Of a stretch of 64,000 nt of DNA, positions 1-64,000 are shown in pieces. The notes beneath the pieces were generated by a model. The model was not told the origin of the DNA. It worked only from the letters and a program-made list of their open reading frames with translations, and did not search any database. Source of the DNA: Paracoccus aurantiacus (GTDB lineage: Bacteria > Pseudomonadota > Alphaproteobacteria > Rhodobacterales > Rhodobacteraceae). A program made the position numbers and the translations under genes. The stretch spans positions 124,001 to 188,000 of the forward strand of contig NZ_VOPL01000003.1 in the NCBI RefSeq assembly GCF_007993065.1. Reading direction: 5' to 3'. The number at the start of each line of letters is the position of its first letter. Position 1 is the stretch's first letter.

Positions 1-8
1 GGTCTGGC

Positions 9-392
9 TTACTGGATCCGCGCCCAGGTCTGGTTCTTGCAGATCAGCCCGCCTGCGACGCAGCCCGCAAGGCTCATCTGATTGCCGCTGACCGAGGCCT
101 TGCCGTTATAGATCTTGCCATCGGCCGGACGCAGGACCTTGCCCTTGTAATTGCCATCGCCCTGCGGGGCCATGTCGATCACGATCTGCTTGCCGATATT
201 GGGCGACTGGAATTCAGCCTTGTCCTTGAAGGTGCGGGTGATGGTGCCACAGAAGGCACCCCCGCAGGGACCGATCTGGACATAGGCAAATGCGCCCTCG
301 TCCGGCTGGGTCTGCCACAACCCTTCGATCGGGTCGGCGGATGCGGCACCGGCCAGCAGGCCGAAAGCGGCGGCGAACAGGATTTTCTTCAT
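9..392 (-). CDS. DUF2147 family secreted protein
   Basis: 127-aa protein of unknown function with a clear signal peptide (MKKILFAAAFGLLAGAASA, cleavage predicted before DPIEG). The mature part has the DUF2147 pattern: GLWQT near the start, a V-x-I-x-x-CGG-x-x-CG-x-I block, a GKVL strand and a C-terminal GLIC/W segment. The family is exported to the periplasm. An in-frame extension to 560 exists, but the start at 392 is chosen because GGAGGAG lies just upstream and the signal peptide begins there. It is divergent from hisA, with which it shares the 393-558 intergenic region. Confidence 0.85.
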   Translation of the reverse strand: MKKILFAAAFGLLAGAASADPIEGLWQTQPDEGAFAYVQIGPCGGAFCGTITRTFKDKAEFQSPNIGKQIVIDMAPQGDGNYKGKVLRPADGKIYNGKASVSGNQMSLAGCVAGGLICKNQTWARIQ

Positions 393-558
393 GGTTTCTC
401 CTCCCAAAGATGCGGTTTGGTGCGATGAGAGGTCACGCCCGCGATTCCCGCAAGTATGACGTAGGGTCGAAGGTCCCGTTGACGCAGCTTCCGCTGCGCT
501 TGCCCTGCCCGCGCCCCTGTGGCAAAGCGCGGCGAACCAAGCCGCCCGGAGCCGTGCC

Positions 559-1278
559 ATGATCCTTTACCCCGCCATCGACCTGAAGGACGGCAATTGC
601 GTGCGCCTGCTGCGGGGCGACATGGAGGCCGCGACGATTTTCGGCTCCGATCCGGCAGCGCAGGCAAAAGCGTTTCAGGATGCCGGCGCGGAATGGCTGC
701 ATCTGGTCGATCTGAACGGCGCTTTCGCAGGCCAGCCGGTGAACGCCGCAGCGGTCGAGGCGATCCTGCAGGCGACCGACATTCCCGCCCAGCTTGGCGG
801 CGGCATCCGCGACATGGCGACAATCGAGATGTGGCTTAAGAAAGGCCTGAAGCGGGTGATCCTCGGCACCGTGGCCGTTGAAAACCCGGATCTCGTGCGC
901 GACGCCGCCAGCGCCTTCCCGGGTCAGGTCGCCGTCGGCATTGACGCACGAAAGGGCTTTGTCGCGACCAAGGGCTGGGCCGAGGAAACGACCGTGCAGG
1001 CCACCGACCTTGCCCGCAGTTTCGAGGACGCGGGTGTGGCGGCCATCATTTATACCGATATCGACCGCGACGGCGCGATGCAGGGCCCGAACATCCCCGC
1101 GACTGAGGCGCTGGCGCGCGCGGTCAGCATCCCGGTCATCGCCTCGGGCGGGGTGTCGTCGATGGAAGACCTGACCGCGTTGCGCGATACCGGCGTGATC
1201 GCGGGCGCGATATCTGGCCGGGCGCTTTACGATGGCGCGCTGGATCTGAAGGCAGCACTTTACGCGCTTGCCGGCTGA
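559..1278 (+). CDS. hisA: HisA, ProFAR isomerase (histidine biosynthesis)
   Basis: 239-aa (beta/alpha)8-barrel enzyme that isomerises N'-(5'-phosphoribosyl)formimino-AICAR-P to PRFAR, the fourth step of histidine synthesis, in the cytosol. The N-terminal [11 protein letters not shown] carries catalytic Asp8, and the second half-barrel has VGIDARKG with the partner Asp near residue 129. YTDIDRDG and VIASGGVSS are the phosphate-binding loops. Length is normal. It starts 39 bp before hisF and forms a his operon with hisF and hisE; hisH and the remaining his genes are not adjacent upstream. Confidence 0.96.
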
Positions 1279-1317
1279 CCCCTTCCCCTGCGCCGCCGCG
1301 CAGGCTATCACCCGCAT

Positions 1318-2079
1318 ATGCTGAAGACACGCATCATCCCCTGCCTTGACGTGGCCGATGGCCGGGTCGTGAAAGGCGTGAATTTCGTCGATCTTATCGA
1401 CGCGGGCGACCCGGTCGAGGCCGCGAAGGCCTATGACGCCGCCGGCGCGGACGAGATCTGCTTTCTGGACATCCACGCCACCCATGAAAACCGCGGCACC
1501 ATGTTCGACGTGGTGACGCGCACCGCCGAACAGTGCTTTGTGCCGCTGACCGTGGGCGGGGGCGTGCGCACGCATCACGATGTCCGCGCATTGCTGCTGG
1601 CAGGGGCTGACAAGGTGTCGTTCAATTCGGCTGCCGTGGCGGACCCGAACGTGCTGTCCGACGCCGCTGACCGTTTCGGCAGCCAATGCATCGTCTGCGC
1701 CATCGACGCCAAGACCGTGGCCCCCGGCAGATGGGAAATCTTCACCCATGGCGGGCGCAAACCGACCGGCATCGACGCGGTCGAATTCGCGCGTCTTGTC
1801 GCCGAAAAGGGCGCGGGCGAAATCCTTCTGACCAGCATGGACCGCGACGGCACGAAATCGGGCTTCAACCTGCCCTTGACCCGCGCCGTGGCCGATGCGG
1901 TGGACATTCCCGTCATCGCCTCGGGCGGGGTGGGCATGCTGGAACATCTGGTCGAAGGCGTGACCGAGGGCCATGCTAGCGCCCTTCTGGCCGCGTCCAT
2001 CTTCCATTTCGGCACCTTCACCGTGGGCGAGGCAAAGGCCCATCTGGCCGCCGCAGGCATCCCCGTGAGGCTGACATGA
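1318..2079 (+). CDS. hisF: HisF, imidazole glycerol phosphate synthase cyclase subunit
   Basis: 253-aa cyclase subunit that uses ammonia from HisH to convert PRFAR into imidazole glycerol phosphate and AICAR. Seen: [15 protein letters not shown] with catalytic Asp11, [19 protein letters not shown] with the second catalytic Asp near 131, [14 protein letters not shown] and IASGGVG phosphate loops. Length is typical. Its stop overlaps the hisE start (ATGA at 2076-2079), so the two are probably translationally coupled. Confidence 0.97.
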
Positions 2080-2393
2080 GCTATGACGCGTTCAAACGGC
2101 TCGACGCCACCATTGCCGCCCGCAAGGGCGCCGATCCCGATACCAGCTGGACGGCGAAGCTGCTGGCCAAAGGCCCCGAAAAATGCGCCGAGAAATTCGG
2201 CGAGGAAGCGGTCGAAGCCATCATCGAAGCCGTAAAAGGCGACCGCGACAAGCTGGCGTCGGAGGCCGCCGACGCGATCTATCACCTGGCCGTCATGTTG
2301 GCCGCGCGTGATCTGACGCTGAAAGATGTCGCCGAACAGCTTGCAAAGCGCGAGCATCAGTCGGGCATCGCCGAAAAGGCTGGTCGTGGCTGA
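2076..2393 (+). CDS. hisE: HisE, phosphoribosyl-ATP pyrophosphatase
   Basis: 105-aa stand-alone pyrophosphatase that removes PPi from phosphoribosyl-ATP, the second histidine step. Family motifs [21 protein letters not shown] and [10 protein letters not shown] provide the Mg-binding acidic residues of the all-alpha NTP-PPase fold. It overlaps hisF by 4 bp and is the last gene of the local operon. Only 6 bp separate its stop from the 3' end of the convergent gene at 2400. Confidence 0.95.
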
Positions 2394-2399
2394 CGCCTG

Positions 2400-2900
2400 C
2401 TAGCCCGCAAAATGCTGCTGCAGGATGTCGCCCTCTGCCCCGGTGCAGCCCTGATATTCGCCCGCCAGATATTCCAGCTCTTCATTGGCGACCAGCGAGA
2501 CGACCAGCCGCGCCGCATCTGGCGTGCGGGCGGGCCAGTATTCCAGCGCGAGGATGCCAAGGACCGGCACCGCCGTATCGTCGATGCAGGAAACGGTGAC
2601 CATGGCCGTCGGCAGGTCGTTGCCGCGACCGTACATATTCGGGTTCAGCACGCCGTCGATCTGGCAGATGCCGGGATAGCCCAGGGGATAAAAGGCCGCC
2701 GTCTCGCCCGTGCCGATCAGGACCATCCCATCGCGATCCGCCCCGATGTCGGCATTACCCTTCTGGGCCACCACCGCGCACAGCCCGTGCGAGGTCAGTA
2801 TCTGCCCGTTCAGATGTTCAAGGTCCCGTGACAAGGCGATAACGGGCGAAATAAGAAGCACCGCCGAAAGCGCCGCAATTCGCTGAAAATGATTGCGCAT
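2400..2900 (-). CDS. small secreted protein of unknown function
   Basis: 166-aa protein not recognised. An N-terminal signal peptide (MRNHFQRIAALSAVLLISPVIALS) is followed by a compact domain with four cysteines in the pattern HGLCAV, YPGICQ, VSCIDD and YQGCTG, suggesting disulfides in the periplasm. The start at 2900 is preferred over an in-frame start at 2993 because AAGGA lies 8 bp upstream and the signal peptide begins there. It is convergent with hisE and divergent from accB. Confidence 0.7.
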   Translation of the reverse strand: MRNHFQRIAALSAVLLISPVIALSRDLEHLNGQILTSHGLCAVVAQKGNADIGADRDGMVLIGTGETAAFYPLGYPGICQIDGVLNPNMYGRGNDLPTAMVTVSCIDDTAVPVLGILALEYWPARTPDAARLVVSLVANEELEYLAGEYQGCTGAEGDILQQHFAG

Positions 2901-3082
2901 GTCACAAGTCCTTGTGTTTCTGGCGGAACTGGCCGCATATTCTAGAAAAGCGGACATAAAATGCGAGCGCCAATTCTGTCGGGAATCGCCCAATTTGCTT
3001 TCCCTTACCCAGCGTTCCTTGATATAAGCCGCGCAAATCTTACCGTGCGCAAGACGCGGGCATCACAAGGCAGAGGATACTC

Positions 3083-3613
3083 ATGACCGCATTCGGCAAA
3101 TCCGGCAGCAAGAATCACGAAGGCGATGTCGCTTTCATCCAGTCGCTGGCCGAACTTCTGAACAGCAGTGAACTGGCCGAACTGTCGGTCAAGCGTGAAT
3201 ATGGCGAACATGACCGGCTGACGGTGAGCCTGTCGAAGAATGGCAAGCAGGTCGTTGCGGCAGCGCCCGCTTATGCGCCCGCGCCCGCAGCGCCCGCCCC
3301 GGCTGCAGCGGCGGCCCCTGCCTCGCCCGCCACGCCGACTGCCACGCCCGGTGCCACCGCCGAAGATCCGGCGAACCTGCCCGGTGCCGTCACCTCGCCC
3401 ATGGTCGGCACGGCCTATCTGTCGGCGGAACCGGGTGCGGCTGCGTTCGTCACCATTGGCCAGCAGGTCAGCGAAGGCGACACGCTGCTGATCGTCGAGG
3501 CGATGAAGACCATGAACCACATCCCCTCGCCCAAATCCGGCACGGTCAAGCGCATCCTCGTCGATGACGGCACGCCCGTCGAATACGGCGCGCCGCTGAT
3601 GATCGTGGAATGA
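3083..3613 (+). CDS. accB: AccB, biotin carboxyl carrier protein of acetyl-CoA carboxylase
   Basis: 176-aa carrier protein of acetyl-CoA carboxylase (fatty acid synthesis). An N-terminal domain (about 1-60) is followed by an Ala/Pro-rich hinge (about 68-100) and a biotinyl domain with [12 protein letters not shown] and the biotinylation motif EAMKTMN; the acceptor lysine is near residue 141. AccC charges the biotin with carboxylate. accC begins 10 bp downstream, the standard accBC arrangement. Confidence 0.96.
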
Positions 3614-3623
3614 GGCCGGTCGG

Positions 3624-4973
3624 ATGTTCGACAAGATCCTGATTGCCAACCGTGGCGAAATCGCGCTGCGCGTGATCCGCGCCGCCCGCGAGATGGGCAT
3701 TCAGTCCGTCGCGGTGCATTCGACGGCCGACACCAACGCCATGCATGTGCGCATGGCCGACGAATCGGTCTGCATCGGCCCGAACCCGTCTTCTGAAAGC
3801 TATCTGAACCCCGCCGCGATCATCGCAGCCTGTGAAATCACCGGCGCGCAGGCGGTGCATCCGGGCTATGGGTTCCTGTCGGAGAACGCCGGTTTCGCGC
3901 AGATGCTGGAAGATCACGGCATCACCTTCATCGGTCCCAAGGCGGAACATATCCGCATCATGGGCGACAAGATCACCGCCAAGGAAACCGCGAAAGAGCT
4001 GGGGATTCCGGTCGTTCCGGGATCGGAAGGCGGCGTGAATGACGTGGACGAGGCCCGCAAGGTTGCCGCCGAAATCGGCTATCCGGTCATCATCAAGGCC
4101 ACTGCAGGCGGCGGCGGGCGCGGCATGAAGGTCGCGCATGACGAAAAGGGGCTGGAAGTGGCCTTCCGCACCGCGCGTTCGGAAGCCAAGGCCGCTTTCG
4201 GCAACCCCGACGTTTACATCGAAAAATACCTGCAAAAGCCCCGCCATATCGAGATTCAGGTTTTTGGGGACGGCAAGGGCAATGCCGTCTATCTGGGCGA
4301 GCGCGACTGTTCGCTGCAGCGCCGTCACCAGAAGGTGCTGGAAGAAGCGCCCGGCCCCTCGATCACCGAAGAAGAACGGCAGCGCATCGGCAATATCTGC
4401 GCCGACGCGATGAAGAAGCTGGGCTATATCGGCGCGGGCACGATCGAGTTCCTTTATGAAGATGGCGAGTTCTATTTCATCGAGATGAACACCCGTCTTC
4501 AGGTTGAACATCCGGTGACCGAGGCCATTTACGGCGTCGATCTGGTCCGTGAACAGATCCGCGTCGCCGCAGGCGAGCCGATGGAGCTGGATCAGGACAA
4601 GCTGGCGATCAACGGCCACGCGATTGAGGTTCGGATCAACGCCGAGAAGCTGCCGAATTTCAGCCCATCGCCCGGCAAGATCACCCAGTTCCACGCTCCG
4701 GGCGGACTGGGCGTCAGGATGGATAGCGCGATCTATGACGGCTATGTCATCCCGCCCTATTACGACAGCCTGATCGGCAAGCTGATCGTCCACGGCCGCG
4801 ACCGCCCCGAGGCACTGGCGCGGCTTAGCCGTGCGCTTTCGGAGCTTATCATCGACGGCGTGGACAATACGATCCCGCTATTCGATGCGCTGCTGCAGGA
4901 AGCTGACATCCAAAGTGGAAATTACTCGATCCACTGGCTTGAGCGCTGGTTGAGCGAGAACGTCCCGGCGTGA
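3624..4973 (+). CDS. accC: AccC, biotin carboxylase subunit of acetyl-CoA carboxylase
   Basis: 449-aa ATP-grasp enzyme that carboxylates AccB-bound biotin with bicarbonate and ATP. Seen: [15 protein letters not shown] at the N-terminus, the glycine-rich ATP loop [12 protein letters not shown], the HIEIQVFGD strand, [12 protein letters not shown], and the catalytic [14 protein letters not shown]. Length matches bacterial AccC. The stop overlaps the GTG start of aat by 4 bp, so the operon is accB-accC-aat. Confidence 0.97.
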
Positions 4974-5599
4974 TTTCCGCCGGGCAGATGCTATGGGGAT
5001 ATGCCAATGGCATTTTCCCCATGGCGGTCTCGGCCTCTGATCCCAGCCTGCACTGGTTCGATCCCCCGCAGCGCGGCATTCTGCCGATCGGGGGGCTTCA
5101 CGTCTCACGCTCCATGCGGCGGCATCTGCGCGGTTGCGGCTGGCGGCTGGCGCTGAACACGGATTTCGCCGCCGTTGTCGATTCCTGCGCCGCGCGGCCA
5201 GAAACCTGGATCAACGCGCCGTTGCAGCGCATCTATGCCGAACTGCACGACGCCGGCCGCGCCCATTCGCTGGAGGCATATGACGGTTCGGCGCTTGTCG
5301 GCGGCATTTTCGGGCTGAGCATCGGCGGGGCGTTTTTCGGGGAAAGCATGTTCTCGCGTGCCGGGAACGGATCGAAGGCCGCACTTCTCGCCCTGTCAGC
5401 GCATCTGGCGAATTGCGGCTTCCTGCTGTTCGATACGCAATATCCGACCCCGCATCTGCAATCGCTTGGGGGGCTGACCATCTCACGCGCCGAATATCAC
5501 CGCCGCCTGACGCGCGCGCTTGCTGCGCCCGCCGATATCACGCGCCGGCCGCTGCCGGATATTCAGGCGATCTCGCAGCTTAACACCCAGACGTCATAG
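4970..5599 (+). CDS. aat: Aat, leucyl/phenylalanyl-tRNA-protein transferase
   Basis: 209-aa transferase that adds Leu or Phe from aminoacyl-tRNA to N-terminal Arg/Lys of proteins, making N-degrons for ClpS/ClpAP. Family signatures: [45 protein letters not shown] and [19 protein letters not shown] start overlapping the accC stop is chosen because the conserved N-terminus begins within 10 residues; an ATG at 4988 is the alternative. The 3' end overlaps the convergent DUF2155 gene by 37 bp. Confidence 0.94.
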
Positions 5600-5982
5600 C
5601 GCGCGTCGTCAAGCGCCGAAAGCGCCGGGGCCGAGGCCACCATCCATCCGTCGAACAGGGTTGCCCCGCTGTTGCGGTCGGTAATCACCATCTGCGCGAA
5701 AGCGTCGGAATTCGGATCGGCCGAGGGATAGCGGCACTCTCCCAAACGAACTGTCAGGCGCCCGACATTGACCGCCTCGCCCGGTGCCATTTCCAGATCG
5801 CGGACTGCGCTCGACACCTTGTCGAGAGCACGAAGCACAGCGCCGGAACCGCGTGTTGTTTCCACGCCTTCCTGCGCCGTTGCGGCTGCCGGTGCCGCGA
5901 CCAGCAGGCCAAGAAGTGCTGCATGGCCAAGCACGCGGAATTGGCGGCGCAGGGCGAAGAGAGGGTTTTGTGGTCGGATCAT
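5563..5982 (-). CDS. DUF2155 family exported protein
   Basis: 139-aa protein with an N-terminal signal segment (hydrophobic LLGLLVAAPAAATA, cut before QEGVE) and a DUF2155 domain: LRALDKVSS, VNVGRLTVRLGECRYP, DAFAQMVI and LFDGWMVASAPALSALD, ending VWVLSCEIA. The function of the family is unknown, but it commonly sits beside mlaD and NDUFA12 in Rhodobacteraceae, as here. It overlaps mlaD by 4 bp (ATGA) and its last 37 bp overlap the convergent aat. Confidence 0.85.
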   Translation of the reverse strand: MIRPQNPLFALRRQFRVLGHAALLGLLVAAPAAATAQEGVETTRGSGAVLRALDKVSSAVRDLEMAPGEAVNVGRLTVRLGECRYPSADPNSDAFAQMVITDRNSGATLFDGWMVASAPALSALDDARYDVWVLSCEIA

Positions 5983-6431
5983 TCGGAGTTGCTCGCTTGC
6001 GAATCGACGAATTTCATCATCAGCGACAGAAGGCTTACCGCACCCTGCACATCCTCGATCTCGTCGCCCGGTGAAAGGTTGTCGAGACTGCCGCCGGGCT
6101 GAAGTTCAAGATAGGCACCGCCAAGCAAACCGTCAGACTGGATAAGCGCCGCCGAATCGCTTGGCAGAAGAATGTTGTCAGGAAGGCTGATCCGGGCTTC
6201 CGCGTAATAGGTTTCGGGGTTCAGCCGGATGTCGGACACGCGCCCGACCGGGACACCGGCAAGGCGCACCTCGGACCCCTTCTCGATCCCCTCGATGCTG
6301 GGGAAGGCGGCGGTCAATTCGTATCCGCTGGCCGGGACCATGCGCGCGCTGCCGGCGAAGACCAGAAACCCCGCAGCGACCGCCAGAACCAGACCGCCGG
6401 CAATCAATTCTGCCCGGCTGTCATCACTCAT
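5979..6431 (-). CDS. mlaD: MlaD, substrate-binding MCE protein of outer-membrane lipid transport
   Basis: 150-aa MCE-domain protein. A single N-terminal membrane anchor (LIAGGLVLAVAAGFLVFA) precedes one MCE domain with the characteristic FPSIEGIEKGSEVRLAGVPVG and LLPSDSAALIQSDGLLGGAYLEL. In the Mla system it forms a periplasmic hexamer on the MlaFE complex and carries phospholipids between the membranes. It stands 12 bp after NDUFA12 and overlaps DUF2155. Its permease and ATPase are not adjacent; a separate MCE operon lies at 22-26 kb. Confidence 0.88.
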   Translation of the reverse strand: MSDDSRAELIAGGLVLAVAAGFLVFAGSARMVPASGYELTAAFPSIEGIEKGSEVRLAGVPVGRVSDIRLNPETYYAEARISLPDNILLPSDSAALIQSDGLLGGAYLELQPGGSLDNLSPGDEIEDVQGAVSLLSLMMKFVDSQASNSE

Positions 6432-6443
6432 CCCCGGCGCTCG

Positions 6444-6821
6444 TCACTGGTCGGGCTGCCAGGCATCGTAGTCGCTGCGATCAACCGGGTTGGCACGATA
6501 GATCGAGCCTTTCGGGCGATAGGCCTGCGGAGTGCCCGTCATGTTCATCTGGCTCGGCAACTCCCACGAACGGCGCTGCAGCGGGTCCTTGGTCGGCGGT
6601 TCCTTATAGGTGTGGTGCAGCCAGCCATGCCATTCGACAGGCACCCGGCTTGCTTCGGATTCGCCGTTATAGATGACCCAACGGCGCGCGCCCTTCTTGG
6701 ACTGGTAATAGACGTTACCCTGATCGTCCTCACCGACCTTTTCACCGTAAAGCGCGGTCCAGACCTGCGTGTTCAGGGTCTGTCCCCTCCACCAGGTCAG
6801 AATACGGTCAACGATCCACAT
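6444..6821 (-). CDS. NDUFA12-like accessory subunit of respiratory complex I
   Basis: 125-aa homologue of the mitochondrial complex I subunit NDUFA12 (B17.2), a supernumerary subunit that alphaproteobacteria share with mitochondria. Family motifs: N-terminal [13 protein letters not shown], a G[17 protein letters not shown] block, [12 protein letters not shown] and W[11 protein letters not shown]. The start at 6821 gives the family length; a longer in-frame extension crosses the divergent VOC gene and is rejected. First gene of the mlaD-DUF2155 cluster. Confidence 0.92.
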
Positions 6822-6932
6822 GGGCTGGACTCCTTCGGGTCTGTTGATCTGTCTATGCCGCAAAGCGGTCGCCGGGTCCAGTGGGGCCGGAACCACGCGA
6901 CGCATCCGGCGTTGGGAAACAGGGGGCGAGCG

Positions 6933-7346
6933 ATGGCGTACCATCAGGGCAGGCTTATCGACCATATCCATCTTCGCGTGGCGGATTTCGGGCGTGCGCG
7001 GGATTTCTACAGCACGGTTCTGGATGCCTTGGGTCGCGATGAATGCGTCGGCCGCGGGCGCGACTGGCTGGAATGTGACGAGCTTTACATCGACGAGGTC
7101 GCACCCGGCGAACGGCCCAGCCTGCTGCATCTGTGCTTTCAGGCAGCCGACCGCGACATGGTCGATCGTTTCCACCGTGCGGCGCTTGCCAATGGCGGGC
7201 GCGACAATGGCGAGCCGGGGCCGCGCGATTACCACCCCGGTTATTACGCGGCCTTCGTGCTGGACCCCGACGGCAACAATATCGAGGCGAAATGCGACGA
7301 ACGCATTACCCGCCGCTCTGCCGACAGTATCGAGATCGAGACCTAG
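6933..7346 (+). CDS. VOC (glyoxalase/bleomycin-resistance/dioxygenase) superfamily protein
   Basis: 137-aa single VOC-fold protein. It begins [17 protein letters not shown], the classic first beta-alpha-beta of the fold, and ends with [18 protein letters not shown], with conserved metal-ligand positions (His13 region, Glu near 118). The substrate cannot be deduced. Its stop codon shares bases with the aroA stop (convergent, 4-bp overlap). A longer in-frame start overlaps NDUFA12 and is rejected. Confidence 0.85.
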
Positions 7347-8674
7347 CCCAGATCCGCGCCAAGCCCGGTCATCAGCGGCACGAAATCCGGAAAGGATGTG
7401 GCAATGGCCGCGCCGTCATCGACGGTGATCTCGGCATCTGCCGCAAGACCTGCGACCAAGAAGGACATGGCGATGCGGTGGTCCAGATGCGTGGCGACCG
7501 GCACCCCGCCGCCCGGAATGCGTCCCTGACCGTGGACGGTCATGCTGTCGCGGGTTTCGTCAACCTCGACCCCGTTCGCGCGAAGGCCCTTGGCCATCGC
7601 ATCGATGCGGTCGGATTCCTTGACGCGCAGTTCGGCCACGCCGTTCATCACCGTGTCGCCTTCCGCCATGGCTGCGATCACCGACAGCACCGGGAATTCG
7701 TCAATCATGCTGGCGGCGCGGTCGGCGGGGACCTGGACGCCCTTCAGCGCGGAATGACGCACGATCAGGTCCGCGACAGGCTCGCCCCCTTCCTCGCGGT
7801 CGTTTTCCCAAGTCAGGTCCGCACCCATTTCGGCCAGCGTCACATACAGCCCGTCCCGCGTCGGGTTGCGGCTGATACCGGGAACGCGGATTTCTGACCC
7901 CGGCACGATCAGCGCGGCAGCAACCGGAAACGCGGCCGAGGACGGATCGCGCGGCACGGCGACGGTCTGGGCGCGCAGTTCGGGCTGGCCGGTCAGGGTG
8001 ATGACGCGGCCTTCGTCGGTCGTCTTTGTCGTGATGGTGGCCCCGAAGCCCGCCAGCATCCGTTCAGAATGGTCGCGGGTCGGTTCCTTCTCGATCACAA
8101 CGGTCTGGCCGGGCGCGTTCAGCCCCGCCAGCAGAACGGCGGACTTGATCTGGGCCGAGGCGACGGGCGTCGCATAGCGGACTGGAACGGGATCTTGCAC
8201 GCCCTTGATGGTCACGGGAAGCAAGCCGCCCTCTCGCGCGGTGATGTCAGCGCCGAACAGCGCCAGCGGGTCGGTGATGCGGCGCATCGGGCGTTTCGAC
8301 AGGCTGGCATCGCCGGTGAAGGTGGCGGTGATCGGCGTCGTCGCCATCGCCCCCATGATCAGCCGGACGCCGGTGCCGGAATTGCCGCAGTCAATCACGC
8401 CCGCAGGTTCGGCAAAACCGCCGACGCCCACGCCATCAACCGTCCATTCGCCCGGCCCCAACCGTTCGACCGTTGCGCCAAATGCCTGCATCGCCTTACC
8501 GGTATCCAGCACGTCCTGCCCTTCCAGCAGCCCGGTAATATGCGTACGGCCAACCGCCAACGCCCCAAGGATCAGCGCGCGGTGGCTGATCGACTTGTCA
8601 CCGGGGACCGAGGCGGTGCCGGAAAGCGGCTTGCCCGGGCGCGAGGACATCGGTTTCGCAGCTGCGTGTGACAT
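7343..8674 (-). CDS. aroA: AroA, EPSP synthase (shikimate pathway)
   Basis: 443-aa 3-phosphoshikimate 1-carboxyvinyltransferase, joining PEP to shikimate-3-phosphate. Seen: [11 protein letters not shown] with the active-site lysine at 27, the PEP-binding stretch [20 protein letters not shown], and the C-terminal LRVKESDRI and DHRIAMSF signatures. The GNSGTGVR form, with alanine soon after, resembles class II (glyphosate-tolerant) alphaproteobacterial AroA, but tolerance is not provable here. It is last in the dusA-tauE-aroA cluster, 13 bp after the transporter. Confidence 0.95.
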
Positions 8675-8687
8675 CTGGACTGCCTTT

Positions 8688-9494
8688 CTAGAACAGGGCT
8701 TTGCGCAGCATGTTCAATGCCACGAGCATGAGGAATCCGGCAAACACCTTTTTCAGCATCTTCGCATCAAGCTTATGCGCCAGTGTCGCGCCAAGCGGTG
8801 CCGTCAGCGTGGTCATCACGATGACGATCAGGAAGGCCGGGATATTGACCGCGCCGATGGTGCCGGGGGGCGCATTTTCGGTCGGCGTGAACAGGAACAG
8901 CAGGGCCGAGGGCAGCGCGATCAGCCCGCCAAAGCCCGCAGCCGTGGCCACAGCGCGATGGATCGGGCGGCCATGCAGCGTCATCAGCGGTACGCCGATC
9001 GACCCGCCCCCAATCCCCAGCAGAACCGACACAAAGCCGGTCAGCCCCGCCATCACATATTTGATTGGCCCCTGCGGCATTTCCTCTGCCAGCCGCCAAG
9101 TGCTGCGTCCGAACATCATGTAAAGCGCAATGATGACAACCAGCACGCCAAAGATCACCTGCAGCGTATGGGTACGCAGCGACGATACCATCAGCACGCC
9201 CGCCGACGCGCCGATCATGATGCCCAAAGCCCAGTCCTTCAGGATCTGCCAGTCCACCGCGCCCTTGCGGTTATGCGCCATGACCGACCGGGCCGAGGTG
9301 ACGATGATCGTCGCAAGCGAGGTCGCAAGACAGATCTGCATCAGATCGTCGGATCCGTATCCAGCCGCGCTGAACAGATAGAAGAAGGCCGGCACCAGCA
9401 CAATGCCGCCACCCACGCCCAGAAGCCCGGCCAGCACCCCTGCAAAGGCACCGACAGCGGCCAGAATCAGGCCGGGAAGGATCATTTCGCTCAT
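8688..9494 (-). CDS. TauE/SafE family membrane transporter (possible sulfite/sulfonate exporter)
   Basis: 268-aa polytopic protein with about eight hydrophobic helices and the two internal repeats typical of TauE/SafE (DUF81): [19 protein letters not shown] in the first half and [16 protein letters not shown] in the second. Members export sulfite, sulfoacetate or similar anions; the substrate here is unknown. The start at 9494 overlaps the dusA stop (ATGA), indicating coupling to dusA. Confidence 0.88.
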
Positions 9495-10513
9495 GCTGCC
9501 TCCGACGCTTCGCGCACCTGATCCAATGCCGCGTCGTAAAGCGCAAGGCCCTGTTCGGGGGTGTGGGCCTTCGACGCCCCCTCGCTGAGGGTTCTGCGCC
9601 ACAGACGCGCACCGGGGCGGGCGTGGAACAGGCCCAGCATGTGACGGCTGATATTGTGGATGCGCGCGCCGTCATGCAGCCACGCCTCGATCAGCGGGCG
9701 CATGGCCAGTGCGGCGCCGGTGGGGTCGGTGAAGGGCGGGGCGTCGCCCCACAGCGTATCTGCCGCGCCAAGGCTGTCCCATGGCTGGTGATAGGCCGCA
9801 CGTCCGATCATCACGCCGTCCATATGGGTCAGCTGTTCAGCCTCCATCCCCGGCTGAATGCCGCCATTGATCGACAGGTGCATGTCAGGGAAAGCGGCCT
9901 TCATGCGATGGACAAGCGGATAATTCAGTGGCGGGATTTCGCGGTTGTCCTTGGGCGACAGCCCCTCCAGCCAGGCCATGCGGGCGTGGATGGTGACGCG
10001 GCTGACGCCCGCATCGCGCATCCGCGACAGGAAATCGGGCAGCACCTGTTCGGGGTCCTGATCGTCCACGCCGATGCGGCATTTCACCGTCACCTCGACC
10101 GGGCTTTCGGCAATCATCGCCGCGACACAACGCGCCACCAGATCGGGCGTTTTCATCAGCACCGCGCCAAAGCAGCCCGACTGCACCCGGTCGGACGGGC
10201 AGCCCACATTCAGGTTGATCTCGTCATAGCCGAAGGGCGCGGCAAGCGCCGTCGCGCGGGCCAGTTCCTCGGGGTCAGATCCGCCGATCTGCAGCGCGAC
10301 CGGCTGTTCCGCGCCGTCGCGGCGCAGCAGGCGGTCGCGAGGGCCGTGGATGATCGCGGGCGCTGTGACCATTTCGGTATACAGCAGCGCGCGCCGCGAC
10401 AGGACGCGGTGAAAACCGCGGCAGAAGCGGTCCGTCCAGTCCATCATCGGGGCGACGGACAGGCGCGCGGCATCGCGGATCGCCGGATCGACAGGGTTTG
10501 CGGGCATCGACAT
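9491..10513 (-). CDS. dusA: DusA, tRNA-dihydrouridine(20/20a) synthase
   Basis: 340-aa FMN enzyme that reduces uridines 20/20a of tRNA. Seen: SVAPMMDWTDRFCR at the N-terminus, INLNVGCPSDRVQSGCFGA with the catalytic cysteine, VTVKCRIGVDD, TIHARMAWLEGLSPKDNREIPP (the DusA-subgroup loop) and INGGI/VMIGRAAYHQPW for FMN phosphate. The start is MSMPANP at 10513, or two codons later; no strong ribosome-binding site is visible. It heads the operon with tauE and aroA. Confidence 0.94.
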   Translation of the reverse strand: MSMPANPVDPAIRDAARLSVAPMMDWTDRFCRGFHRVLSRRALLYTEMVTAPAIIHGPRDRLLRRDGAEQPVALQIGGSDPEELARATALAAPFGYDEINLNVGCPSDRVQSGCFGAVLMKTPDLVARCVAAMIAESPVEVTVKCRIGVDDQDPEQVLPDFLSRMRDAGVSRVTIHARMAWLEGLSPKDNREIPPLNYPLVHRMKAAFPDMHLSINGGIQPGMEAEQLTHMDGVMIGRAAYHQPWDSLGAADTLWGDAPPFTDPTGAALAMRPLIEAWLHDGARIHNISRHMLGLFHARPGARLWRRTLSEGASKAHTPEQGLALYDAALDQVREASEAA

Positions 10514-10592
10514 GCTGCGCGATCTAGCAAAGCCCGCGCGCCAAGTCACGCCGTCAACGGCGGATTAAACAATTGGGGCTAGCGTCGGGGTC

Positions 10593-11609
10593 ATGCGATT
10601 CGTCTTTGCCCTGCTGATCCTGCTGATCCCCTTGCCCGCCCTTGCAGCGACCGAGGAACCGGCAGCCCTTTGCGAATGGGCCGCCCAGACCGCTGCGACC
10701 GAAGCCGGCGTGCCCCCCGACATCCTTGGTGCGCTGACGCTGACCGAAACCGGGCGCAGGCGCGACGGCATCGTGCGCCCCTGGGCGTGGAGCGTGAATG
10801 CCGAAGGCGAGGGCACATGGTTCGACGACCCGAACAGCGCCATTGCCTTTGCAGAGGAACGCGTGGCGCAGGGGCGCACCAATGTCGATATCGGCTGCTT
10901 TCAGTTGAACTATCGCTGGCATGGCGAAAATTTCGGCTCGGTCGCGGACATGTTCGATCCGCTGTCAAATGCGCGATACGCCGCGCGCTTTGTCAGTCAA
11001 TTACATGCGGAAATGGGTGACTGGCGGCGCGCTGCGGGGGCGTTTCATTCGCGCACACAGGCAAATGCCACCCGCTATCTGGCGCGCTTCGACGAATTGC
11101 GCGCAGGCCTTCGTGCGGGCGGGTTCGACGGGATGCGCGACATGTCGGAAACCTATAACCGCTTCGCCTCGGCCGATCCCGGCGCGGTGGCGCGACTGCC
11201 GCAGCCGTCGCGTCAGGCGCGGATCGTGGAAAAACGGATGCTGCTTGGCGCGCCGATTGGCACGGCCACGACCGGAATGCCTGGATCTCTTGCGGTTATC
11301 GGCGGTGAACGGGTCGCGCTGCTGAGCGCTGGCGCGTTGCGGGACGCCGACACGACTGAGCGGCGGCTTCTTGGCCAAAGGTCGCAACCCCTTATCGGGC
11401 CGGGCGCTGCCCCGATGAGGACCCGCGATCGCCGAACAGAGCGACGATCACGCGGCTCGACACGGAAAGCACGGCAAGCCGACCCTGATATGGAGGCCGA
11501 GGAATTGGCCGCGACCCCGGAGATACCGCCCGAATATGCCGCAGCGATTCCCGACGGCGGCGCGGCACCTCAGGACCTGATGATCCCTGTCACCGAGATG
11601 CCGTTATAG
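10593..11609 (+). CDS. secreted lytic transglycosylase (SLT fold)
   Basis: 338-aa exported peptidoglycan lytase. A signal peptide (MRFVFALLILLIPLPALAA) precedes an SLT-type domain (about 25-180): LGALTLTETGR with the likely catalytic Glu near 51, NVDIGCFQLNYRWHG, FDPLSNARYAARF and GAFHSRTQANATRYL. The C-terminal half (about 190-338) is low-complexity and Arg/Pro-rich and may tether or be disordered. It has no operon partners: dusA is divergent on the left and prpB convergent on the right. Confidence 0.85.
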   Translation: MRFVFALLILLIPLPALAATEEPAALCEWAAQTAATEAGVPPDILGALTLTETGRRRDGIVRPWAWSVNAEGEGTWFDDPNSAIAFAEERVAQGRTNVDIGCFQLNYRWHGENFGSVADMFDPLSNARYAARFVSQLHAEMGDWRRAAGAFHSRTQANATRYLARFDELRAGLRAGGFDGMRDMSETYNRFASADPGAVARLPQPSRQARIVEKRMLLGAPIGTATTGMPGSLAVIGGERVALLSAGALRDADTTERRLLGQRSQPLIGPGAAPMRTRDRRTERRSRGSTRKARQADPDMEAEELAATPEIPPEYAAAIPDGGAAPQDLMIPVTEMPL

Positions 11610-11677
11610 CGAATGCCGATGCAGGACCAAGACCCGTTCGCCTCCCGTGACGCCCGCAAGCGCCCCGGCAGGTTCAT

Positions 11678-12592
11678 TCAGGCCTTCCAGTCCGGCGCGA
11701 CCGATGCCGCGATGGACGCATCCAGCGCCTCGAAATCGCCGAGGCTGATCGTGCCGTAAAGCTCTTGCCGGGTCTGCATGTCGGGCAACATTGCGGTCGT
11801 CGCACCGTCGCGGGCCAGCGTCGCATACAGCTTTTCCTGCGCCTTGTTCGCCACCCGCAAGGAGGAGACCGGCCAGATCACCATGTCATAGCCAAGATCC
11901 TCGAACTCCTGCGCGGTCAGTGCGGGCGTCCGTCCGAACTCGGTCATATTGGCCAGCAGCTTCACCCCCGGCAATGCGGCGCGGACTTCCTTGAACATCT
12001 CGACCGAGGTCAGCGCCTCGGGGAAGATCGCATCGGCGCCTGCCTCGACATAGAGCTTCGCACGGGCAATCGCCCCTTCCAGACCCTCGCTGGCGGCCGC
12101 GTCGGTGCGCGCGATGATGCGCAGATGCCGCCGCGCCTTGGCGGCCGCCGCAACCTTGGCCGCCATGTCCGCCGCCGACGCCAGCTTCTTGTCGTTCAAG
12201 TGACCGCATTTCTTCGGCAAAAGCTGGTCTTCCAGATGCACTGCGCCCGCGCCCGCATCTTCGAATGTGCGGACCATGTGCATGACGTTCAGCGCTTCGC
12301 CATAACCTGTATCGCCATCGACCAGCAGCGGCAGCCCCGTCGCACGGGTAATCTGGCGGATGAAGAACGCGACCTCGTCCACAGTGATGATGCCCAGATC
12401 GGGCAGCCCCATCGACGCGGTCATTGCCGCGCCGGAAAGATACAACGCATCGAAACCGGCGGCCTTGGCTTGCAGCGCCGCCTGACCGTTATGCGCGCCG
12501 GGCAGGCGCAGGATACCGGGCGCATCCAGCAATTCCTGAAAACGTTCGCCCGCGGGGCGGTCGGGATAGTCGGCCCCAACAAGATAAACCAT
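11678..12592 (-). CDS. prpB: PrpB, 2-methylisocitrate lyase (methylcitrate cycle)
   Basis: 304-aa member of the isocitrate lyase superfamily that cleaves 2-methylisocitrate to pyruvate and succinate. Seen: LYLSGAAMTASMGLPDLG, LLVDGDTGYGEALNV with the metal-binding Asp, HLEDQLLPKKCGH with the catalytic cysteine near 126, and ARTDAAASEGLE. The short length and KKCGH distinguish it from the long aceA product at 18.9-20.5 kb. Third gene of the prpD-prpC-prpB operon, 12 bp after prpC. Confidence 0.95.
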   Translation of the reverse strand: MVYLVGADYPDRPAGERFQELLDAPGILRLPGAHNGQAALQAKAAGFDALYLSGAAMTASMGLPDLGIITVDEVAFFIRQITRATGLPLLVDGDTGYGEALNVMHMVRTFEDAGAGAVHLEDQLLPKKCGHLNDKKLASAADMAAKVAAAAKARRHLRIIARTDAAASEGLEGAIARAKLYVEAGADAIFPEALTSVEMFKEVRAALPGVKLLANMTEFGRTPALTAQEFEDLGYDMVIWPVSSLRVANKAQEKLYATLARDGATTAMLPDMQTRQELYGTISLGDFEALDASIAASVAPDWKA

Positions 12593-12604
12593 GATCGCTC
12601 CTTT

Positions 12605-13741
12605 TCAGCCGCGCTTGGACAGCGGCACGAATTTGCGGTTTTCCGGGCCCGTGTAATGGGCCGAGGGTCGGATGATTTTGCCGTCCTCGCGCTGTTCGAT
12701 CACATGCGCACCCCAGCCAGAGGTCCGGGCGATGACGAAAAGCGGTGTAAACATCGCGGTCGGCACGCCCATCTGGTAATAGGATACGGCGCTGAACCAG
12801 TCGAGGTTGGGGAACATCTTGCGTTCCTCGTCCATCACCGTCTCGATCCGTTCGGCAATGTCGTAAAGACGGGTGTCGCCCGCCGCATCCGACAACTGCT
12901 TTGCCACACGCTTGATGACCACATTGCGCGGATCGGCGATGGTATAGACCGGGTGACCGAAGCCGATGATGATCTGCTTATCGGCGATGCGCTGGCGGAT
13001 ATCCTCGGCGGCGTCATCGGGCGAGGCATAGCGCGACTGCACCTCGAACGCGGCTTCGTTGGCGCCGCCATGCTTGGGGCCACGCAGCGCCCCAATGGCT
13101 GCGGTGATCGCCGAATACATGTCCGACCCCGTCCCCGCGACCATCCGCGCGGTGAAGGTCGAGGCGTTGAATTCGTGTTCCGCATAAAGGATCAGCGAGG
13201 TCTGCATCGCCCGCACATGGTCCGCCGACGGCTTTTTGCCGTGCAGCATGCGCAGGAAATGTTCGGCGATCGTCGTCTCGTCGCCTTCGACCTCGATCCG
13301 GCGACCATTATGGCTGTAGTGATACCAATAGAGCAGCATCGACCCCAGCGACGCCATCAGCCGGTCGATGATGTCGCGCGCGCCGGCATTGTCATGCGCA
13401 TGACCTTCGGGCAGCGTGCAGCCCAGAACCGACACGCCCGTGCGCATCACGTCCATCGGATGGCTGGCCGCAGGAAGCTGTTCCAGCGCCGCCTTGACGG
13501 GCGCGGGCAGCCCCCGCAGACGTGACAGCTTTGCCTCATAGGCAGCAAGCTGCGCCTTGGTCGGCAGTTCACCATGAACCAGCAGATGGGCGATTTCTTC
13601 GAATGTCGCGGCCTCGGCGATGTCGAGGATGTCATAGCCGCGATAATGCAGGTCGTTGCCAGTCTGCCCGACGGTGCAGAGGGCGGAATTCCCCGCCTCT
13701 ACCCCCGACAGTGCTACGGATTTCTTCGGTTTCGGTGCCAT
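12605..13741 (-). CDS. prpC: PrpC, 2-methylcitrate synthase
   Basis: 378-aa citrate-synthase-fold enzyme condensing propionyl-CoA with oxaloacetate. Seen: [15 protein letters not shown] and [13 protein letters not shown] at the N-terminus, [28 protein letters not shown], the CoA-binding GPKHGGANE, and [14 protein letters not shown] with the active-site His. The short dimeric length and operon position favour methylcitrate over citrate synthase. It lies between prpD and prpB with 12-bp gaps. Confidence 0.94.
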
Positions 13742-13753
13742 TTGCGGGCCTCC

Positions 13754-15268
13754 TTATCCCTTGAAGTCGAAAATGCCGGTCGGGCGCGCGCCGCCAAGCT
13801 TGCCAGCCTCGACCACGAAATTCAGCGCGGCAAGATCGCCCGCTTTCAGGTCGGCCAATGCTTCAGCGGCCTGAAGGAAGCGGGTCTGTTCGGCGGGCGC
13901 GATGATGCCGTCCGACAGGGTCAGGAACTTGTTCTTATAGTTCTCGCGCACGAAGGGACGGGCGCCGTCGGGATGTGCGTCGGCAAGGGCCAGTTCATCC
14001 TCGATCACGGTCCCGTCTTTCAGCGTCACCACCACGCGACCGCCAAAGGCCTTTTCCTTCGGGTCCTGCGAGTGATAGCGGCGCGTCCATTCCTTGTCCT
14101 CCGTCGTCGAGATCTTGTGCCACAGATCGACCGTCTCGGGCCGGTTCGCGCGTTCCGGGGCATAGGATTTTTCGTGATGCCAGCCGCCATCTTCCAGCGC
14201 CACGGCAAAGATATACATGATCGAGTGGTCCAGCGTCTCACGGCTGGCCTTCGGGTCCATCTTTTGCGGGTCATTCGCGCCGGTGCCGATCACGTAATGG
14301 GTGTGATGGCTGGTATGGATGACGATGCTGTCGATCTGGGAAAGATCGCCGATCTTCGGCCCCATGCGGCGGGCCAGGTCGATCAGCGCCTGCGATTGGT
14401 ATTCCGCCGAATGTTCCTTGGTGTAGGTGTCAAGGATCGCGCGCTTGGCCTCGCCCTTGCCGGGCAGCGGCACGTTATATTTCGCGCCCGGACCCGACAA
14501 CAGATAGGCGATGAAGCCGTCTTCGCCTTCCCATGCGGGCGACGGCGCGCCCTCGCCGCGCATCACGCGGTCCACGGCCTCGATCGCCATCTTGCCGGCG
14601 AAGGCGGGGGCATAGGCTTTCCAGGACGAGATCTCGCCCTTGCGCGACTGGCGGGTGGTGGTGGTGATATGCAGCGCCTGCTGGACGGCCTGATAGATGG
14701 TTTCGGTGTCCAGCCCCAGCAGCGTGCCGATGCCGGCGGCGGCCGACGGGCCGAGATGGGCGATGTGGTCGATCTTGTGTTCGTGCAGGCAGATGCCGGT
14801 GACCAGATCGACCTGAATTTCGTAACCCGTGGCCAGACCGCGGATCAGGTCGGCGCCGGATTTTCCCGTATGCTGGGCGACGGCCAGGATCGGCGGGATG
14901 TTGTCGCCGGGATGCGAGTAATCCGCCGCCAGATAGGTGTCGTGGAAGTCCAGTTCGCGCACCGCCACGCCATTGGCATAGGCCGCCCATTCGGGCGAAA
15001 CGGTGGTGCCGCTGTCGACGCCGAAGACGGTCGCGCCGGGCTGATAGGGATGGGCCATGGCCTGCGCACGGGCTGAGGCGACCGGGCGGCGCGCGACCGA
15101 GGCGGCGGCGACCGAAGCGTTGTCGATGATGCGGTTGATGATCATGTCGGTGACATCGGCATCGACCGCGACAGGATCGGCGGCGACCTCGGCGATTTTC
15201 CAGGCGAGCTGGTCTTCGCGGGCCAGATTTTCGGCCGATTTATAAGTGCGGACTTCATGGGTCTTCAT
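13754..15268 (-). CDS. prpD: PrpD, 2-methylcitrate dehydratase
   Basis: 504-aa MmgE/PrpD-family dehydratase that converts 2-methylcitrate to 2-methyl-cis-aconitate without an iron-sulfur cluster. Seen: N-terminal [71 protein letters not shown] and the C-terminal FDFKG. Length is normal for PrpD. The start overlaps the thioesterase stop by 4 bp. Together with prpC and prpB it forms a propionate-degrading methylcitrate cycle. Confidence 0.95.
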
Positions 15269-15657
15269 GAGCGGAACTCCTGAGCGGTGATTTTCTTCGG
15301 CCGTCCGTCTTCATTGACGGCGACCATCTGGAACTGTCCTTGCGCGACCGGGCTGCGTTCCCCGGTCTGCGGATCTTCGCGGCTTGCCGCGACCTCGACC
15401 GTCATCGAACTGCGACCCGCATCGGTGACGCGGGCGGCAATGACGAACAGGTTGCCGACCGGGACCGGCGCGGTGAAGCGCAGGTCCTTGACCGCCGCCA
15501 GCACCACATTGGCGCGGGCATAACGGCTGGCGGCGGTAAACGCGGCCTGCGCCAGCATCGAAAGCCCCTGCCCCGCGAACAGCGTACCGTAATGGTTCGC
15601 CTGTGCGGGCAGGACCAGTTCGGTGTGTTCGAATGTGGCGGTTTCTCGCGCTTGCAT
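15265..15657 (-). CDS. acyl-CoA thioesterase (hotdog fold), first gene of the prp operon
   Basis: 130-aa single-hotdog thioesterase: [27 protein letters not shown] matches the BACH/YciA active-site helix, followed by [15 protein letters not shown]. It would hydrolyse acyl-CoAs, perhaps relieving propionyl-CoA or methylcitryl-CoA build-up; that role is inferred from its place at the head of prpDCB. The start at 15657 is chosen for homology; a longer in-frame start reaches into the divergent regulator. It overlaps prpD by 4 bp. Confidence 0.85.
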
Positions 15658-15663
15658 GGTGAT

Positions 15664-15772
15664 CCTTCGCAAGATTTGCACAAACAGTTTCCACGCAGCA
15701 GGGCCTTTGGTAAACAGCAGAGTTGTATCAAGTTGCAAAAGCGCACAGGCGGTTTTGCGAATCTTGCGAAGG
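15664..15772. promoter_or_regulatory. inverted operator pair between the prp operon and its ScfR regulator
   Basis: CCTTCGCAAGATTTGCA at 15664-15680 is repeated in inverse at 15756-15772 (CCTTCGCAAGATTCGCA read on the minus strand, one mismatch). Each half contains the TTGCGAA/TTTGCA-type core reported for ScfR/RamB-family regulators; an additional TTGCAAAA lies at 15733. The right copy overlaps the ribosome-binding region of the regulator gene, which suggests autoregulation as well as control of the thioesterase-prpDCB operon. The binding role is inferred. Confidence 0.65.
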
Positions 15773-15779
15773 CTTGCGA

Positions 15780-17180
15780 ATGAAGAATGCCTATCTTGGT
15801 GGCCAGCTGCGAAGGCTGCGTGAAACCCATGCGATGACGCAGGCGGCGCTGGCGCGGGTGCTGGAAATCTCTCCCAGTTATCTGAACCAGATCGAACGGA
15901 ATCAGCGTCCCCTGACGCTGAGCGTGCTGGCAAAGCTGGACGAGGTGTTCGGGGCCGAGGCGCAGCCTTTCCACGATGCGGGGGACGGGCGGCTGGCATC
16001 CCGGCTGCGGGCCGCGCTTGCAGATCAGGGCGTCGCGATCAGCACCGCAGAGCTGCATGATCTGGCCGACAATTCACCCGCGCTGGCGAAGGTAATCCTC
16101 GATATGCGCCGCCGGCTTCGCAATGCGACCGAGCGCGCGAATGTGCTGGCCGAGCAGGCGACCGATCAGCCGGGCGCACCCACCGCACCCACCGCATTCG
16201 AATCGGTGCGTGACTATTTTTATACCCGCCGCAATCACATCGCTGAACTGGACCGCGCGGCGGAACCGCTTGGCAATCTGCTGCCGGTGATCGGGCGCGC
16301 GGACGGCCTTGCAACCTATCTGCGCGACCGCCACAAGATCCGGGTCGAGCCCGCGACAGAACCGGGCGTGCTGCGCCGCTTTGATCCCGAGACGCGCGTT
16401 CTGCGGATCTCGACCCAGCTTTCGGACGCGCAGCAGGCATTTCAGATGGGCACTCAGCTTGGCCTGCTGGAAGAAGCCGCGACCATCGACCGTTTGTGCC
16501 AGAATTCGGGCCTGTCGCCCGAGGATCAGCCGCTGCTGCGGATCGGGCTGGCGAATTACTATGCCGGGGCGCTGATCCTGCCTTACGAGACGTTCCTAAC
16601 CGCCGCCGAGGCTGAACGCTATGACATCGCCCTGTTATCGCAGCGCTTCGATGTCGGGTTTGAAACCACTTGCCACCGCCTGTCGACCTTGCAGCGCAAC
16701 GGCGCGCAGGGGGTGCCGTTCTTCTTCATCCGGGTGGATCGGGCGGGCAATATCTCGAAACGGCAATCGGCGACGGATTTCCACTTCTCGCGCTTTGGCG
16801 GGTCATGTCCGCTATGGACGATTTATGACGCTTTTTCCCATCCGGGCGAGGTGTTGCGGCAGGTGGCGCAGATGCCCGACGGGCGGCGCTATCTGTGGAT
16901 TGCCCGCACCATCAGTCACGGGCGCGGCGGCTTCGGCACGCCGGTCAAGCATTTCGCCGTGGCGCTTGGCTGTGACATCGCCCATGCCGACCGGCTGGTC
17001 TATGCGCGCGGGCTGGATCTGCTGGGACCGGATATCGCGACACCCATCGGCCCCGGCTGCAAGCTGTGTGAGCGAGAGGCCTGCCCGCAGCGCGCCTTCC
17101 CGATGATCGGGCGCCCTGCCCTGGCCCTACCCGAAAGGTCCAGCTTCGCGCCTTATTCGTCCGGCGCGTCCTTGCCGTAA
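15780..17180 (+). CDS. ScfR-family short-chain acyl-CoA transcriptional regulator of the prp operon
   Basis: 466-aa XRE regulator. An N-terminal helix-turn-helix (about 9-60: [31 protein letters not shown]) is followed by a central ImmA/IrrE-like domain (about 150-320) and a C-terminal DUF2083 domain ending with the four-Cys pattern [15 protein letters not shown]. The architecture matches ScfR regulators (PccR, RamB) that sense propionyl- or acetyl-CoA. It starts at 15780, where GAAGG is spaced 8 bp, and is divergent from the methylcitrate operon. A paralogue lies beside aceA at 20751. The last 28 bp overlap queH. Confidence 0.9.
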
Positions 17181-17818
17181 TACATGGTGCCGATCTCGAT
17201 CTGGCCGCGGCCGACCTCGCGCCGGTGACGGTTGGTGTCGCGCAGGGAATACACGCAGCCGCAATATTCCTGCATGTAGAATTCCTCGCGCTTGGAAATC
17301 TCGATCATGCGGCTGGACCCGCCACCCTTGCGCCAGTTGTAATCCCAGTAATCCAGCCCATCGTAGGGCCGCACTGCGCGTTCCCCGCAGCCATTGATCT
17401 GCTTCATGTCCTTCCAGCGCGAAATCCCAAGGCTGGAGGTCATGACCGGAAAGCCGTGTTCATGCGCATAAAGCGCCGTGCGTTCGAACCGCATGTCGAA
17501 ACACATCGTGCAACGAATGCCGCGTTCCGGCTCCCACTCCATCCCTTTTGCGCGGGCGAACCAGTTGTCGGTGTCGTAATCGGCATCGACGAAGGGGACG
17601 TTGTGGATCTCGGCGAAGCGGATGTTTTCATCCTTGCGCAGCAGGTATTCCTTCTGCGGGTGGATGTTGGGGTTGTAGAAGAAGATCGTGTAGTCGATGC
17701 CGGACGCCGTCATCGCCTCCATCACCTCGCCCGAACAGGGGGCGCAGCAGGAATGCAGCAGCACCTTTTTCTCGCCATTGGGCGGGGTCAGCACGGGGCG
17801 GTCGAGGTCGGTCGTCAT
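17153..17818 (-). CDS. queH: QueH, epoxyqueuosine reductase
   Basis: 221-aa DUF208-family enzyme that reduces epoxyqueuosine to queuosine in tRNA, the non-cobalamin alternative to QueG. The expected cysteines are present: [13 protein letters not shown] at the N-terminus, [17 protein letters not shown] in the middle and [17 protein letters not shown] near the C-terminus, ligands for the Fe-S cluster and adjacent metal. The N-terminal ~15 residues are not conserved. The 3' end overlaps the convergent ScfR gene by 28 bp. Confidence 0.93.
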
Positions 17819-17992
17819 GGCGATGGGCCTTGCGTGGTCACAGGGTCAAGCCGCGTATGTAGCGCGAAAAGAGCTGTCGAGGAAGGGTGAAGGTCGGCTG
17901 TGTGGGACACAGCACCAGTTCGCTTGATTTGCTTTGCGATCCGCACAGACGATATGTTCGAGCCGAATGAAAGAACCGACATGGAGGCTGCG

Positions 17993-18468
17993 ATGAACCT
18001 TGTTGGAAGAGCGCAAAAACCCTGGGACGCCCTGTTTATCTTTCACTTTTTCTCAATGGAAAGGGATCAATTTGTCGGTGAGATGTTGCAAAAGCTGGTT
18101 ACTCGAGAGGCAAGCACCGGACTAAAGCCCTTTACGCTGGTAAAGGCGGACGAGAAGAGTAGCCGGTGCAGTCTTTTGGACGATTTCTGGATAAGAAGAC
18201 TGCGTCTGCCATTGTATCTGCTTGGAACGCCCCAGATGGCGAAATGGCATTGAGGTGTTACACACCCAACCATGGTATGGCGACGGTTACTGATGGTGAG
18301 TTGGATTGGTGGGCTCTGATTTGCTTTCAGTGCACTAACGCAGGAATTTCAGGCCGGCTGTCGAAGTCAAATCCTTCTGTGCCTAATCGTCTGCTGTCTG
18401 GCGGTTCCGCATTAGAAACTGAGCTAACCAGTTTGCTACCGGGGCGCCCTTTCCCTATTCGACTGTAA
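17993..18468 (+). pseudogene. probable frameshifted hypothetical gene in an AT-richer islet
   Basis: Two plus-strand frames together look like one protein. Frame A (ATG at 17993, GGAGG 5 bp upstream, open to 18253) gives PWDALFIFHFFSMERDQFVGEML and ends its protein-like part near SLLDDF. Frame B is open from 18163 to 18468 and continues with LDKKTASAIVSAWNAPDGEM, ALRCYTPNHG and LICFQCTN. A switch between 18163 and 18253 would join them into about 150 aa with Cys pairs. Base composition is poorer in GC than its neighbours, suggesting foreign origin. Function unknown; it could instead be two short genes or no gene. Confidence 0.4.
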
Positions 18469-18543
18469 GTTTGGGCTCAGAACCGACATCCGGAACGTGG
18501 CGGCCTCCTGCAACACGGCGTTTCAACAGAACAACGCAGGCAC

Positions 18544-18568
18544 AAAAAAGCGGGCCGCAATGACCCGC
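18544..18568 (-). terminator. rho-independent terminator of the aceA transcript
   Basis: Read on the minus strand, a GCGGG/CCCGC stem (18550-18568) is followed by a run of six T (18544-18549). It lies 25 bp beyond the stop of the small gene at 18594, so it would end the aceA-small-gene transcript. Confidence 0.7.
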
Positions 18569-18593
18569 CTTCAATTTGTGGTTTGGCTGAAGG

Positions 18594-18842
18594 TCAGCCT
18601 TTGTCGGCGTCTTCCGCCTTGTCGCCGGTGCCGCGGATGGTGGGGACAACCTGGTCACCCCATGCGCCTGCACCGTTGTGGATGCGCGAGACGCGGATCA
18701 CCTCGACCGAGACGCCTTCCTGCACGGCGCGCTGCACGGCGTCGTTCAGGCGGTGCACGGCCTCGGCCACGCGGTGGATTGCGCGGGTCTCGCGGTCGCC
18801 TTCGGGAAGGTCAATGCGCTGGAATTCGGTGTCTGCGTTCAT
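18594..18842 (-). CDS. small conserved protein downstream of aceA
   Basis: 82-aa protein of unknown function. It contains an amphipathic helical stretch (RETRAIHRVAEAVHRLNDAVQRAVQ) and a following VSVEVIRVSRIHNG segment; it is soluble and without cysteines. GGAGGAG precedes the start. It lies 64 bp after aceA and before a strong terminator, so it is probably co-transcribed with isocitrate lyase and may serve acetate growth; that link is only positional. Confidence 0.7.
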   Translation of the reverse strand: MNADTEFQRIDLPEGDRETRAIHRVAEAVHRLNDAVQRAVQEGVSVEVIRVSRIHNGAGAWGDQVVPTIRGTGDKAEDADKG

Positions 18843-18906
18843 GTCTCGCTCCTCCAGTTTGGGGTTGGGGCCACATTAGCCGCCCCAACCAAGAGTTTAC
18901 AGAGGC

Positions 18907-20526
18907 TTATTCCGCTGCGAACTGGTTCATGGTGTTGGCATGGCCGCCCGCTTTCAGCGCGCGCTCGCCGCCGACCATTTCCTTGAACGTGTCGCCCAGA
19001 TCCGAACCGACCTCGTGCTGGTGCTTGACCGCGCTGATGCCGCGACGGATTTCCTCGCGCTGAACGGTCTTGACGTAGGCCAGCATCTTGTCGTCGCCGA
19101 AGTAGCCGCGCGACAGCTCGTCCACCGATTTCGCGGTCAGGTGGAAGGTCGGCAGCGTGATCAGGTTGTGGAACACACCCGCCTGCGTCGAGATGTCGTG
19201 CTGGAAGCGCTGCAGGCGCGCATCGGCTTCCTGACCCAGTTCCGAGGCGTCGAATTCCGCCTTCATCAGCTCGTTCCCTTCCGGGTAATCGCCGGCGGCG
19301 ATCTTGCCTTCCTTGATCCACTCGTCACGGACCTGCTTGCGCAGGTTCAGGGTCCAGTTGAAGGAAGGCGAGTTGTTATAGACCAGCTTGGCATTCGGAA
19401 CCGCCTCGCGCACTTCGTTCACCATACCGGCGATTTCGGCGACGTTCGGCGTGTCGGTTTCGATCCACAGCATATCCGCGCCACCCTGCGTCAGGTTGGC
19501 GATGCAGTCTTCGACGACGCGCGCCCGGCCAGAGCCTTTCTTGAACGGGAACAGACCGTTCGGCAGGCGCTTCGGCTTGACGAATTCGCCGTCCAGCATG
19601 ATCGCCAATTCGCCATCGCGGACCGGGTTGGCATCGCTGATCGCTTCTGTATCCAGCCATTTGATGTATTCCGAGGCCAGATCGCCCGGTTCCTGCGACA
19701 CCGGAACCTTCTGCGTCAGACCGGCACCAAGGCTGTCGGTGCGGGCCACGATGACGCCCTCGTCAACGCCCAGCTCTTCCAGCGCCAGACGGCAGGCGCG
19801 CAGCTTTTCGATGAAATCTTCGCGCGGCACGGTGACCTTGCCGTCCTGGTGGCCGCATTGCTTCGCGTCCGAGACCTGGTTTTCGATCTGCAGGCAGCAG
19901 GCGCCGGCCTGGATCAGTTCCTTCGCCAGCAGGTAGGTGGCATGTTCGTTGCCGAAGCCCGCGTCGATATCGGCGATGATCGGAACAACGTGGGATTCGA
20001 AGTTGTCGATGGCCTCGATCGCCTTCTTCTCTGCCGCAGCATCACCGGCCTTCCGGGCCGCGTGCAGGTCCTTGAACAGGTCGTTCATCGCCACTTCGTC
20101 AGCCTGACGCAGCGAGACATAGATCTCGCGGATCAGGTCGGCGACGGCGGTTTTTTCGTGCATCGACTGGTCGGGCAGGTGGCCCCAGGTGTTGCGCAGA
20201 CCGGCAACCATCCAACCCGAAAGATAGACATAGGCGCGCTTGGTGGTGCCGCGCAGGCGCTTGACCGACTTGATCATCTGCTGGGCGTGGAAGCCCGACC
20301 AGCACCCCAGCGACTGGGTCGAAAGGGTCGGATCGGCGTCATAGGCCGCCATATCCTCGCGCATGACTTTTGCCATGTCGCGGGCAATATCAAGATGGGT
20401 GTCATAGCTGTTCTGAAGCTTCAGCTGCACGATATCATCGACGCTGACGCCACCGGGGGTCTGGCCCGAGGGGTAGCGCTTGGAAACTTCGGCATGAAGC
20501 TCGGCGTAGCTTTTGCGGTTTGCCAT
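18907..20526 (-). CDS. aceA: AceA, isocitrate lyase (glyoxylate cycle), long KQCGH subfamily
   Basis: 539-aa isocitrate lyase, cleaving isocitrate to glyoxylate and succinate. It is longer than E. coli AceA and belongs to the Pseudomonas-like type: the catalytic motif is AKQCGHQDGKV (near residues 217-227) rather than KKCGH. Other motifs are LSTQSLGCWSGFHAQQM, IVPIIADIDAGFGNEHATYL and WIETDTPNV. The start at 20526 has GGAAAG upstream; an in-frame extension to 20649 lies in the promoter region and is rejected. It is divergent from a RamB-like regulator. No malate synthase is in view. Confidence 0.96.
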   Translation of the reverse strand: MANRKSYAELHAEVSKRYPSGQTPGGVSVDDIVQLKLQNSYDTHLDIARDMAKVMREDMAAYDADPTLSTQSLGCWSGFHAQQMIKSVKRLRGTTKRAYVYLSGWMVAGLRNTWGHLPDQSMHEKTAVADLIREIYVSLRQADEVAMNDLFKDLHAARKAGDAAAEKKAIEAIDNFESHVVPIIADIDAGFGNEHATYLLAKELIQAGACCLQIENQVSDAKQCGHQDGKVTVPREDFIEKLRACRLALEELGVDEGVIVARTDSLGAGLTQKVPVSQEPGDLASEYIKWLDTEAISDANPVRDGELAIMLDGEFVKPKRLPNGLFPFKKGSGRARVVEDCIANLTQGGADMLWIETDTPNVAEIAGMVNEVREAVPNAKLVYNNSPSFNWTLNLRKQVRDEWIKEGKIAAGDYPEGNELMKAEFDASELGQEADARLQRFQHDISTQAGVFHNLITLPTFHLTAKSVDELSRGYFGDDKMLAYVKTVQREEIRRGISAVKHQHEVGSDLGDTFKEMVGGERALKAGGHANTMNQFAAE

Positions 20527-20614
20527 GATCTTTCCTTTCGTGGCGTTATTCCTTGGGTTCGGACCGACCCCGTGGACCACTGGCCCGATGGGTGATTCGC
20601 CCCTCCTCATGAAT

Positions 20615-20722
20615 GTCACTTTAGTAATGTCATGCTGCAGAAGCATCATGCTCTTGCAGAAATGGGGTCATTCTGTCACTTTTGTCAGGCTCGTTACTTT
20701 TGTAATGTAAGTATTGTAATAA
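20615..20722. promoter_or_regulatory. repeated operator-like sites between aceA and its ScfR/RamB-like regulator
   Basis: Three direct copies of a GTCACTTTNGTMAK-like box occur: GTCACTTTAGTAAT (20615-20628), GTCACTTTTGTCAG (20675-20688) and GTTACTTTTGTAAT (20693-20706), the last continuing into GTAAGTATTGTAATAA. Between them a near-perfect dyad pairs CTGCAGAAGCAT (20635-20646) with ATGCTCTTGCAG (20648-20659). The arrangement suggests binding by the divergent regulator. The sequence differs from the operator upstream of prpD, so the two paralogues may have separate specificities. Inferred from repeats only. Confidence 0.55.
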
Positions 20723-20750
20723 TTTTCTGACAAACCTGCAGGGGGCACGA

Positions 20751-22187
20751 ATGGCCGCGCGTGGTGACAAGCTTATCATAGGTCAGCGCCTGAAGGTGCT
20801 GCGAACGACGCTGGGGCTGACGCAGGCGCAGATGGCGGCGCAGCTTGGCGTTTCGGCCAGTTATATCACGCTGATCGAATCGGATCAGCGCCCCGCTTCG
20901 GCCAAGCTGTTGATGCGGTTGGCGCAGGTCTATGACATCAACGTGGCCGAACTGGCCCCCGATACCGACGCCCAGCTTGCCGCCGATTTCGAAGCCGCCC
21001 TGAAAGACCCCGCGCTGGAGGTCGAGGGCGTCAGCCGCACGGAAATCGAGGCGGTGTTGCAGACCTCGCCCCGGATCGCGGCGGCGCTGGTGCGGCTGCA
21101 GGGCAAGCTGGGCGACCAGTTGATGCGGCGCACAGCCGAGGATTCGCCCCTGACCGATGGCAGCCGGGTCGAGGTGATGGCGCAGGTCGCCAAGCCGGTC
21201 GAACAGGTGCGCGACTGGTTCTATGAACATCGCAACTATGTCGATGAACTGGACCGCGTGGCCGAGCGCGTCGCCGAGGAGCACAAGATTCACCGCGACG
21301 AATCCGGTCGCGCCCTGCACGGGCTGCTGGCCGCGCATAACGTCCGGGTGCGGCGGATGCCGGCGTCGGTGATGGGCGGCTCGCTGCGGCGCTATGATCC
21401 GCATCGCAAGGAACTGATGCTGTCGGAACTGCTGGACGTCGCCAGCCGCCGCTTTCAGATGGGGGTGCTGATCGCAAGGCTGGATTATCAGGATCTGATC
21501 GACGAGGTGATGACGGGCGGTGCCTTCGACGGCGACGCGACGCGCAGTCTTGCCCGCGTCAGCCTTGCGAATTACTTCGCTGCCGCGCTGTTGATGCCGT
21601 ATCGCCCGTTCCTCGCCGCCTGCGAATCCGAACGTTACGACATCGAACTGATCGGCCACCGCTTCGGCACCGGTTTCGAACAGACCGCCCACCGCATGAC
21701 CACCCTGCAACGCCCCGAGGCGCGGGGCATTCCCTTCTTCTTCGTCCGCGTTGACAGGGCCGGGAACGTGTCCAAACGCTTCAGCGCCGGGCGCTTCCCG
21801 TTTTCGCGCTTTGGCGGCACCTGCCCGTTGTGGAACATTCACGGCGCATTCGAAACGCCGGGCAAGCTGCAGACGCAACTGATCCGCATGCCCGAGGGCG
21901 GCAAATATTTCTCGATCGCGCGGACGGTCACGCGGGCGGGCGGCACATTCTTTTCGCCCGCACCACGGCTGGCCGTCGGGCTTGGCTGCGACGTGGCTTT
22001 CGCGCCGCGCCTGATCTATGCCGACGCGATAGATCAGGAAAAAACCGAACCGACAGAGATCGGCCTGAACTGCTTTCTGTGCGAACGTCAGAACTGCGCC
22101 TCGCGCGCTCAGGCACCGATCAACCGCAATCTGGCGGTGAACGAGTTGGAGCGCAGCGTGGCCCTGTTCAGCTTTGAGACGGAGTGA
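20751..22187 (+). CDS. ScfR/RamB-family regulator of isocitrate lyase
   Basis: 478-aa XRE regulator with the same architecture as the gene at 15780: helix-turn-helix (about 10-65: GQRLKVLRTTLGLTQAQMA, SASYITLIESDQRP), central IrrE-like domain with LARVSLANYFAAALLMPY and ERYDIELIGHRFG, and C-terminal DUF2083 with CFLCERQNCASRAQAP. Divergence from aceA argues that it is the acetate-responsive RamB type. It starts at 20751 after a GGGGG-type ribosome site. An alternative role outside acetate metabolism cannot be excluded. Confidence 0.9.
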   Translation: MAARGDKLIIGQRLKVLRTTLGLTQAQMAAQLGVSASYITLIESDQRPASAKLLMRLAQVYDINVAELAPDTDAQLAADFEAALKDPALEVEGVSRTEIEAVLQTSPRIAAALVRLQGKLGDQLMRRTAEDSPLTDGSRVEVMAQVAKPVEQVRDWFYEHRNYVDELDRVAERVAEEHKIHRDESGRALHGLLAAHNVRVRRMPASVMGGSLRRYDPHRKELMLSELLDVASRRFQMGVLIARLDYQDLIDEVMTGGAFDGDATRSLARVSLANYFAAALLMPYRPFLAACESERYDIELIGHRFGTGFEQTAHRMTTLQRPEARGIPFFFVRVDRAGNVSKRFSAGRFPFSRFGGTCPLWNIHGAFETPGKLQTQLIRMPEGGKYFSIARTVTRAGGTFFSPAPRLAVGLGCDVAFAPRLIYADAIDQEKTEPTEIGLNCFLCERQNCASRAQAPINRNLAVNELERSVALFSFETE

Positions 22188-22238
22188 GCAGCCAGCCCAG
22201 CTTTACACTGCCAGTATATCGCGACAATCTGGGCACCT

Positions 22239-22271
22239 GACGCGAACCAGCAGCTTGCTGCGGTTCGCGTC
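22239..22271. other. strong hairpin between the aceA regulator and the MCE operon
   Basis: GACGCGAACC (22239-22248) pairs perfectly with GGTTCGCGTC (22262-22271), and inside it GCAGC pairs with GCTGC around a TT loop, making a near-continuous 15-bp stem. No T-run follows on either strand. It may be a transcript processing or attenuation structure for the permease gene, whose ribosome-binding site follows 12 bp later. Confidence 0.55.
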
Positions 22272-22290
22272 CCGCCCAAGGGGGACCACG

Positions 22291-23391
22291 CTGACAACGC
22301 CCGCCACAATCAGAAACCCTGAAGACGCGACGCTTGATCAGACGCAAGACGGCGATCTTCTGCGTCTTGGCGGCGCGCTTCTGGTCTGGACCCTGCCCCA
22401 GCTTCCGCGCGACCTGCCCACGCGGATCGGTCTTGGAGATCTCGACCGCATGGATACCGCGGGGGCGTGGTATCTGGCCCGCGCGAGGCAAGCCGGGACA
22501 CAGCTGGAAGGGTTGAGCGACAGCCATGCGCGCCTGATCGAGACGGTTGCCCAATCGGTCGCGCCACCGGAGCGCGGCGCGATCCCCGATGCGCGCTGGC
22601 ACAATATCCTTGAGCGGACCGGCAAGCGCGTGGTCGGTGCGCTTGGCTATTTCCACGAACTGGCCGAATTTCTTGGGCGCTTTCTGGCCGCGTGGCTGCG
22701 CGCGTTGCGTCACCCATCCGAATTCCGCCTGACCTCGCTGGTCTATCATTGTCAGGAAACCGGACTGCGCGCGGTGCCCATCGTGTTTGTGATGTCCTTC
22801 CTGATCGGCGTCGTGCTGGCCTTTCAGGGGGCCGCGCAGTTGCGCCAGTTCGGGGCAGAGGTCTTCGTTGTCGATCTGATTGCGATCGCCGTGCTGCGGG
22901 AACTGGGGATACTTCTGACCGCGATCATCGTTGCGGGACGCACCGCCTCGGCGCTGACAGCATCCATCGGCTCCATGAAAATGCGCGAGGAAATCGACGC
23001 CATGCGCACGCTCGGCATGGACCCCGACATGGTGCTGATCCTTCCGCGCGTCCTCGCGCTTCTGGTGACCTTGCCTATCCTGGGGCTGCTGGCTGATCTT
23101 GCAGGACTGACCGGGGGCGCGCTGATGTCATGGATCGTGCTGGACATCTCTCCTTCGATGTTTCTGACTCGTCTGGGCGAAGTCGATGTCAGCCACGCAA
23201 TTGCCGGGCTGGTCAAGGCCCCGGTCTTCGCAGTCATCATCGGCGTTATCGGATGCCATGCCGGCATGCAGGTCGGCCGCGACGCGGAATCGCTGGGGCG
23301 CATGACCTCCAGCGCGGTGGTGAACGCGATCTTCGCCGTGATCATCGCCGATGCCATCTTCTCGATCGTCTTTTCGGAGATGGGGATATGA
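22291..23391 (+). CDS. MlaE-type ABC permease with N-terminal STAS domain
   Basis: About 366-aa permease of an MCE-type lipid transporter. An N-terminal STAS-like domain (about 20-100) precedes the MlaE fold with about five or six membrane helices: AVPIVFVMSFLIGVVLAFQGA, LTAIIVAGRTASALTASIGSM, KMREEIDAMRTLGMDP and the terminal FAVIIADAIFSIVFSEMGI. No ATG exists near the domain start; a CTG at 22291, 6 bp after AAGGGGG, is proposed, with TTG codons at 22249 or 22174 as alternatives. The stop overlaps the ATPase start by 4 bp. Confidence 0.85.
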   Translation: MTTPATIRNPEDATLDQTQDGDLLRLGGALLVWTLPQLPRDLPTRIGLGDLDRMDTAGAWYLARARQAGTQLEGLSDSHARLIETVAQSVAPPERGAIPDARWHNILERTGKRVVGALGYFHELAEFLGRFLAAWLRALRHPSEFRLTSLVYHCQETGLRAVPIVFVMSFLIGVVLAFQGAAQLRQFGAEVFVVDLIAIAVLRELGILLTAIIVAGRTASALTASIGSMKMREEIDAMRTLGMDPDMVLILPRVLALLVTLPILGLLADLAGLTGGALMSWIVLDISPSMFLTRLGEVDVSHAIAGLVKAPVFAVIIGVIGCHAGMQVGRDAESLGRMTSSAVVNAIFAVIIADAIFSIVFSEMGI

Positions 23392-24167
23392 CCGGCGACA
23401 ACGCGATCGAGGTTCGCGGCCTGAGAAACCAGTTCGGCGACCACGTCGTGCATGACGACCTGGATCTCGACCTGCGACGGGGCGAGATTCTGGGCGTGGT
23501 CGGGGGATCCGGCACCGGCAAATCGGTCCTGTTGCGCAGCATCGTGGGTCTTAACCAGACGCGCCATGGCGACATCAGGGTGCTGGGGCAGAATATTGGT
23601 TCGCTGACAAGCGCCGAGCGCGAGGCGCTGGAGCGTCGCTGGGGTGTCATGTTCCAGGACGGCGCGCTGTTTTCATCGCTGACTGTGCGTGAAAATGTCG
23701 AGGTGCCACTGCGCGCGGTTCGTGACCTCAGCGATTCTGACCGGATCGGACTTGCGGAACTGAAGGTGGCGATGGCCGGGCTGCCGCCGAATGCAAATGA
23801 CAAATACCCGTCAGAGCTTTCCGGCGGCATGCGCAAGCGCGCAGGACTGGCGCGCGCACTGGCCCTTGACCCGGAAATCCTGTTTCTTGACGAGCCGACG
23901 GCGGGTCTCGACCCCATCGGCGCGGATGCCTTTGACCGCCTTATCGTGGAGTTGCGCGACGCACTGAACCTGTCCGTTTTTCTGGTGACGCATGATCTCG
24001 ACACTTTGCACACCTGTTGCGACCGGATCGCGGTTCTGGCGGAAAAGAAGGTTCTTGCAACCGGAACGATGAGCGAGATGTTGGCGATCGACCATCCCTG
24101 GGTGCATGAATATTTCCACGGCCCGCGCGCCCGTGCCGCGATGACCCCCGACCACGAGGACGCATAG
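23388..24167 (+). CDS. MlaF-type ABC transporter ATPase
   Basis: 259-aa ATPase energising the MCE transporter. Walker A is GGSGTGKS (39-46), Q-loop MFQDGALFSSLTV, signature ELSGGMRKRAGLARALAL (near 142-159), Walker B ILFLDEPTAGLDP and switch His in VTHDL. The C-terminal HPWVHEYFHGPR resembles MlaF tails. ATGA overlap with the permease and a 3-bp gap to the MCE protein show a single operon. Confidence 0.93.
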   Translation: MTGDNAIEVRGLRNQFGDHVVHDDLDLDLRRGEILGVVGGSGTGKSVLLRSIVGLNQTRHGDIRVLGQNIGSLTSAEREALERRWGVMFQDGALFSSLTVRENVEVPLRAVRDLSDSDRIGLAELKVAMAGLPPNANDKYPSELSGGMRKRAGLARALALDPEILFLDEPTAGLDPIGADAFDRLIVELRDALNLSVFLVTHDLDTLHTCCDRIAVLAEKKVLATGTMSEMLAIDHPWVHEYFHGPRARAAMTPDHEDA

Positions 24168-24170
24168 CAT

Positions 24171-25406
24171 ATGGAAACCAAGGCGAATTTTGCGTTGATC
24201 GGGGCGTTCACGCTGGTCGGATTCCTTGGCATACTCGGGTTTCTGATGTGGTTCGCGAAATTGGAGCTTAATCGGCAATTCGCCTATTACGATGCGTATT
24301 TCCGCGAGGTGGCCGGGCTGACCGTATCGTCGCAGGTGCAGTTCGCGGGACTGAATGTCGGCCGCGTCGTTGCGACCGAGCTTTCGCCCACCGGGGCCGA
24401 GGCGGTGCGCGTGCGGCTGGAACTTGACGAGGATACCCCGGTCCGTGTCGATTCGACCGCCTCTATCGACACGTCGGCGGTCACTGGCGTCTCGATTGTC
24501 ACGATCACGCCCGGCTCGCCCGATGCAGCACTGTTGCGCGATGTAACCGAGGAGCAGATCCCGGTAATCACTAGCGGCCGCTCGACGCTTCAGACCCTTG
24601 GGCAGCAGGCGCCCGAACTTCTGGCAAGACTGAACGTGCTGGCAGGCCAACTTACCCAGATGACAGGCGACGAGAACCAGCAGCGCATCGCCAATATCCT
24701 GAGCAACACCGAAGCTGCTTCGGCAAGTCTGGATCAGACGATGAAGGACGTCTCCAGGGCCACCGATGCGATTGCCGCCGCCGCCACCGATCTTGCAGAT
24801 GTGGGCGACAAACTGGAACTGATCACGGCAAGGGCCGATACGGCGCTTGAAAGCTTTGCGGGCGCGTCGACACAGGCGGAACAAACGCTCGCCCGCGTCG
24901 ACGCCTATCTTGGCGATGATCTCTCGCCGCTGACCAATGATCTGCGCGGGAGGGTGCCCGCACTTGCCGACGATCTCAGTCGGCTTAGCAACCGCGCGAT
25001 GGACAGCCTCGATAATCTTGATGTGGCACTCGGCTCTGCGACGACGACGCTGGATACGGCGGGGCGGGTCGTCGATGACCTTGGACCGGTCTTCAACGAT
25101 CTTCGCAGCACCCTGGGCCGGGTGAATGAATCGCTGGCCAACCTGCCTGACGAACTTCCGCGGATCACTGCGAATATCGGCGATGCCGCCCGGTCCGCCG
25201 CGGGCGCGTTCGATTCCCTGCGCGCGATGCTGGACGGCGCGCGCGCGCCTGTGCAAGCCTTCACCCGAGAGGGGCTGCCGCAATATTCGCGACTGGCGCA
25301 GGACATGCGCGCGATGGTCACGAATATCGACGCGCTCGTTTCGACATTACGACGCAACCCCGCGCAACTGTTGCGGGGCCAACCCACGCCCGAATTCCGA
25401 CGCTGA
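24171..25406 (+). CDS. MCE-domain lipid-transport protein with long helical C-terminus
   Basis: 411-aa membrane-anchored protein. One N-terminal transmembrane helix (about 8-29) is followed by a single MCE domain (about 38-130: YFREVAGLTVSSQVQFAGLNVGRV, VDSTASIDTSAVTGVSIVTIT) and a long helical, coiled-coil-like region (about 150-400) rich in Ala, Asp and Leu, as in PqiB/YebT or mycobacterial-type MCE tunnels. It is distinct from the short mlaD at 5979. It likely spans the periplasm to deliver lipids. Confidence 0.88.
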   Translation: METKANFALIGAFTLVGFLGILGFLMWFAKLELNRQFAYYDAYFREVAGLTVSSQVQFAGLNVGRVVATELSPTGAEAVRVRLELDEDTPVRVDSTASIDTSAVTGVSIVTITPGSPDAALLRDVTEEQIPVITSGRSTLQTLGQQAPELLARLNVLAGQLTQMTGDENQQRIANILSNTEAASASLDQTMKDVSRATDAIAAAATDLADVGDKLELITARADTALESFAGASTQAEQTLARVDAYLGDDLSPLTNDLRGRVPALADDLSRLSNRAMDSLDNLDVALGSATTTLDTAGRVVDDLGPVFNDLRSTLGRVNESLANLPDELPRITANIGDAARSAAGAFDSLRAMLDGARAPVQAFTREGLPQYSRLAQDMRAMVTNIDALVSTLRRNPAQLLRGQPTPEFRR

Positions 25407-25413
25407 GGTGCCC

Positions 25414-26040
25414 ATGTTCCGCCCCGCCCTTCTGCTGCTGCTTTGCCTGTCCCTGCCCGGCTGTGCCGCCCTGTCCGCGTTGGAGGGAGAGCCTGATCGC
25501 AACGTATTCGAATTGCGCGGCCCAGATGTCGGCATCGGGCAATGCGGCGGTGCGCGCATATCGGAACTGGTGATCGAGCTTCCCAAAACGCGCGGGACAC
25601 TGGATTCCGAGCGTATCATGATCCGGCCGTCCGCTTTGCAGACACAATATCTGCCTGACGCCGTGTGGGGCGACCCTGTTCCGGCGATGTTGCAACGGCT
25701 TCTGGTCGAAACGCTTGGCAGTTATGACGCCTTCGGCCATGTCGGGCGCGCGCCCCTTGGCGTTGCGGGCGATCTGGCGATGATCAGCGAAATCGGTGAC
25801 TTCAACGCCGAGACAAGCGGCGACGGCGCATTGATCCGGCTGAGTGTCGATGCCCAGCTTGTCCGCGAGATGGATGCCAGCATCGTCGCGCGGGGCCGCT
25901 TCGCCGCGACGACCGAAGCGGCGAGCACCCGGACCAATGATCTGATCCCGGCATTTGATGCCGCCGCGCAAGAGCTTGTCGCCGAAATGACCGGCTGGAC
26001 ACTATCGAAGGTCGGCGTGAACACGGCGAATTGCCGCTGA
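25414..26040 (+). CDS. ABC-type transport auxiliary lipoprotein of the MCE system
   Basis: 208-aa lipoprotein: the signal peptide ends in the lipobox LPGC (Cys near 16), followed by a domain like PqiC/ABC_trans_aux: LVIELPKTRGTLDSERIMIR, YLPDAVWGDPVPAMLQRLLVETL, and a C-terminal FDAAAQELVAEM. Such lipoproteins sit at the outer membrane and receive the MCE tunnel. It follows the MCE gene by 7 bp and is the last gene of the operon, with a convergent gene remnant 6 bp away. Confidence 0.85.
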   Translation: MFRPALLLLLCLSLPGCAALSALEGEPDRNVFELRGPDVGIGQCGGARISELVIELPKTRGTLDSERIMIRPSALQTQYLPDAVWGDPVPAMLQRLLVETLGSYDAFGHVGRAPLGVAGDLAMISEIGDFNAETSGDGALIRLSVDAQLVREMDASIVARGRFAATTEAASTRTNDLIPAFDAAAQELVAEMTGWTLSKVGVNTANCR

Positions 26041-26046
26041 ATCGCC

Positions 26047-26950
26047 TCAGACCCCGTCCTTCGCATCCAGATAGTTCCGCCAGCCGCCGTGCCGCGTGAT
26101 GTCTTCGGCGCCGGAAAGCGCGGCTGTCTCGCACAGGAAACCCGCGACCTGCCGACCGTCCTCCAAAGTCAACTTTCCGATGCCAAGGGGTGCGGGAATC
26201 GCATCCACGAATAGCCCGAACGCATCGGGCGGCAACGCCCAAAGTTCGACCGCGATGCTGTCGCCGTCTTCGGCCCGCACCAGCCCGGGCTTGGGCGGAA
26301 CGGTATCCGCAAGCGCAAAAAGGCGGTAATCGGGTGCTGTTCGCGTCTCCTGCAGGAATATCCCGCCCGGTTCAGTCAACTGGTGGTTCAGGGGCATGCC
26401 CCGCAGATGCGCGCCCACAACGGCCAGCGTCACCCAGCCTTCGGGCACATGCGGCGCGGGTGGCGCGGGAATTGCCGCCGTCCGGTCGCGGCCAAGCCCG
26501 CTTGCGGCGTCTGCATGCATCTTCGCCGCGAAATCCTCCAGCGCATCATCCGTGAAGCCGGGCGCAACCAGCATAACACCTGCAGGCAGCCCGTCCCGGC
26601 CAAAGCCCGCAGGCACCGCAATCGCGGCACAACCCATCAGGTTTGCGAAATTGGTATAGCGACCGAATTTGCTGTTCTGCCTGATCGGATCGGCCAACAT
26701 CGCCGAAACCGTCGAGGTCGTGGGCGAGGTCGGCAGCAGCAGCATGTCCACGTCCTGCCATGTATCGGCGGTTTTCTGGCGCAGCCGGCCCAGTTCGTAC
26801 TGGCCGCGAAACGCATCGACAGCACTGATGCCTTCCGCCCCTTCGATGATTTTGCGCACGGTCGGGTCCAGATCATCGGCATTCGTCGCGATGAACTCCT
26901 TGATGGCCGCCAGCCGCTCGGCGACCCAGGGCCCGGACGGGTGCAGATTG
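26047..26950 (-). pseudogene. allophanate hydrolase, N-terminally truncated remnant
   Basis: The minus strand encodes the C-terminal part of allophanate hydrolase (ATP-independent urea pathway, AtzF type). Homology begins at GPWVAERLAAIKEF near 26944 and continues through DVDMLLLPTSPTT, FANLMGCAAIAVPAGF and the C-terminal domain with GLFVDAIPAPLGIGKLTLEDG. The catalytic Lys-Ser-Ser amidase core, roughly the first half of a ~600-aa enzyme, is missing. The reading frame stays open from an internal Met at 26859 (270 aa), but the product could not be an active amidase. It abuts the ICE attachment region. Confidence 0.75.
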
Positions 26951-27087
26951 CCTTCGCCAATGGCCGGACGCTGGACTTCGACGCGCGGGGCGGCGAAGTT
27001 CTGCTCGACAATTATTCCACCGCAGGCATGGGCGCGACGGCGCTGTTCGTGGACAACACGAAAAGAGGTCTGATTTTCTCGAGAAAA

Positions 27088-27134
27088 TGGCGCACCCGAG
27101 AGGATTCGAACCTCTGGCCTCTGCCTTCGGAGGG
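27088..27134 (-). tRNA. tRNA-Arg(CCG)-like 3' half, ICE attachment site attL
   Basis: Read on the minus strand: anticodon loop CTCCGAA, stem GGCAG, variable loop AGGCC, T-arm AGAGG-TTCGAAT-CCTCT, acceptor CGGGTGC, discriminator G and encoded CCA (ending at 27088). The matching 5' half is absent: the bases before the loop do not pair with GGCAG and no D-arm follows. This is what remains of a tRNA gene after an element integrates into it, with the complete copy expected at the far ICE end. A palindrome ATTTTCTCGAGAAAAT (27073-27088) lies just 3'. Anticodon identity is inferred from the loop. Confidence 0.8.
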
Positions 27135-27312
27135 ATTACGACTAGCTCCGTCGATTACCGAAAGGGGCACGCCATGATGCGCTATGTTACTGTAAATAAA
27201 AAGGAATTTGATTTCCTTCGCCGACAAGCCTATCCTTCTGTTCGCCACGGTTTTCGCCCTGCTGCTTACGTGGTGCTTACGCGGGTTTTCGGGCATGTGA
27301 CGGAGGAAGTCC
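27135..27312. other. integrase-proximal region of the ICE (possible arm sites)
   Basis: No convincing gene. It is AT-richer than its surroundings and holds an inverted repeat AAGGAA (27201-27206)/TTCCTT (27213-27218) and two direct copies of TGCTTACG (27263-27270 and 27274-27281), which could be integrase arm-binding sites or part of the int promoter. ACGGAGGAAG just before 27313 is the int ribosome-binding site. Confidence 0.4.
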
Positions 27313-28671
27313 ATGGCTAAACTTACAAAACGCGTCGTCGATGCGGCGGAAAGCCGTCGCAGTGATTACGTGATCTGGGACGATGAGCTACCCGGTTTCG
27401 GGCTTCGTGTCTTCACATCAGGCAAGCGCAGCTATGTGATCCAGTATCGCCAGGGAGGACGGTCGCGGCGCTACACCATCGGCCTGCATGGTATCTGGAC
27501 GCCAGAACTGGCCCGCCAGGAGGCCAAGGTCCAACTTGGCAGGATCGCGCGCGGCGAAGACCCGGCCGAGGAAAAGCAGCTCGATCGCAAGTCCATGTCG
27601 GTCAAGGAACTCTGCACTCTTTATCTGAATGACATGAACGCCGGTCTCATCATGGGGAAAGGCGGCCGTCCAAAGAAGCACAGCACGATTGTGACCGATA
27701 CCGGGCGGATCAACCGGCACATCATCCCGCTCTTGGGCAGTCGGCGGGTGCGTGACTTGACCAAATCCGACGTCAACAAGCTCCTCAAAGACGTCATGGC
27801 GGGTAAAACTCGGATTTCGGTCAAGACCGATAAGCTTAGAGGCAGGGCCATTGTCCGCGGCGGTCCTGGGACTGCCGCTCGAACCGTCAGCCTTCTCGGC
27901 GGTATTCTTACCTATGCCGTCGATGCTGGGATCATCGAGCGGAACCCGGCGCATGGCATCAAGAAACCGAAGGATAACGTCCGCAAGCGTCGGCTGTCCG
28001 AGGCGGAGTATCGCCTACTTGGTGTCTTGCTGCGCAAAGCAGCGCAGAACGAGAATTATGCCATGACCGTCGAGATCATCCGCCAGATCACCATGACGGG
28101 TTGCCGCCGATCGGAAATGATCGGGCTAAGCTGGAGCGAAGTTGACGCCCAAGCCAGTTGCCTGCGCCTTGAAGACAGCAAGGAAGGCTATTCCATTCGG
28201 CCCATCGGGCTGCCTGTCGTGGAGTATCTGGAAGAGCGCGCCAAGTCGCGTATCGGCACTTATGTGTTTCCCGGCCGTGATGAGGACAGAGCGTTCGGCA
28301 GCTTCCCCAATCACTGGAAGAAGATCTTCACGGACTCCCCGCTTGCCGATGTCACTCCCCACGTTCTTCGCCATAGCTTCGCGAGCATAGCGAATGATCT
28401 CGGGTTCACGGAGATCACCATCGCCGCTCTCGTCGGTCACGCCAAGGGGTCTGTCACGAGCAATTACATCCACACCGTCGACACGGCCCTCATCATGGCG
28501 GCCGACACGATTGCTGGCTACATTCAGGGCCTGCTCGATGGCATCGAGTTCAAGCAGACCGCCTACGCGCTGGATCGGGACTCCCGGAAGACGTCGCTCG
28601 CGCGCTTCCTTCAGAAGGCAGCAGGCAACGACGACAGAACCGCCGACGTGGCGCAGCCTCTGGCGGCTTGA
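27313..28671 (+). CDS. int: tyrosine recombinase integrase of the ICE
   Basis: 452-aa phage-type integrase. An N-terminal DUF4102-like arm-binding domain (about 1-85: DDELPGFGLRVFTSGKRSYVIQYR) is followed by a SAM-like core-binding domain and the catalytic domain with Arg in TGCRRSEMIGLSW (near 263), HVLRHSF (near 350) and the nucleophile in SNYIHTVD (Tyr near 384). It lies next to the tRNA-derived attL and is oriented inward. It should catalyse site-specific integration and excision at the tRNA gene. Confidence 0.95.
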   Translation: MAKLTKRVVDAAESRRSDYVIWDDELPGFGLRVFTSGKRSYVIQYRQGGRSRRYTIGLHGIWTPELARQEAKVQLGRIARGEDPAEEKQLDRKSMSVKELCTLYLNDMNAGLIMGKGGRPKKHSTIVTDTGRINRHIIPLLGSRRVRDLTKSDVNKLLKDVMAGKTRISVKTDKLRGRAIVRGGPGTAARTVSLLGGILTYAVDAGIIERNPAHGIKKPKDNVRKRRLSEAEYRLLGVLLRKAAQNENYAMTVEIIRQITMTGCRRSEMIGLSWSEVDAQASCLRLEDSKEGYSIRPIGLPVVEYLEERAKSRIGTYVFPGRDEDRAFGSFPNHWKKIFTDSPLADVTPHVLRHSFASIANDLGFTEITIAALVGHAKGSVTSNYIHTVDTALIMAADTIAGYIQGLLDGIEFKQTAYALDRDSRKTSLARFLQKAAGNDDRTADVAQPLAA

Positions 28672-28719
28672 GGATGGCGGAAACGGCTGGCGGATCGTGG
28701 GTCAGCCTTGAAATTGGGG

Positions 28720-28769
28720 CGCCTCCAATATATATTCCGACACATCGGAAGATTTATTGGTTGGAGGCG
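28720..28769 (+). promoter_or_regulatory. nested dyad in the leader of the DUF433/DUF5615 pair
   Basis: Outer arms CGCCTCCAA (28720-28728) and TTGGAGGCG (28761-28769) are perfect inverse copies; inside them TTCCGA (28735-28740) and TCGGAA (28745-28750) form a second perfect dyad. An AT-rich ATATATATT lies between the left arms and could be the -10 box. The outer right arm contains GGAGG, the ribosome-binding site of the next gene, so the same sequence could act as operator or as a translation-blocking hairpin. Confidence 0.6.
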
Positions 28770-28772
28770 TCC

Positions 28773-29423
28773 ATGCCCGCGACTGAAATGCTGAAGGCCA
28801 CGGAGGCGGCCGTGGTCGCCCGCGTCAGCCTGCGCGATGTCAATCGCGTCATCGACGAGCGCATCCTGCCCGAAACGCTGGTCTCGGTCGAAAACGGACG
28901 TTTCGTGCTAGGGGCCGCCTGCACCCTGATCGCCTTCTATTTCGAGAGCGCCAAACGGCTGACCTCGGAGGAACGCCTGTTCGCCATCCGCTCCGCCGAG
29001 CCACGGTTGCGGCGCTGGAACCGCGCAGCCACCGAGGCCATGCTGAAAGCCGACTGGACCGTTCGCCACGACTTCCTGACCATCGACCTTCTGCCCTTCT
29101 TCGAGCGTTCCGTCGCACGGCTGGAACGGCTGGACGCCGCGCGCGAGGTGGTCACCATCTCCGATGACATCATGGGCGGCACCCCGGTCATCAGCGGCAC
29201 GCGCGTTCCGGTTCACGACGTCGCGGCCGCATTGGCGGCGGGCGTCCCCGCCAAGGAGATCCTTGAGGATTATCCGTCTCTGACCGAGGACAGGCTGGAA
29301 TTGGCCGCGCTCTATGCGGAGGCCAACCCCCTTCGCGGACGGCCGAAGCCGCTCATCGCCAGACTGCCCGAAGGTGCGCGCATCCTCTCGGATCATCGCG
29401 TGCCGCGCAGGCGAGCCGGATGA
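28773..29423 (+). CDS. DUF433-domain protein, probable antitoxin
   Basis: 216-aa protein. The C-terminal part (about 128-190) is a DUF433 domain: ISDDIMGGTPVISGTRVPVHDVAAALAAG, with EILEDYPSLTEDRLELAALYA. DUF433 proteins are usually ~75-aa antitoxins paired with DUF5615 PIN-like toxins; this one has an unusual N-terminal extension with a helix-turn-helix-like start (AAVVARVSLRDVNRVIDE). It overlaps the next gene by 4 bp (ATGA). The start at 28773 follows GGAGG. Confidence 0.8.
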   Translation: MPATEMLKATEAAVVARVSLRDVNRVIDERILPETLVSVENGRFVLGAACTLIAFYFESAKRLTSEERLFAIRSAEPRLRRWNRAATEAMLKADWTVRHDFLTIDLLPFFERSVARLERLDAAREVVTISDDIMGGTPVISGTRVPVHDVAAALAAGVPAKEILEDYPSLTEDRLELAALYAEANPLRGRPKPLIARLPEGARILSDHRVPRRRAG

Positions 29424-29851
29424 AGTTCCTGATCGACGAATGCCTCAGCCCGAAGCTGACCGAGCTGGCTCACCAGAGGGGGCATGGGGAATCGTCCCAT
29501 GTCGTCTGGCTGGGCCGCTCGGGCGCGAAGGACTGGGATCTCATCCCCCTCATCATCGAGGACGACTGGACCTTCGTGACCCGCAATTCCGTCGATTTCC
29601 GGGGCGCAGCCTCGCGCCCCGGCGAGAAAGGGCAATATGCCCGTGTCGATCTGCATGCCGGCCTGGTCTGCCTCAATGGCCCCGAGGGTATGACGCGAGC
29701 CCTCCAGTTGGAGTTGTTCGAGCAAGCCCTGCTCGAACTTGACGCCGATCCAGACCTTGTGAACCAGGTGCTTGAAGTCACGCTGGAGGACGATGACCAT
29801 CTGCGTGTTATCCGATATGCGCTCCCCTCGGAGCCGGACCAGAGAACCTGA
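29420..29851 (+). CDS. DUF5615 PIN-like protein, probable toxin
   Basis: 143-aa protein beginning KFLIDECLSP, the hallmark of DUF5615 (Mut7-C/PIN-like) proteins, with a second acidic cluster WDLIPLIIEDDWTFVTRN and D-F-R after it. PIN-like members are putative ribonucleases; the acidic residues Asp6, Glu7 and Asp38-region could bind Mg. Coupling to the DUF433 gene supports a type II toxin-antitoxin role that would help keep the ICE. Toxicity is not demonstrated by sequence. Confidence 0.78.
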   Translation: MKFLIDECLSPKLTELAHQRGHGESSHVVWLGRSGAKDWDLIPLIIEDDWTFVTRNSVDFRGAASRPGEKGQYARVDLHAGLVCLNGPEGMTRALQLELFEQALLELDADPDLVNQVLEVTLEDDDHLRVIRYALPSEPDQRT

Positions 29852-29862
29852 CGGGAGCGCGA

Positions 29863-31179
29863 TCAGCGCTCACGCGGCCAAGCCGCGTGCATGTCGTCGA
29901 TCACATAGGCATGGGCATGGCGTCGACCATGCCCAGCTTCTGCGAGATGCGGATGGTCGGCCGACAGATCGGCATGACCGTGTTCAAGCACCTCTGGATC
30001 GTCGGCAGGCCAGACGGCGAAGCCGATGCCGATCGCGACAGCGGCCAGCGCGGCCAGAATGATCGCCGTCATCGGCAGGCCGAGCGTCGCGCCGGCCCAC
30101 CCGGCAAGCGGATAGGCGATCAGCCAGCAGGCATGGGAAAGCGCGAACTGCGCGGCGAACAGCGCCGGCCGGTCTTCGGGATTGGCCGAGCGCCGGAGCA
30201 GCCGGCCGGATGGCGTCTGTGCCGTGGAATAGCCGACACCGAGCAGGAACCACAGCGGCAACAGCCAGCCGTAGCCCGGCAGCGCCGCCGCCGCCAGTGT
30301 TCCCACCGCCAGCAGCGATGCGCCACCGAGCATCGCCGTTCGATCTGGAATCGAGTCCAGCAGCTTCGGCAGCGCAAGCGCCGCGACCATCGAGCCGCCA
30401 CCGAACGCCGCGAGGGCCAGGGCCATCGCCTGGTTGTCGAGGCCATAGACAGCCTGCACGTAAACGACCGTATTCACGATCACCAGCGCGCCCGCCGAGG
30501 CGACTGCGAGGTTGATCGCCAGCAGCCCGCGCAGGCGCGGCGTCGCCAGATAGATGCGGATGCCGCGCGTCGTGCGGTCGTAGATACCACGAGGTTTCGA
30601 CGGTTTCGGACTCGGCAGGACGACCGAGATCACCAGAGCCGCCGAGACGAGGAAGCCGATCACCGTGCCGGCGAATAGGCTATGGAACGAGATGAAGGCG
30701 AGAAGTGCCGCCGCCAGCATCGGACTGACGACGCTTTCCAGATCGTAGGCCAGCCGGGAGAGCGACAGCGCGCGCGTGTATTCCTTCTCGTCCGGCAGGA
30801 TGTCGGGGATCGTCGCCTGGAAGGTCGGCGTGAAGGCGGCCGAGGCCGATTGCAGCACGAAGATCAGAACATAGACCTGCCAAATCTCGGTGACGAAAGG
30901 CAGGAAAACGGCAACGGCGGCGCGGACGAGATCGAGCGCCACCAGCATGGCGCGCCGCGGCACACGCTCGGCGAATGCCGATGCGACCGGCGCGACACCG
31001 ACATAGGCGATCATCTTGATGGCGAGCGCGGTCCCCAGCACCGCGCCGGCCTCCGCCCCCGCCAGTTCGAAAGCCAGCAGGCCCAGCGCCACCGTCGCAA
31101 GGCCGGTTCCCACCAGTGCGATGACCTGTGCCAGAAAGAGGTGGCGATAGGTCCGGTTTTCGAGGATCGCCAACATCAC
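29863..31179 (-). CDS. NreB-like MFS metal efflux transporter (nickel/cobalt)
   Basis: 438-aa major facilitator with about 12 hydrophobic segments, beginning MLAILENRTYRHLFLAQVIALVG as in NreB/MFS_3 proteins. The C-terminal 35 residues are histidine-rich (LEHGHADLSADHPHLAEAGH, then RRHAH), a feature of nickel-resistance NreB that suggests metal binding in the cytosol. It overlaps the repressor gene by 4 bp. Metal choice (Ni, Co) is inferred from the His tail and the CsoR/RcnR partner. It reads opposite to the ICE backbone, as cargo often does. Confidence 0.82.
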   Translation of the reverse strand: MMLAILENRTYRHLFLAQVIALVGTGLATVALGLLAFELAGAEAGAVLGTALAIKMIAYVGVAPVASAFAERVPRRAMLVALDLVRAAVAVFLPFVTEIWQVYVLIFVLQSASAAFTPTFQATIPDILPDEKEYTRALSLSRLAYDLESVVSPMLAAALLAFISFHSLFAGTVIGFLVSAALVISVVLPSPKPSKPRGIYDRTTRGIRIYLATPRLRGLLAINLAVASAGALVIVNTVVYVQAVYGLDNQAMALALAAFGGGSMVAALALPKLLDSIPDRTAMLGGASLLAVGTLAAAALPGYGWLLPLWFLLGVGYSTAQTPSGRLLRRSANPEDRPALFAAQFALSHACWLIAYPLAGWAGATLGLPMTAIILAALAAVAIGIGFAVWPADDPEVLEHGHADLSADHPHLAEAGHGRRHAHAYVIDDMHAAWPRER

Positions 31180-31463
31180 AGATACTTCGCTATTTCCTTG
31201 AACTCGTCGATCGACTGCCGCCGATCACGCCCGAGCGGCCCGACCACTTCTTCGAGGCAATGGTCGAGGTGATCCTGAATCAGTGTCTTCTTGGCCTGGG
31301 CGATAGCCTTCTCGACGGCATGGAGCTGCTGGGCGATGTCGAGGCACGGCCGCCCGCCCTCGATCATCTCGATGACGCCGCGAAGATGACCATCGGCGCG
31401 CTTCAGCCGCTTGACGATCTCCGGGTGGGATTGGTGAGTTTGGGATGGCTTGGTCATCGTCAT
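31176..31463 (-). CDS. CsoR/RcnR-family metal-sensing repressor
   Basis: 95-aa all-helical repressor (DUF156). Metal-site residues Cys40, His65 and Cys69 have the spacing of the CsoR Cys-His-Cys triad, with extra His (H10, H13, H68) near the N-terminus and helix 2 as in RcnR/NreA nickel and cobalt sensors. It would release DNA on metal binding and derepress the efflux gene that overlaps it. A G/C-tract operator lies immediately upstream. The start may be either of two Met codons 6 bp apart. Confidence 0.87.
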   Translation of the reverse strand: MTMTKPSQTHQSHPEIVKRLKRADGHLRGVIEMIEGGRPCLDIAQQLHAVEKAIAQAKKTLIQDHLDHCLEEVVGPLGRDRRQSIDEFKEIAKYL

Positions 31464-31467
31464 ATCC

Positions 31468-31486
31468 TATCCCCCTGTAGGGGATA
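31468..31486 (-). promoter_or_regulatory. G/C-tract palindromic operator of the metal-efflux operon
   Basis: TATCCCC (31468-31474) and GGGGATA (31480-31486) form a perfect inverted repeat around CTGTA, 5 bp from the repressor start. CsoR/RcnR-family proteins bind G-tract palindromes of this kind, so this is the probable autoregulatory operator. Confidence 0.75.
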
Positions 31487-31736
31487 TACCAAGATGGTCG
31501 AACGTCGAAAGCAGGTTGCTCGTTTGGCTATAGCGGCAGGTGAAGTCAGGTATTGCTTACTTGCACTTCTACGCTTTTGCGGTTGTCGGTTCTTGCGGGG
31601 GAAAGCCTTCCCCCTGGCCGGCACTGCGTTGCCGGCACACCCCCTTCTGCGGGGAGACCCCGCAACGCCCCCTGGGTAGGTCTCAGCCGGACTCAGTGAT
31701 GTGGTGGACGCGCTCGCCTCGCGATACACTGTCCCA

Positions 31737-32204
31737 ATGCCTATACTTCATCTCATCTGTGGGCTTCCCGGCTCGGGCAAGACCACATTGGCACGGCAGC
31801 TTGAGAATCAGGGAAAGGGGCTTCGCCTCTCTCCCGATGAATGGATGTCCACGCTCGGATTCCAGCTCTACGACGAGGGCGGCCGCGCGCGTGTCGAGCA
31901 GTTGCAATGGCGTCTGGCCCAACGCCTTCTGGCCGCCGGAAACGACGTCATTCTGGAGAACGGCTTCTGGTCAAGAGAGGAGCGCGATTCCTACCGGGCG
32001 GTTGCGCAGTCGCTCGGCTGCGAGACCCGGCTTCACTATCTCGACGTCCCCGTCGAGGAGTTGCAGCGTCGGATCATCGCCCGCAACCGCGATGCGCCTG
32101 CCGATGCGGCTGTCGATCCGAACGATCTTCTCGCTTGGTCGAAGATGTTCGAACCGCCGACCACGGACGAACTTGCGGTTGGGCACGGCACCGCGCCGCC
32201 GTGA
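31737..32204 (+). CDS. P-loop AAA/kinase-like protein
   Basis: 155-aa nucleotide kinase-like protein with Walker A CGLPGSGKTTLA at residues 7-18, DEW motif (SPDEWMSTLG), a hydrophobic VILENGFWSREERD strand and lid-type arginines in LQRRIIARNRD. It resembles the zeta-toxin/chloramphenicol phosphotransferase group of small kinases, but the substrate is unknown. Upstream 31487-31736 holds no gene. A GCCGCCG/CGGCGGC hairpin at its 3' end (about 32196-32213) may terminate it. It is cargo between the metal operon and ardC. Confidence 0.75.
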   Translation: MPILHLICGLPGSGKTTLARQLENQGKGLRLSPDEWMSTLGFQLYDEGGRARVEQLQWRLAQRLLAAGNDVILENGFWSREERDSYRAVAQSLGCETRLHYLDVPVEELQRRIIARNRDAPADAAVDPNDLLAWSKMFEPPTTDELAVGHGTAPP

Positions 32205-32250
32205 TCGGCGGCAGCGCCGCTTTAGAGTGAGAGTGCAGACGGGGTTTGCC

Positions 32251-32298
32251 GTGACGGGTTGAGGGCTGGAGAAGAGGTCTCCGGCGCCCGTCGCGGAG
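32251..32298 (+). ncRNA. structured leader family 1, copy A (ardC)
   Basis: GACGGG (32253-32258) pairs with CCCGTC (32287-32292); between them an 8-bp inner stem (32265-32272 with 32278-32285) has a short AGAGG loop. GCGGAG follows and the ardC ATG is 7 nt later. The same layout occurs at 34305, 34828 and 38939. It resembles the radC RNA motif described by comparative genomics upstream of anti-restriction and DNA-related genes; this identity is recalled, not tested. Confidence 0.65.
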
Positions 32299-32305
32299 AA
32301 CCGCG

Positions 32306-33259
32306 ATGTCCAGATACGACCATACCCCCCGTTCCGGCGCGGATCGGGCGAACCTTTACGACGAGATCACCGACAAGATCATCGCCGAGCTTGAGGCCGG
32401 GCGCTTTCCTTGGGTCCAGCCCTGGGGCAAGGCCACGGCCCAGGCCCCGCTCGGCCTGCCGCAGAACGCCAGCACCGGCCGCGCCTATAGCGGCATCAAT
32501 ATCCTCATCCTGTGGGGCGCCGTCGTCCAGCACGGCTTCCCCGGACAGGGCTGGCTCACCTTCCGCCAGGCGCTTTCGCTCGGCGGCAATGTCCGCAAGG
32601 GCGAGTGCGGCACAACCGTCGTCTATGCCGATCGCTTCACGCCCGAGGACGAGAAGCGGCGGGCGCGAGAGACCGGCGAGGAACCGGGGAAGATCCCGTT
32701 CCTGAAGCGGTTCACGGTGTTCAACACCGCGCAGTGCGAGGGCCTGCCCGAGGACATTGCCGTGGCCATGCCGCCTCCGCCATCCGGACTGGTCGAGCCG
32801 AGGGTCGAGGCGCTCATCAAGGCGACCGGCATCGACTTCCGCATCGGCGGCGACCGCGCCTACTACGTCCCGGCCCTCGACCATGTGGTCGTTCCGCCGC
32901 CGCAAGCCTATTTCGAGCCGATCAACTGGCACCGGACGGCCCTGCATGAGCTGGGTCATGCGACAGGCCATGCGTCCCGGCTGAACCGCGATTTTTCCGG
33001 TTCCTTCGGCACCAGGAAATACGCTTTCGAGGAGCTGGTGGCGGAAATCTCGGCCGCCTTCTGCTGTGCCTCCCTCGGCATTGTGCCGACCGTCCGCCAT
33101 GCGGATTACATCGCCTCCTGGCTCGAAGTGCTGCGCGAGGACAACCGGGCCGTCGTCCGCGCTGCCTCGCAGGCGAGCAAAGCGGCCGACTGGATTTTGT
33201 CCTTCCTGCCAGATGCGGACGGGCTCGGTGCGGCCGACGATGAGCGGGAGGCAGCATGA
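32306..33259 (+). CDS. ardC: ArdC-like antirestriction protein with zincin domain
   Basis: 317-aa protein with an N-terminal ArdC/DUF1738 single-strand-DNA-binding domain (about 14-130: LYDEITDKIIAELEAGRFPWVQPW, YSGINILILWG, GWLTFRQALSLGG, V-R-KGE) and a C-terminal metalloprotease-like domain with HELGHATGH (near 214-222) and the third ligand in EELVAEISAAF. ArdC of plasmid pSA protects incoming DNA from restriction. It overlaps the next gene by 4 bp. A structured leader precedes it, so leader-controlled early expression in recipients is plausible. Confidence 0.9.
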   Translation: MSRYDHTPRSGADRANLYDEITDKIIAELEAGRFPWVQPWGKATAQAPLGLPQNASTGRAYSGINILILWGAVVQHGFPGQGWLTFRQALSLGGNVRKGECGTTVVYADRFTPEDEKRRARETGEEPGKIPFLKRFTVFNTAQCEGLPEDIAVAMPPPPSGLVEPRVEALIKATGIDFRIGGDRAYYVPALDHVVVPPPQAYFEPINWHRTALHELGHATGHASRLNRDFSGSFGTRKYAFEELVAEISAAFCCASLGIVPTVRHADYIASWLEVLREDNRAVVRAASQASKAADWILSFLPDADGLGAADDEREAA

Positions 33260-34206
33260 TGAACGCGCTCGCCTTTCCCGGCTCGATCCCCGATCCTGCG
33301 CAGGCGGCCGAGATCCGCCTGCGTGTCCTCAGCCTCGGCGCCGGCGTCCAGTCGACCACGCTCGCCCTCATGGCTGCCCATGGCGAGATCGGCCCGATGC
33401 CGGATTGCGCGATCTTCGCGGACACCGGCTGGGAGCCGAACGCGGTCTATGAGCATCTTGCCTGGCTGGGATCGCCGAATGTCCTGCCATTCCCCATCCA
33501 TATCGTCTCGGCCGGGGATATCCGCGCCGATCTGCTCACCGGCGCACGCGGCGAGCGGTGGGCCTCGATCCCCGCCTTCACACGCACGGTCGCGCCCGCT
33601 GGGACTGAACTACCCGTCTATGATGAAGACGAGAACGGCGAACCCGTCATTGTCGGTTCCCGCGTCCTGGCAGGTGAGCGGATCAGCATTGGCATGATCC
33701 GCCGCCAATGCACCAAGGACTACAAGATCACCCCAATCCGGCGGAAGGTGCGCGAACTCCTTGGCATTGCGGGGCGCCGCTCGCCCGGATCGCCAGTCGC
33801 CGAGCAATGGATCGGGATTTCTCTCGACGAGGCGTTGCGCATGAAGCCCTCGTTTGAGGACTGGCAGGTCAACCGCTGGCCCCTGATCGAACGGGGCATG
33901 ACCCGCCAGGACTGCCTGCGCTGGCTGGAGCGGCATGGCTATCCTCTCCCGCCCAAGAGCGCCTGCATCGGCTGCCCGTTCCATTCCAATGCCTATTGGC
34001 GGCATATGCGTGACCACGATCCCGAAGGGTGGACCGATGCCGTGTCGGTCGATGCCGCCATCCGCACGGGCTTCCGGGGCATTCGCGGCGAGGTCTATCT
34101 TCACCGTTCCGCCGTCCCGCTCGATCTGGCCGATCTTTCGACAGCCGCCGATCATGGCCAGCTCGACCTCTGGCCGAACGAATGCGAGGGCATGTGCGGG
34201 GTGTGA
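33256..34206 (+). CDS. PAPS-reductase-like (adenine nucleotide alpha hydrolase) protein
   Basis: 316-aa protein with an ATP-pyrophosphatase PP-loop (VLSLGAGVQSTTLALMA, near 23-39) and FADTGWEPNAVYEHL. Cysteines in RRQCTKDYKI, SACIGCPFHSNAYW and the terminal ECEGMCGV could hold an Fe-S cluster. It resembles PAPS reductase and DndC-type enzymes, but lacks sulfate-assimilation neighbours. Coupling to ardC (ATGA overlap) suggests a role in protecting or modifying incoming DNA or RNA; that is an inference. Confidence 0.8.
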   Translation: MMNALAFPGSIPDPAQAAEIRLRVLSLGAGVQSTTLALMAAHGEIGPMPDCAIFADTGWEPNAVYEHLAWLGSPNVLPFPIHIVSAGDIRADLLTGARGERWASIPAFTRTVAPAGTELPVYDEDENGEPVIVGSRVLAGERISIGMIRRQCTKDYKITPIRRKVRELLGIAGRRSPGSPVAEQWIGISLDEALRMKPSFEDWQVNRWPLIERGMTRQDCLRWLERHGYPLPPKSACIGCPFHSNAYWRHMRDHDPEGWTDAVSVDAAIRTGFRGIRGEVYLHRSAVPLDLADLSTAADHGQLDLWPNECEGMCGV

Positions 34207-34265
34207 CTGCTGAAACTCGCCGATGCACATAGCCGGATTTCCGGCTTTGCGATTTTCCGGCTCGC

Positions 34266-34356
34266 AGCGCCGCCCTTCTGGAGACAGAGGGCGGCGCTTT
34301 GGGTCGTGGCGGGTTGGGTGCCGGGAGAGAGGCTCCCGGCGGCCCGCCACGGAGAA
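34266..34356 (+). ncRNA. structured leader family 1, copy B, with upstream hairpin
   Basis: A perfect 11-bp hairpin pairs AGCGCCGCCCT (34266-34276) with AGGGCGGCGCT (34288-34298). It is followed by the family-1 structure: GGCGGG (34308-34313) with CCCGCC (34343-34348), enclosing GCCGGGA (34320-34326) with TCCCGGC (34334-34340) and a GAGAGGC loop. Compared with copies A, C and D, the outer stem has a G-C pair in place of A-T at the second position, a compensatory change. CGGAGAA and the ATG follow. Confidence 0.65.
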
Positions 34357-34361
34357 CGCAG

Positions 34362-34748
34362 ATGCCTGCTATTCAGTCACCCACGCCCCTGAAAACCTTC
34401 CTCATCTGCCATGGCGCCGAGAACGAGTTCTGGCTGTGCAAGGCCGCGGACCGGAATCATGCCGTCGAGCAGTTTGAAGCCGCCGCGACGGACGGCGACA
34501 TCAACGAGGTATTCGAGTGCGTCCCCGCCATGAACCGCTACTTCGTCCGCCAGCGGCGGGCGATGTGGGTCTGCTTCGTCCAGGAGGTCGAAGCAGAGGA
34601 TGAGGATGCCGCGGTCGATGCCTTCTACCAAGGGTTCGATCCGCAGCACTTCTTCATAGAGGGCGCCCTTCAACACGCTGATCATGGCCCCGCCACGGTC
34701 TTCGACCGGCGGGAATACCCGAACGCGAATGTTGCCGAGGCCGACTGA
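34362..34748 (+). CDS. hypothetical ICE protein
   Basis: 128-aa soluble protein, not recognised. Features: KTFLICHGAENEFWLCKAADRN near the N-terminus and MWVCFVQEVEAEDEDAAVDAFYQGFDP in the second half, acidic overall, four cysteines. It begins 7 nt after the GGAG of leader copy B, which is why 34362 is chosen over an in-frame start at 34299. It stands alone between the ardC pair and parB. Confidence 0.7.
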   Translation: MPAIQSPTPLKTFLICHGAENEFWLCKAADRNHAVEQFEAAATDGDINEVFECVPAMNRYFVRQRRAMWVCFVQEVEAEDEDAAVDAFYQGFDPQHFFIEGALQHADHGPATVFDRREYPNANVAEAD

Positions 34749-34787
34749 CGAGCTGTTCCAAAGCTGAATAGCCCGTGTCCTTGCGAC

Positions 34788-34875
34788 AGCGCTGCCCTCT
34801 TAGAGTAAGAGGGCGGCGCTTCGCTTCGTGACGGGTTGGAGGTCGAGAGAGAGGCTCACGACCGCCCGTCGCGGA
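34788..34875 (+). ncRNA. structured leader family 1, copy C, with upstream hairpin (parB)
   Basis: A 15-bp hairpin pairs AGCGCTGCCCTCTTA (34788-34802) with TAAGAGGGCGGCGCT (34806-34820), with one G-T wobble where copy B has G-C. The family-1 unit follows: GACGGG (34830-34835) with CCCGTC (34865-34870), enclosing GGTCG/CGACC. GCGGAG precedes the parB start. Confidence 0.65.
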
Positions 34876-34885
34876 GATGACCACC

Positions 34886-37039
34886 ATGGCCCGAGCTGCC
34901 AAGAAAAAGAAGCCCGCCCTTCAGATGATCGAGTTCTCGCGGGCGCGCGATATTCCGTTCAACCGCATCCGACTGTCGGATAGCAACGTCCGCGAGATCG
35001 ACGTGGAGGCCGGCCTGGACGACCTGACCCATGACATCGACCGGCGGGAAGATCTCGTGCAAGGTCTCAATGTCCGCGCCGTATTCGACGAGGACGGCAA
35101 TGAGACCGGCGATTTCGAGACACCCGCAGGCGGCCGCCGCTACAGGTCCATCGCGCGCCTTGTGGAAGCCGGTCGCTTCCCGGCCGAAGGGCTTGTGCCT
35201 TGCATCGTCAAGAAGGCCGACGCCAAGACCTCGGCCGTCGACGACTCGCTGGCCGAGAACCTGCTGCGCCTCGCCCTGCATCCGCTCGACCAGTTCAAGG
35301 CGTTCAAGCGGATGTTCGACATGGGCATGTCGAAGGAGGAGATCGCCGACGCCTGGCGGACCACGCCGCGCTACATCATGCAGCGTCTGCGCCTCGCCAC
35401 CGTCGCGCCGACACTACACGATGCCTATGCGCGCAACGAGATGACGCTGGCGATGCTGGAAGCCTTCACCGTCAACCCCGACCACGAGCGCCAGCATCAG
35501 GTCTGGGAGCGCATCAGCACGTCGTGGCAGAAGGAGCCCTGGCAGATCCGCAATATGCTGACCGAGACCACGGTTCCGGCCGCCGATAAGCGCGCCCGCT
35601 TTATCGGCGTCGAAGCCTATGAGACAGCGGGCGGCCCGGTGCTGCGCGACCTCTTCTCCGAGGAAAACGGCGGCTGGTTGCAGGACGTCACGCTCCTCGA
35701 CCGCCTGGTCGACGAGAAGCTGCGCGCCATTGCCGACGAGATCGCCGGTCAAGGCTGGAAGTGGATCGACGCGGCGGTCGAGCTGCCCTACGGCCACACC
35801 AACGGCCTGCGCAAGCTGGCCGGTGTGACCCAGGAACTGACCGAAGAGGAGCGCGCCACGCGCGAGGCGCTGCGCGACGAGTATGACGAACTCGAAGCCA
35901 AGTATGCCGAAGCCGACGACCTCCCCGATGAGGCCGATCAGCGTCTCGGGGAGATCGAGGCCGAGCTGGAAGCCTTCGAGAACCGGCCCGTCACCTTCGC
36001 GCCGGAAGACATCGCCCGTGCCGGTGTTTTCGTCAGTATCGGCCGCGAGGGCGAGTTGATCGTCAGCAGCGGCTACGTCCGCCGCGAGGATGAGCAACCC
36101 GAGACGGTCGATGGCGAGGATGCCGGAGAGGGCGCGGACCCGTCCGACCCTGATGCCGTGCAGCGCGCCGTCATCACTGTCGGCGGCGAGCCGGTCCCGG
36201 ACGCCGACGAGGAAGAGGACGATGCTGTCAAACCGCTGCCCGAGCGGCTGGTGACGGACCTGACCGCATGGCGGACGCTGGCGCTGCGCAATGCGCTCGC
36301 CGAGAATCCGCACGTCGCCATGACGGCCCTGCTGCACAAGCTGGTTCTCGATACCTTCGAGCGCACGTCCACCTCGGGAACGAGCCTTTATGCCGCCGTG
36401 CGTCACATCTATCTCCCGGCCGATGCGACCGGGCTCGCGGACAGTGCCGCCGCGAAGATGATCGACGAACGCGCGGACGCCTGGCGGGGCGACATTCCCT
36501 CCGGTGATGACGACAGGCTCTGGGGCTGGATCGACGGCCTCGACGATGCCAGCCGCCTGGCGCTGCTCGCCCATTGCGTCAGCTTCGGCGTCAACGCGCT
36601 CTATGAGCGGCCGAACCCCTATTCGGGGAATGGCATCTCGCAGCACGGTCTCGACCGCCGCATGGCCGAGGCCGAACGGCTGGCGCAGGCCACCGGCCTC
36701 GATCTTGTCGAAGCCGGCTGGAAACCCACGGTCGAGAACTACCTCGGCCGCGTGACCAAGACTCGCATCCTCGAAGCGGTGCGTGAAGGCGCCGGCGATC
36801 GCGCGGCCGATCTCATCGCGCATCTCAAGAAGGGCGACATGGCGAAGGAGGCCGAGCGGCTTCTGGCCGATACCGGCTGGCTGCCGGAGCCGCTGCGCCC
36901 CACCGTGGACGCGCAGGCCGTGGATGGCTCAGCCGATCAGGACGAGAATGGCATGGCGTTGCCCGATTTCCTCGCCGGTGACGATGAGAACGCGGCCGAT
37001 GCCGCCGACGATCCGGTGGCCTTGGTCGCCGCCGAGTGA
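34886..37039 (+). CDS. large ParB/Srx-domain protein
   Basis: 717-aa ParB-like protein. The N-terminal ParB domain (about 15-120) has IPFNRIRLSDSNVREID, LVQGLNVRAV, TPAGGRRYRSIARLVEAG and DSLAENLLRLALHPLDQF; a helix-turn-helix follows (MSKEEIADAW-RTTPRYIMQRLRLATVAP). A long C-terminal extension has an acidic coiled-coil (about 320-430) and a helical tail. It is far larger than partition ParB (~300 aa) and is not next to parA (54669). Large ParB-like proteins occur in many alphaproteobacterial ICEs and may act in nuclease or regulatory roles. Start 34886 fits leader spacing; 34877 is possible. Confidence 0.85.
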   Translation: MARAAKKKKPALQMIEFSRARDIPFNRIRLSDSNVREIDVEAGLDDLTHDIDRREDLVQGLNVRAVFDEDGNETGDFETPAGGRRYRSIARLVEAGRFPAEGLVPCIVKKADAKTSAVDDSLAENLLRLALHPLDQFKAFKRMFDMGMSKEEIADAWRTTPRYIMQRLRLATVAPTLHDAYARNEMTLAMLEAFTVNPDHERQHQVWERISTSWQKEPWQIRNMLTETTVPAADKRARFIGVEAYETAGGPVLRDLFSEENGGWLQDVTLLDRLVDEKLRAIADEIAGQGWKWIDAAVELPYGHTNGLRKLAGVTQELTEEERATREALRDEYDELEAKYAEADDLPDEADQRLGEIEAELEAFENRPVTFAPEDIARAGVFVSIGREGELIVSSGYVRREDEQPETVDGEDAGEGADPSDPDAVQRAVITVGGEPVPDADEEEDDAVKPLPERLVTDLTAWRTLALRNALAENPHVAMTALLHKLVLDTFERTSTSGTSLYAAVRHIYLPADATGLADSAAAKMIDERADAWRGDIPSGDDDRLWGWIDGLDDASRLALLAHCVSFGVNALYERPNPYSGNGISQHGLDRRMAEAERLAQATGLDLVEAGWKPTVENYLGRVTKTRILEAVREGAGDRAADLIAHLKKGDMAKEAERLLADTGWLPEPLRPTVDAQAVDGSADQDENGMALPDFLAGDDENAADAADDPVALVAAE

Positions 37040-37094
37040 CGCGCACCAGCGGGGCGGTCTCGGTCGCCCCGCTTACTCCCCACCCCATATAGGC

Positions 37095-37119
37095 TCGGCC
37101 CCGGCCGGGCCTTTTTTTT
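37095..37119 (+). terminator. rho-independent terminator after parB
   Basis: A GGCCC/GGGCC-type GC-rich hairpin (about 37097-37111) is followed by eight T (37112-37119). It ends parB transcription, and its T-run is immediately followed by the CAGGAG ribosome site of the next gene. Confidence 0.75.
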
Positions 37120-37133
37120 CAGGAGACAGGATC

Positions 37134-37463
37134 ATGCCATCCGACAACCATCCCAACCCCGGCCAGCCCATTCCTCAGACTGTTCATGTCGCCCTTTATG
37201 AACATCGCTATGGAACCGATGTGCGCGCTTTTCTCGACAGCGAAGAGGCGATGCACTGGCGCACAGAGATCGCCAAAGAATGGTGGACTGACGCCTTCGA
37301 TGACGATCTGCCGCCCGACGACCAGATCGGCGACGTGTATTTCGAGCGCATGTTGGAGCGCGACGAGTTCTTTTGGACGAAGGCGTGTGAAATCAAACGC
37401 GATCCTCCTGATTCCACCGATCCGGACAGCCCCGTTCCAAGCGCCGATGGTGGTGGCGCATGA
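37134..37463 (+). CDS. hypothetical ICE protein
   Basis: 109-aa acidic protein, not recognised. It has VHVALYEHRYGTDVRAFLDSEEA near the N-terminus and WWTDAFDDDLPPDDQIGDVYFERM in the middle. CAGGAG lies upstream right behind a terminator. It overlaps the next gene by 4 bp (ATGA), so the two are coupled. Confidence 0.65.
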   Translation: MPSDNHPNPGQPIPQTVHVALYEHRYGTDVRAFLDSEEAMHWRTEIAKEWWTDAFDDDLPPDDQIGDVYFERMLERDEFFWTKACEIKRDPPDSTDPDSPVPSADGGGA

Positions 37464-37759
37464 TCATGACGGTTGATGAAATCTTCGCTGACGACCGCCG
37501 CAACCCTCCCATGGAGCGATCGCTTCCGTGGGAGGAAACGCGCGGCGGCGTCACCGTCTTCGTGGAGCCGAAGCCTCATTGGGCCGAGGACATGCGCGCC
37601 TTCCGGCTCGATAGGTGCGAATATTGCCGCTATGCGGACTGGAGCGCGCACGGCGCCCGGACACGGTTCTACGGTCATATCGACACGTCCGGCGACGACG
37701 TGATGATGGAGGCTCGGGCAATTATCGCCCGCGAGATCGCCGATGGGCTATGGGACTGA
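37460..37759 (+). CDS. hypothetical ICE protein with CxxC
   Basis: 99-aa protein, not recognised, with one CEYCRYADW motif that could bind metal and a C-terminal helix (MMEARAIIAREIADGLWD). Coupled to the gene at 37134. Nothing else indicates function. Confidence 0.65.
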   Translation: MIMTVDEIFADDRRNPPMERSLPWEETRGGVTVFVEPKPHWAEDMRAFRLDRCEYCRYADWSAHGARTRFYGHIDTSGDDVMMEARAIIAREIADGLWD

Positions 37760-37814
37760 GCAGCCCTTACGCCTGTGCCTGGCGCAGACCGGGCCATCGG
37801 GGTATCGCCGCGCA

Positions 37815-38005
37815 GCCAGCGACGGATCGAGGTCCAGCGTCACCATTGCGCCGTCAGCTTCTCGCAGCGGGACAGCGGATTCCATCTCCAGCCTGAAACA
37901 CATCCTGAAGATCAGCCCGGCAACGAGGCTGGCGCGGCGGGGCATCTATGACGGGATTCCCGGCATCCTGTCAGAGGCGAAGCACCACCCCCGCTTCCAT
38001 TCGCG
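37815..38005 (-). pseudogene. decayed inverted copy of the 54-aa gene at 38187 and its leader
   Basis: The minus strand resembles the plus-strand gene at 38187 and its leader. GCCAGCCTCG, GTGTTTCAGGC(T)GGAGATGGAA and CTCGATCCGT occur in the same order, as do leader pieces GCGGGGG, GACAGGA and GCCGGGAA. Translated pieces also match (SAVP/SAMP, then LDLDP/LELDP). The stop codon is not kept and indels break the frame, so the copy is not functional as a gene. The two copies lie head-to-head. Confidence 0.6.
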
Positions 38006-38135
38006 AACCTTGGTCCGACCGTCTCTTTGTCAATCAACCCACGAGGGGTCGGCTTACGCGAGCGTGCCGCCCTCGCGGATTCGGACGAGCCGAACGCGCG
38101 AGGGTGATTGCAGATCCGGTCGGACACTTCGGGCG

Positions 38136-38175
38136 CCTGTCGCGCGGGGGATGGTCCCCCGCCTCCCAAGACAGG
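38136..38175 (+). ncRNA. structured leader family 2, copy 1
   Basis: Outer stem CCTGTC (38136-38141) with GACAGG (38170-38175) and inner 8-bp stem GCGGGGGA (38144-38151) with TCCCCCGC (38155-38162), with a TGG loop. The ATG of the 54-aa gene is 11 nt further. The same two-stem plan with a TGG loop occurs before ssb at 48726. The remaining sequence from 37760 to here has the decayed inverted copy and no other gene. Confidence 0.6.
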
Positions 38176-38186
38176 AGCCGGAACCC

Positions 38187-38351
38187 ATGTCCTATGCAGA
38201 TGCCACCGCCTTCGCCGCCAGCCTCGCCACCACGCTGATGGTTTCCATCGTCGTGTTTCAGGCCGGAGATGGAACCCACTCCGCCATGCCGGCCGACGAG
38301 TTCGACGGCGACGAGGAGATGGTGAAGCTGGAACTCGATCCGTGGAGCTGA
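38187..38351 (+). CDS. 54-aa ICE protein with membrane-like N-terminus
   Basis: Small protein, not recognised. The first half is hydrophobic (ATAFAASLATTLMVSIVVF), the second acidic (MPADEFDGDEEMVKLELDP). It has a structured leader and a GGAG-like site. That a diverged inverted copy of the same protein exists next to it supports its reality as a gene. Confidence 0.6.
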   Translation: MSYADATAFAASLATTLMVSIVVFQAGDGTHSAMPADEFDGDEEMVKLELDPWS

Positions 38352-38526
38352 GGCGCGAAAGCGCCTCACTCCCAAGGCCCGGTGCCCAAGCGCAGTCGGG
38401 CCTTCTCCCGACAATCGCCGCCGATTGCCGCTTGCGTGCCGGACGGCATTGCGATCTCGACCCGCATCGGAAAGAACCGTCGGCGATCACGCCGATTTCG
38501 CTCCATCAAGATGAAAGCCATTCGCC

Positions 38527-38895
38527 ATGCTCAGCCATATTGTCGTTTCCATTCTGCTCTGCACGGCGTCATGCGAACCGGCCGAAATCCGCGTCTGGGA
38601 CGGCGATTCCATTCGCTTGGGCACGACGCGGCAATCTGAGGCCGTCCGGATCTTCAACATCGACGCCCCCGAGATCGAGGGGCAATGCGCGTATGAAACC
38701 GACCTCGCGCTGCAATCGAAGATCAGGCTGGCCGAGCTTCTGAAAGGCCAGCGGATCGAAATCCTGCACCAGGGAACCGACCGCTATGGCCGGACCCTGG
38801 CGGCGATCCGCGTCGAGGGACGAGACGTCGGAGACATTCTCGTCAGCGAGGGACTGGCCCGAACCTGGGCGGGACGCCGCGAACCGTGGTGCTGA
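38527..38895 (+). CDS. secreted thermonuclease-like (SNase) protein
   Basis: 122-aa small nuclease-like protein. A short signal or lipoprotein-like N-terminus (MLSHIVVSILLCTASC) precedes an SNase core: IRVWDGDSIRLG, IFNIDAPEIEGQC with the metal-ligand Asp, L-L-KGQRI, and TDRYGRTLAAIRVEG with catalytic Arg. SNase-like proteins are common on conjugative elements. Its role here is unknown. Confidence 0.82.
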   Translation: MLSHIVVSILLCTASCEPAEIRVWDGDSIRLGTTRQSEAVRIFNIDAPEIEGQCAYETDLALQSKIRLAELLKGQRIEILHQGTDRYGRTLAAIRVEGRDVGDILVSEGLARTWAGRREPWC

Positions 38896-38938
38896 TCCAC
38901 CCCGACAACAGGAGAGTGAGAGGGTGGGTCGGTTGGCC

Positions 38939-38984
38939 GTGACGGGTTGCAGGTGGAAGAGAGGCTTCCGCCGCCCGTCGTGGA
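38939..38984 (+). ncRNA. structured leader family 1, copy D
   Basis: GACGGG (38941-38946) pairs with CCCGTC (38974-38979) around GGTGGAA (38952-38958) with TTCCGCC (38966-38972) and the same GAGAGGC loop as copy B. GTGGAG follows and the ATG lies at 38994. Confidence 0.65.
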
Positions 38985-38993
38985 GCAAACCCC

Positions 38994-39551
38994 ATGACCC
39001 TTTCCCACCACCCCGGTTTTACCCTGGTCGGCGACGTCATCACGCGCGAGGTGTTGCCCCGGCTGCGCTACGCCCAAAAGCTGCCGTTGCGCCTCTCCTG
39101 CATGGGCACGGCCGGTTACGAGGGCCTCGACGAGGCCGATGAATTCGACCGCACGGTCGTCATCGGTCAATCCGCATCCGCCGAAGAAGCCATGATCCTT
39201 GCCAGCCAGCGCGTCGCGCGCGGCGACATTCGTGTCAGCGCGGACGACACGCTGCGCTTTCACCCGCGTATCGTCGTCATTCAGGACGGCGATCTCGGCC
39301 TGGTTCTCGGTGGCGAGATCCGGGCAGGAATCGTCCTCTGGCAGCAGCCCGTCGTCTCCGACGTGGAGGCCCGCCGCATCATCACCGAAGCCAGCCGCTT
39401 GCGCGGGCTGGCCTTCGCCGCCTCCGGTCGGGTCGATCACAGCGCAGCCCGCGATCATCGTTATCGCGCCAGCCTGCTCGAGGCCCGACTGGTCGATCCC
39501 TACTGGCGCGAGACCGCGGCGGAGCTTCTCCATCTGCCCCAGGCCGCCTGA
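38994..39551 (+). CDS. hypothetical ICE protein under leader copy D
   Basis: 185-aa protein, not recognised; no membrane helix. It has VITREVLPRLRYAQKLPLRLS at the N-terminus, VIGQSASAEEAMILASQRVARGD in the middle and a C-terminal RDHRYRASLLEARLVDPYW. Possession of a family-1 leader puts it in the same expression group as ardC and parB. Followed by a terminator. Confidence 0.65.
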   Translation: MTLSHHPGFTLVGDVITREVLPRLRYAQKLPLRLSCMGTAGYEGLDEADEFDRTVVIGQSASAEEAMILASQRVARGDIRVSADDTLRFHPRIVVIQDGDLGLVLGGEIRAGIVLWQQPVVSDVEARRIITEASRLRGLAFAASGRVDHSAARDHRYRASLLEARLVDPYWRETAAELLHLPQAA

Positions 39552-39570
39552 CACCTTCTTCCACATCTTC

Positions 39571-39599
39571 GCCCGGCCGCGCGCCGGGCTTTCTCGTTT
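39571..39599 (+). terminator. rho-independent terminator
   Basis: GCCCGGC (39571-39577) pairs with GCCGGGC (39583-39589), then TTTCTCGTTT. As at 37095, the T-rich tail runs directly into CAGGAG of the next gene. Confidence 0.65.
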
Positions 39600-39611
39600 C
39601 AGGAGTCCGAC

Positions 39612-40028
39612 ATGGCTAACTATTTCACCCATTTCTCCTGCCTGCTCGACGTAGGCACCCCGGAAAACGCCGCCCGCGCGCTCGACCTCTACAACGCACT
39701 TTCAGAGGAAAACGCTGCCGAAGACCCTCCCTCGGAAGGATTCATTCTGTCGATCCAGCCTGAGCATGGCGGCACCCAGCTCTGGATGCGCGACGATGAG
39801 ACCGGCGATCCCGAGCATGTGATCCAGTTCGTAAAACGCTGCGCGGCCGCGTTCGGCCTGTCGGGCCTCTGGGGCTTCCAGTATGCGACCGCCTGCTCGC
39901 AAGCCAGGGTCAACGCCTTCGGTGGTGGCGCGCATGCCCTCGATCTCGCCACCGGCGAGACCGTGGACTGGATCTATAGCGGCAGCTGGCTGGAGATCGT
40001 CCTGGACGGAGGTGATCCCTATGCCTGA
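39612..40028 (+). CDS. hypothetical ICE protein
   Basis: 138-aa protein, not recognised. Begins ANYFTHFSCLLDVGTPENAARAL and ends WIYSGSWLEIVLDGGDPYA; has a FGLSGLWGFQYATACS segment. It looks like a compact alpha/beta protein. CAGGAG precedes the start, and the end overlaps the next gene by 8 bp. Confidence 0.68.
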   Translation: MANYFTHFSCLLDVGTPENAARALDLYNALSEENAAEDPPSEGFILSIQPEHGGTQLWMRDDETGDPEHVIQFVKRCAAAFGLSGLWGFQYATACSQARVNAFGGGAHALDLATGETVDWIYSGSWLEIVLDGGDPYA

Positions 40029-40665
40029 GATCATCGAAACCACGGTCTATCGGCTCGACGAGCTTTCCGACACGGCGAAGGACAAGGCCCGCGCCTGGTA
40101 TCGCGAAGGCGGGTTCGACTACGACTGGTATGATGCGGTCTATGAGGATTTCCAGCGGATCGCGGAAATCCTCGGCATCCGCTTCAAGACCCGCACCGTG
40201 CGCCTGTATGGCGGCGGCTCGCGGCGGGAGCCGCGCATCTTCTTCTCAGGCTTCTGGTCACAAGGCGATGGCGCTTGTTGGGAAGGGTTCTACTCCTATG
40301 GGAAGAACGCCTCGGCCGAGATTCGATCCCATGCACCGCAGGATACGGCCCTGCACGGTATCGCCGATGCCCTTCAGGCAATCCAGCGACGCAATTTCTA
40401 CCAGCTTCGCGCCGAGGCCAGCCATCGTGGTCGCTACTACCATGAGTATTGCATGGCGATTTCCGTCGAACGCGACAGCCAGACATATCAGGACATGACC
40501 GCCGATGCCGAGGAGATCGTGATTGAGGCGCTGCGCGATCTGGCCCGTTGGCTCTACCGCCAGCTTGAGCGCGAATACGACTACCTCTCCTCGGGTGAGG
40601 CGGTGGATGAGACCATCACCGCCAACGAATATACCTTCACCAAAGCCGGACGCCGTTTTGGCTGA
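40021..40665 (+). CDS. hypothetical ICE protein
   Basis: 214-aa protein, not recognised with confidence. It begins ETTVYRLDELSDTAKDKARAWYR, contains RLYGGGSRREPRIFFSGFWSQGDG and a long C-terminal helix ending in YRQLEREYDYL. Aromatic residues are frequent (Tyr, Trp). Relatives occur on plasmids and phages. It overlaps the upstream gene by 8 bp, so co-translation is likely. Confidence 0.68.
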   Translation: MPEIIETTVYRLDELSDTAKDKARAWYREGGFDYDWYDAVYEDFQRIAEILGIRFKTRTVRLYGGGSRREPRIFFSGFWSQGDGACWEGFYSYGKNASAEIRSHAPQDTALHGIADALQAIQRRNFYQLRAEASHRGRYYHEYCMAISVERDSQTYQDMTADAEEIVIEALRDLARWLYRQLEREYDYLSSGEAVDETITANEYTFTKAGRRFG

Positions 40666-40670
40666 CCCCG

Positions 40671-40705
40671 ACAAGCGCTCCGCCTCTCGGCCGGGCGCTT
40701 GTTTC
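40671..40705 (+). terminator. probable terminator hairpin
   Basis: ACAAGCGC (40671-40678) pairs perfectly with GCGCTTGT (40695-40702), followed by TTC. It lies 5 bp after the stop of the previous gene. The T-run is short, so termination may be partial. Confidence 0.5.
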
Positions 40706-40823
40706 ATGCCTGCTTACGCCACGGCTTGAGAGGGAGAGAGCGACCGGAAGGGATTTGAGCCGGTGCGGTCGAGAGAGAGCGCCGTGCGGCTCGGTCCTAT
40801 TCCGCTCTCCCAAGGAATCTCCG

Positions 40824-43800
40824 ATGAACATGATCTCTGCTTCCGCGGCGGCCTCCGCCGCCGCGCCGCTTCCACTCGACCATGACGCCGAGACGGCTGC
40901 TTCCACCTTCACCGCTGCCGGTTTCCTGCTGCCGCATCTCGAACGCGGTCAGCGTGTCGATGCCGCAACCCTGCGCGGCGCCATGGAAGCGGCCTTCGGC
41001 GCTTCCGATGCCACCGGCGCCTGGAACTGGAAGACCGCCTATGATGCCTGCGAGGCGGCGACCGTCCTCTTCCTGCGCAAATACGGCGCTGCGCTTTTCC
41101 GCAGAGCCGGGTCATCGGCGGCTATCCTGCCGCAGCTCGGCAAGATCGCCGGGCTCCTGCCGACGCATACACGCCGGTCGGAGGAAGCCCAGACCTTCCA
41201 GCAGTTCTCCACCCCGATCCCGCTTGGCTTTGCGGCGGTGACGGCGGCGGCGATCACTCCTGCCGACCGGGTGCTGGAGCCCTCGGCCGGCACCGGGCTC
41301 CTCGCCATTCTGGCCGAGATCGCCGGCGGCACGCTGCTCCTCAACGAACTCGCCGAGATGCGCGCCGGCCTGCTTTCCTCTCTCTTTCCGGCCCTCTCCG
41401 TGACCCGCTTCGACGCCGCCCAGATCGACGATCACCTCGATCCCGGCCTGGTCCCGACCGTCGTGCTGATGAACCCGCCGTTCTCGGTCATGGTGAATGT
41501 CGAGGGCCGCATGGCCGATGCCGCCTTCCGCCATGTCGCCTCGGCGCTGGCGCGCCTTGCGCCCGGCGGGCGGCTTGTGACCATCACCGGGGCGAGCTTC
41601 GCCGCCGACAATCCGGCATGGACCGCCTCCTGGACCCGGCTGCAGGAGCGCGGCCGCGTCACCTTTTCCGCCGCAGTCGATGGGTCGGTCTATGCCAAGC
41701 ATGGCACCACGATCCCAACCCGGCTGACCGTCATCGACAAGCTGCCCGCCGACGACCCTGCGGTGTTTCCGACAGCAATCGGAGTCGCGCCGGACGTGGC
41801 GACGCTGATGGGCTGGCTGGCGGATCAGTTGCCCGCGCGGCTGCCGGTCGATCCCGGCGTTGCCGTGCCGATCGCGCGGCCTGCCGTCCCCCGCACCGTG
41901 CGCGGCTATGTCAACCGAACGGCGAGGGCTGCGCCCGCCGCGCCGCTGGCCGAGCCGGAGGGGGTGCCGCTCGCCTATGAGACCGTCGATTGGGCACCGG
42001 CCGAAGACGGCCGCCTCTCCGATGCGATCTATGAGGAATACGGTCTCCAGACCATCCGCATCGCCGGCGCGCAGGCGCATCCGACCCAGCTCGTGCAATC
42101 GGCGTCGATGGCGAGCATCGCGCCGCCGAAGCCGAGCTACCGGCCGATGCTGCCAGCCGACATTCTCGGCAAGCTGTCCGAGGCGCAACTGGAAACCGTG
42201 ATCTATGCCGGCGAGGCCCATACGGGCTTCCTCGCCGGGGCCTGGACGGTCGATGACACGCTCGACAGCCTGTCCGCCGCGCCGGAGGAGGCCGAGGGTG
42301 CCATCCGTTTCCGCCAAGGGTTCATGGTCGGCGACGGCACTGGTGTCGGCAAGGGCCGGGAATCCGCTGCCATCATCCTCGACAACTGGATGCAAGGGCG
42401 GCGTAAGGCGGTCTGGATATCGAAGTCGGACAAGCTGCTGGAGGACGCACAAAGGGACTGGAGCGCCCTCGGCATGGAGCGGCTGCTGGTCACGCCGCTG
42501 TCGCGCTTCCTACAAGGCAAGCCGATCACTCTGGGCGAAGGCGTCCTATTTTTAACCTATGCCACGCTGCGCTCCGACGACCGCGGCGAAAGGGTTTCGC
42601 GCGTCAAACAGATCGTCGAATGGTTGGGCTCCGACTTCGATGGGGTCATCATCTTCGACGAGGCGCATGCCATGGCCAACGCCGCCGGCGGCAAGGGAGA
42701 ACGCGGTGATGTCGCCGCCAGCCAGCAGGGTCGCGCCGGGCTGCGCCTCCAGCATGCCCTGCCGCAGGCCCGCGTCGTCTATGTCTCGGCCACCGGCGCC
42801 ACCACCGTCCACAACCTCGCCTATGCGCAGCGCCTGGGCCTCTGGGGCGGCGAGGATTTCCCGTTCTCGACCAGGGCGGAATTCGTCGAGGCGATCGAGG
42901 CCGGTGGCGTCGCGGCAATGGAGGTGCTGGCCCGCGACCTGCGCGCCCTCGGCCTCTACACCGCCCGTTCGCTGTCATTCAAAGGCGTGGAATACGAGCT
43001 GCTCGACCATGAGCTGACCCCGGAGCAGATCCGCATCTACGACAGCTACGCCGATGCCTTCGCCATCATCCACAACAACCTGGATGCCGCGATGCAGGCC
43101 GCCAACATCACCGGCGGCGACGGCGGCTCCGGCACGCTGAACCGGCAGGCCAAATCCGCCGCCCGCTCGGCCTTCGAGAGCGCCAAGCAGCGCTTTTTCG
43201 GGCACCTGCTCACGTCGATGAAAACCCCGACGCTGATCCGCTCGATCACCAGCGATCTGGAGGCGGGCCATTCCTCCGTCATCCAGATCGTTTCGACCGG
43301 CGAGGCGCTGATGGAACGGAGGCTCGCCGAGATCCCCACCGAGGAATGGGGCGACCTGAAAATGGACCTGTCGCCGCGCGAATATGTCCTCGACTACCTC
43401 GCCCATTCCTTCCCGGTCCAGCTCTACGAGCCGTTCACGGATTCGGAGGGCAACCTGTCGTCTCGCCCGGTCTATCGCGACGGCCAGCCAGTCGAAAGCC
43501 GGGAGGCCGTGGCGCGGCGCGACGAGATGATCGCAAGCCTCGCCAGCCTGCCGCCGGTCCCCGGCGCGCTCGACCAGATCATCCAGCATTTCGGCACTGA
43601 CACCGTGGCCGAGGTCACTGGCCGCTCGCGCCGGATCGTTCGCAAGCGCAGCGTGACCATCGACCGGCTGGTCGTGGAGAATCGCGCCGGTTCGGCCAAT
43701 CTCGCCGAGACCCAGGCGTTCATGGATGATGGCAAGCGTGTGCTGGTGTTCAGCGACGCCGGCGGCACCGGGCGCAGCTACCACGCCGAACTCTCGGCGA

Positions 43801-45173
43801 AGAACACCCGGCTGCGCGTCCACTATCTCCTCGAAGCGGGCTGGAAGGCCGATGCCGCCATCCAAGGGCTTGGCCGCACGCACCGCACCAATCAGGCGCA
43901 ACCGCCGCTGTTCCGGCCGATCTCGACCAATGTGAAAGCCGAGAAGCGATTTCTCTCGACCATCGCCCGCCGCCTCGACACCTTGGGTGCGATCACGCGC
44001 GGCCAGCGCCAGACCGGCGGTCAGGGCCTGTTCCGCCCGGAAGACAATCTGGAGAGCCACTACGCCCGCGACGCGCTGCGCCAGCTCTATCTCCTGCTGG
44101 TGCGGGGCAAGGTCGAGGGATGCAGCTTGGAGCGGTTCGAGGCCGCAACGGGGCTGAAGCTGATGGACTCGAACGGCATCAAGGATGATTTGCCGGCGAT
44201 CACCACGTTTCTCAACCGTTTGCTCGCCCTGACCATTGAGCTTCAGGGCGTGCTGTTCACCGCCTTCGAGCAGCTTCTGACCGCGCGGATTGAGGGCGCC
44301 ATCGCCTCGGGCACCTATGATGCCGGACTGGAGACGCTGCGCGCCGAAAGCTTCGTGGTGGCGGACCGGCAGGTGATCTACACCCATCCGCGCACCGGGG
44401 CCGAGACCAGCCTGCTGACTATCACCGAACGCAAGCGCAACCGGCCGGTGACGCTCGACGCCGCCTTGGCCGAACTCGATGATCCGCGTGCGAAGCTGCT
44501 GATCAACGAGCGCTCGGGTCGCGCGGCGGTGCAGATCCCCAGCACGAGCGTCATGCTGGATGATGGCGAGATCGAGCGCCGCGTCCGCCTGATCCGGCCG
44601 ATGGAGGCCCATAACGTCCCGGTCAGAATGATGGGCGAAACCCATTGGGTCGAGGCCGACCGGGACGTCTTCGCATCGGCTTGGGAGGCCGAGGTTGCAG
44701 AAGTGCCGGAGTTTGCCGACAGCACCCTGCATATGGTCACGGGCTTGTTGCTGCCGATCTGGAAGCGGTTGCCCAATGACTCCACCCGCGTCTATCGGCT
44801 CCAGTCTGACGCCGGCGAGCGCATCATCGGCCGGAAGGTCTCTCCAGCCTGGGCCGCGAACGCGACCAAGACCGGAACCGCATCGGTCACGCCGGATGAT
44901 GCCTTTGCGGCGCTGATGGAAGGTCGGACGATCCTCGATCTCGCCGAGGGCCTTCAGCTTCGGCGGGTCCGCGTCATGGGCGCGAACCGGATCGAACTCT
45001 CCGGCTTTACCGACATGATGCGTCAGCGCCTCTCGGCCTATGGCCTCTTCCACGAAATCATCTCATGGAAGCTGCGCATGTTCGTTCCGGTCGATGGGAC
45101 TGGCCCTGCCGTTCTCGGCAAGGTTCTCGACCGCTGGCCGGTCGAGCGCATCGGCGAGCGGGAGGCAGCATGA
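40824..45173 (+). CDS. DarB-like methyltransferase-helicase (strawberry-notch family)
   Basis: 1449-aa protein. An N-terminal N6-adenine-methyltransferase-like domain has RVLEPSAGTGLLA (near 148-160) and NPPFSV (near 215). Then a superfamily-2 helicase of the strawberry-notch type: VGDGTGVGKGRESA as Walker A (near 500), IIFDEAHAMAN (DEAH, near 610) and a C-terminal helicase half with AIQGLGRTHRTNQ (near 1012-1024). Phage P1 DarB has a methylase-helicase design and protects DNA from restriction; a similar role is inferred here. It overlaps the next gene by 4 bp. Upstream 40706-40823 is a GA-rich leader with no family-1 structure. Confidence 0.88.
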   Translation: MNMISASAAASAAAPLPLDHDAETAASTFTAAGFLLPHLERGQRVDAATLRGAMEAAFGASDATGAWNWKTAYDACEAATVLFLRKYGAALFRRAGSSAAILPQLGKIAGLLPTHTRRSEEAQTFQQFSTPIPLGFAAVTAAAITPADRVLEPSAGTGLLAILAEIAGGTLLLNELAEMRAGLLSSLFPALSVTRFDAAQIDDHLDPGLVPTVVLMNPPFSVMVNVEGRMADAAFRHVASALARLAPGGRLVTITGASFAADNPAWTASWTRLQERGRVTFSAAVDGSVYAKHGTTIPTRLTVIDKLPADDPAVFPTAIGVAPDVATLMGWLADQLPARLPVDPGVAVPIARPAVPRTVRGYVNRTARAAPAAPLAEPEGVPLAYETVDWAPAEDGRLSDAIYEEYGLQTIRIAGAQAHPTQLVQSASMASIAPPKPSYRPMLPADILGKLSEAQLETVIYAGEAHTGFLAGAWTVDDTLDSLSAAPEEAEGAIRFRQGFMVGDGTGVGKGRESAAIILDNWMQGRRKAVWISKSDKLLEDAQRDWSALGMERLLVTPLSRFLQGKPITLGEGVLFLTYATLRSDDRGERVSRVKQIVEWLGSDFDGVIIFDEAHAMANAAGGKGERGDVAASQQGRAGLRLQHALPQARVVYVSATGATTVHNLAYAQRLGLWGGEDFPFSTRAEFVEAIEAGGVAAMEVLARDLRALGLYTARSLSFKGVEYELLDHELTPEQIRIYDSYADAFAIIHNNLDAAMQAANITGGDGGSGTLNRQAKSAARSAFESAKQRFFGHLLTSMKTPTLIRSITSDLEAGHSSVIQIVSTGEALMERRLAEIPTEEWGDLKMDLSPREYVLDYLAHSFPVQLYEPFTDSEGNLSSRPVYRDGQPVESREAVARRDEMIASLASLPPVPGALDQIIQHFGTDTVAEVTGRSRRIVRKRSVTIDRLVVENRAGSANLAETQAFMDDGKRVLVFSDAGGTGRSYHAELSAKNTRLRVHYLLEAGWKADAAIQGLGRTHRTNQAQPPLFRPISTNVKAEKRFLSTIARRLDTLGAITRGQRQTGGQGLFRPEDNLESHYARDALRQLYLLLVRGKVEGCSLERFEAATGLKLMDSNGIKDDLPAITTFLNRLLALTIELQGVLFTAFEQLLTARIEGAIASGTYDAGLETLRAESFVVADRQVIYTHPRTGAETSLLTITERKRNRPVTLDAALAELDDPRAKLLINERSGRAAVQIPSTSVMLDDGEIERRVRLIRPMEAHNVPVRMMGETHWVEADRDVFASAWEAEVAEVPEFADSTLHMVTGLLLPIWKRLPNDSTRVYRLQSDAGERIIGRKVSPAWAANATKTGTASVTPDDAFAALMEGRTILDLAEGLQLRRVRVMGANRIELSGFTDMMRQRLSAYGLFHEIISWKLRMFVPVDGTGPAVLGKVLDRWPVERIGEREAA

Positions 45174-46216
45174 TGCCCCGTCACGATGTCTCGGAACTGG
45201 CGATCCGTCTCGGTCGGGAGGCCGAGGCGGTCTGCCGCCATTATCTGTCGTCCGGCCAGCGCGCCGGACGATACTGGCTGGTCGGCGATGTGCAAAACAC
45301 GCCTGGGCGATCCATGTTTGTCCGCCTCACCGGGCCTGAATCCGGCAAGGGCGCGGCGGGGAAGTGGACCGACATGGCCACTGGGGAGCATGGCGATCTG
45401 CTCGACATCATCCGGCAATCGCTTGGCCTCGTCGACTTCAAGGACGTGGCCGAGGAAGCGCGCCGTTTCCTCGCTCTCCCGCATCCCGAACCGGAGAAGA
45501 CGAAGACGCCGACCGGCAGCACGTCCAGCGTGGCGTCCGGTTCGCCTGAAGCGTCTCGCCGCCTCTTCGCCATGGCGCAGCCGATCGGCGGCACGCTTGC
45601 GGAGATCTACCTGCGCGGGCGGGCGATCACCCGCCTCTCGGGCACCGCCGCGCTGCGCTACCATCCCCGGTGCTATTACAGGCCCGATGAGCATTCGCCC
45701 ACCGAGATCAGGCCGGCACTCGTCGCCGCCGTCACCGATCTCTCCGGCCACCAGACCGGCGCGCATCGCACCTGGCTCGCCCCGGACGGTTCCGGCAAGG
45801 CACCTGTCGAAACACCGCGGCGGGCGATGGGCGACCTTCTCGGCCACGCAGTCCGCTTCGACACTGCCGCTGAGGTTCTCGTAGCCGGCGAGGGCATCGA
45901 GACCGTGCTGTCGCCCCGTCAGGTTCTGCCCCACATGCCGATGCTGGCGGCGCTTTCAGCCGCTCACCTCGCTGCCATCCTGTTCCCGCCGTCCCTGCGC
46001 CGGCTCTATGTCCTGCGCGATCGCGACCCGGCCGGGGACGGCGCAAGAGACAGCCTCGCCTCCAGAGCAGCGAGCTTCGGGATCGAGGCGGTCACGCTCA
46101 CGCCGGTCGAGGGCGACTTCAACGATGATCTGCGACGCCGTGGCGCCGATGCCCTCAGGGCGGCCCTGAAGGATCAGCTTCATCCCGAGGACATCCGCCG
46201 TTTCATGGAGCGGTGA
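45170..46216 (+). CDS. Toprim-domain (primase-like) protein
   Basis: 348-aa protein of the DUF7146/Toprim type found on plasmids and ICEs. The N-terminal half has GKWTDMATGEHGDLLDIIRQ and the central part LRGRAI and LRYHPRCYY, as in primase-helicase N-terminal folds; the C-terminal Toprim domain has VLVAGEGIETVLS (Glu) and LYVLRDRDPAGDGARDSL (DxD). No zinc finger is present. It probably aids primer synthesis on the incoming strand. ATGA overlap with the helicase gene. Confidence 0.83.
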   Translation: MMPRHDVSELAIRLGREAEAVCRHYLSSGQRAGRYWLVGDVQNTPGRSMFVRLTGPESGKGAAGKWTDMATGEHGDLLDIIRQSLGLVDFKDVAEEARRFLALPHPEPEKTKTPTGSTSSVASGSPEASRRLFAMAQPIGGTLAEIYLRGRAITRLSGTAALRYHPRCYYRPDEHSPTEIRPALVAAVTDLSGHQTGAHRTWLAPDGSGKAPVETPRRAMGDLLGHAVRFDTAAEVLVAGEGIETVLSPRQVLPHMPMLAALSAAHLAAILFPPSLRRLYVLRDRDPAGDGARDSLASRAASFGIEAVTLTPVEGDFNDDLRRRGADALRAALKDQLHPEDIRRFMER

Positions 46217-46553
46217 GGATGTAATCGTTCTCGGAGGCGCGGCCCAACTCGTCGCCTGCCGGTTTCGTTCGCTGGCCATCGGCAGGCGCATCCTTCGTCG
46301 GAGAGGCCCGCACCCACGGCCTTCTGAGAGGGCGATCGGCGCACAAACGGGCCGGGCAGGCAATGGCCGCTTTCGGACTATTTTCCGCCGGCGGGGACGA
46401 GCCCCGCCTTTGCATCGCGAAAGTCAAAATAGTCCGAACCCGGCCATCGAGGCCCTCGCGGAGTGGGCGAGGGCTGCCAACCCGTCCCGCCCGTGCGCGT
46501 CGACGCCTGCGAAGGCCGCGATGGGCGCGGTCTCCAGACAAAGGACGCTCCCG
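46217..46553 (+). other. non-coding region with a long nested hairpin
   Basis: No supported gene. A perfect 13-bp inverted repeat TTCGGACTATTTT (46372-46384)/AAAATAGTCCGAA (46426-46438) encloses a second GC-rich hairpin (about GGCGGGG-ACGA-GCCCCGCC, 46389-46408). It may be a cis-acting RNA, a folded single-strand promoter or an origin-like element for the downstream gene. The rest of the region shows nothing recognisable. Confidence 0.55.
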
Positions 46554-47489
46554 ATGACGAACGAAACCTATTCCGCAGGCGACGAGCCGGTCCACACCTC
46601 CTCCCAGACCGATCACGCCCTCACCGAACTCCAGCTCTACGGCTGGCGTCCTTTCCAGGACGAACCCGATCCCAGGCCGCTGCCCGAAGGCAATACCGTC
46701 GCCAGTGCCGTCACCGACATCTTCGACGCCCTCGTCGCGACGCTCGGCGACACCCGCTTAGAGCCCGATCTCGAAGAGCTGCTCTGGGGGACGGTCAATC
46801 TCTTTCACCGCGCCGCCAGCCGGGTGGAACGCGATCTCGACGACAACGAGCAGGCGCAGCGCCGGATGCAGCGGGAACAGGACGGCAGCGAGGTGAAGTC
46901 GGTCGAACTCGAACGCCTCACGGCAGAGGGACAGACCCTCATCGAACGGCGCAACAGCATGGAACTCTTCCGCGATCTCGCCGCCGAGGCTTTCGAACAC
47001 CACACCGGCAGCGCCTGGCGGCCGCGCAGCGGCTCGATGGTCAACCATCGCAACCTGACCGCCGCGATGATCGACAGCCGCGACTTCCTTGCCGCGAAAC
47101 GCCGCGCCGAGACCGAGGTGATGCTGCCTGCCGGTCCCAAGGTGGCCGTGACCGGCGGCGCCGGTTTCAACGATCACCGGCTGATCTGGGGGCGGCTCGA
47201 TCAGGTCCATGCCAAGCACCCGGAGATGGTCTTGCTGCACGGCGGCACCCCGAAAGGCGCGGAACTGATCGCCTCCCGCTGGGCAGACCACCGCAAGGTG
47301 CCGCAGGTCGCCTTCCGGCCCGACTGGACGAAGCACGGCAAGGCCGCACCCTTCAAGCGCAACGACGCGATGCTGGATGTGCTGCCGGTCGGCATCCTCG
47401 TCTTCCCCGGCACCGGGATTCAGGAGAATCTCGCCGACAAGGCCCGCAAGCTCGGCATCCCGGTCATGAAGTTCGACGGCGGCGCGTAA
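46554..47489 (+). CDS. SLOG-family (DUF2493) protein
   Basis: 311-aa protein. The N-terminal 190 residues are acidic and helical (DNEQAQRRMQREQDGSEVKSV); the C-terminal part is DUF2493: KVAVTGGAGFNDHRLIWGRLDQV, MVLLHGGTPKGAELIASRWA, VPQVAFRPDW and VGILVFPGTGIQENLADKARKLGIPV. This is the nucleotide-binding SLOG fold (YspA/cpYpsA group), a group linked to nucleotide-derived signals in conflict systems. Actual ligand unknown. The start at 46554 is chosen over 46410, which lies inside the hairpin region. Confidence 0.82.
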   Translation: MTNETYSAGDEPVHTSSQTDHALTELQLYGWRPFQDEPDPRPLPEGNTVASAVTDIFDALVATLGDTRLEPDLEELLWGTVNLFHRAASRVERDLDDNEQAQRRMQREQDGSEVKSVELERLTAEGQTLIERRNSMELFRDLAAEAFEHHTGSAWRPRSGSMVNHRNLTAAMIDSRDFLAAKRRAETEVMLPAGPKVAVTGGAGFNDHRLIWGRLDQVHAKHPEMVLLHGGTPKGAELIASRWADHRKVPQVAFRPDWTKHGKAAPFKRNDAMLDVLPVGILVFPGTGIQENLADKARKLGIPVMKFDGGA

Positions 47490-47649
47490 GCGCCGCCGTT
47501 CGGCGGCTTTCAGCCGCCAAACCTTGACAGGAAGCGAGGTCGAGCCTCTATTGGAGCATCCTTGTAGAACCGGCGAAGCAGAATAGTCGCAGGCGGAGCG
47601 CATCTCCCGGCAGCCTGTCGTGATCCTCAACCGTTCGCTGGAGGTTTCC

Positions 47650-48066
47650 ATGACGTTGATCCTGCTCGCCATCTCTTTGACCATCACGGCCTGCGTGATC
47701 GCCTACAATCTCGCGATCTACGCTTTGCCCGTCATGTCGGCCATTACTGCCGCGCAATACGCGTGGGGCGCGGGAGCCGGCGTCCTGATGTCCGGTTTCG
47801 CTGCGCTCGGTGCGGCCCTGCTGTCCATCGTCTTGGTGATCGCGGTCCTGGGCTTTGCCAAGAACCCTGTTCTTCGCCTCATCGCGCTTGCCCTCTTCGC
47901 GGTGCCCGCCGTCATAGCTGGCTACGCGCTCGTCTATGGCGTCACGAAGAACGCCATAGACTCGACCCTCGCGCTCAACCTTCTGGGCGGCGTGGGCGGC
48001 CTGGTCATCGGCGTCTCGGCCATCATCAATCTGAACGCGCTCGGCGAGTCGGTGTTCTCGCGCTGA
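47650..48066 (+). CDS. small integral membrane protein
   Basis: 138-aa protein, not recognised, made almost wholly of hydrophobic helices (four predicted: about 3-28, 42-66, 70-92 and 108-132) rich in Ala, Val and Leu. GGAGG lies 6 bp before the ATG. It may be an inner-membrane ICE protein such as an exclusion or stability factor; no evidence distinguishes these. Confidence 0.65.
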   Translation: MTLILLAISLTITACVIAYNLAIYALPVMSAITAAQYAWGAGAGVLMSGFAALGAALLSIVLVIAVLGFAKNPVLRLIALALFAVPAVIAGYALVYGVTKNAIDSTLALNLLGGVGGLVIGVSAIINLNALGESVFSR

Positions 48067-48135
48067 GCCGGCGCGCGCGATCCCGCAGTCTCATGGAAAC
48101 CCGACGGCTGGACCACCGGGCTCCGGGCTTCCTGC

Positions 48136-48573
48136 TCAGAATGGGAAATCATGTCATCGCGGTCACGCTGCCGTCTTTCTCGACCTGCTTTGCCCGGCTC
48201 TGGAAGCCGGTCATCGGCGTGAATCCCGCTGACGCCGTGCAGTCGATGGCCAGCCGCATCCTTCCACTTCATTTCGTGAACACAGCCGCAATCACCTTCA
48301 AACCCTTGCCGCAATACTGCCGGACCTGACCTCGTGCCATTGATGCAGGTGATGCGATGCCGGTTCCGCGCTCCAGACCCGATAGCCCTTCTCGTCACGG
48401 GCCACACAGCCTTCCAGCGGGGCGTGAACATGACGGGGAAGTGGGTTAGATCGGGATGCCCGGTGGCATGGATACGGGTTCCAAGGGCCAGCACGCTGCT
48501 GCTACCGGCAGGGATGCCAGTTCTGCTGCGCGTCCCCGATTGGCTCTCGAAGGCACCAATCCCTCCGACTGAC
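48136..48573 (-). pseudogene. decayed inverted copy of ssb and its leader
   Basis: The minus strand matches the intact ssb at 48772 from its stop (TCA at 48136) back through GTGGAAGGATGCGG, CACCGCATCACCTGC-like and CGTGACGAGAAGGGCTATCG blocks to the start region near 48527, where the ATG is lost, and on through the leader (GTCGGAGGGAT-GGT, near 48552-48573). Indels shift the frame, so no SSB can be made. It lies head-to-head with intact ssb, with about 150 bp between the two leaders. Confidence 0.8.
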
Positions 48574-48725
48574 TGATCCCCTAAGTCCGTTCGGTTTCCA
48601 CCAGCAACCCCGGCGGCTCCGGACCGTGTTGCCGCGCGAGCGCGGCTGCCCGCCCCACTCCGGGCCTTAGGGGCGAGCTGCCGCAAGGGCGGCAGTTGCG
48701 GGAGTCTCCCGACGGCCTTGGCCGG

Positions 48726-48766
48726 GTCTCGTCGGAGGGATGGTCCCTCCGAGGAGCAACGGAGAC
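48726..48766 (+). ncRNA. structured leader family 2, copy 2 (ssb)
   Basis: Outer stem GTCTC (48726-48730) with GAGAC (48762-48766) and inner 9-bp stem TCGGAGGGA (48732-48740) with TCCCTCCGA (48744-48752), with a TGG loop identical to that at 38136. The ssb ATG is 5 nt further, so the outer stem would cover the GGAG ribosome site. Confidence 0.65.
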
Positions 48767-48771
48767 TTACA

Positions 48772-49173
48772 ATGCAGAACATCGTCATCCTCGCCGGCAA
48801 CATCGGTCAGGCCCCCGAAACCCGCACCACCCAGGGCGGCACCTCGATCACCCACTTCAGCCTCGCCACGTCGCGCCCCAAATACTCGGAAGGCCGCGTG
48901 GTCCGTGACGAGAAGGGCTATCGGGTTCAGGACACGGAATGGCACCGCATCACCTGCTTCAACGGCCTCGGCAAGACGGTCCAGCAGTATTGCGACACGG
49001 GCATGAAGGTTCTGGTTCGCGGCCGCATCCACTACACGAAGTGGAAGGATGCGGAGGGCAACGACCGCTACGGCTGCGAGATCATCGCCGAGACCGTCGA
49101 TTTCCTGAGCCGGGCGAAGCAGACCGAGAACGACGACGGCAAGTTCATCGACGACGATGACATCCCGTTCTGA
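48772..49173 (+). CDS. ssb: single-stranded DNA-binding protein
   Basis: 133-aa OB-fold SSB: MQNIVILAGNIGQAPETR, ITHFSLATSRP, WHRITCFNGLGKTVQQYCDTGMKVLVRGRI and KDAEGNDRYGCEIIAETVDFLSR, with the conserved acidic C-terminal tip DDDDIPF that recruits partner proteins. The short linker is usual for plasmid-borne SSBs. It should coat the transferred strand in the recipient. Preceded by a structured leader and a decayed inverted copy; followed by a strong terminator. Confidence 0.93.
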   Translation: MQNIVILAGNIGQAPETRTTQGGTSITHFSLATSRPKYSEGRVVRDEKGYRVQDTEWHRITCFNGLGKTVQQYCDTGMKVLVRGRIHYTKWKDAEGNDRYGCEIIAETVDFLSRAKQTENDDGKFIDDDDIPF

Positions 49174-49186
49174 GCGGGAAGCCAGA

Positions 49187-49224
49187 GGCCCGGCGGCGCA
49201 AGCCGCCGGGCCTTCCATGTTTAC
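49187..49224 (+). terminator. rho-independent terminator after ssb
   Basis: A perfect 11-bp stem GGCCCGGCGGC (49187-49197)/GCCGCCGGGCC (49202-49212) with a GCAA loop is followed by TTCCATGTTT. Confidence 0.7.
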
Positions 49225-49373
49225 GGTGGGTCGCGCCCGCCGGCTCAGCGCAAGATTCCCCACCGGAACGCCATGCGCCTTCGCGCCCGGCGCTCCGATT
49301 TCCTTGCCGGAGAATCGGATCATTTCCAAAAACAGGAAACCACTTTTTGGTCCGATGCTCCCCGAATGAGTAG

Positions 49374-49726
49374 GGGGCAAGCCGCCCCTCTCAAACTCGC
49401 CCCATGAAGGTGCAGGGCTACGCCCCGCCCCCTCCAACTCCCTACCCATGGAGGGGAGACCCCTCCAAACCTCCCCTTTGGCGTTGCGCTGAATAATGTC
49501 GCGACCCCTGGTCGGGGCCGCGGGCTCCTCTCTCTCTGACTTCGGATCATGCACCAGCCACTCCGGCGTCAAGGACTTCGCGGTCCCCCAATTTTCAGCC
49601 GACGCCCAAGAACATCGTCAGAAAATCGGCTCCACCACTCGCCGCCGCTGGCGGTCGGCTTACGCGATCCCTGACCCCTCGCGGCAACAGTGCAGGCTCC
49701 TCCCGTCAGAACGAAAGGAGAAACAA
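49374..49726 (+). repeat. ~350-bp direct repeat (leader family 3), copy 1
   Basis: This segment recurs at 50375-50728 with most bases identical by eye, in the same orientation, each time ending at the ATG of a different gene. It contains GGGGGCAAGCCGCCCCTCTC at the left, a GCG-CCCC/GGGG-CGC hairpin near 49500, the shared GACTTCGGATCATGCACCAG block, and an ATTTTC...GAAAAT stem near 49590-49625. Together with 49225-49373 it is a 550-bp stretch without a supported gene; minus-strand frames in it are repeat artefacts. Confidence 0.75.
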
Positions 49727-50281
49727 ATGTCTGATCTCGATTTCCTCAATCTCTCAAGAAAGCTTGGCCGCATCAGAACCAGGGTGCGCAAGAACTACTT
49801 CAGGTGCGACACTCGCTTTTCGCAGTCCCTCCATGAAAAGCTGCTTCTTGCCCTCAACGGCCATCTCAAGACTTGCCGCGAGGGCGCAAAGGTCCAGCGG
49901 CGGCTACGGAACGAAAGCGATCCGACGGTGCGCGAGTCCCTTGAACAGACCCTCGGCGACTGCATGGGCGATCTCGAATCCGGCGGCCGGGGGTTCTATC
50001 CTTGGCATCTGCTGGATGCCGTCGATGGTGACCCGGACTTCGGCGGATACCACCACCCCGTTGCGGCCATGTGGTGCAATGGCCCGATCCCGGAATGGAT
50101 GACCGTCGAGGACAAGCATCTGTCCGGCCTTGGTCCCATCCTCCGGCAGATCGCTGCCCAGACAGGTATCCGCTTCACCACCTATCTCTGCGATGCCAGC
50201 ATTGGCCCCGATGGCGCGGGGCAACTCGACCCCGAGATCTACGAGCGCCCGGTCAGCAACTTCCGATACCGATACCGATAG
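49727..50281 (+). CDS. hypothetical ICE protein under leader family 3
   Basis: 184-aa protein, not recognised. The N-terminus is basic (LSRKLGRIRTRVRKNYFRCD), then a helical region (LHEKLLLALNGHLKTCREGAK) and an aromatic C-terminal half (GRGFYPWHLLDAVDGDPDFGG, YHHPVAAMWCNGPIPEWM), ending in FRYRYR. AAAGGAG lies 7 bp before the ATG. It is followed by a terminator. Confidence 0.68.
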   Translation: MSDLDFLNLSRKLGRIRTRVRKNYFRCDTRFSQSLHEKLLLALNGHLKTCREGAKVQRRLRNESDPTVRESLEQTLGDCMGDLESGGRGFYPWHLLDAVDGDPDFGGYHHPVAAMWCNGPIPEWMTVEDKHLSGLGPILRQIAAQTGIRFTTYLCDASIGPDGAGQLDPEIYERPVSNFRYRYR

Positions 50282-50284
50282 CGA

Positions 50285-50318
50285 GGTGGCGGGCGGCGGA
50301 AGCCGCTCGCCACCTTTT
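50285..50318 (+). terminator. rho-independent terminator
   Basis: GGTGGCGGGCGGC (50285-50297) pairs with GCCGCTCGCCACC (50302-50314), one mismatch, GGAA loop, followed by TTTT. Confidence 0.75.
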
Positions 50319-50374
50319 CCCCTGTCGTAATAGCCATACCGACCGGATCGACCGCTCGGCAGGGCTTATGAAAG

Positions 50375-50728
50375 GGGGGCAAGCCGCCCCTCTCAAACTC
50401 ACCCCATGAAGGTGCAGGGCAAAGCCCCGCCCCCTCAAACTCCCCCACCCATGGAGGGGAAACCCCTCCAAACCTCCCCTTCGGTTCCACCGAATATTGT
50501 CGCGGCCCCTAGTCGGGGCCGCGGGCTCTTCTCTCTCTGACTTCGGATCATGCACCAGCCACTCCGGCGTCAAGGACTTCACGGTCCCCCCAATTTTCAG
50601 CCGATACCCAAGGGCATCGTAAGAAAATCGGCTCCCCCGCTCGCCGCCGCTGGCGGTCGCTGCGCGATCCCTGACCCCTCGCGGCTACGGTGCCCGACCC
50701 TCCCGTCAGCGAGAGAAAGGAGCATGAC
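50375..50728 (+). repeat. ~350-bp direct repeat (leader family 3), copy 2
   Basis: Second copy of the element at 49374. The central hairpin is GCGGCCCC-TAGTC-GGGGCCGC here, a perfect stem where copy 1 has a mismatch. GAGAAAGGAG gives the ribosome site for the gene at 50729. Together with 50319-50374 it is a stretch without another gene. Confidence 0.75.
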
Positions 50729-51103
50729 ATGACCGAACAAAAGATCATCCGTATCGACGGGGGCAGCGCCGAATACTGGCGCGATCGCAAGCAGGCTTTC
50801 GGGCTTATCCGCGATGCCGAGCTTGCCGCAAAGCGTCTGGCCGAGGCGCCGATGTATCTGCACGGCGGCTACGACGAGGATGGCGACGTTATCCCCATCG
50901 AAAACCTCGGTCCCCACGACGATATGGAGGACGCGATCTGGGCCATCGAGGCCGATCCGACTGCGGTGAGCATCCTCGTTGCGCAGGGGCGCACGAGCAT
51001 CGGCGGTCACGAGATCGGGGCTGTGGTTCGCGGTTTCGAACCGGACTACGGGCACATCGAGGACCCGGAGAGCAATCCGCTCTGGGGACCGGATACCGAC
51101 TGA
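50729..51103 (+). CDS. hypothetical ICE protein under leader family 3
   Basis: 124-aa acidic protein, not recognised. Begins TEQKIIRIDGGSAEYWRDRKQAF and contains IEADPTAVSILVAQGRTSIGGHEIGAVV. No motif links it to the other family-3 gene; only the leader is shared. Confidence 0.65.
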   Translation: MTEQKIIRIDGGSAEYWRDRKQAFGLIRDAELAAKRLAEAPMYLHGGYDEDGDVIPIENLGPHDDMEDAIWAIEADPTAVSILVAQGRTSIGGHEIGAVVRGFEPDYGHIEDPESNPLWGPDTD

Positions 51104-51109
51104 CCCTTC

Positions 51110-51143
51110 GACGAGAGGCGGCGAAAGCCGCCTCTCGTCTTTG
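51110..51143 (+). terminator. rho-independent terminator
   Basis: A perfect 13-bp stem GACGAGAGGCGGC (51110-51122)/GCCGCCTCTCGTC (51127-51139) with a GAAA loop, followed by TTT. Confidence 0.75.
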
Positions 51144-51546
51144 CTTCGTCGTCAAAGCCCTGCCGGCCGGATCGACCGGCCCGCAGGGCTGATGAAAGGG
51201 GCACGCCCCTCTCAACGCTCTCCCATGAAGGAAGGGGCAAGCCCCCTCCTTCAAACATCCTCCCCAAGGGAAGGGCTGAAGCCCCTCCCTTGAACCCTCC
51301 CATGGGAAGGAGGCGACGGTTCCCTCGCCCTCCTTCCCAAACCCATCCTCCTCTCCCTGGGCCAGGCCATTCTGGCCGCGCCGATACGCTGTCGTATGTC
51401 CGACCGAATCAGATGGCTGCCTATCCCGCCACTGCGAGGTTGATCACGACGATTCCAGCCGAATTTCGAGTGGAATTTGAAGGCAGAGCGACTATTATAG
51501 TCGTAGTTCTGGAGTGCGTGCAGGTCTCGGTGGGAGGTGATCATGT
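51144..51546 (+). repeat. non-coding stretch with a partial third copy of leader family 3
   Basis: GCCGGATCGACCGG at 51163 and CAGGGCTGATGAAAGGGG after it match the sequence just before and at the start of copy 2 (50342-50380). The similarity fades into short G/C and CCTCCC blocks by about 51320, and the GACTTCGGATC part is missing. The remaining bases to 51546 show no gene; GGGAGGTGATC near 51533 is the ribosome site of the next gene. Confidence 0.5.
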
Positions 51547-51795
51547 ATGATCACCGCTCGCCAATCACGGGCCGCACGCGCGTTGCTGGGTTGGACACAG
51601 GAGACGCTCGCTGACAAGGCCCAGGTCGCATTGACCGCACTCAAACGCCTCGAATCCCAAAATGGGCTTGAGGTGTTCGAGACGACTCGCGATCAGGTTC
51701 GCCGCGCTCTCGAAGCGGCCGGCATCGTTTTCCTGTCAACGGATAAGGGCGAAGGCGTCTTGCTCCTGCACGAGCGGAGCCCGACGCCGGGTTAG
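51547..51795 (+). CDS. XRE-type helix-turn-helix regulator
   Basis: 82-aa DNA-binding protein: ARQSRAARALLGWTQETLAD, then KAQVALTALKRLESQNGLE, is a complete XRE helix-turn-helix, followed by a QVRRALEAAGIVFL strand typical of short plasmid regulators. It stands at the start of the regulator/replication block and may control transfer or excision genes. Confidence 0.85.
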   Translation: MITARQSRAARALLGWTQETLADKAQVALTALKRLESQNGLEVFETTRDQVRRALEAAGIVFLSTDKGEGVLLLHERSPTPG

Positions 51796-51891
51796 CGTCG
51801 TGGCCTGCGCATTGACCCGTTGCCCATAAAAAGAATGGCTATCTCCCGCCGGAGATGGTTAACAAATACGTTATCCGATCGTGAGCGACTG

Positions 51892-52170
51892 ATGGGACAA
51901 GCGACACAGACATTTCTTGACGAACCACCGTCCAGCCAAACGCTGACACCATATGATCGAGAACACATGAAGCTCTATATGCGCCTGCTCGACGCAGCGC
52001 GCGATGGCGCCGACTGGCGCGAAGCGGTTCGAATCCTCTTCAATCTCGATCCAGAGCGTGATCCCGAGCGTAGCCGCCGCGTTCATGACGCGCATCTCGC
52101 ACGAGCGCGTTGGATGACCGAGCGCGGCTATCGCGAACTGGTCCGCGAAAGTCAGCACCGAACATCATAG
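51892..52170 (+). CDS. DUF2285-like small DNA-binding protein
   Basis: 92-aa protein: LTPYDREHMKLYMRLLDAARDGADWREAVRILFNLD, then RVHDAHLARARWMTERGYREL. This is the pattern of short DUF2285-associated proteins in alphaproteobacterial ICEs that precede a larger DUF6499/DUF2285 regulator, as here. The start at 51892 is preferred on homology; the region upstream of it is not conserved. Confidence 0.72.
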   Translation: MGQATQTFLDEPPSSQTLTPYDREHMKLYMRLLDAARDGADWREAVRILFNLDPERDPERSRRVHDAHLARARWMTERGYRELVRESQHRTS

Positions 52171-52280
52171 CGATGCGCGGGACGCATCACCTGTTGATCC
52201 CGACCCAGCTTCCTCAATTCAACCCGAACGGGAATCGTAGAGTCTCTCCAACTTCCTGAGCTGTGACGTGGGAGGCTCCG

Positions 52281-53055
52281 ATGACACCCAACGCATCTAC
52301 CTGGCGTTCTTCGGCAGACTACGAGCATCTGGATGTGCTGACGCCATCCGATCTGGCTTGGGAGTGGCTCCGCCGCAACGATGCCTATGACGCTGATTTT
52401 GAGGCATCGGCCTCTGGCCAGGGAGATCCCGAACCGCTGACCGAACGAATCCGGCAGCGGTGGGGACTCCGATTTCCCCGTCGATCCGCTGGCTGCGCCA
52501 CCTGACGCCAAGGTATTATGGCTTCCGCAGGAGGACACGAGCGTCGTCATACTGGCGAACGCGCCATCGGAATTTGACGAGCAAATCGGTCTCGCAGCTA
52601 CCGTGATCTGGCGCGCCCATCCTCGCTCGCAACCTACGGATGAGGACTACCGGCTCGATATTGGCAACGGACAGCATCTGCAGATCCTCGACTGCACGGC
52701 CGGCGACGACAGGATCGCCGTCGCCATCGTTCCGCTCGGCCTGGACGGCTTCGACCGGATCGAAGCCGTCCGCCGCTTCCTCTCCGCCCTACATGGCCGC
52801 GCCATTCCTCCCGATACGCGGCTGACCCGGCAGCAGCGCATACGCCTGCGACGGATGCTTCGCGCCTTTGACGGACACAGGGCGGGCGCCACACAGCAGG
52901 AAATCGCGCAAGTCATCCTGAAGATCGGGCCGCTCGACCGCGATGAATGGCAGGCGTCTTCGGCCCGCCACACGATCAAGGCGCTTCTGCGCGACGCCCA
53001 TTCCATGGTCGCGGGCGGCTATCGAAAACTCCTGCGTCATCGTCGCCAACGCTAG
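52281..53055 (+). pseudogene. DUF6499/DUF2285 transcriptional regulator, single-base frameshift
   Basis: The N-terminal part (52281-52505 frame) is a DUF6499 domain: WRSSADYEHLDVLTPSDLAWEWLRRND. In the next frame, PVDPLAAPPDAKVLWLP continues without a break into the DUF2285 domain (DYRLDIGNGQHLQILDCTA, PLGLDGFDRIEAVRRFLSAL, LLRDAHSMVAGGYRKLLRHR). The frames join if one C is removed from the CCCC run at 52476-52479. GGGAGG precedes the start. Either a recent inactivating insertion, a sequencing error or frameshifting explains it. Such regulators control ICE transfer genes. Confidence 0.78.
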
Positions 53056-53196
53056 CGTAGTTCGACGCCTGGGCTGGTGGGCGATTTCGATACCCATCAA
53101 CTTCGCCCTGCAACTCGCCGGCCTCCCTCCGCCACCGTGGTCGTTGTCCCGCCGCTGACTCGCAGTGGCCGTTCCCAACAGCCCGGAGGCCCGATC

Positions 53197-53478
53197 ATGC
53201 CACATGAACCCGTCGTTTTGCCGCCGCGCTTCCTGCGCACCAAGGAGGCTGCGGATTTTCTCAGCCTTTCGGCCCGGACGCTCGAAAAACACCGCACCTA
53301 CGGGACCGGCCCTGCCTATCGCAAGCTCGGCGGCCGGGTTGTCTATGCCATCGACGATCTCGAAGCCTGGACCGAGCGCGGTGCGGTAACCTCCACCTCC
53401 GATCCCCGTGGCTCCGTGCTGCCCGCCAAGCGCCACGCCCTTCCGACCGGCCCGCAGGTCGGGCGCTCCGCCCGCTGA
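53197..53478 (+). CDS. helix-turn-helix (AlpA/excisionase-like) DNA-binding protein
   Basis: 93-aa protein with a MerR/AlpA-type winged helix: LPPRFLRTKEAADFLSLSARTLEKHRTYG, then PAYRKLGGRVVYAIDDLEAW. The C-terminal 30 residues are Pro/Arg-rich. It lies 18 bp before repA, a position common in rlxS-type ICEs, and may regulate repA or serve as recombination directionality factor. Confidence 0.83.
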   Translation: MPHEPVVLPPRFLRTKEAADFLSLSARTLEKHRTYGTGPAYRKLGGRVVYAIDDLEAWTERGAVTSTSDPRGSVLPAKRHALPTGPQVGRSAR

Positions 53479-53496
53479 TCGCACCCAGTTCCCTTC

Positions 53497-54672
53497 ATGG
53501 TGGCGCGACGTCGATCCCTTTCCGAGCGCGGGCAGCTCGACCTGTTCAGGGCGCTCCCCGGCGACTTCGCGCCACGAGACGCGCAGGATCTCATGGCCTA
53601 TCCCTTCTTCTCCCTCGGCAAGTCAAAACGTGTCGCGCCCATCGACTTCGCCGCCGGCAATGTGACGATCCGGGTCGAGGCGGTCCCCGATCATGGCATG
53701 GCGACGATCTGGGATGCGGACATCCTGATCTGGGCCGCCAGCCAGATCGTCGAAGCCCGTGATACCGGGCTTCGGACGTCCCGGCTGATGGCCGCCACGC
53801 CTTACGAAATCCTCACCTATGTCGGGCGCGGCACGTCGCTGCGCGACTACCAGCGCCTGAAGGCCGCACTCGACCGGCTGCAATCGACCACCATTTCCAC
53901 CTCGATCCGGCAACCAGCTGAAGGCCGCCGGCATCGCTTCTCCTGGATCAACGAATGGCAGGAGCGCACCGACCGCAACGGCCGCCCCGATGGTATCGAG
54001 ATGATCGTGCCGGACTGGTTCTATCAGGCCGTCCTCGACGACGCGCTCGTGCTGACCATCGACCGGACCTATTTCGACCTGACCGGCGGACTCGACCGAT
54101 GGCTCTACCGCCTAGTGCGTAAGCACGGCGGCCGCCAGCGTGAGGGTTGGCGCTTCGACTTCCGCCACCTCCATCAGAAGTCCGGCAGCATGTCGCCATT
54201 CAAACGCTTCGCTTTTGAGTTGCGCGACATCATCCGACGCCAGCCCTTGCCGGGCTACCGGCTCTTTCTGGAAGCCGAGATCGGCGGGCGCATGCTGCTC
54301 GCCTTCGAGCCGACACCGGCCTGTGGAAAACCTGTGAATGGCCTCGTGCTATCGGGAACCCGGACTATCGTGCTATCGGGAACCCAAGGCTCGTGCTATC
54401 GGGAACCGAAATCGGGCTTAACGCCCGAAGACCACTCGCAAAATCGCGCCCTTAACTTAGAGTCTAACAAAGACTCTAACCTTGAAGAGCGCGTGCGCGA
54501 TGTGGAAAACCTCATCCGCGACACCGCCAGAAGCCTCAGCAGAGCCGCTAGGAACGGCGCATCTGCCACGCCACGCGCTTCCCAGCCGGCCCCTCAGCCC
54601 GGCGGAACCGAGGCTTCCGAAGGTTCCGACACACCCCGCCTTCCTCTCGACTTGCCGGGAGGCGGCCAATGA
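53497..54672 (+). CDS. repA: RepA, replication initiator (RPA family)
   Basis: 391-aa RPA-family initiator: LMAYPFFSLGKSKRVAPIDF, WDADILIWAASQIVEARD, SRLMAATPYEILTYVGRGTS, YQRLKAALDRLQSTTISTSIR and DRTYFDLTGGLDRWLYRLVRKH, with winged-helix folds that bind iterons. The last ~110 residues are less conserved and hold three 16-bp iterons in the DNA. It overlaps parA by 4 bp. An initiator within an integrating element suggests replication of the excised circle. Confidence 0.9.
   Translation: MVARRRSLSERGQLDLFRALPGDFAPRDAQDLMAYPFFSLGKSKRVAPIDFAAGNVTIRVEAVPDHGMATIWDADILIWAASQIVEARDTGLRTSRLMAATPYEILTYVGRGTSLRDYQRLKAALDRLQSTTISTSIRQPAEGRRHRFSWINEWQERTDRNGRPDGIEMIVPDWFYQAVLDDALVLTIDRTYFDLTGGLDRWLYRLVRKHGGRQREGWRFDFRHLHQKSGSMSPFKRFAFELRDIIRRQPLPGYRLFLEAEIGGRMLLAFEPTPACGKPVNGLVLSGTRTIVLSGTQGSCYREPKSGLTPEDHSQNRALNLESNKDSNLEERVRDVENLIRDTARSLSRAARNGASATPRASQPAPQPGGTEASEGSDTPRLPLDLPGGGQ
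54345..54407 (+). repeat. three iterons inside repA (candidate oriV)
   Basis: CGTGCTATCGGGAACC occurs at 54345-54360, 54369-54384 and 54392-54407, with start-to-start spacing of 24 and 23 bp, about two helical turns. The first two copies are read in one codon phase (VLSGT) and the third in another (CYREP), so conservation is for DNA sequence rather than protein. AT-richer sequence follows (54420-54480). Confidence 0.75.
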
Positions 54673-55322
54673 TCATCGCACTCCTCAACCAGAAGGGCGG
54701 TGTCGGCAAGACCACGCTGGCGCTGCATCTCGCCGGAGAACTGGCGCAGGGCGGAAAGCGCGTCACACTTCTCGATGCCGACCCGCAGGGTTCGGCGCTC
54801 GACTGGTCACAGCAACGCGCACGCGAGGGCCTGCCTCGACTGTTCGGCACCGTCGGCCTCGCACGGGACACACTGCACCGCGAGGCACCGGAGATCGCCC
54901 GCGATGTCGATCACGTCGTCATCGACGGACCGCCGCGTGTCGCCAGCCTCATGCGCTCCGCGCTCCTCGCCGCCGACCTGGTGCTGATCCCGGTGCAGCC
55001 GTCGCCCCTCGATGGCTGGGCCTCGGCCGAAATGCTGGCCCTCCTCGCAGAGGCCCGCATCTATCGGCCCCAACTCGTCGCCCGCTTCGCGCTCAACCGC
55101 TGCGGCGCGCGCACCGTCATCGCCCGCGAAACGGCCGAAAGCCTTGCAGATCACGACCCGCCCGTCCTTGCCACCACTGTCGGGCAGCGCGTCGTCTTCG
55201 CCGACGCTGCACAGTCAGGTCGTCTCGCAGGCGAGATCGACCGCCAATCTCCTGCCGCGCGTGAAGTCGCAGCGCTCACCGATGAGATTGCGCGGCTGGG
55301 CATCGGGAGGGTCGGCCAATGA
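54669..55322 (+). CDS. parA: ParA-family partition ATPase
   Basis: 217-aa ATPase with deviant Walker A NQKGGVGKTTLALHLA (7-22), LLDADPQGSALDWS and VVIDGPPR as Walker B region. Short ParA/MinD type used for plasmid and ICE segregation. It overlaps repA and the methylase gene by 4 bp each (ATGA). No small classical ParB follows; the RHH protein at 56059 could be its partner. Confidence 0.92.
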   Translation: MIIALLNQKGGVGKTTLALHLAGELAQGGKRVTLLDADPQGSALDWSQQRAREGLPRLFGTVGLARDTLHREAPEIARDVDHVVIDGPPRVASLMRSALLAADLVLIPVQPSPLDGWASAEMLALLAEARIYRPQLVARFALNRCGARTVIARETAESLADHDPPVLATTVGQRVVFADAAQSGRLAGEIDRQSPAAREVAALTDEIARLGIGRVGQ

Positions 55323-56062
55323 CCATCCTGACCGGCGACTGCCGCGAAGAAATGCCCTGGCACGCTCCCTACGACATGATCCTCGCCGATCCGCCCTATG
55401 GCGACACCTCGCTCGCCTGGGACCGGCGCGTCGAGGGCTGGGTCGCGCTGGCGCGCGCCGCCCTCAAGCCGACCGGCTCGCTCTGGGTTTTCGGTTCACT
55501 TCGTTCCTTCATGGCGACCGCCGACCACTTCGCCAATGCGGGTCTGCGCATCGCGCAGGAGGTGATCTGGGAGAAGCAGAACGGCACCGGCTTTCACAAT
55601 GATCGCTTCAAGCGGGTGCATGAGCTGGCCGTCCAGTTCTATCCGGCAGAGACCGCCTGGCGCGACATCTACAACGACGTCCAGACCACGCCCGACGCAA
55701 CGGCCCGCACGGTGCGGCGCAAGCAGCGTCCACCCCATACCGGCCAGATCGACGCCGGCCATTACATTAGCCATGACGGCGGACCGCGCCTCATGCGCTC
55801 GGTCATCTACCTGCGCAACTGCCACGGCCGCGCCATCCATCCGACCGAGAAACCGTCGGCGCTCCTGGAAATCCTGATCCGCACGAGCTGCCCGGAAGGC
55901 GGACTTGTCGGTGACTGGTTCGCCGGTTCCGGCGCAGCCGGGGAAGCCTGTCGGCTTTCCGGCCGGAGCTATCTCGGCTGCGAGATCGACGCCGACATGG
56001 CCGATCTCGCCCGCGCCCGCATCGCCACCGTGCTGCCGTTCCATGACGGAGCCCCGTCATGA
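55319..56062 (+). CDS. N4/N6-type DNA methyltransferase
   Basis: 247-aa beta-class amino-methyltransferase: catalytic DPPYGDTSLAWDRR near 24, TEKPSALLEILIR, and the SAM-binding GLVGDWFAGSGAAGEAC near the C-terminus. No restriction partner is adjacent, so it is an orphan methylase that may protect the ICE from host restriction or mark its DNA. Coupled to parA. Confidence 0.88.
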   Translation: MTILTGDCREEMPWHAPYDMILADPPYGDTSLAWDRRVEGWVALARAALKPTGSLWVFGSLRSFMATADHFANAGLRIAQEVIWEKQNGTGFHNDRFKRVHELAVQFYPAETAWRDIYNDVQTTPDATARTVRRKQRPPHTGQIDAGHYISHDGGPRLMRSVIYLRNCHGRAIHPTEKPSALLEILIRTSCPEGGLVGDWFAGSGAAGEACRLSGRSYLGCEIDADMADLARARIATVLPFHDGAPS

Positions 56063-56313
56063 CGGCCGGCACGGACAAGCGCGGCTTCGCTACGCGCCCA
56101 GCCGATCCCGATGGCTGGATCAAGGCTGGCGATGGACGGCCAGCGCGCGATGGCGCCGCAGCCGCCCATTCCGCCCGGCTGACGATCGACATCACGCCCG
56201 AGCTTCGCGGGCGGATCAAGATCGCCGCGTTCGGGCGCGGCACCACCGTCGCGGACATGCTGCGTGACCTGCTTGCGCGCGAGTTTCCCGACACAGCGGG
56301 AGACCGCCCATGA
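56059..56313 (+). CDS. small ribbon-helix-helix-like protein
   Basis: 84-aa protein with a flexible N-terminus and a C-terminal ARLTIDITPELRGRIKIAAFGRGTTVADMLRDLLAREFP, which fits a ribbon-helix-helix DNA-binding fold like ParG-type partition partners. ATGA overlaps on both sides place it in the repA-parA operon, supporting a partition role. Confidence 0.75.
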   Translation: MTAGTDKRGFATRPADPDGWIKAGDGRPARDGAAAAHSARLTIDITPELRGRIKIAAFGRGTTVADMLRDLLAREFPDTAGDRP

Positions 56314-56795
56314 TCGGTATCGATGCCCATGATGGCGATCTGACCCGCGTGGAACTGACCTGGGTGGAGGGCAGGACCGAATACTGGATCAGGTTCGGCC
56401 ATGAGGCGGGAACGCAGATCCTCGACCGCAACCGGCGCGTCGTTTCTTTCGGTCCTGGTTCGGTGTTCGCGTTCGTCCGCTGGGCGGCGAACGACCACGG
56501 CACGATCATTTCGCGCCTCGACATCCTGCGCGCGGTTGCGCCGGGCGAATCCTATCAGACGCTGCCCTTCGTCCGTCCGGGCGGCGAAATCCTGCTGAAG
56601 ATCGAAGGCTGGCCGAAGGTTGAGGCCGTCCTTCGCCATGTCGACGGGATCGAGGCCATTGGCGTCGATCCCGCCCAGGTCGATCCCGATCACTGGCGGC
56701 ATGTCGCCCACTGGATGAACGCAGGCGAAGCGCCGCGTCCTTACACCGCCGAGCGCCATCAGGCATGGCTCCGGCGCCGGGAGATTGCCCCATGA
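56310..56795 (+). CDS. DUF2840 family protein
   Basis: 161-aa protein of the DUF2840 family that accompanies traF in alphaproteobacterial ICEs: VELTWVEGRTEYWIRFG, RRVVSFGPGSVFAFVRWAAN, GTIISRLDILRAV and FVRPGGEILLKIEGWP. Function unknown, cytosolic. Overlaps both neighbours by 4 bp. Confidence 0.85.
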   Translation: MIGIDAHDGDLTRVELTWVEGRTEYWIRFGHEAGTQILDRNRRVVSFGPGSVFAFVRWAANDHGTIISRLDILRAVAPGESYQTLPFVRPGGEILLKIEGWPKVEAVLRHVDGIEAIGVDPAQVDPDHWRHVAHWMNAGEAPRPYTAERHQAWLRRREIAP

Positions 56796-57337
56796 CGCGC
56801 TTTCGCTATGTCATGGTGACGGCGGCGGCCACGCTGGGGATCGCCATCGCCGGATTCGTTCCGACCGCGCCAAGGCTGCTCTGGAACGCATCGGCCAGCG
56901 TGCCGATCGGGTTCTACACCGTCGCGCCCGCTGATCGGATCGAGATGCCCGATCTGGTCGCCGTCATGCCACCTGAGCCGTTCGCGTCCTACATGGTGGA
57001 CCGCGGCTACGTCGCGCGCGACGTGCCGCTTCTGAAGCGCGTGATCGGCCTGCCCGGACAGCGCGTCTGCCGCGCCGGCCGCGCCATCGCCGTCGATGGT
57101 GTTCCGCTCGGCGAAGCACGCGACCGCGACAGCCTCGGCCGAGACCTGCCGGTCTGGCAGGGCTGCCGCGTCATCGCCGAGGGCGAAGTCTTCCTGATGA
57201 ACCCGGACGTCGGCGACAGCCTCGACGGCCGCTATTTCGGCCCGTTCCCCGCCTCGGCGGTGATCGGCCGCGCGATCCCGCTTTTCACCGACGAAGACGG
57301 CGATGGCCGCTTTGTCTGGCGCGCGCCGATGCGGTGA
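56792..57337 (+). CDS. traF: TraF-type signal peptidase (S26) of conjugation
   Basis: 181-aa membrane peptidase. N-terminal helix VTAAATLGIAIAGFVPTA, catalytic Ser in ASVPIGFYTV, Lys in PLLKRVIGLPGQRVC, and GDSLDGRYFGPF near the end, as in TraF of IncP plasmids, which matures and cyclises TrbC pilin. Its presence implies a trb operon further right. Coupled to DUF2840. Confidence 0.9.
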   Translation: MTRFRYVMVTAAATLGIAIAGFVPTAPRLLWNASASVPIGFYTVAPADRIEMPDLVAVMPPEPFASYMVDRGYVARDVPLLKRVIGLPGQRVCRAGRAIAVDGVPLGEARDRDSLGRDLPVWQGCRVIAEGEVFLMNPDVGDSLDGRYFGPFPASAVIGRAIPLFTDEDGDGRFVWRAPMR

Positions 57338-57405
57338 CGGCGCGTCCGCTGCGGGGCGTGCGAACGGCCCGCGTCTTCTCCACCGCATAGCAAAGGAAAC
57401 CTCCC

Positions 57406-57741
57406 ATGGCACAGATCGGCCAATTTACCCGCACCCCGTCCGGCTATTCCGGGCATGTCCGCACCCTCACGCTCGACGCGGAGTTGACCTTCGTTCCAGC
57501 AGAGAACGCCGAGGCGGAGAATGCGCCCGCCTACCGCATCCACCTCGGCGACGAGGACGGACCGGAAGTCGGCGCGGGCTGGAAACATTCCGGGGAACGC
57601 GCCGGGCCGTTCGTTTCGGTCCTGCTCGACGATCCCGTCTTCCAGCAGCCGATCCGCGCCCGCCTGTTCCAGGCGGACGAGGACGGACGCGACTGGGGCT
57701 TGCACTGGACCCGCCAAAAGAAGCGCGACGAGCAGGAATGA
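57406..57741 (+). CDS. DUF736 family protein
   Basis: 111-aa DUF736 protein: MAQIGQFTRTPSGYSGHVRT, then PAYRIHLGDEDGPEVGAGWKH and PFVSVLLDDPVF, ending LHWTRQKK. Common on plasmids and ICEs; function unknown. GGAAA upstream; ATGA overlap with the next gene. Confidence 0.88.
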   Translation: MAQIGQFTRTPSGYSGHVRTLTLDAELTFVPAENAEAENAPAYRIHLGDEDGPEVGAGWKHSGERAGPFVSVLLDDPVFQQPIRARLFQADEDGRDWGLHWTRQKKRDEQE

Positions 57742-58508
57742 CCATGCTCATCTCCTGCATTCGTCTCGCCTCCGGGAGATACGGCGTCCGCCGCCGCATC
57801 ATCCTCTCTCTTCTTTCCGGCCTGTTCGTTTCAGCCATCACCACGCCGCCCGTCCTAGCCCAAGCTGCGATGCCCGGTCATGTGGTTGCCGCGCATCCGC
57901 ACGACGCCCACATTGCGGAAGCCTCGCAACGCTTCGGCATCCCGACGACATGGATCATCGCCGTGATGCGCACTGAGAGCGCGGGCGACGTGCGCGCAAT
58001 TTCGTCCGCCGGTGCGATGGGACTGATGCAGGTCATGCCCGACACCTGGGCGGATCTGCGCATCCGCCATGCTCTCGGCCGCGACCCCTTCGAGCCGCGC
58101 GACAACATCCTCGCGGGCACGGCCTATCTCCGCGAGATGTGGGATCGCTACGGCAATGTGGCCGCGATGCTCGCGGCCTACAATGCCGGTCCCGGCCGTT
58201 ACGACGAATACCGCGCGACGGCTCGTCCGCTTCCGGCCGAGACACGCGCCTACGTCGCCGCGCTGACACCGATCCTGCTCGGCGAGCGACCGTCGGGGGG
58301 CAGCTCGTCGGTTGTTCCACCGCTCGATTGGCGCGAGGCGGCGATCTTCGTGGCGGGAGAAATCGGCGCTACCGCTTCCGATCCGGCTTCACCCGACCCC
58401 ACGCCTCGCGACGCCCCTTCATTCGTCCCGGCAGCACCGGAAACGCTCACGGCCTTGCAGCCGGAGGGGCTGTTCGTCGCTCGCAGTGCCGGTGAGGACC
58501 AGCCATGA
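57738..58508 (+). CDS. secreted lytic transglycosylase of conjugation (VirB1/TrbN-like)
   Basis: 256-aa peptidoglycan lytase. Signal sequence (RRIILSLLSGLFVSAITTPPVLAQ) followed by an SLT domain: IIAVMRTESAGDVRAISSAGAMGLMQVMP with catalytic Glu near 75 and AAYNAGPGRYDEY. The C-terminal 70 residues are Pro/Ala-rich. It opens the cell wall for the mating channel. The start may be at 57738 or 57744. Confidence 0.88.
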   Translation: MTMLISCIRLASGRYGVRRRIILSLLSGLFVSAITTPPVLAQAAMPGHVVAAHPHDAHIAEASQRFGIPTTWIIAVMRTESAGDVRAISSAGAMGLMQVMPDTWADLRIRHALGRDPFEPRDNILAGTAYLREMWDRYGNVAAMLAAYNAGPGRYDEYRATARPLPAETRAYVAALTPILLGERPSGGSSSVVPPLDWREAAIFVAGEIGATASDPASPDPTPRDAPSFVPAAPETLTALQPEGLFVARSAGEDQP

Positions 58509-58610
58509 GCGGCTCCGTGCGGTTTCGCATCCTGTCGACCGCTGGCGTGTCATGGAGGGCGCGGGGGGTGGCGGCAGGCACCACGACCGGAAGATGGCAG
58601 GATAAAAGCG

Positions 58611-58740
58611 CGCACGGTGCGGCTCGGTCGGTCGGTTGTTTTTGTTCATGTTTTCGGCGCGTTCCGCACCGTGCCGCGCATTCGCGCACCGTGCGCCTCG
58701 CGCCCATCCTCCTGAATTTCCTTACTGTCTTGCACCGTGC
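58611..58740 (+). other. GCACCGTGC repeat cluster, candidate oriT/relaxase operator
   Basis: Four copies of a 9-bp box: GCACGGTGC (58612-58620, inverse orientation) and GCACCGTGC (58666-58674, 58686-58694, 58732-58740). The first and second extend to an 11-bp inverted repeat GCACGGTGCGG/CCGCACCGTGC around a T-rich loop (TTGTTTTTGTTCATGTTTT). The cluster ends 11 bp before the relaxase ATG, a usual place for oriT or an autoregulatory operator. No nic site can be assigned. A short frame at 58505-58762 crosses it and is not supported. Confidence 0.55.
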
Positions 58741-58751
58741 GGGGCTGTGTC

Positions 58752-60491
58752 ATGTCCGATGAACACGAGTTCCGCATAAGGCCGGGGCGCATCCGCTCGA
58801 CCCGCGCTCAGCAGACCCGGCCCTTCATCGCGCAGGCGCTCGCCGCCGCGAAGAAGGCCGGCGGTGGCGTCTCTCGATCCGGCCGCGTGACTTCCGGCAA
58901 TCGCTCCCGCTTCGGGCGCGGCCAGCGCGCCAGCGTCCAGGCCAATCGTCTCATCACCACCCGCACACGCGGCGCCGTCGTCAAGGCGCGCGTGGTGCGC
59001 AACATGGCATGGTCCGCGCCGCTCGGAACGCATCTCGATTATCTCCGCCGTGACGGCGTGACCCGAGATGGCGAGAAGGCACGGCTGTTCGGGCCGGGAA
59101 CGGAGGATGCCGATGGTCGCGCCTTCGCGGAGCGGTGCGGCGATGACCGGCATCATTTCCGGTTCATCGTCTCGCCCGACGACGCGCCGGATATTTCCGA
59201 CCTCCGATCATTCACGCGCGATCTTGTCGGCCAGATGGAAAAGGATCTCGGGACGCGCCTCGACTGGGTGGCGGTCGATCACTGGAACACCGCGCATCCG
59301 CATGTCCATCTGATCGTGCGCGGTGTTCGCGACGATGGGCAGGACCTCGTGATCTCCCGCGACTACATCAAGGAGGGGATGCGGGACCGGGCGCGCGATC
59401 TCATCACCCAGGAGCTGGGGCCGCGCACCGATCTCGACATTCACCGTGCGCTAGAGGCCCAGATCGAGGCGGAACGCTGGACCCAGCTCGACCGGCAGCT
59501 TGTCCGTGATGCGGGAAAATCCGGCATCGTCGATCTTGCCCCGCTCGCCAGCCGACCGCAGGACGAGTTCCATACGCTGAAGGTCGGGCGGCTGCGCACC
59601 CTCGAAATCCTCGGCGTCGCCGGGCAGATCGGCCATTCGCAATGGTTCATCAAGCCCGAGGCCGAGACGGTCTTGCGCGAACTCGGCGAGCGCGGCGACA
59701 TCATCAAGCGCATGCACCGTGCCCTGATCGCGCGCGGCATCGAACGCGGCTCGGCCAGCTATGTCCTCGCCGGCGAAAGCCTCGACGTTCCCGTCATCGG
59801 CCGCCTGGTCGAGCGCGGCCTTGACGACGAGTTGAAGGGCACGGCCTATGCCGTCGTCGATGGCGTCGACGGACGCACCCACCACATCAAGCTCCCTCAT
59901 CTCGATGCCGCCGGTGACAGCCCGCCCGGCTCAATCGTCGAGTTGCGCGCCTATGAAGATGCGCAAGGTGCGCGCCGCGTCGCGCTCGCTGTCCGCTCCG
60001 ATCTTGATCTCGGTGCGCAGGTGGGGGCCTCGGGCGCGACCTGGCTCGACCGCCAGGCCATCGCCCGCGAGCCGGTTCCTCTCTCGGATAGCGGCTTCGG
60101 CGCCGAGGTCCGTCAGGCACTGGACGAGCGGGCGGAGCATCTGATCGGCGAGGATCTCGCGGAGCGGCAAGGCGGGCGCGTCGTCTTCGCTCGCCGGCTA
60201 TTGAACACGCTGCGCAGGCGCGAACTCGACAGTCTCGGCGAGAAGCTCGCGGCCGAGACCGGCATGTCCTTCGAGCGCGCCGCCAGCGGCGAATATGTCG
60301 CCGGCTCCTATCGCCAGCGCTTCGCGCTCGCCTCAGGCCGCTTCGCCATGATCGACGATGGCCTCGGCTTCCAGCTCGTGCCCTGGTCGCCCTCCATTGA
60401 GAAGCAGATCGGCCGTCACGTCTCCGGCATCGCCCGCGACGACGGCGGTGTCGATTGGGACTTCGGGCGCAAGCGCGGCCTCGGCCTCTGA
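58752..60491 (+). CDS. rlxS: RlxS-type relaxase (VirD2-like, DUF3363)
   Basis: 579-aa relaxase that nicks oriT and leads the strand into the recipient. N-terminal Arg-rich region, then HLDYLRRDG (candidate catalytic Tyr near 96), HHFRFIVSPDD and the histidine motif NTAHPHVHLIVRG (near 176-188). The C-terminal half is the DUF3363 domain. GTG-rich sequence upstream holds the repeat cluster; an ATG at 58752 is used. traG follows 25 bp later. Confidence 0.93.
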   Translation: MSDEHEFRIRPGRIRSTRAQQTRPFIAQALAAAKKAGGGVSRSGRVTSGNRSRFGRGQRASVQANRLITTRTRGAVVKARVVRNMAWSAPLGTHLDYLRRDGVTRDGEKARLFGPGTEDADGRAFAERCGDDRHHFRFIVSPDDAPDISDLRSFTRDLVGQMEKDLGTRLDWVAVDHWNTAHPHVHLIVRGVRDDGQDLVISRDYIKEGMRDRARDLITQELGPRTDLDIHRALEAQIEAERWTQLDRQLVRDAGKSGIVDLAPLASRPQDEFHTLKVGRLRTLEILGVAGQIGHSQWFIKPEAETVLRELGERGDIIKRMHRALIARGIERGSASYVLAGESLDVPVIGRLVERGLDDELKGTAYAVVDGVDGRTHHIKLPHLDAAGDSPPGSIVELRAYEDAQGARRVALAVRSDLDLGAQVGASGATWLDRQAIAREPVPLSDSGFGAEVRQALDERAEHLIGEDLAERQGGRVVFARRLLNTLRRRELDSLGEKLAAETGMSFERAASGEYVAGSYRQRFALASGRFAMIDDGLGFQLVPWSPSIEKQIGRHVSGIARDDGGVDWDFGRKRGLGL

Positions 60492-60516
60492 CCTCAATCG
60501 GAAAGGAACCAACCCC

Positions 60517-62502
60517 ATGTCCGCCACCAAGATCCTCTGGGGACAGATCAGCGTCGTCTTCCTCATCATCCTCGCCACCACCTGGGGCGCCACCCAATAT
60601 GTCGCCTGGAGCCTTGCCTATCAGGCGCAACTCGGGCCGCCCTGGTTCGAGCTGTTCGGCACCCCGATCTACTATCCGCCCGCACTCTTCTGGTGGTGGT
60701 ATTTCTATGAAGCCTATGCGCCGCCGATCTTCGCCAAGGGCGGGATCATCGCGGCCTCGGGCGGCTTCATCGCCATCGCGGTCGCCATCGGCATGTCAGT
60801 CTGGCGCGCGCGCGAGGCGAAGAACGTCGCCACCTATGGCTCGGCGCGATGGGCGGAGAAACCCGAGGTGAAGGCGGCCGGCCTGCTCGATCCCGATGGT
60901 GTCGTCCTTGGCCGGTATGATCGCGAGTATCTGCGCCATGATGGACCGGAGCATGTGCTGTGCTTTGCCCCGACACGTTCGGGCAAGGGCGTCGGCCTGG
61001 TGGTGCCGACGCTGTTGACCTGGCCCGGCTCGGCCATCGTCCACGACATCAAGGGCGAGAACTGGCAGCTTACCTCGGGTTTCCGGGCACGCCATGGCCG
61101 CGTGCTGCTCTTCGACCCAACCAACCCAAAGTCCTCGGCCTACAATCCGCTGCTCGAGGTGCGCCGCGGCGAGTGGGAGGTGCGCGACGTCCAGAACATT
61201 GCCGACATCCTCGTCGACCCCGAAGGCTCGTTGGACAAAAGGAATCACTGGGAAAAAACCAGCCATTCGCTCCTCGTCGGCGCCATCCTTCATGTCCTCT
61301 ATGCGGAGCCCGACAAGACCCTCGCCGGCGTGGCACGATTCCTCTCCGATCCGAAGCGCCCGGTGGATTCCACCCTGCGCGCCATGATGGAAACCGCGCA
61401 TCTCGGTGACGCAGGACCGCACCCCGTCATCGCCAGCGCCGCGCGGGAGCTGCGCAACAAATCCGAGAACGAGCGGTCCGGCGTGTTGTCGACGGCGATG
61501 TCGTTTCTCGGCCTCTATCGAGATCCGGTCGTGGCCGAGGTCACGCGCCGCTCAGACTGGCGCATCAGCGACATTGTGGGAGGCGATCAGCCGACCACGC
61601 TCTACCTCGTCGTGCCGCCCTCCGACATCAACCGCACCAAGCCCTTGATGCGACTGCTGCTGAATCAGGTCGGCCGCCGCCTGACCGAGGATCTGCAGGC
61701 GAACACGGGGCGGCATCGGCTGCTCTTGATGCTCGACGAGTTTCCGGCGTTGGGCAGGCTCGACTTCTTCGAGACGGCCCTGGCCTTCATGGCGGGCTAT
61801 GGTCTCAAGAGCTTCCTGATCGCGCAGTCGCTGAACCAGATCGAGAAAGCCTATGGCCCGAACAACTCTATCCTCGACAACTGCCATGTGCGGGTGAGCT
61901 TTGCGACGAATGACGAACGCACCGCCAAGCGAGTCTCGGACGCGCTCGGCACTGCTACCGAGATGAAGGCGATGAAGAACTACGCCGGGCACCGGCTGTC
62001 GCCCTGGCTCGGGCACCTCATGGTTTCGCGCTCGGAAACCGCCCGCCAGTTGCTGACGCCGGGCGAGATCATGCAGCTTCCCCCGCATGAGGAGATCGTC
62101 ATGGTGGCGGGCATCCCCCCGATCCGGGCGACGAAGGCGCGCTACTACGAGGACGCCCGGTTTCGCGAGCGTGTTCTGTCACCACCTGAATTGCAGCGCC
62201 CTGAGGGAGCCCGGCCCGACGACTGGACCACGCTTCCGCTCCCGGCGCGGCCGGAAGCCGCCGTGGATGAGGACAACCCCACGACGGATGACGAGGATAC
62301 GACCGAATCCGAACGCCGCTTGCAGCCAGAACTCAGCCGGGTGAAGCCGGTGGAGAAGAAAAAGCCCATCGAGAACGAGTTTGAGTTCGCCCCGCCCGAT
62401 GATGTCGACGAGGAGGCTGTCCAGAACCGGCGGATGATCCGGCAGGTCCAGGGGATTGCCCGGCAGGTTGCCATGGACCCGAACGACGGCATGGACCTAT
62501 AG
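60517..62502 (+). CDS. traG: TraG/VirD4 type IV coupling protein
   Basis: 661-aa ATPase linking the relaxosome to the secretion channel. Two or three N-terminal membrane helices (about 8-28, 50-70 and 84-105), Walker A FAPTRSGKGVGLVVP (near 149-163), FDPTNPKSSAYNPL, and Walker B LLLMLDEFPALGRLD (near 402-416), RFxD-type features of the family, and a charged C-terminal tail. GGAAAGGAA precedes the ATG. The RHH gene follows 4 bp later. Confidence 0.94.
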   Translation: MSATKILWGQISVVFLIILATTWGATQYVAWSLAYQAQLGPPWFELFGTPIYYPPALFWWWYFYEAYAPPIFAKGGIIAASGGFIAIAVAIGMSVWRAREAKNVATYGSARWAEKPEVKAAGLLDPDGVVLGRYDREYLRHDGPEHVLCFAPTRSGKGVGLVVPTLLTWPGSAIVHDIKGENWQLTSGFRARHGRVLLFDPTNPKSSAYNPLLEVRRGEWEVRDVQNIADILVDPEGSLDKRNHWEKTSHSLLVGAILHVLYAEPDKTLAGVARFLSDPKRPVDSTLRAMMETAHLGDAGPHPVIASAARELRNKSENERSGVLSTAMSFLGLYRDPVVAEVTRRSDWRISDIVGGDQPTTLYLVVPPSDINRTKPLMRLLLNQVGRRLTEDLQANTGRHRLLLMLDEFPALGRLDFFETALAFMAGYGLKSFLIAQSLNQIEKAYGPNNSILDNCHVRVSFATNDERTAKRVSDALGTATEMKAMKNYAGHRLSPWLGHLMVSRSETARQLLTPGEIMQLPPHEEIVMVAGIPPIRATKARYYEDARFRERVLSPPELQRPEGARPDDWTTLPLPARPEAAVDEDNPTTDDEDTTESERRLQPELSRVKPVEKKKPIENEFEFAPPDDVDEEAVQNRRMIRQVQGIARQVAMDPNDGMDL

Positions 62503-62506
62503 GACC

Positions 62507-62935
62507 ATGATGCAACGCAAGAAGAAATCAAAGGTCACGATCTATCTCGATCCAGACCTCACTGCGGCGCTGGCCGACTTCGCCGCACGCCGGGATCGGT
62601 CGCAATCCATGATCGCCGAGGCTGCCATCGCATCCTTCGTGTCGCCGGATGATGCTGAGCGCCGCGAGGCGATCGTCGCCAAGCGACTCGACCAGATCGA
62701 CCGCCGCATGACGCGGGTAGAGCGTGATGTCGGCATCGCCGTCGAGAGCCTGGCGGTATTCATTCGTTTCTGGCTGATGACGACGCCAGCCTTGCCCGAG
62801 CCGGCGGCAAAGGCGGCAAAGGCCAAATCGGCCGAGCGATACGAGGCGTTCATCACTGCGCTCGGCCGACGCCTCGCACAGGGACCGAAGCTGCGGCAGG
62901 AGATTACCGAGGATGTAGCGGCAGCGGACGAATAG
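62507..62935 (+). CDS. CopG/RHH-type DNA-binding protein
   Basis: 142-aa protein with an N-terminal ribbon-helix-helix: KSKVTIYLDPDLTAALADFAARRDRSQSMIAEAAIASF, followed by a helical coiled segment (RLDQIDRRMTRVERDVGI) and an Ala/Lys-rich tail. In related ICEs this gene lies between traG and trbB and regulates transfer genes. Here the trb genes do not follow at once; a cargo pair on the other strand does. 62936-63036 shows no gene. Confidence 0.87.
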   Translation: MMQRKKKSKVTIYLDPDLTAALADFAARRDRSQSMIAEAAIASFVSPDDAERREAIVAKRLDQIDRRMTRVERDVGIAVESLAVFIRFWLMTTPALPEPAAKAAKAKSAERYEAFITALGRRLAQGPKLRQEITEDVAAADE

Positions 62936-63036
62936 ATCGTCAGGCGGAGTGCTTGCATTAATGCCGATCCCGTAAACTGCTTTTTCGCGGCGATGGCGCG
63001 ACGGAGGCGAACGCTACAACTATCGCAAAACCGTTC

Positions 63037-63597
63037 TTAGGGCACGATCCAGCGTCCTTCCCAGCCGTGGAGCCCTTGCCTAAAGCTGCATCGCCTGTGC
63101 GGCTCCGAGGAAAGATCCAATCGTTCCACATGGCTTATGACGATCTCGACCAGGCAGAACCGCGCATAGGCGGTCGCCGGATCGCTATCGTCGGTTTCCA
63201 TTTCATTCGGCGAGGCCAGCACTGTCCCCGGCGGCAGTGCCGACCGAAAGAGGATATGTGTATGCGGGCGCAGCGCGTTCCAGAAGTCCCGCCGCCTCGT
63301 CTCGTCTTCGATGATCTCCGCCCGACCGTCGATGCGCAGTTGAACGACCCTCTCATTGTCGAAGCCGGCAAGCGATACGCACGGATTGGCCGTGATCTCC
63401 CGAACCTTGGGCGAACGCAGGTCGGTGATGAAGGACAGACTCGTAGATGCCTCGTTGAAGCTGCGCAGCACGATGGTTCGGATCTTCGGCGCACCGTCCT
63501 CGCCGACGGTCGCGAGTTGCATCAGCGTAAAGGGCGTTCGCTGTTTGACCGCATCGGCCAGCACCAGCCAGACATCATGGAGCAATGCCTGCTTCAT
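63037..63597 (-). CDS. pyridoxamine 5'-phosphate oxidase-family protein
   Basis: 186-aa split-barrel flavoprotein-like protein: PFTLMQLATVGEDGAPKIRTIVLRSF, LSFITDLRSPKVREI, VSLAGFDNERVVQLRIDGRA and a C-terminal ERLDL-x-x-x-PHRRCSF, the Alr4036-type PNPOx pattern. Reaction unknown; it may reduce or oxidise a small ligand using FMN. It overlaps the transporter gene by 4 bp and reads opposite to the ICE backbone, so it is cargo. Confidence 0.85.
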   Translation of the reverse strand: MKQALLHDVWLVLADAVKQRTPFTLMQLATVGEDGAPKIRTIVLRSFNEASTSLSFITDLRSPKVREITANPCVSLAGFDNERVVQLRIDGRAEIIEDETRRRDFWNALRPHTHILFRSALPPGTVLASPNEMETDDSDPATAYARFCLVEIVISHVERLDLSSEPHRRCSFRQGLHGWEGRWIVP

Positions 63598-64000
63598 GGT
63601 GCTTTTCCGGCAGGAGCAAGGCCGACACCGGCATCTGGCTCGACCTCCGGTGCCACCTTCCGCGACCCGAACTGAAGCAGAGCGACCCCCGCGAGGATGA
63701 GGCACATCGCCAGGTAGCCGATCAGCTGGATCGCCTCGCCGACGAACACGACGCCGATCACCAGGGCCACGACCGGAGGAATGTAGGTAACGCTCGAAGC
63801 CGCCAGCGCACCGAGGTTTTCGACGATGTGATAATAGGCGACATAGGCAAGGCCGGTTCCGCAGAGGCCAAGACCGATGACAAGGCCGATCCAGGCCCGG
63901 TCGTCGGCGAAGACCGCGCCAATCCCCTCGACCGGGATCACCATGAACAGCAGAAGCATTGCGATGCCGATCTGGTAGGTCGTCAAGGCGGCGGCTGGCA
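63594..64000 (-). CDS. EamA/DMT-family transporter, partial (5' end beyond the window)
   Basis: The visible C-terminal ~135 residues have four hydrophobic helices and the EamA pattern GLCGTGLAYVAYYHIVENLGALAASSVTYIPPVVALVIGVVF. The frame is open to the window edge, so the first half (about five helices) lies to the right. Such transporters export metabolites or amino acids. Its partner is the coupled PNPOx-family gene. Confidence 0.85.
   Translation of the reverse strand, partial: PAAALTTYQIGIAMLLLFMVIPVEGIGAVFADDRAWIGLVIGLGLCGTGLAYVAYYHIVENLGALAASSVTYIPPVVALVIGVVFVGEAIQLIGYLAMCLILAGVALLQFGSRKVAPEVEPDAGVGLAPAGKAP

Follow-up and report, generated by a model that had tools for sequence, protein, structure and literature searches.

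Palindromic leaders and reverse-complementary gene partners at three putative leading-region genes of a Paracoccus aurantiacus element

The described system most similar to the locus reported here is Frpo/ssi (plasmids F and ColIb-P9), with which it shares a long palindromic leader before ssb in the leading region and, putatively, the T-strand as template. Two other lines of work are relevant. Template switching is described as a process that creates and maintains inverted repeats (PMC8794818). For anti-defence islands of leading regions, the Frpo search of Samuel et al. 2024 (PMC11541004) relied on five known sequences plus consensus boxes in four islands. A literature search by title and beginning of the abstract retrieved no case of gene-body complementarity beside single-strand promoters.

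The window (the whole stretch of DNA analysed, 64,000 nt of contig NZ_VOPL01000003.1) was divided into 63 adjacent 1-kb tiles (bases 1-63000), among which antisense scores above 36 bits were obtained only for ssb (119), toprim/DUF2493 (84 and 44) and a gene for a 54-aa protein (47), with the next best pair at 35.6 bits. Each of the three units has a palindromic leader at its centre (Table 1), and their whole-length minus-strand folds have z-scores of -28, -16 and -11. Our initial whole-window inverted scans missed them, presumably since arms that nearly touch are joined by blastn into a single match spanning both. As blastn with 1/-1 scores and cheap gaps inflates significance in GC-rich DNA, the pairs were rescored strictly (2/-3, 5/2); loosely scored results (alignment E-values, the list of other palindromes) overstate significance, which here rests on strict scoring and controls. 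The first-pass annotation had described two independent head-to-head copies, those of ssb and the 54-aa gene. Both are real and, as it stated, frame-broken relative to their genes by many alignment gaps; a third case, toprim/DUF2493, had been missed, and because this one consists of two apparently functional genes, the original term "decayed inverted copy" suits the former two but is too narrow for the third.

Table 1. Coordinates in the window of the three units and of the features used to predict transfer polarity
Feature	Position	Strand	Support
Inverted partner of the 54-aa gene plus a portion of its leader	37770..38039	-	65%/306 nt
Palindromic leader of 54-aa gene	37982..38186	+	ssDNA fold; conserved blocks in 46 loci
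54-aa gene	38187..38351	+	homologues in 46 dereplicated loci
Toprim primase gene	45170..46216	+	DUF7146 9.2e-39, Toprim_3 3.3e-21
DUF2493 leader with conserved CTATTTT...AAAATAG palindrome	46362..46553	+	45-locus alignment
DUF2493/YAcAr gene, 311 aa (arm of third unit)	46554..47489	+	PF10686 5.3e-31
Decayed inverted copy (partner) of ssb, with the ssb downstream flank and some of its leader	48033..48608	-	71%/611 nt
ssb leader, palindromic	48555..48771	+	alignment, two-sided changes, ssDNA fold
ssb gene, 133 aa	48772..49173	+	PF00436 2.4e-26
Putative nic motif (TATCCTG on minus strand)	58598..58604	-	conserved near relaxase in 23/47 loci
Relaxase (MobA/VirD2-like + DUF3363)	58737..60491	+	PF11843 2.5e-88, PF03432 2.3e-06

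In the ssb unit, 48695-49282 matches the reverse complement of its partner at 436 of 611 positions (58 gaps; blastn 1/-1, cheap gaps), with 157 bits on strict rescoring. Beyond the ssb stop the complementarity goes on, reaching the final part of the upstream gene, so that gene ends are not respected. In an alignment of 86 dereplicated loci (those more than 97% alike were merged), conservation of the leader sets in at about 48559 (left arm TCCCTCCGAC) and reaches the start codon, and the leader is 85-94% identical in seven plasmid relatives; a profile of it found no second copy in the window or the other loci examined. The inverted layout recurs in related elements: with the truncated ssb of L003 omitted, 85 loci remain, of which 47 have an own inverted ssb copy scoring above every control window (n = 468, maximum 26.5 bits), while the other 38 retain ssb and its leader with the inverted arm absent or undetectable. 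For this reason the earlier proposal that the inverted gene copies themselves are the candidate promoters is not supported in that form, the leader being the conserved part. A minus-strand ORF of 289 aa (47934-48803) runs across the ssb copy, and another of 192 aa (37912-38490) across that of the 54-aa gene. In the latter unit 38102-38398 matches the reverse complement of its partner at 199 of 306 positions (45 gaps; same loose scoring), or 44.6 bits on strict rescoring. Merging at more than 97% similarity left 46 groups of 54-aa loci; searches of Pfam, PHROGs and NCBIfam gave the protein no match at the thresholds applied.

For about 900 nt the DUF2493 gene is the rough reverse complement of 45475-46362 (136 bits over 994 nt, strict scoring), i.e. 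mostly to the interior of the upstream toprim gene (strand opposite 45475-46216), of which the longest ORF begins at 45065 and the true start is uncertain. Merging of loci more than 96% alike kept 45 of 75, with subsets of 17 for shuffles, 26 for the runs and own-variant tests and ten for one further control. None of 300 synonymous shuffles of DUF2493 equalled the real score at the window locus, and the same was true of every shuffle in 13 of the 17 loci; the complementarity exceeds what the protein sequences demand. All 45 loci (45/45) have the catalytic motifs of toprim or close variants of them, which together with the shuffles means that neither arm resembles a pseudogene, and both genes are apparently functional. 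Some loci keep the DUF2493 leader and genes without the complementarity.

The leaders of ssb, DUF2493 and the 54-aa gene may work like Frpo. The minus-strand fold anticipated by the first-pass annotation was recovered as single-stranded DNA for the ssb leader (48540-48780, z -3.7) and the 54-aa leader (37990-38195, z -4.5); that annotation had credited only these two with a TGG loop, but a weaker one (CCGCGATGGGCGCGG, 46522) precedes DUF2493 as well. Two-sided changes in paired positions are strong for ssb (15 of 33 pairs) and partial for the 54-aa gene and DUF2493 (in the latter, 8 of the 22 pairs that the folds of the two strands share). Wobbles in the ssb leader fit the minus-strand fold, with 23 vs 6 cells and 13 vs 5 pairs over the 26 pairs common to both strands, on which an earlier count from a single structure (33 vs 8 cells) was repeated; the 54-aa and DUF2493 leaders favour neither strand. 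An apparent opposite-strand excess in the DUF2493 leader (111 vs 3) was rejected, since it counted pairs whose common state is the wobble; on common pairs with these removed the count is 3 vs 3. The palindromes are modest (31, 24 and 32 bits), and no consensus sigma-70 -35/-10 site was found in the three leaders by a linear-sequence scan, which misses mismatched hairpin promoters and alphaproteobacterial -10 boxes. From conservation, covariation, fold energies and motif polarity we infer putative promoter or primer activity.

A conserved CAGGATA, whose minus-strand form TATCCTG we take to be an RP4-type nic motif, lies 139-142 nt before the relaxase gene in 23 of 47 loci (not dereplicated) and in 23 of the 28 with a relaxase at least 79% identical, and ssb is upstream on the relaxase strand in 47/47. 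With such a motif the minus strand would be the T-strand, running leftwards from it, so that ssb, the 54-aa gene and DUF2493 would enter early as template strand and the relaxase gene last. These counts agree with the polarity suggested previously, and, judged by the motif, the leaders lie in a leading region where the T-strand would serve as template.

The arms carry variants of their own gene at 1.5 to 2.1 times expectation, in patches: 589/1395 vs 278 expected for ssb, 413/1231 vs 254 for the 54-aa gene and 425/1731 vs 290 for DUF2493/toprim. The longest exact runs are 16.2 vs 8.2 in column shuffles (ssb, 44 loci), 11.6 vs 5.1 (54-aa, 46 loci) and 20.7 vs 8.9 (DUF2493/toprim, 26 loci), where the shuffles ignore uneven constraint along the gene. 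The site tests, the runs test and the tree discussed below all use alignments of copies first chosen by loose scoring, with sites that are not independent. Own-specificity shows as a surplus summed across many sites rather than as a rule: the own score is top of its row in few loci (ssb 4/85, 54-aa 8/46, DUF2493 2/45), and the best-ranking ssb gene is the own one for 13 of 44 copies. Given this surplus and its patchiness, the arms are more than simple pseudogenes; nor are they required, given the 38 loci that do without a detectable one.

We tentatively prefer, with a probability of roughly 45%, a reading in two layers: leaders conserved for early single-strand use, and arms arising from foldback template switching. 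While the transferred strand is still single, the palindromic leaders of about 200 nt would fold and would most likely serve expression or priming before second-strand synthesis, as Frpo does on F. A nascent strand in which gene and leader have been copied could fold back at the palindrome and, with the just-made gene as template, synthesise the reverse complement of that gene beyond the palindrome. Where the DNA there is non-coding, the outcome would be an inverted copy of the gene, subject to later drift (ssb, 54-aa); where a coding neighbour lies there, the only patches to last would be those it tolerates, leaving two genes, toprim and DUF2493, partly reverse-complementary. Foldback switching would be the main producer and patchy renewer of gene-body complementarity. 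The basis for it is complementarity beyond protein constraint, own-locus variants, patchiness, extension past ssb and dispensability of the arms, from which we infer the template-switch step and its timing during transfer.

The main rival to foldback switching as the origin of the arms, though unlikely, is selection for pairing: the arm would pair with the gene in the entering strand, as a surrogate non-template strand or as strand protection, and an RNA polymerase starting from the leader hairpin would read duplex DNA and release its message. This would account for the constant position of the ssb and 54-aa copies across diverse hosts, for the own-locus excess in all three units and for the lower frequency of changes at paired than at unpaired sites in the ssb (0.166 vs 0.285) and 54-aa copies (0.269 vs 0.503; this test and those of drift rate, pairing gains and 4-fold sites used groups picked by hand). 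It would also explain why 4-fold divergence of toprim relative to gene X falls to 0.79 and 0.71 where complementary, vs 0.96, with DUF2493 likewise lower, which counts against foldback switching. However, the toprim strand changes about equally at paired and unpaired sites (0.178 vs 0.185), ssb diverges at 4-fold sites about half as much as gene X whether a copy is present or not, and many loci without arms retain leader and gene. Comparison of close pairs gives the copy a drift rate near that of 4-fold sites in neighbouring genes, and a cruder count gives paired sites no protection; an earlier idea that the copy outpaces neutral sites was dropped, the rate being close to that of the neighbours' 4-fold sites. 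We find it slightly less probable again that conjugative elements can evolve self-complementary gene pairs, giving the T-strand, next to its single-strand promoters, a built-in surrogate complement of whole leading genes; even two unrelated conserved genes would then have been bent into mutual reverse complements, and leading genes would be read as duplex before any second strand.

The same near-neutral drift, together with the broken frames, could be taken to mean that the ssb and 54-aa partners are old inert inverted duplicates, slow to be deleted. In a tree, 43 of the 44 ssb copies form a single clade, a topology that taken alone points to one old duplication, although long branches may mislead, and recent pairing gains in the three units (72 vs 64.6 expected from composition, 48 vs 38.6 with p 0.03, and 50 vs 49.2; hand-picked groups) are not clearly above expectation for ssb and toprim. 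Both observations also weigh against foldback switching. We regard such a pseudogene origin as distinctly improbable: it leaves toprim/DUF2493, with two conserved genes as arms, unexplained, and does not predict own-locus variants above expectation or patchy runs. Improbable, too, is a role of the leaders unconnected with transfer, whether in RNA-level regulation as 5' UTR structures or as double-stranded dyad operators. Covariation alone cannot separate DNA from RNA, and the strand-neutral wobbles of two leaders suit this interpretation, but conservation starts at the outer palindrome arm and leaves no conserved room for an upstream promoter transcribing both arms, the ssb wobbles fit minus-strand folding, and the leaders have no Rfam match at E up to 0.5. 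Elsewhere in the window Rfam gave four weak matches, at 37048-37170 and 49159-49227, all below gathering scores.

If the two-layer reading is right, single-strand leading-region hairpins would be widespread in alphaproteobacterial plasmids and ICEs and missed by Frpo-based searches, and the transferred strand may leave a lasting mark on coding sequence, namely two unrelated conserved genes that, through their synonymous codons, have become reverse complements for about 900 nt. The travelling single strand, if folded, could form very long hairpins at three probably early-entering genes. Message release from a single-stranded template, and transfer as a driver of template-switch evolution, would become testable.

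The window leaders differ from Frpo in lacking consensus -35/-10 boxes and sequence similarity (compared with stretches from the leading regions of F and of five F-like plasmids, the best match is 13 nt, E 0.36), hence we do not claim Frpo membership for them. By the same palindrome score, the ssb leaders reach 46-88 bits in the five F-like plasmids (of 30 listed with F-type ssb) and 30 in F. In these six F-type plasmids the complementarity ends in the leader and ssb gene-body complementarity is absent, whereas in the window units it continues through the genes; a hairpin alone is therefore insufficient. Seven F leading genes likewise have no inverted copy under loose scoring. The orientation of ssb and other early genes for T-strand transcription resembles that in the leading-region anti-defence islands of Samuel et al. 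2024 (PMC11541004), although the window leaders would probably escape the Frpo search outlined there. Finally, the apparent patchwise homogenisation of inverted-repeat arms would be shared with quasipalindrome template switching (PMC8794818; see also PMC8604942 and PMC7202029), but that work concerns short repeats, whereas the arms described here range from about 250 to about 900 nt, two of them being neighbouring, apparently functional genes.

The inverted ssb copy described in the first-pass annotation is real: gene and flanks match the reverse complement of the upstream stretch at 436 of 611 positions (71%), and the inverted copy of the 54-aa gene is likewise present, if weaker (199 of 306 positions). 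Under strict scoring (blastn 2/-3, gaps 5/2) the two copies reach 157 and 44.6 bits, respectively. The ssb homology extends ~110 nt beyond the stop codon, where it reaches the tail of the upstream gene, and synonymous-codon shuffling of ssb left the true score above the shuffle maximum in 8 of 8 loci (L numbers below denote related loci from other genomes or plasmids). A minus-strand open frame of 289 aa, possibly a chance product of GC-rich DNA, crosses the ssb copy and leader.

Features of the window, in window positions
Feature	Position	Strand	Remark
ssb	48772-49173	+	
ssb inverted alignment	48695-49282 / 48033-48608		second segment in reverse complement
Open frame, 289 aa	47934-48803	-	
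DUF2493 gene	46554-47489		
toprim gene	45170 (putative start)-46216		
Segment complementary to DUF2493 gene	45475-46362		
54-aa gene	38187-38351	+	
Replication initiator RPA	53497		
Relaxase	58737		
TraG-type coupling protein	60358		
Direct repeat	49366-49734 / 50368-50736		87% over 373 nt
Second direct-repeat pair	50292-50478 / 51117-51301		73%
Similar segments	16198-17095 / 21199-22108		~61% over 929 nt (cheap-gap scoring)
Short direct-repeat family	32208-32333, 34264-34364, 34783-34894, 38913-39018		~90-115 nt, 69-79% identity

A palindrome screen allowing for contiguous arms revealed a third, larger unit, in which the DUF2493 gene is complementary, with 136 bits over 994 nt, to a segment that takes in the greater part of the toprim gene (300 codon shuffles peak at 33.7). 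Both genes look functional from their sequences. The toprim gene encodes DUF7146 (9.2e-39) and Toprim_3 (3.3e-21) domains and the DUF2493 gene a YAcAr domain (5.3e-31); GEGIET and DRDPAG, two motifs of toprim, occur as such or closely similar in 45 of 45 aligned loci, and 12 of the 45 translated toprim alignments contain a stop, counted regardless of its position. When synonymous shuffling preserved the DUF2493 protein and codon usage (300 shuffles per locus, 17 loci), the window scored 126 (shuffle mean 45, maximum 70) and L018 scored 186 (mean 48, maximum 77); no shuffle matched the true score in 13 of the 17 loci, seven did in L031, and the signal was absent in L036, L083 and L076. The complementarity is distributed along the gene: out of six segments, those above their 60 codon shuffles numbered five in the window and all six in L018; each of eight other loci tested had three to five such segments.

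Folded as minus-strand ssDNA, the ssb unit reaches -350 kcal/mol (shuffle mean -213, z -28, 20 shuffles), the DUF2493/toprim unit -356 (mean -244, z -16, 20 shuffles) and the 54-aa unit -180 (mean -119, z -11, 100 shuffles); these energies are for the minus strand alone and do not discriminate between strands. The leaders by themselves are modest inverted repeats (ssb 31, 54-aa 24, DUF2493 32 bits) and share nothing beyond short matches with each other. Seven plasmid relatives match the 217-nt ssb leader at 85-94% identity, while their ssb copies are 61-66% identical to that of the window. It is kept in 86 dereplicated loci, with conservation beginning at the outer palindrome arm, and its consensus fold has 33 pairs, 15 of them with two-sided changes. 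Among the 26 pairs shared by both strand folds, G-T wobbles favor the minus strand (23 vs 6 cells; 13 vs 5 pairs). In the common pairs of the other leaders the wobbles are non-discriminating (54-aa, 1 minus vs 4 plus cells; DUF2493, 3 vs 3) and two-sided changes affect 2/16 and 8/22 pairs, respectively; the DUF2493 leader conserves a CTATTTT...AAAATAG palindrome.

From its replication initiator, relaxase and coupling protein, the window is judged to carry a conjugative element. In 23 of 47 loci CAGGATA lies 139-142 nt ahead of the relaxase, which makes 23 of the 28 with a relaxase at least 79% identical; its minus-strand reading, TATCCTG, corresponds to the RP4-type nic motif. In 47/47 loci ssb lies 5.5-10 kb upstream of the relaxase, on the same strand (the 47 loci were not dereplicated). 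With nic at this motif, the minus strand would be the T-strand, running leftwards; all three units would enter in roughly the first 21 kb and the relaxase last. The polarity proposed earlier, with the ssb region early, fits, given the putative nic.

The expectation that relatives would share the inverted layout held for 47 of 85 loci, in which ssb scored against its own upstream stretch above the maximum of 468 control windows. For the 54-aa gene, compared with 363 control windows, 33 of 46 loci lay above the 99th percentile of the controls but only 13 above the highest single one (35.6 bits). Leader and gene are retained in loci without a detectable partner. In L022, L023, L042, L058, L068, L071 and relatives, the 54-aa gene, with its own leader, lies immediately downstream of ssb, ~850-1000 nt past the ssb start. 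The ssb of L003, a Paracoccus pantotrophus plasmid copy (L003 12879-13049), is broken after 56 codons and unannotated. Barring misbinned MAG contigs, the near-identical ssb units in L013-L017 (two Paracoccus species, Gemmobacter, a Maricaulis MAG and an Erythrobacter MAG) point to a recent spread across orders. By these units the host of the element would be an alphaproteobacterium. As to other repeats in the window, the two direct-repeat pairs include one shortly downstream of ssb (87%), the ~61% similar segments are perhaps paralogous genes, and several members of the short family directly precede ORF starts, making a shared regulatory leader possible.

In close groups the ssb copy diverges by up to 21% (ssb 4-fold sites, 0-16%). 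Its divergence between L027 and L029, 13%, resembles that at 4-fold sites of other nearby ORFs (8-30%, some possibly out of frame), so that it evolves at a roughly neutral rate. Nonetheless, at 589 of 1395 sites ssb copies carry the private variant of the ssb in the same locus, where 278 were expected from other loci's copies; the corresponding figures are 413 of 1231 (254 expected; 381 match the consensus instead) for the 54-aa copies and 425 of 1731 (290 expected; 835 match the consensus) for DUF2493/toprim, related loci being counted repeatedly, so that no p-value is attached. In each of the three units the longest exact runs reach about double the length expected from shuffles. The own pair is seldom the single best, leading its row in 4/85 (ssb), 8/46 (54-aa) and 2/45 (DUF2493) loci. 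In the tree 43 of 44 ssb copies cluster; the remaining one, of L117, stands beside its own ssb (support 0.991), which suggests a separate origin.

A one-off duplication as the origin of the gene-body complementarity fails for toprim/DUF2493. The own-specific patches lead us to argue for repeated copying between the arms. Template switching in replication is known to create and repair inverted repeats (PMC8794818), and a long single-stranded phase combined with a strong hairpin would be a plausible setting for it. Selection for a surrogate complement would be a bolder, possible reading. Tests of active maintenance of the arms conflict. Paired sites are less variable than unpaired ones in the ssb and 54-aa copies, with no such difference in toprim, and a cruder earlier count found no protection of paired sites. 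Once composition is allowed for, recent pairing gains show no excess for ssb or toprim and a slight one for the 54-aa unit (p 0.03). Relative to gene X, in groups hand-picked by the author (two complementary, one non-complementary), 4-fold divergence is 0.79 and 0.71 vs 0.96 for toprim and 0.62 and 0.64 vs 0.73 for DUF2493. That of ssb is about half in all three groups (0.49, 0.54, 0.52), with or without an inverted copy, an unexplained synonymous constraint.

Since the leaders showed no similarity to the leading regions of F and five F-like plasmids, and no consensus -35/-10 boxes in a scan of their linear sequence, we do not claim them as members of Frpo, the single-strand promoter of the F plasmid. 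In F and five F-like plasmids ssb scores at most 30 bits against its upstream region, unlike the ssb unit of the window, whereas leader palindromes are present as here (30-88 bits). In F, genes downstream of Frpo1 and Frpo2 depend on these for their early expression in vivo (PMC9849209). With their covarying palindromes, early-entering genes and placement on what would be the template strand, the leaders described here would be most like Frpo in their working.
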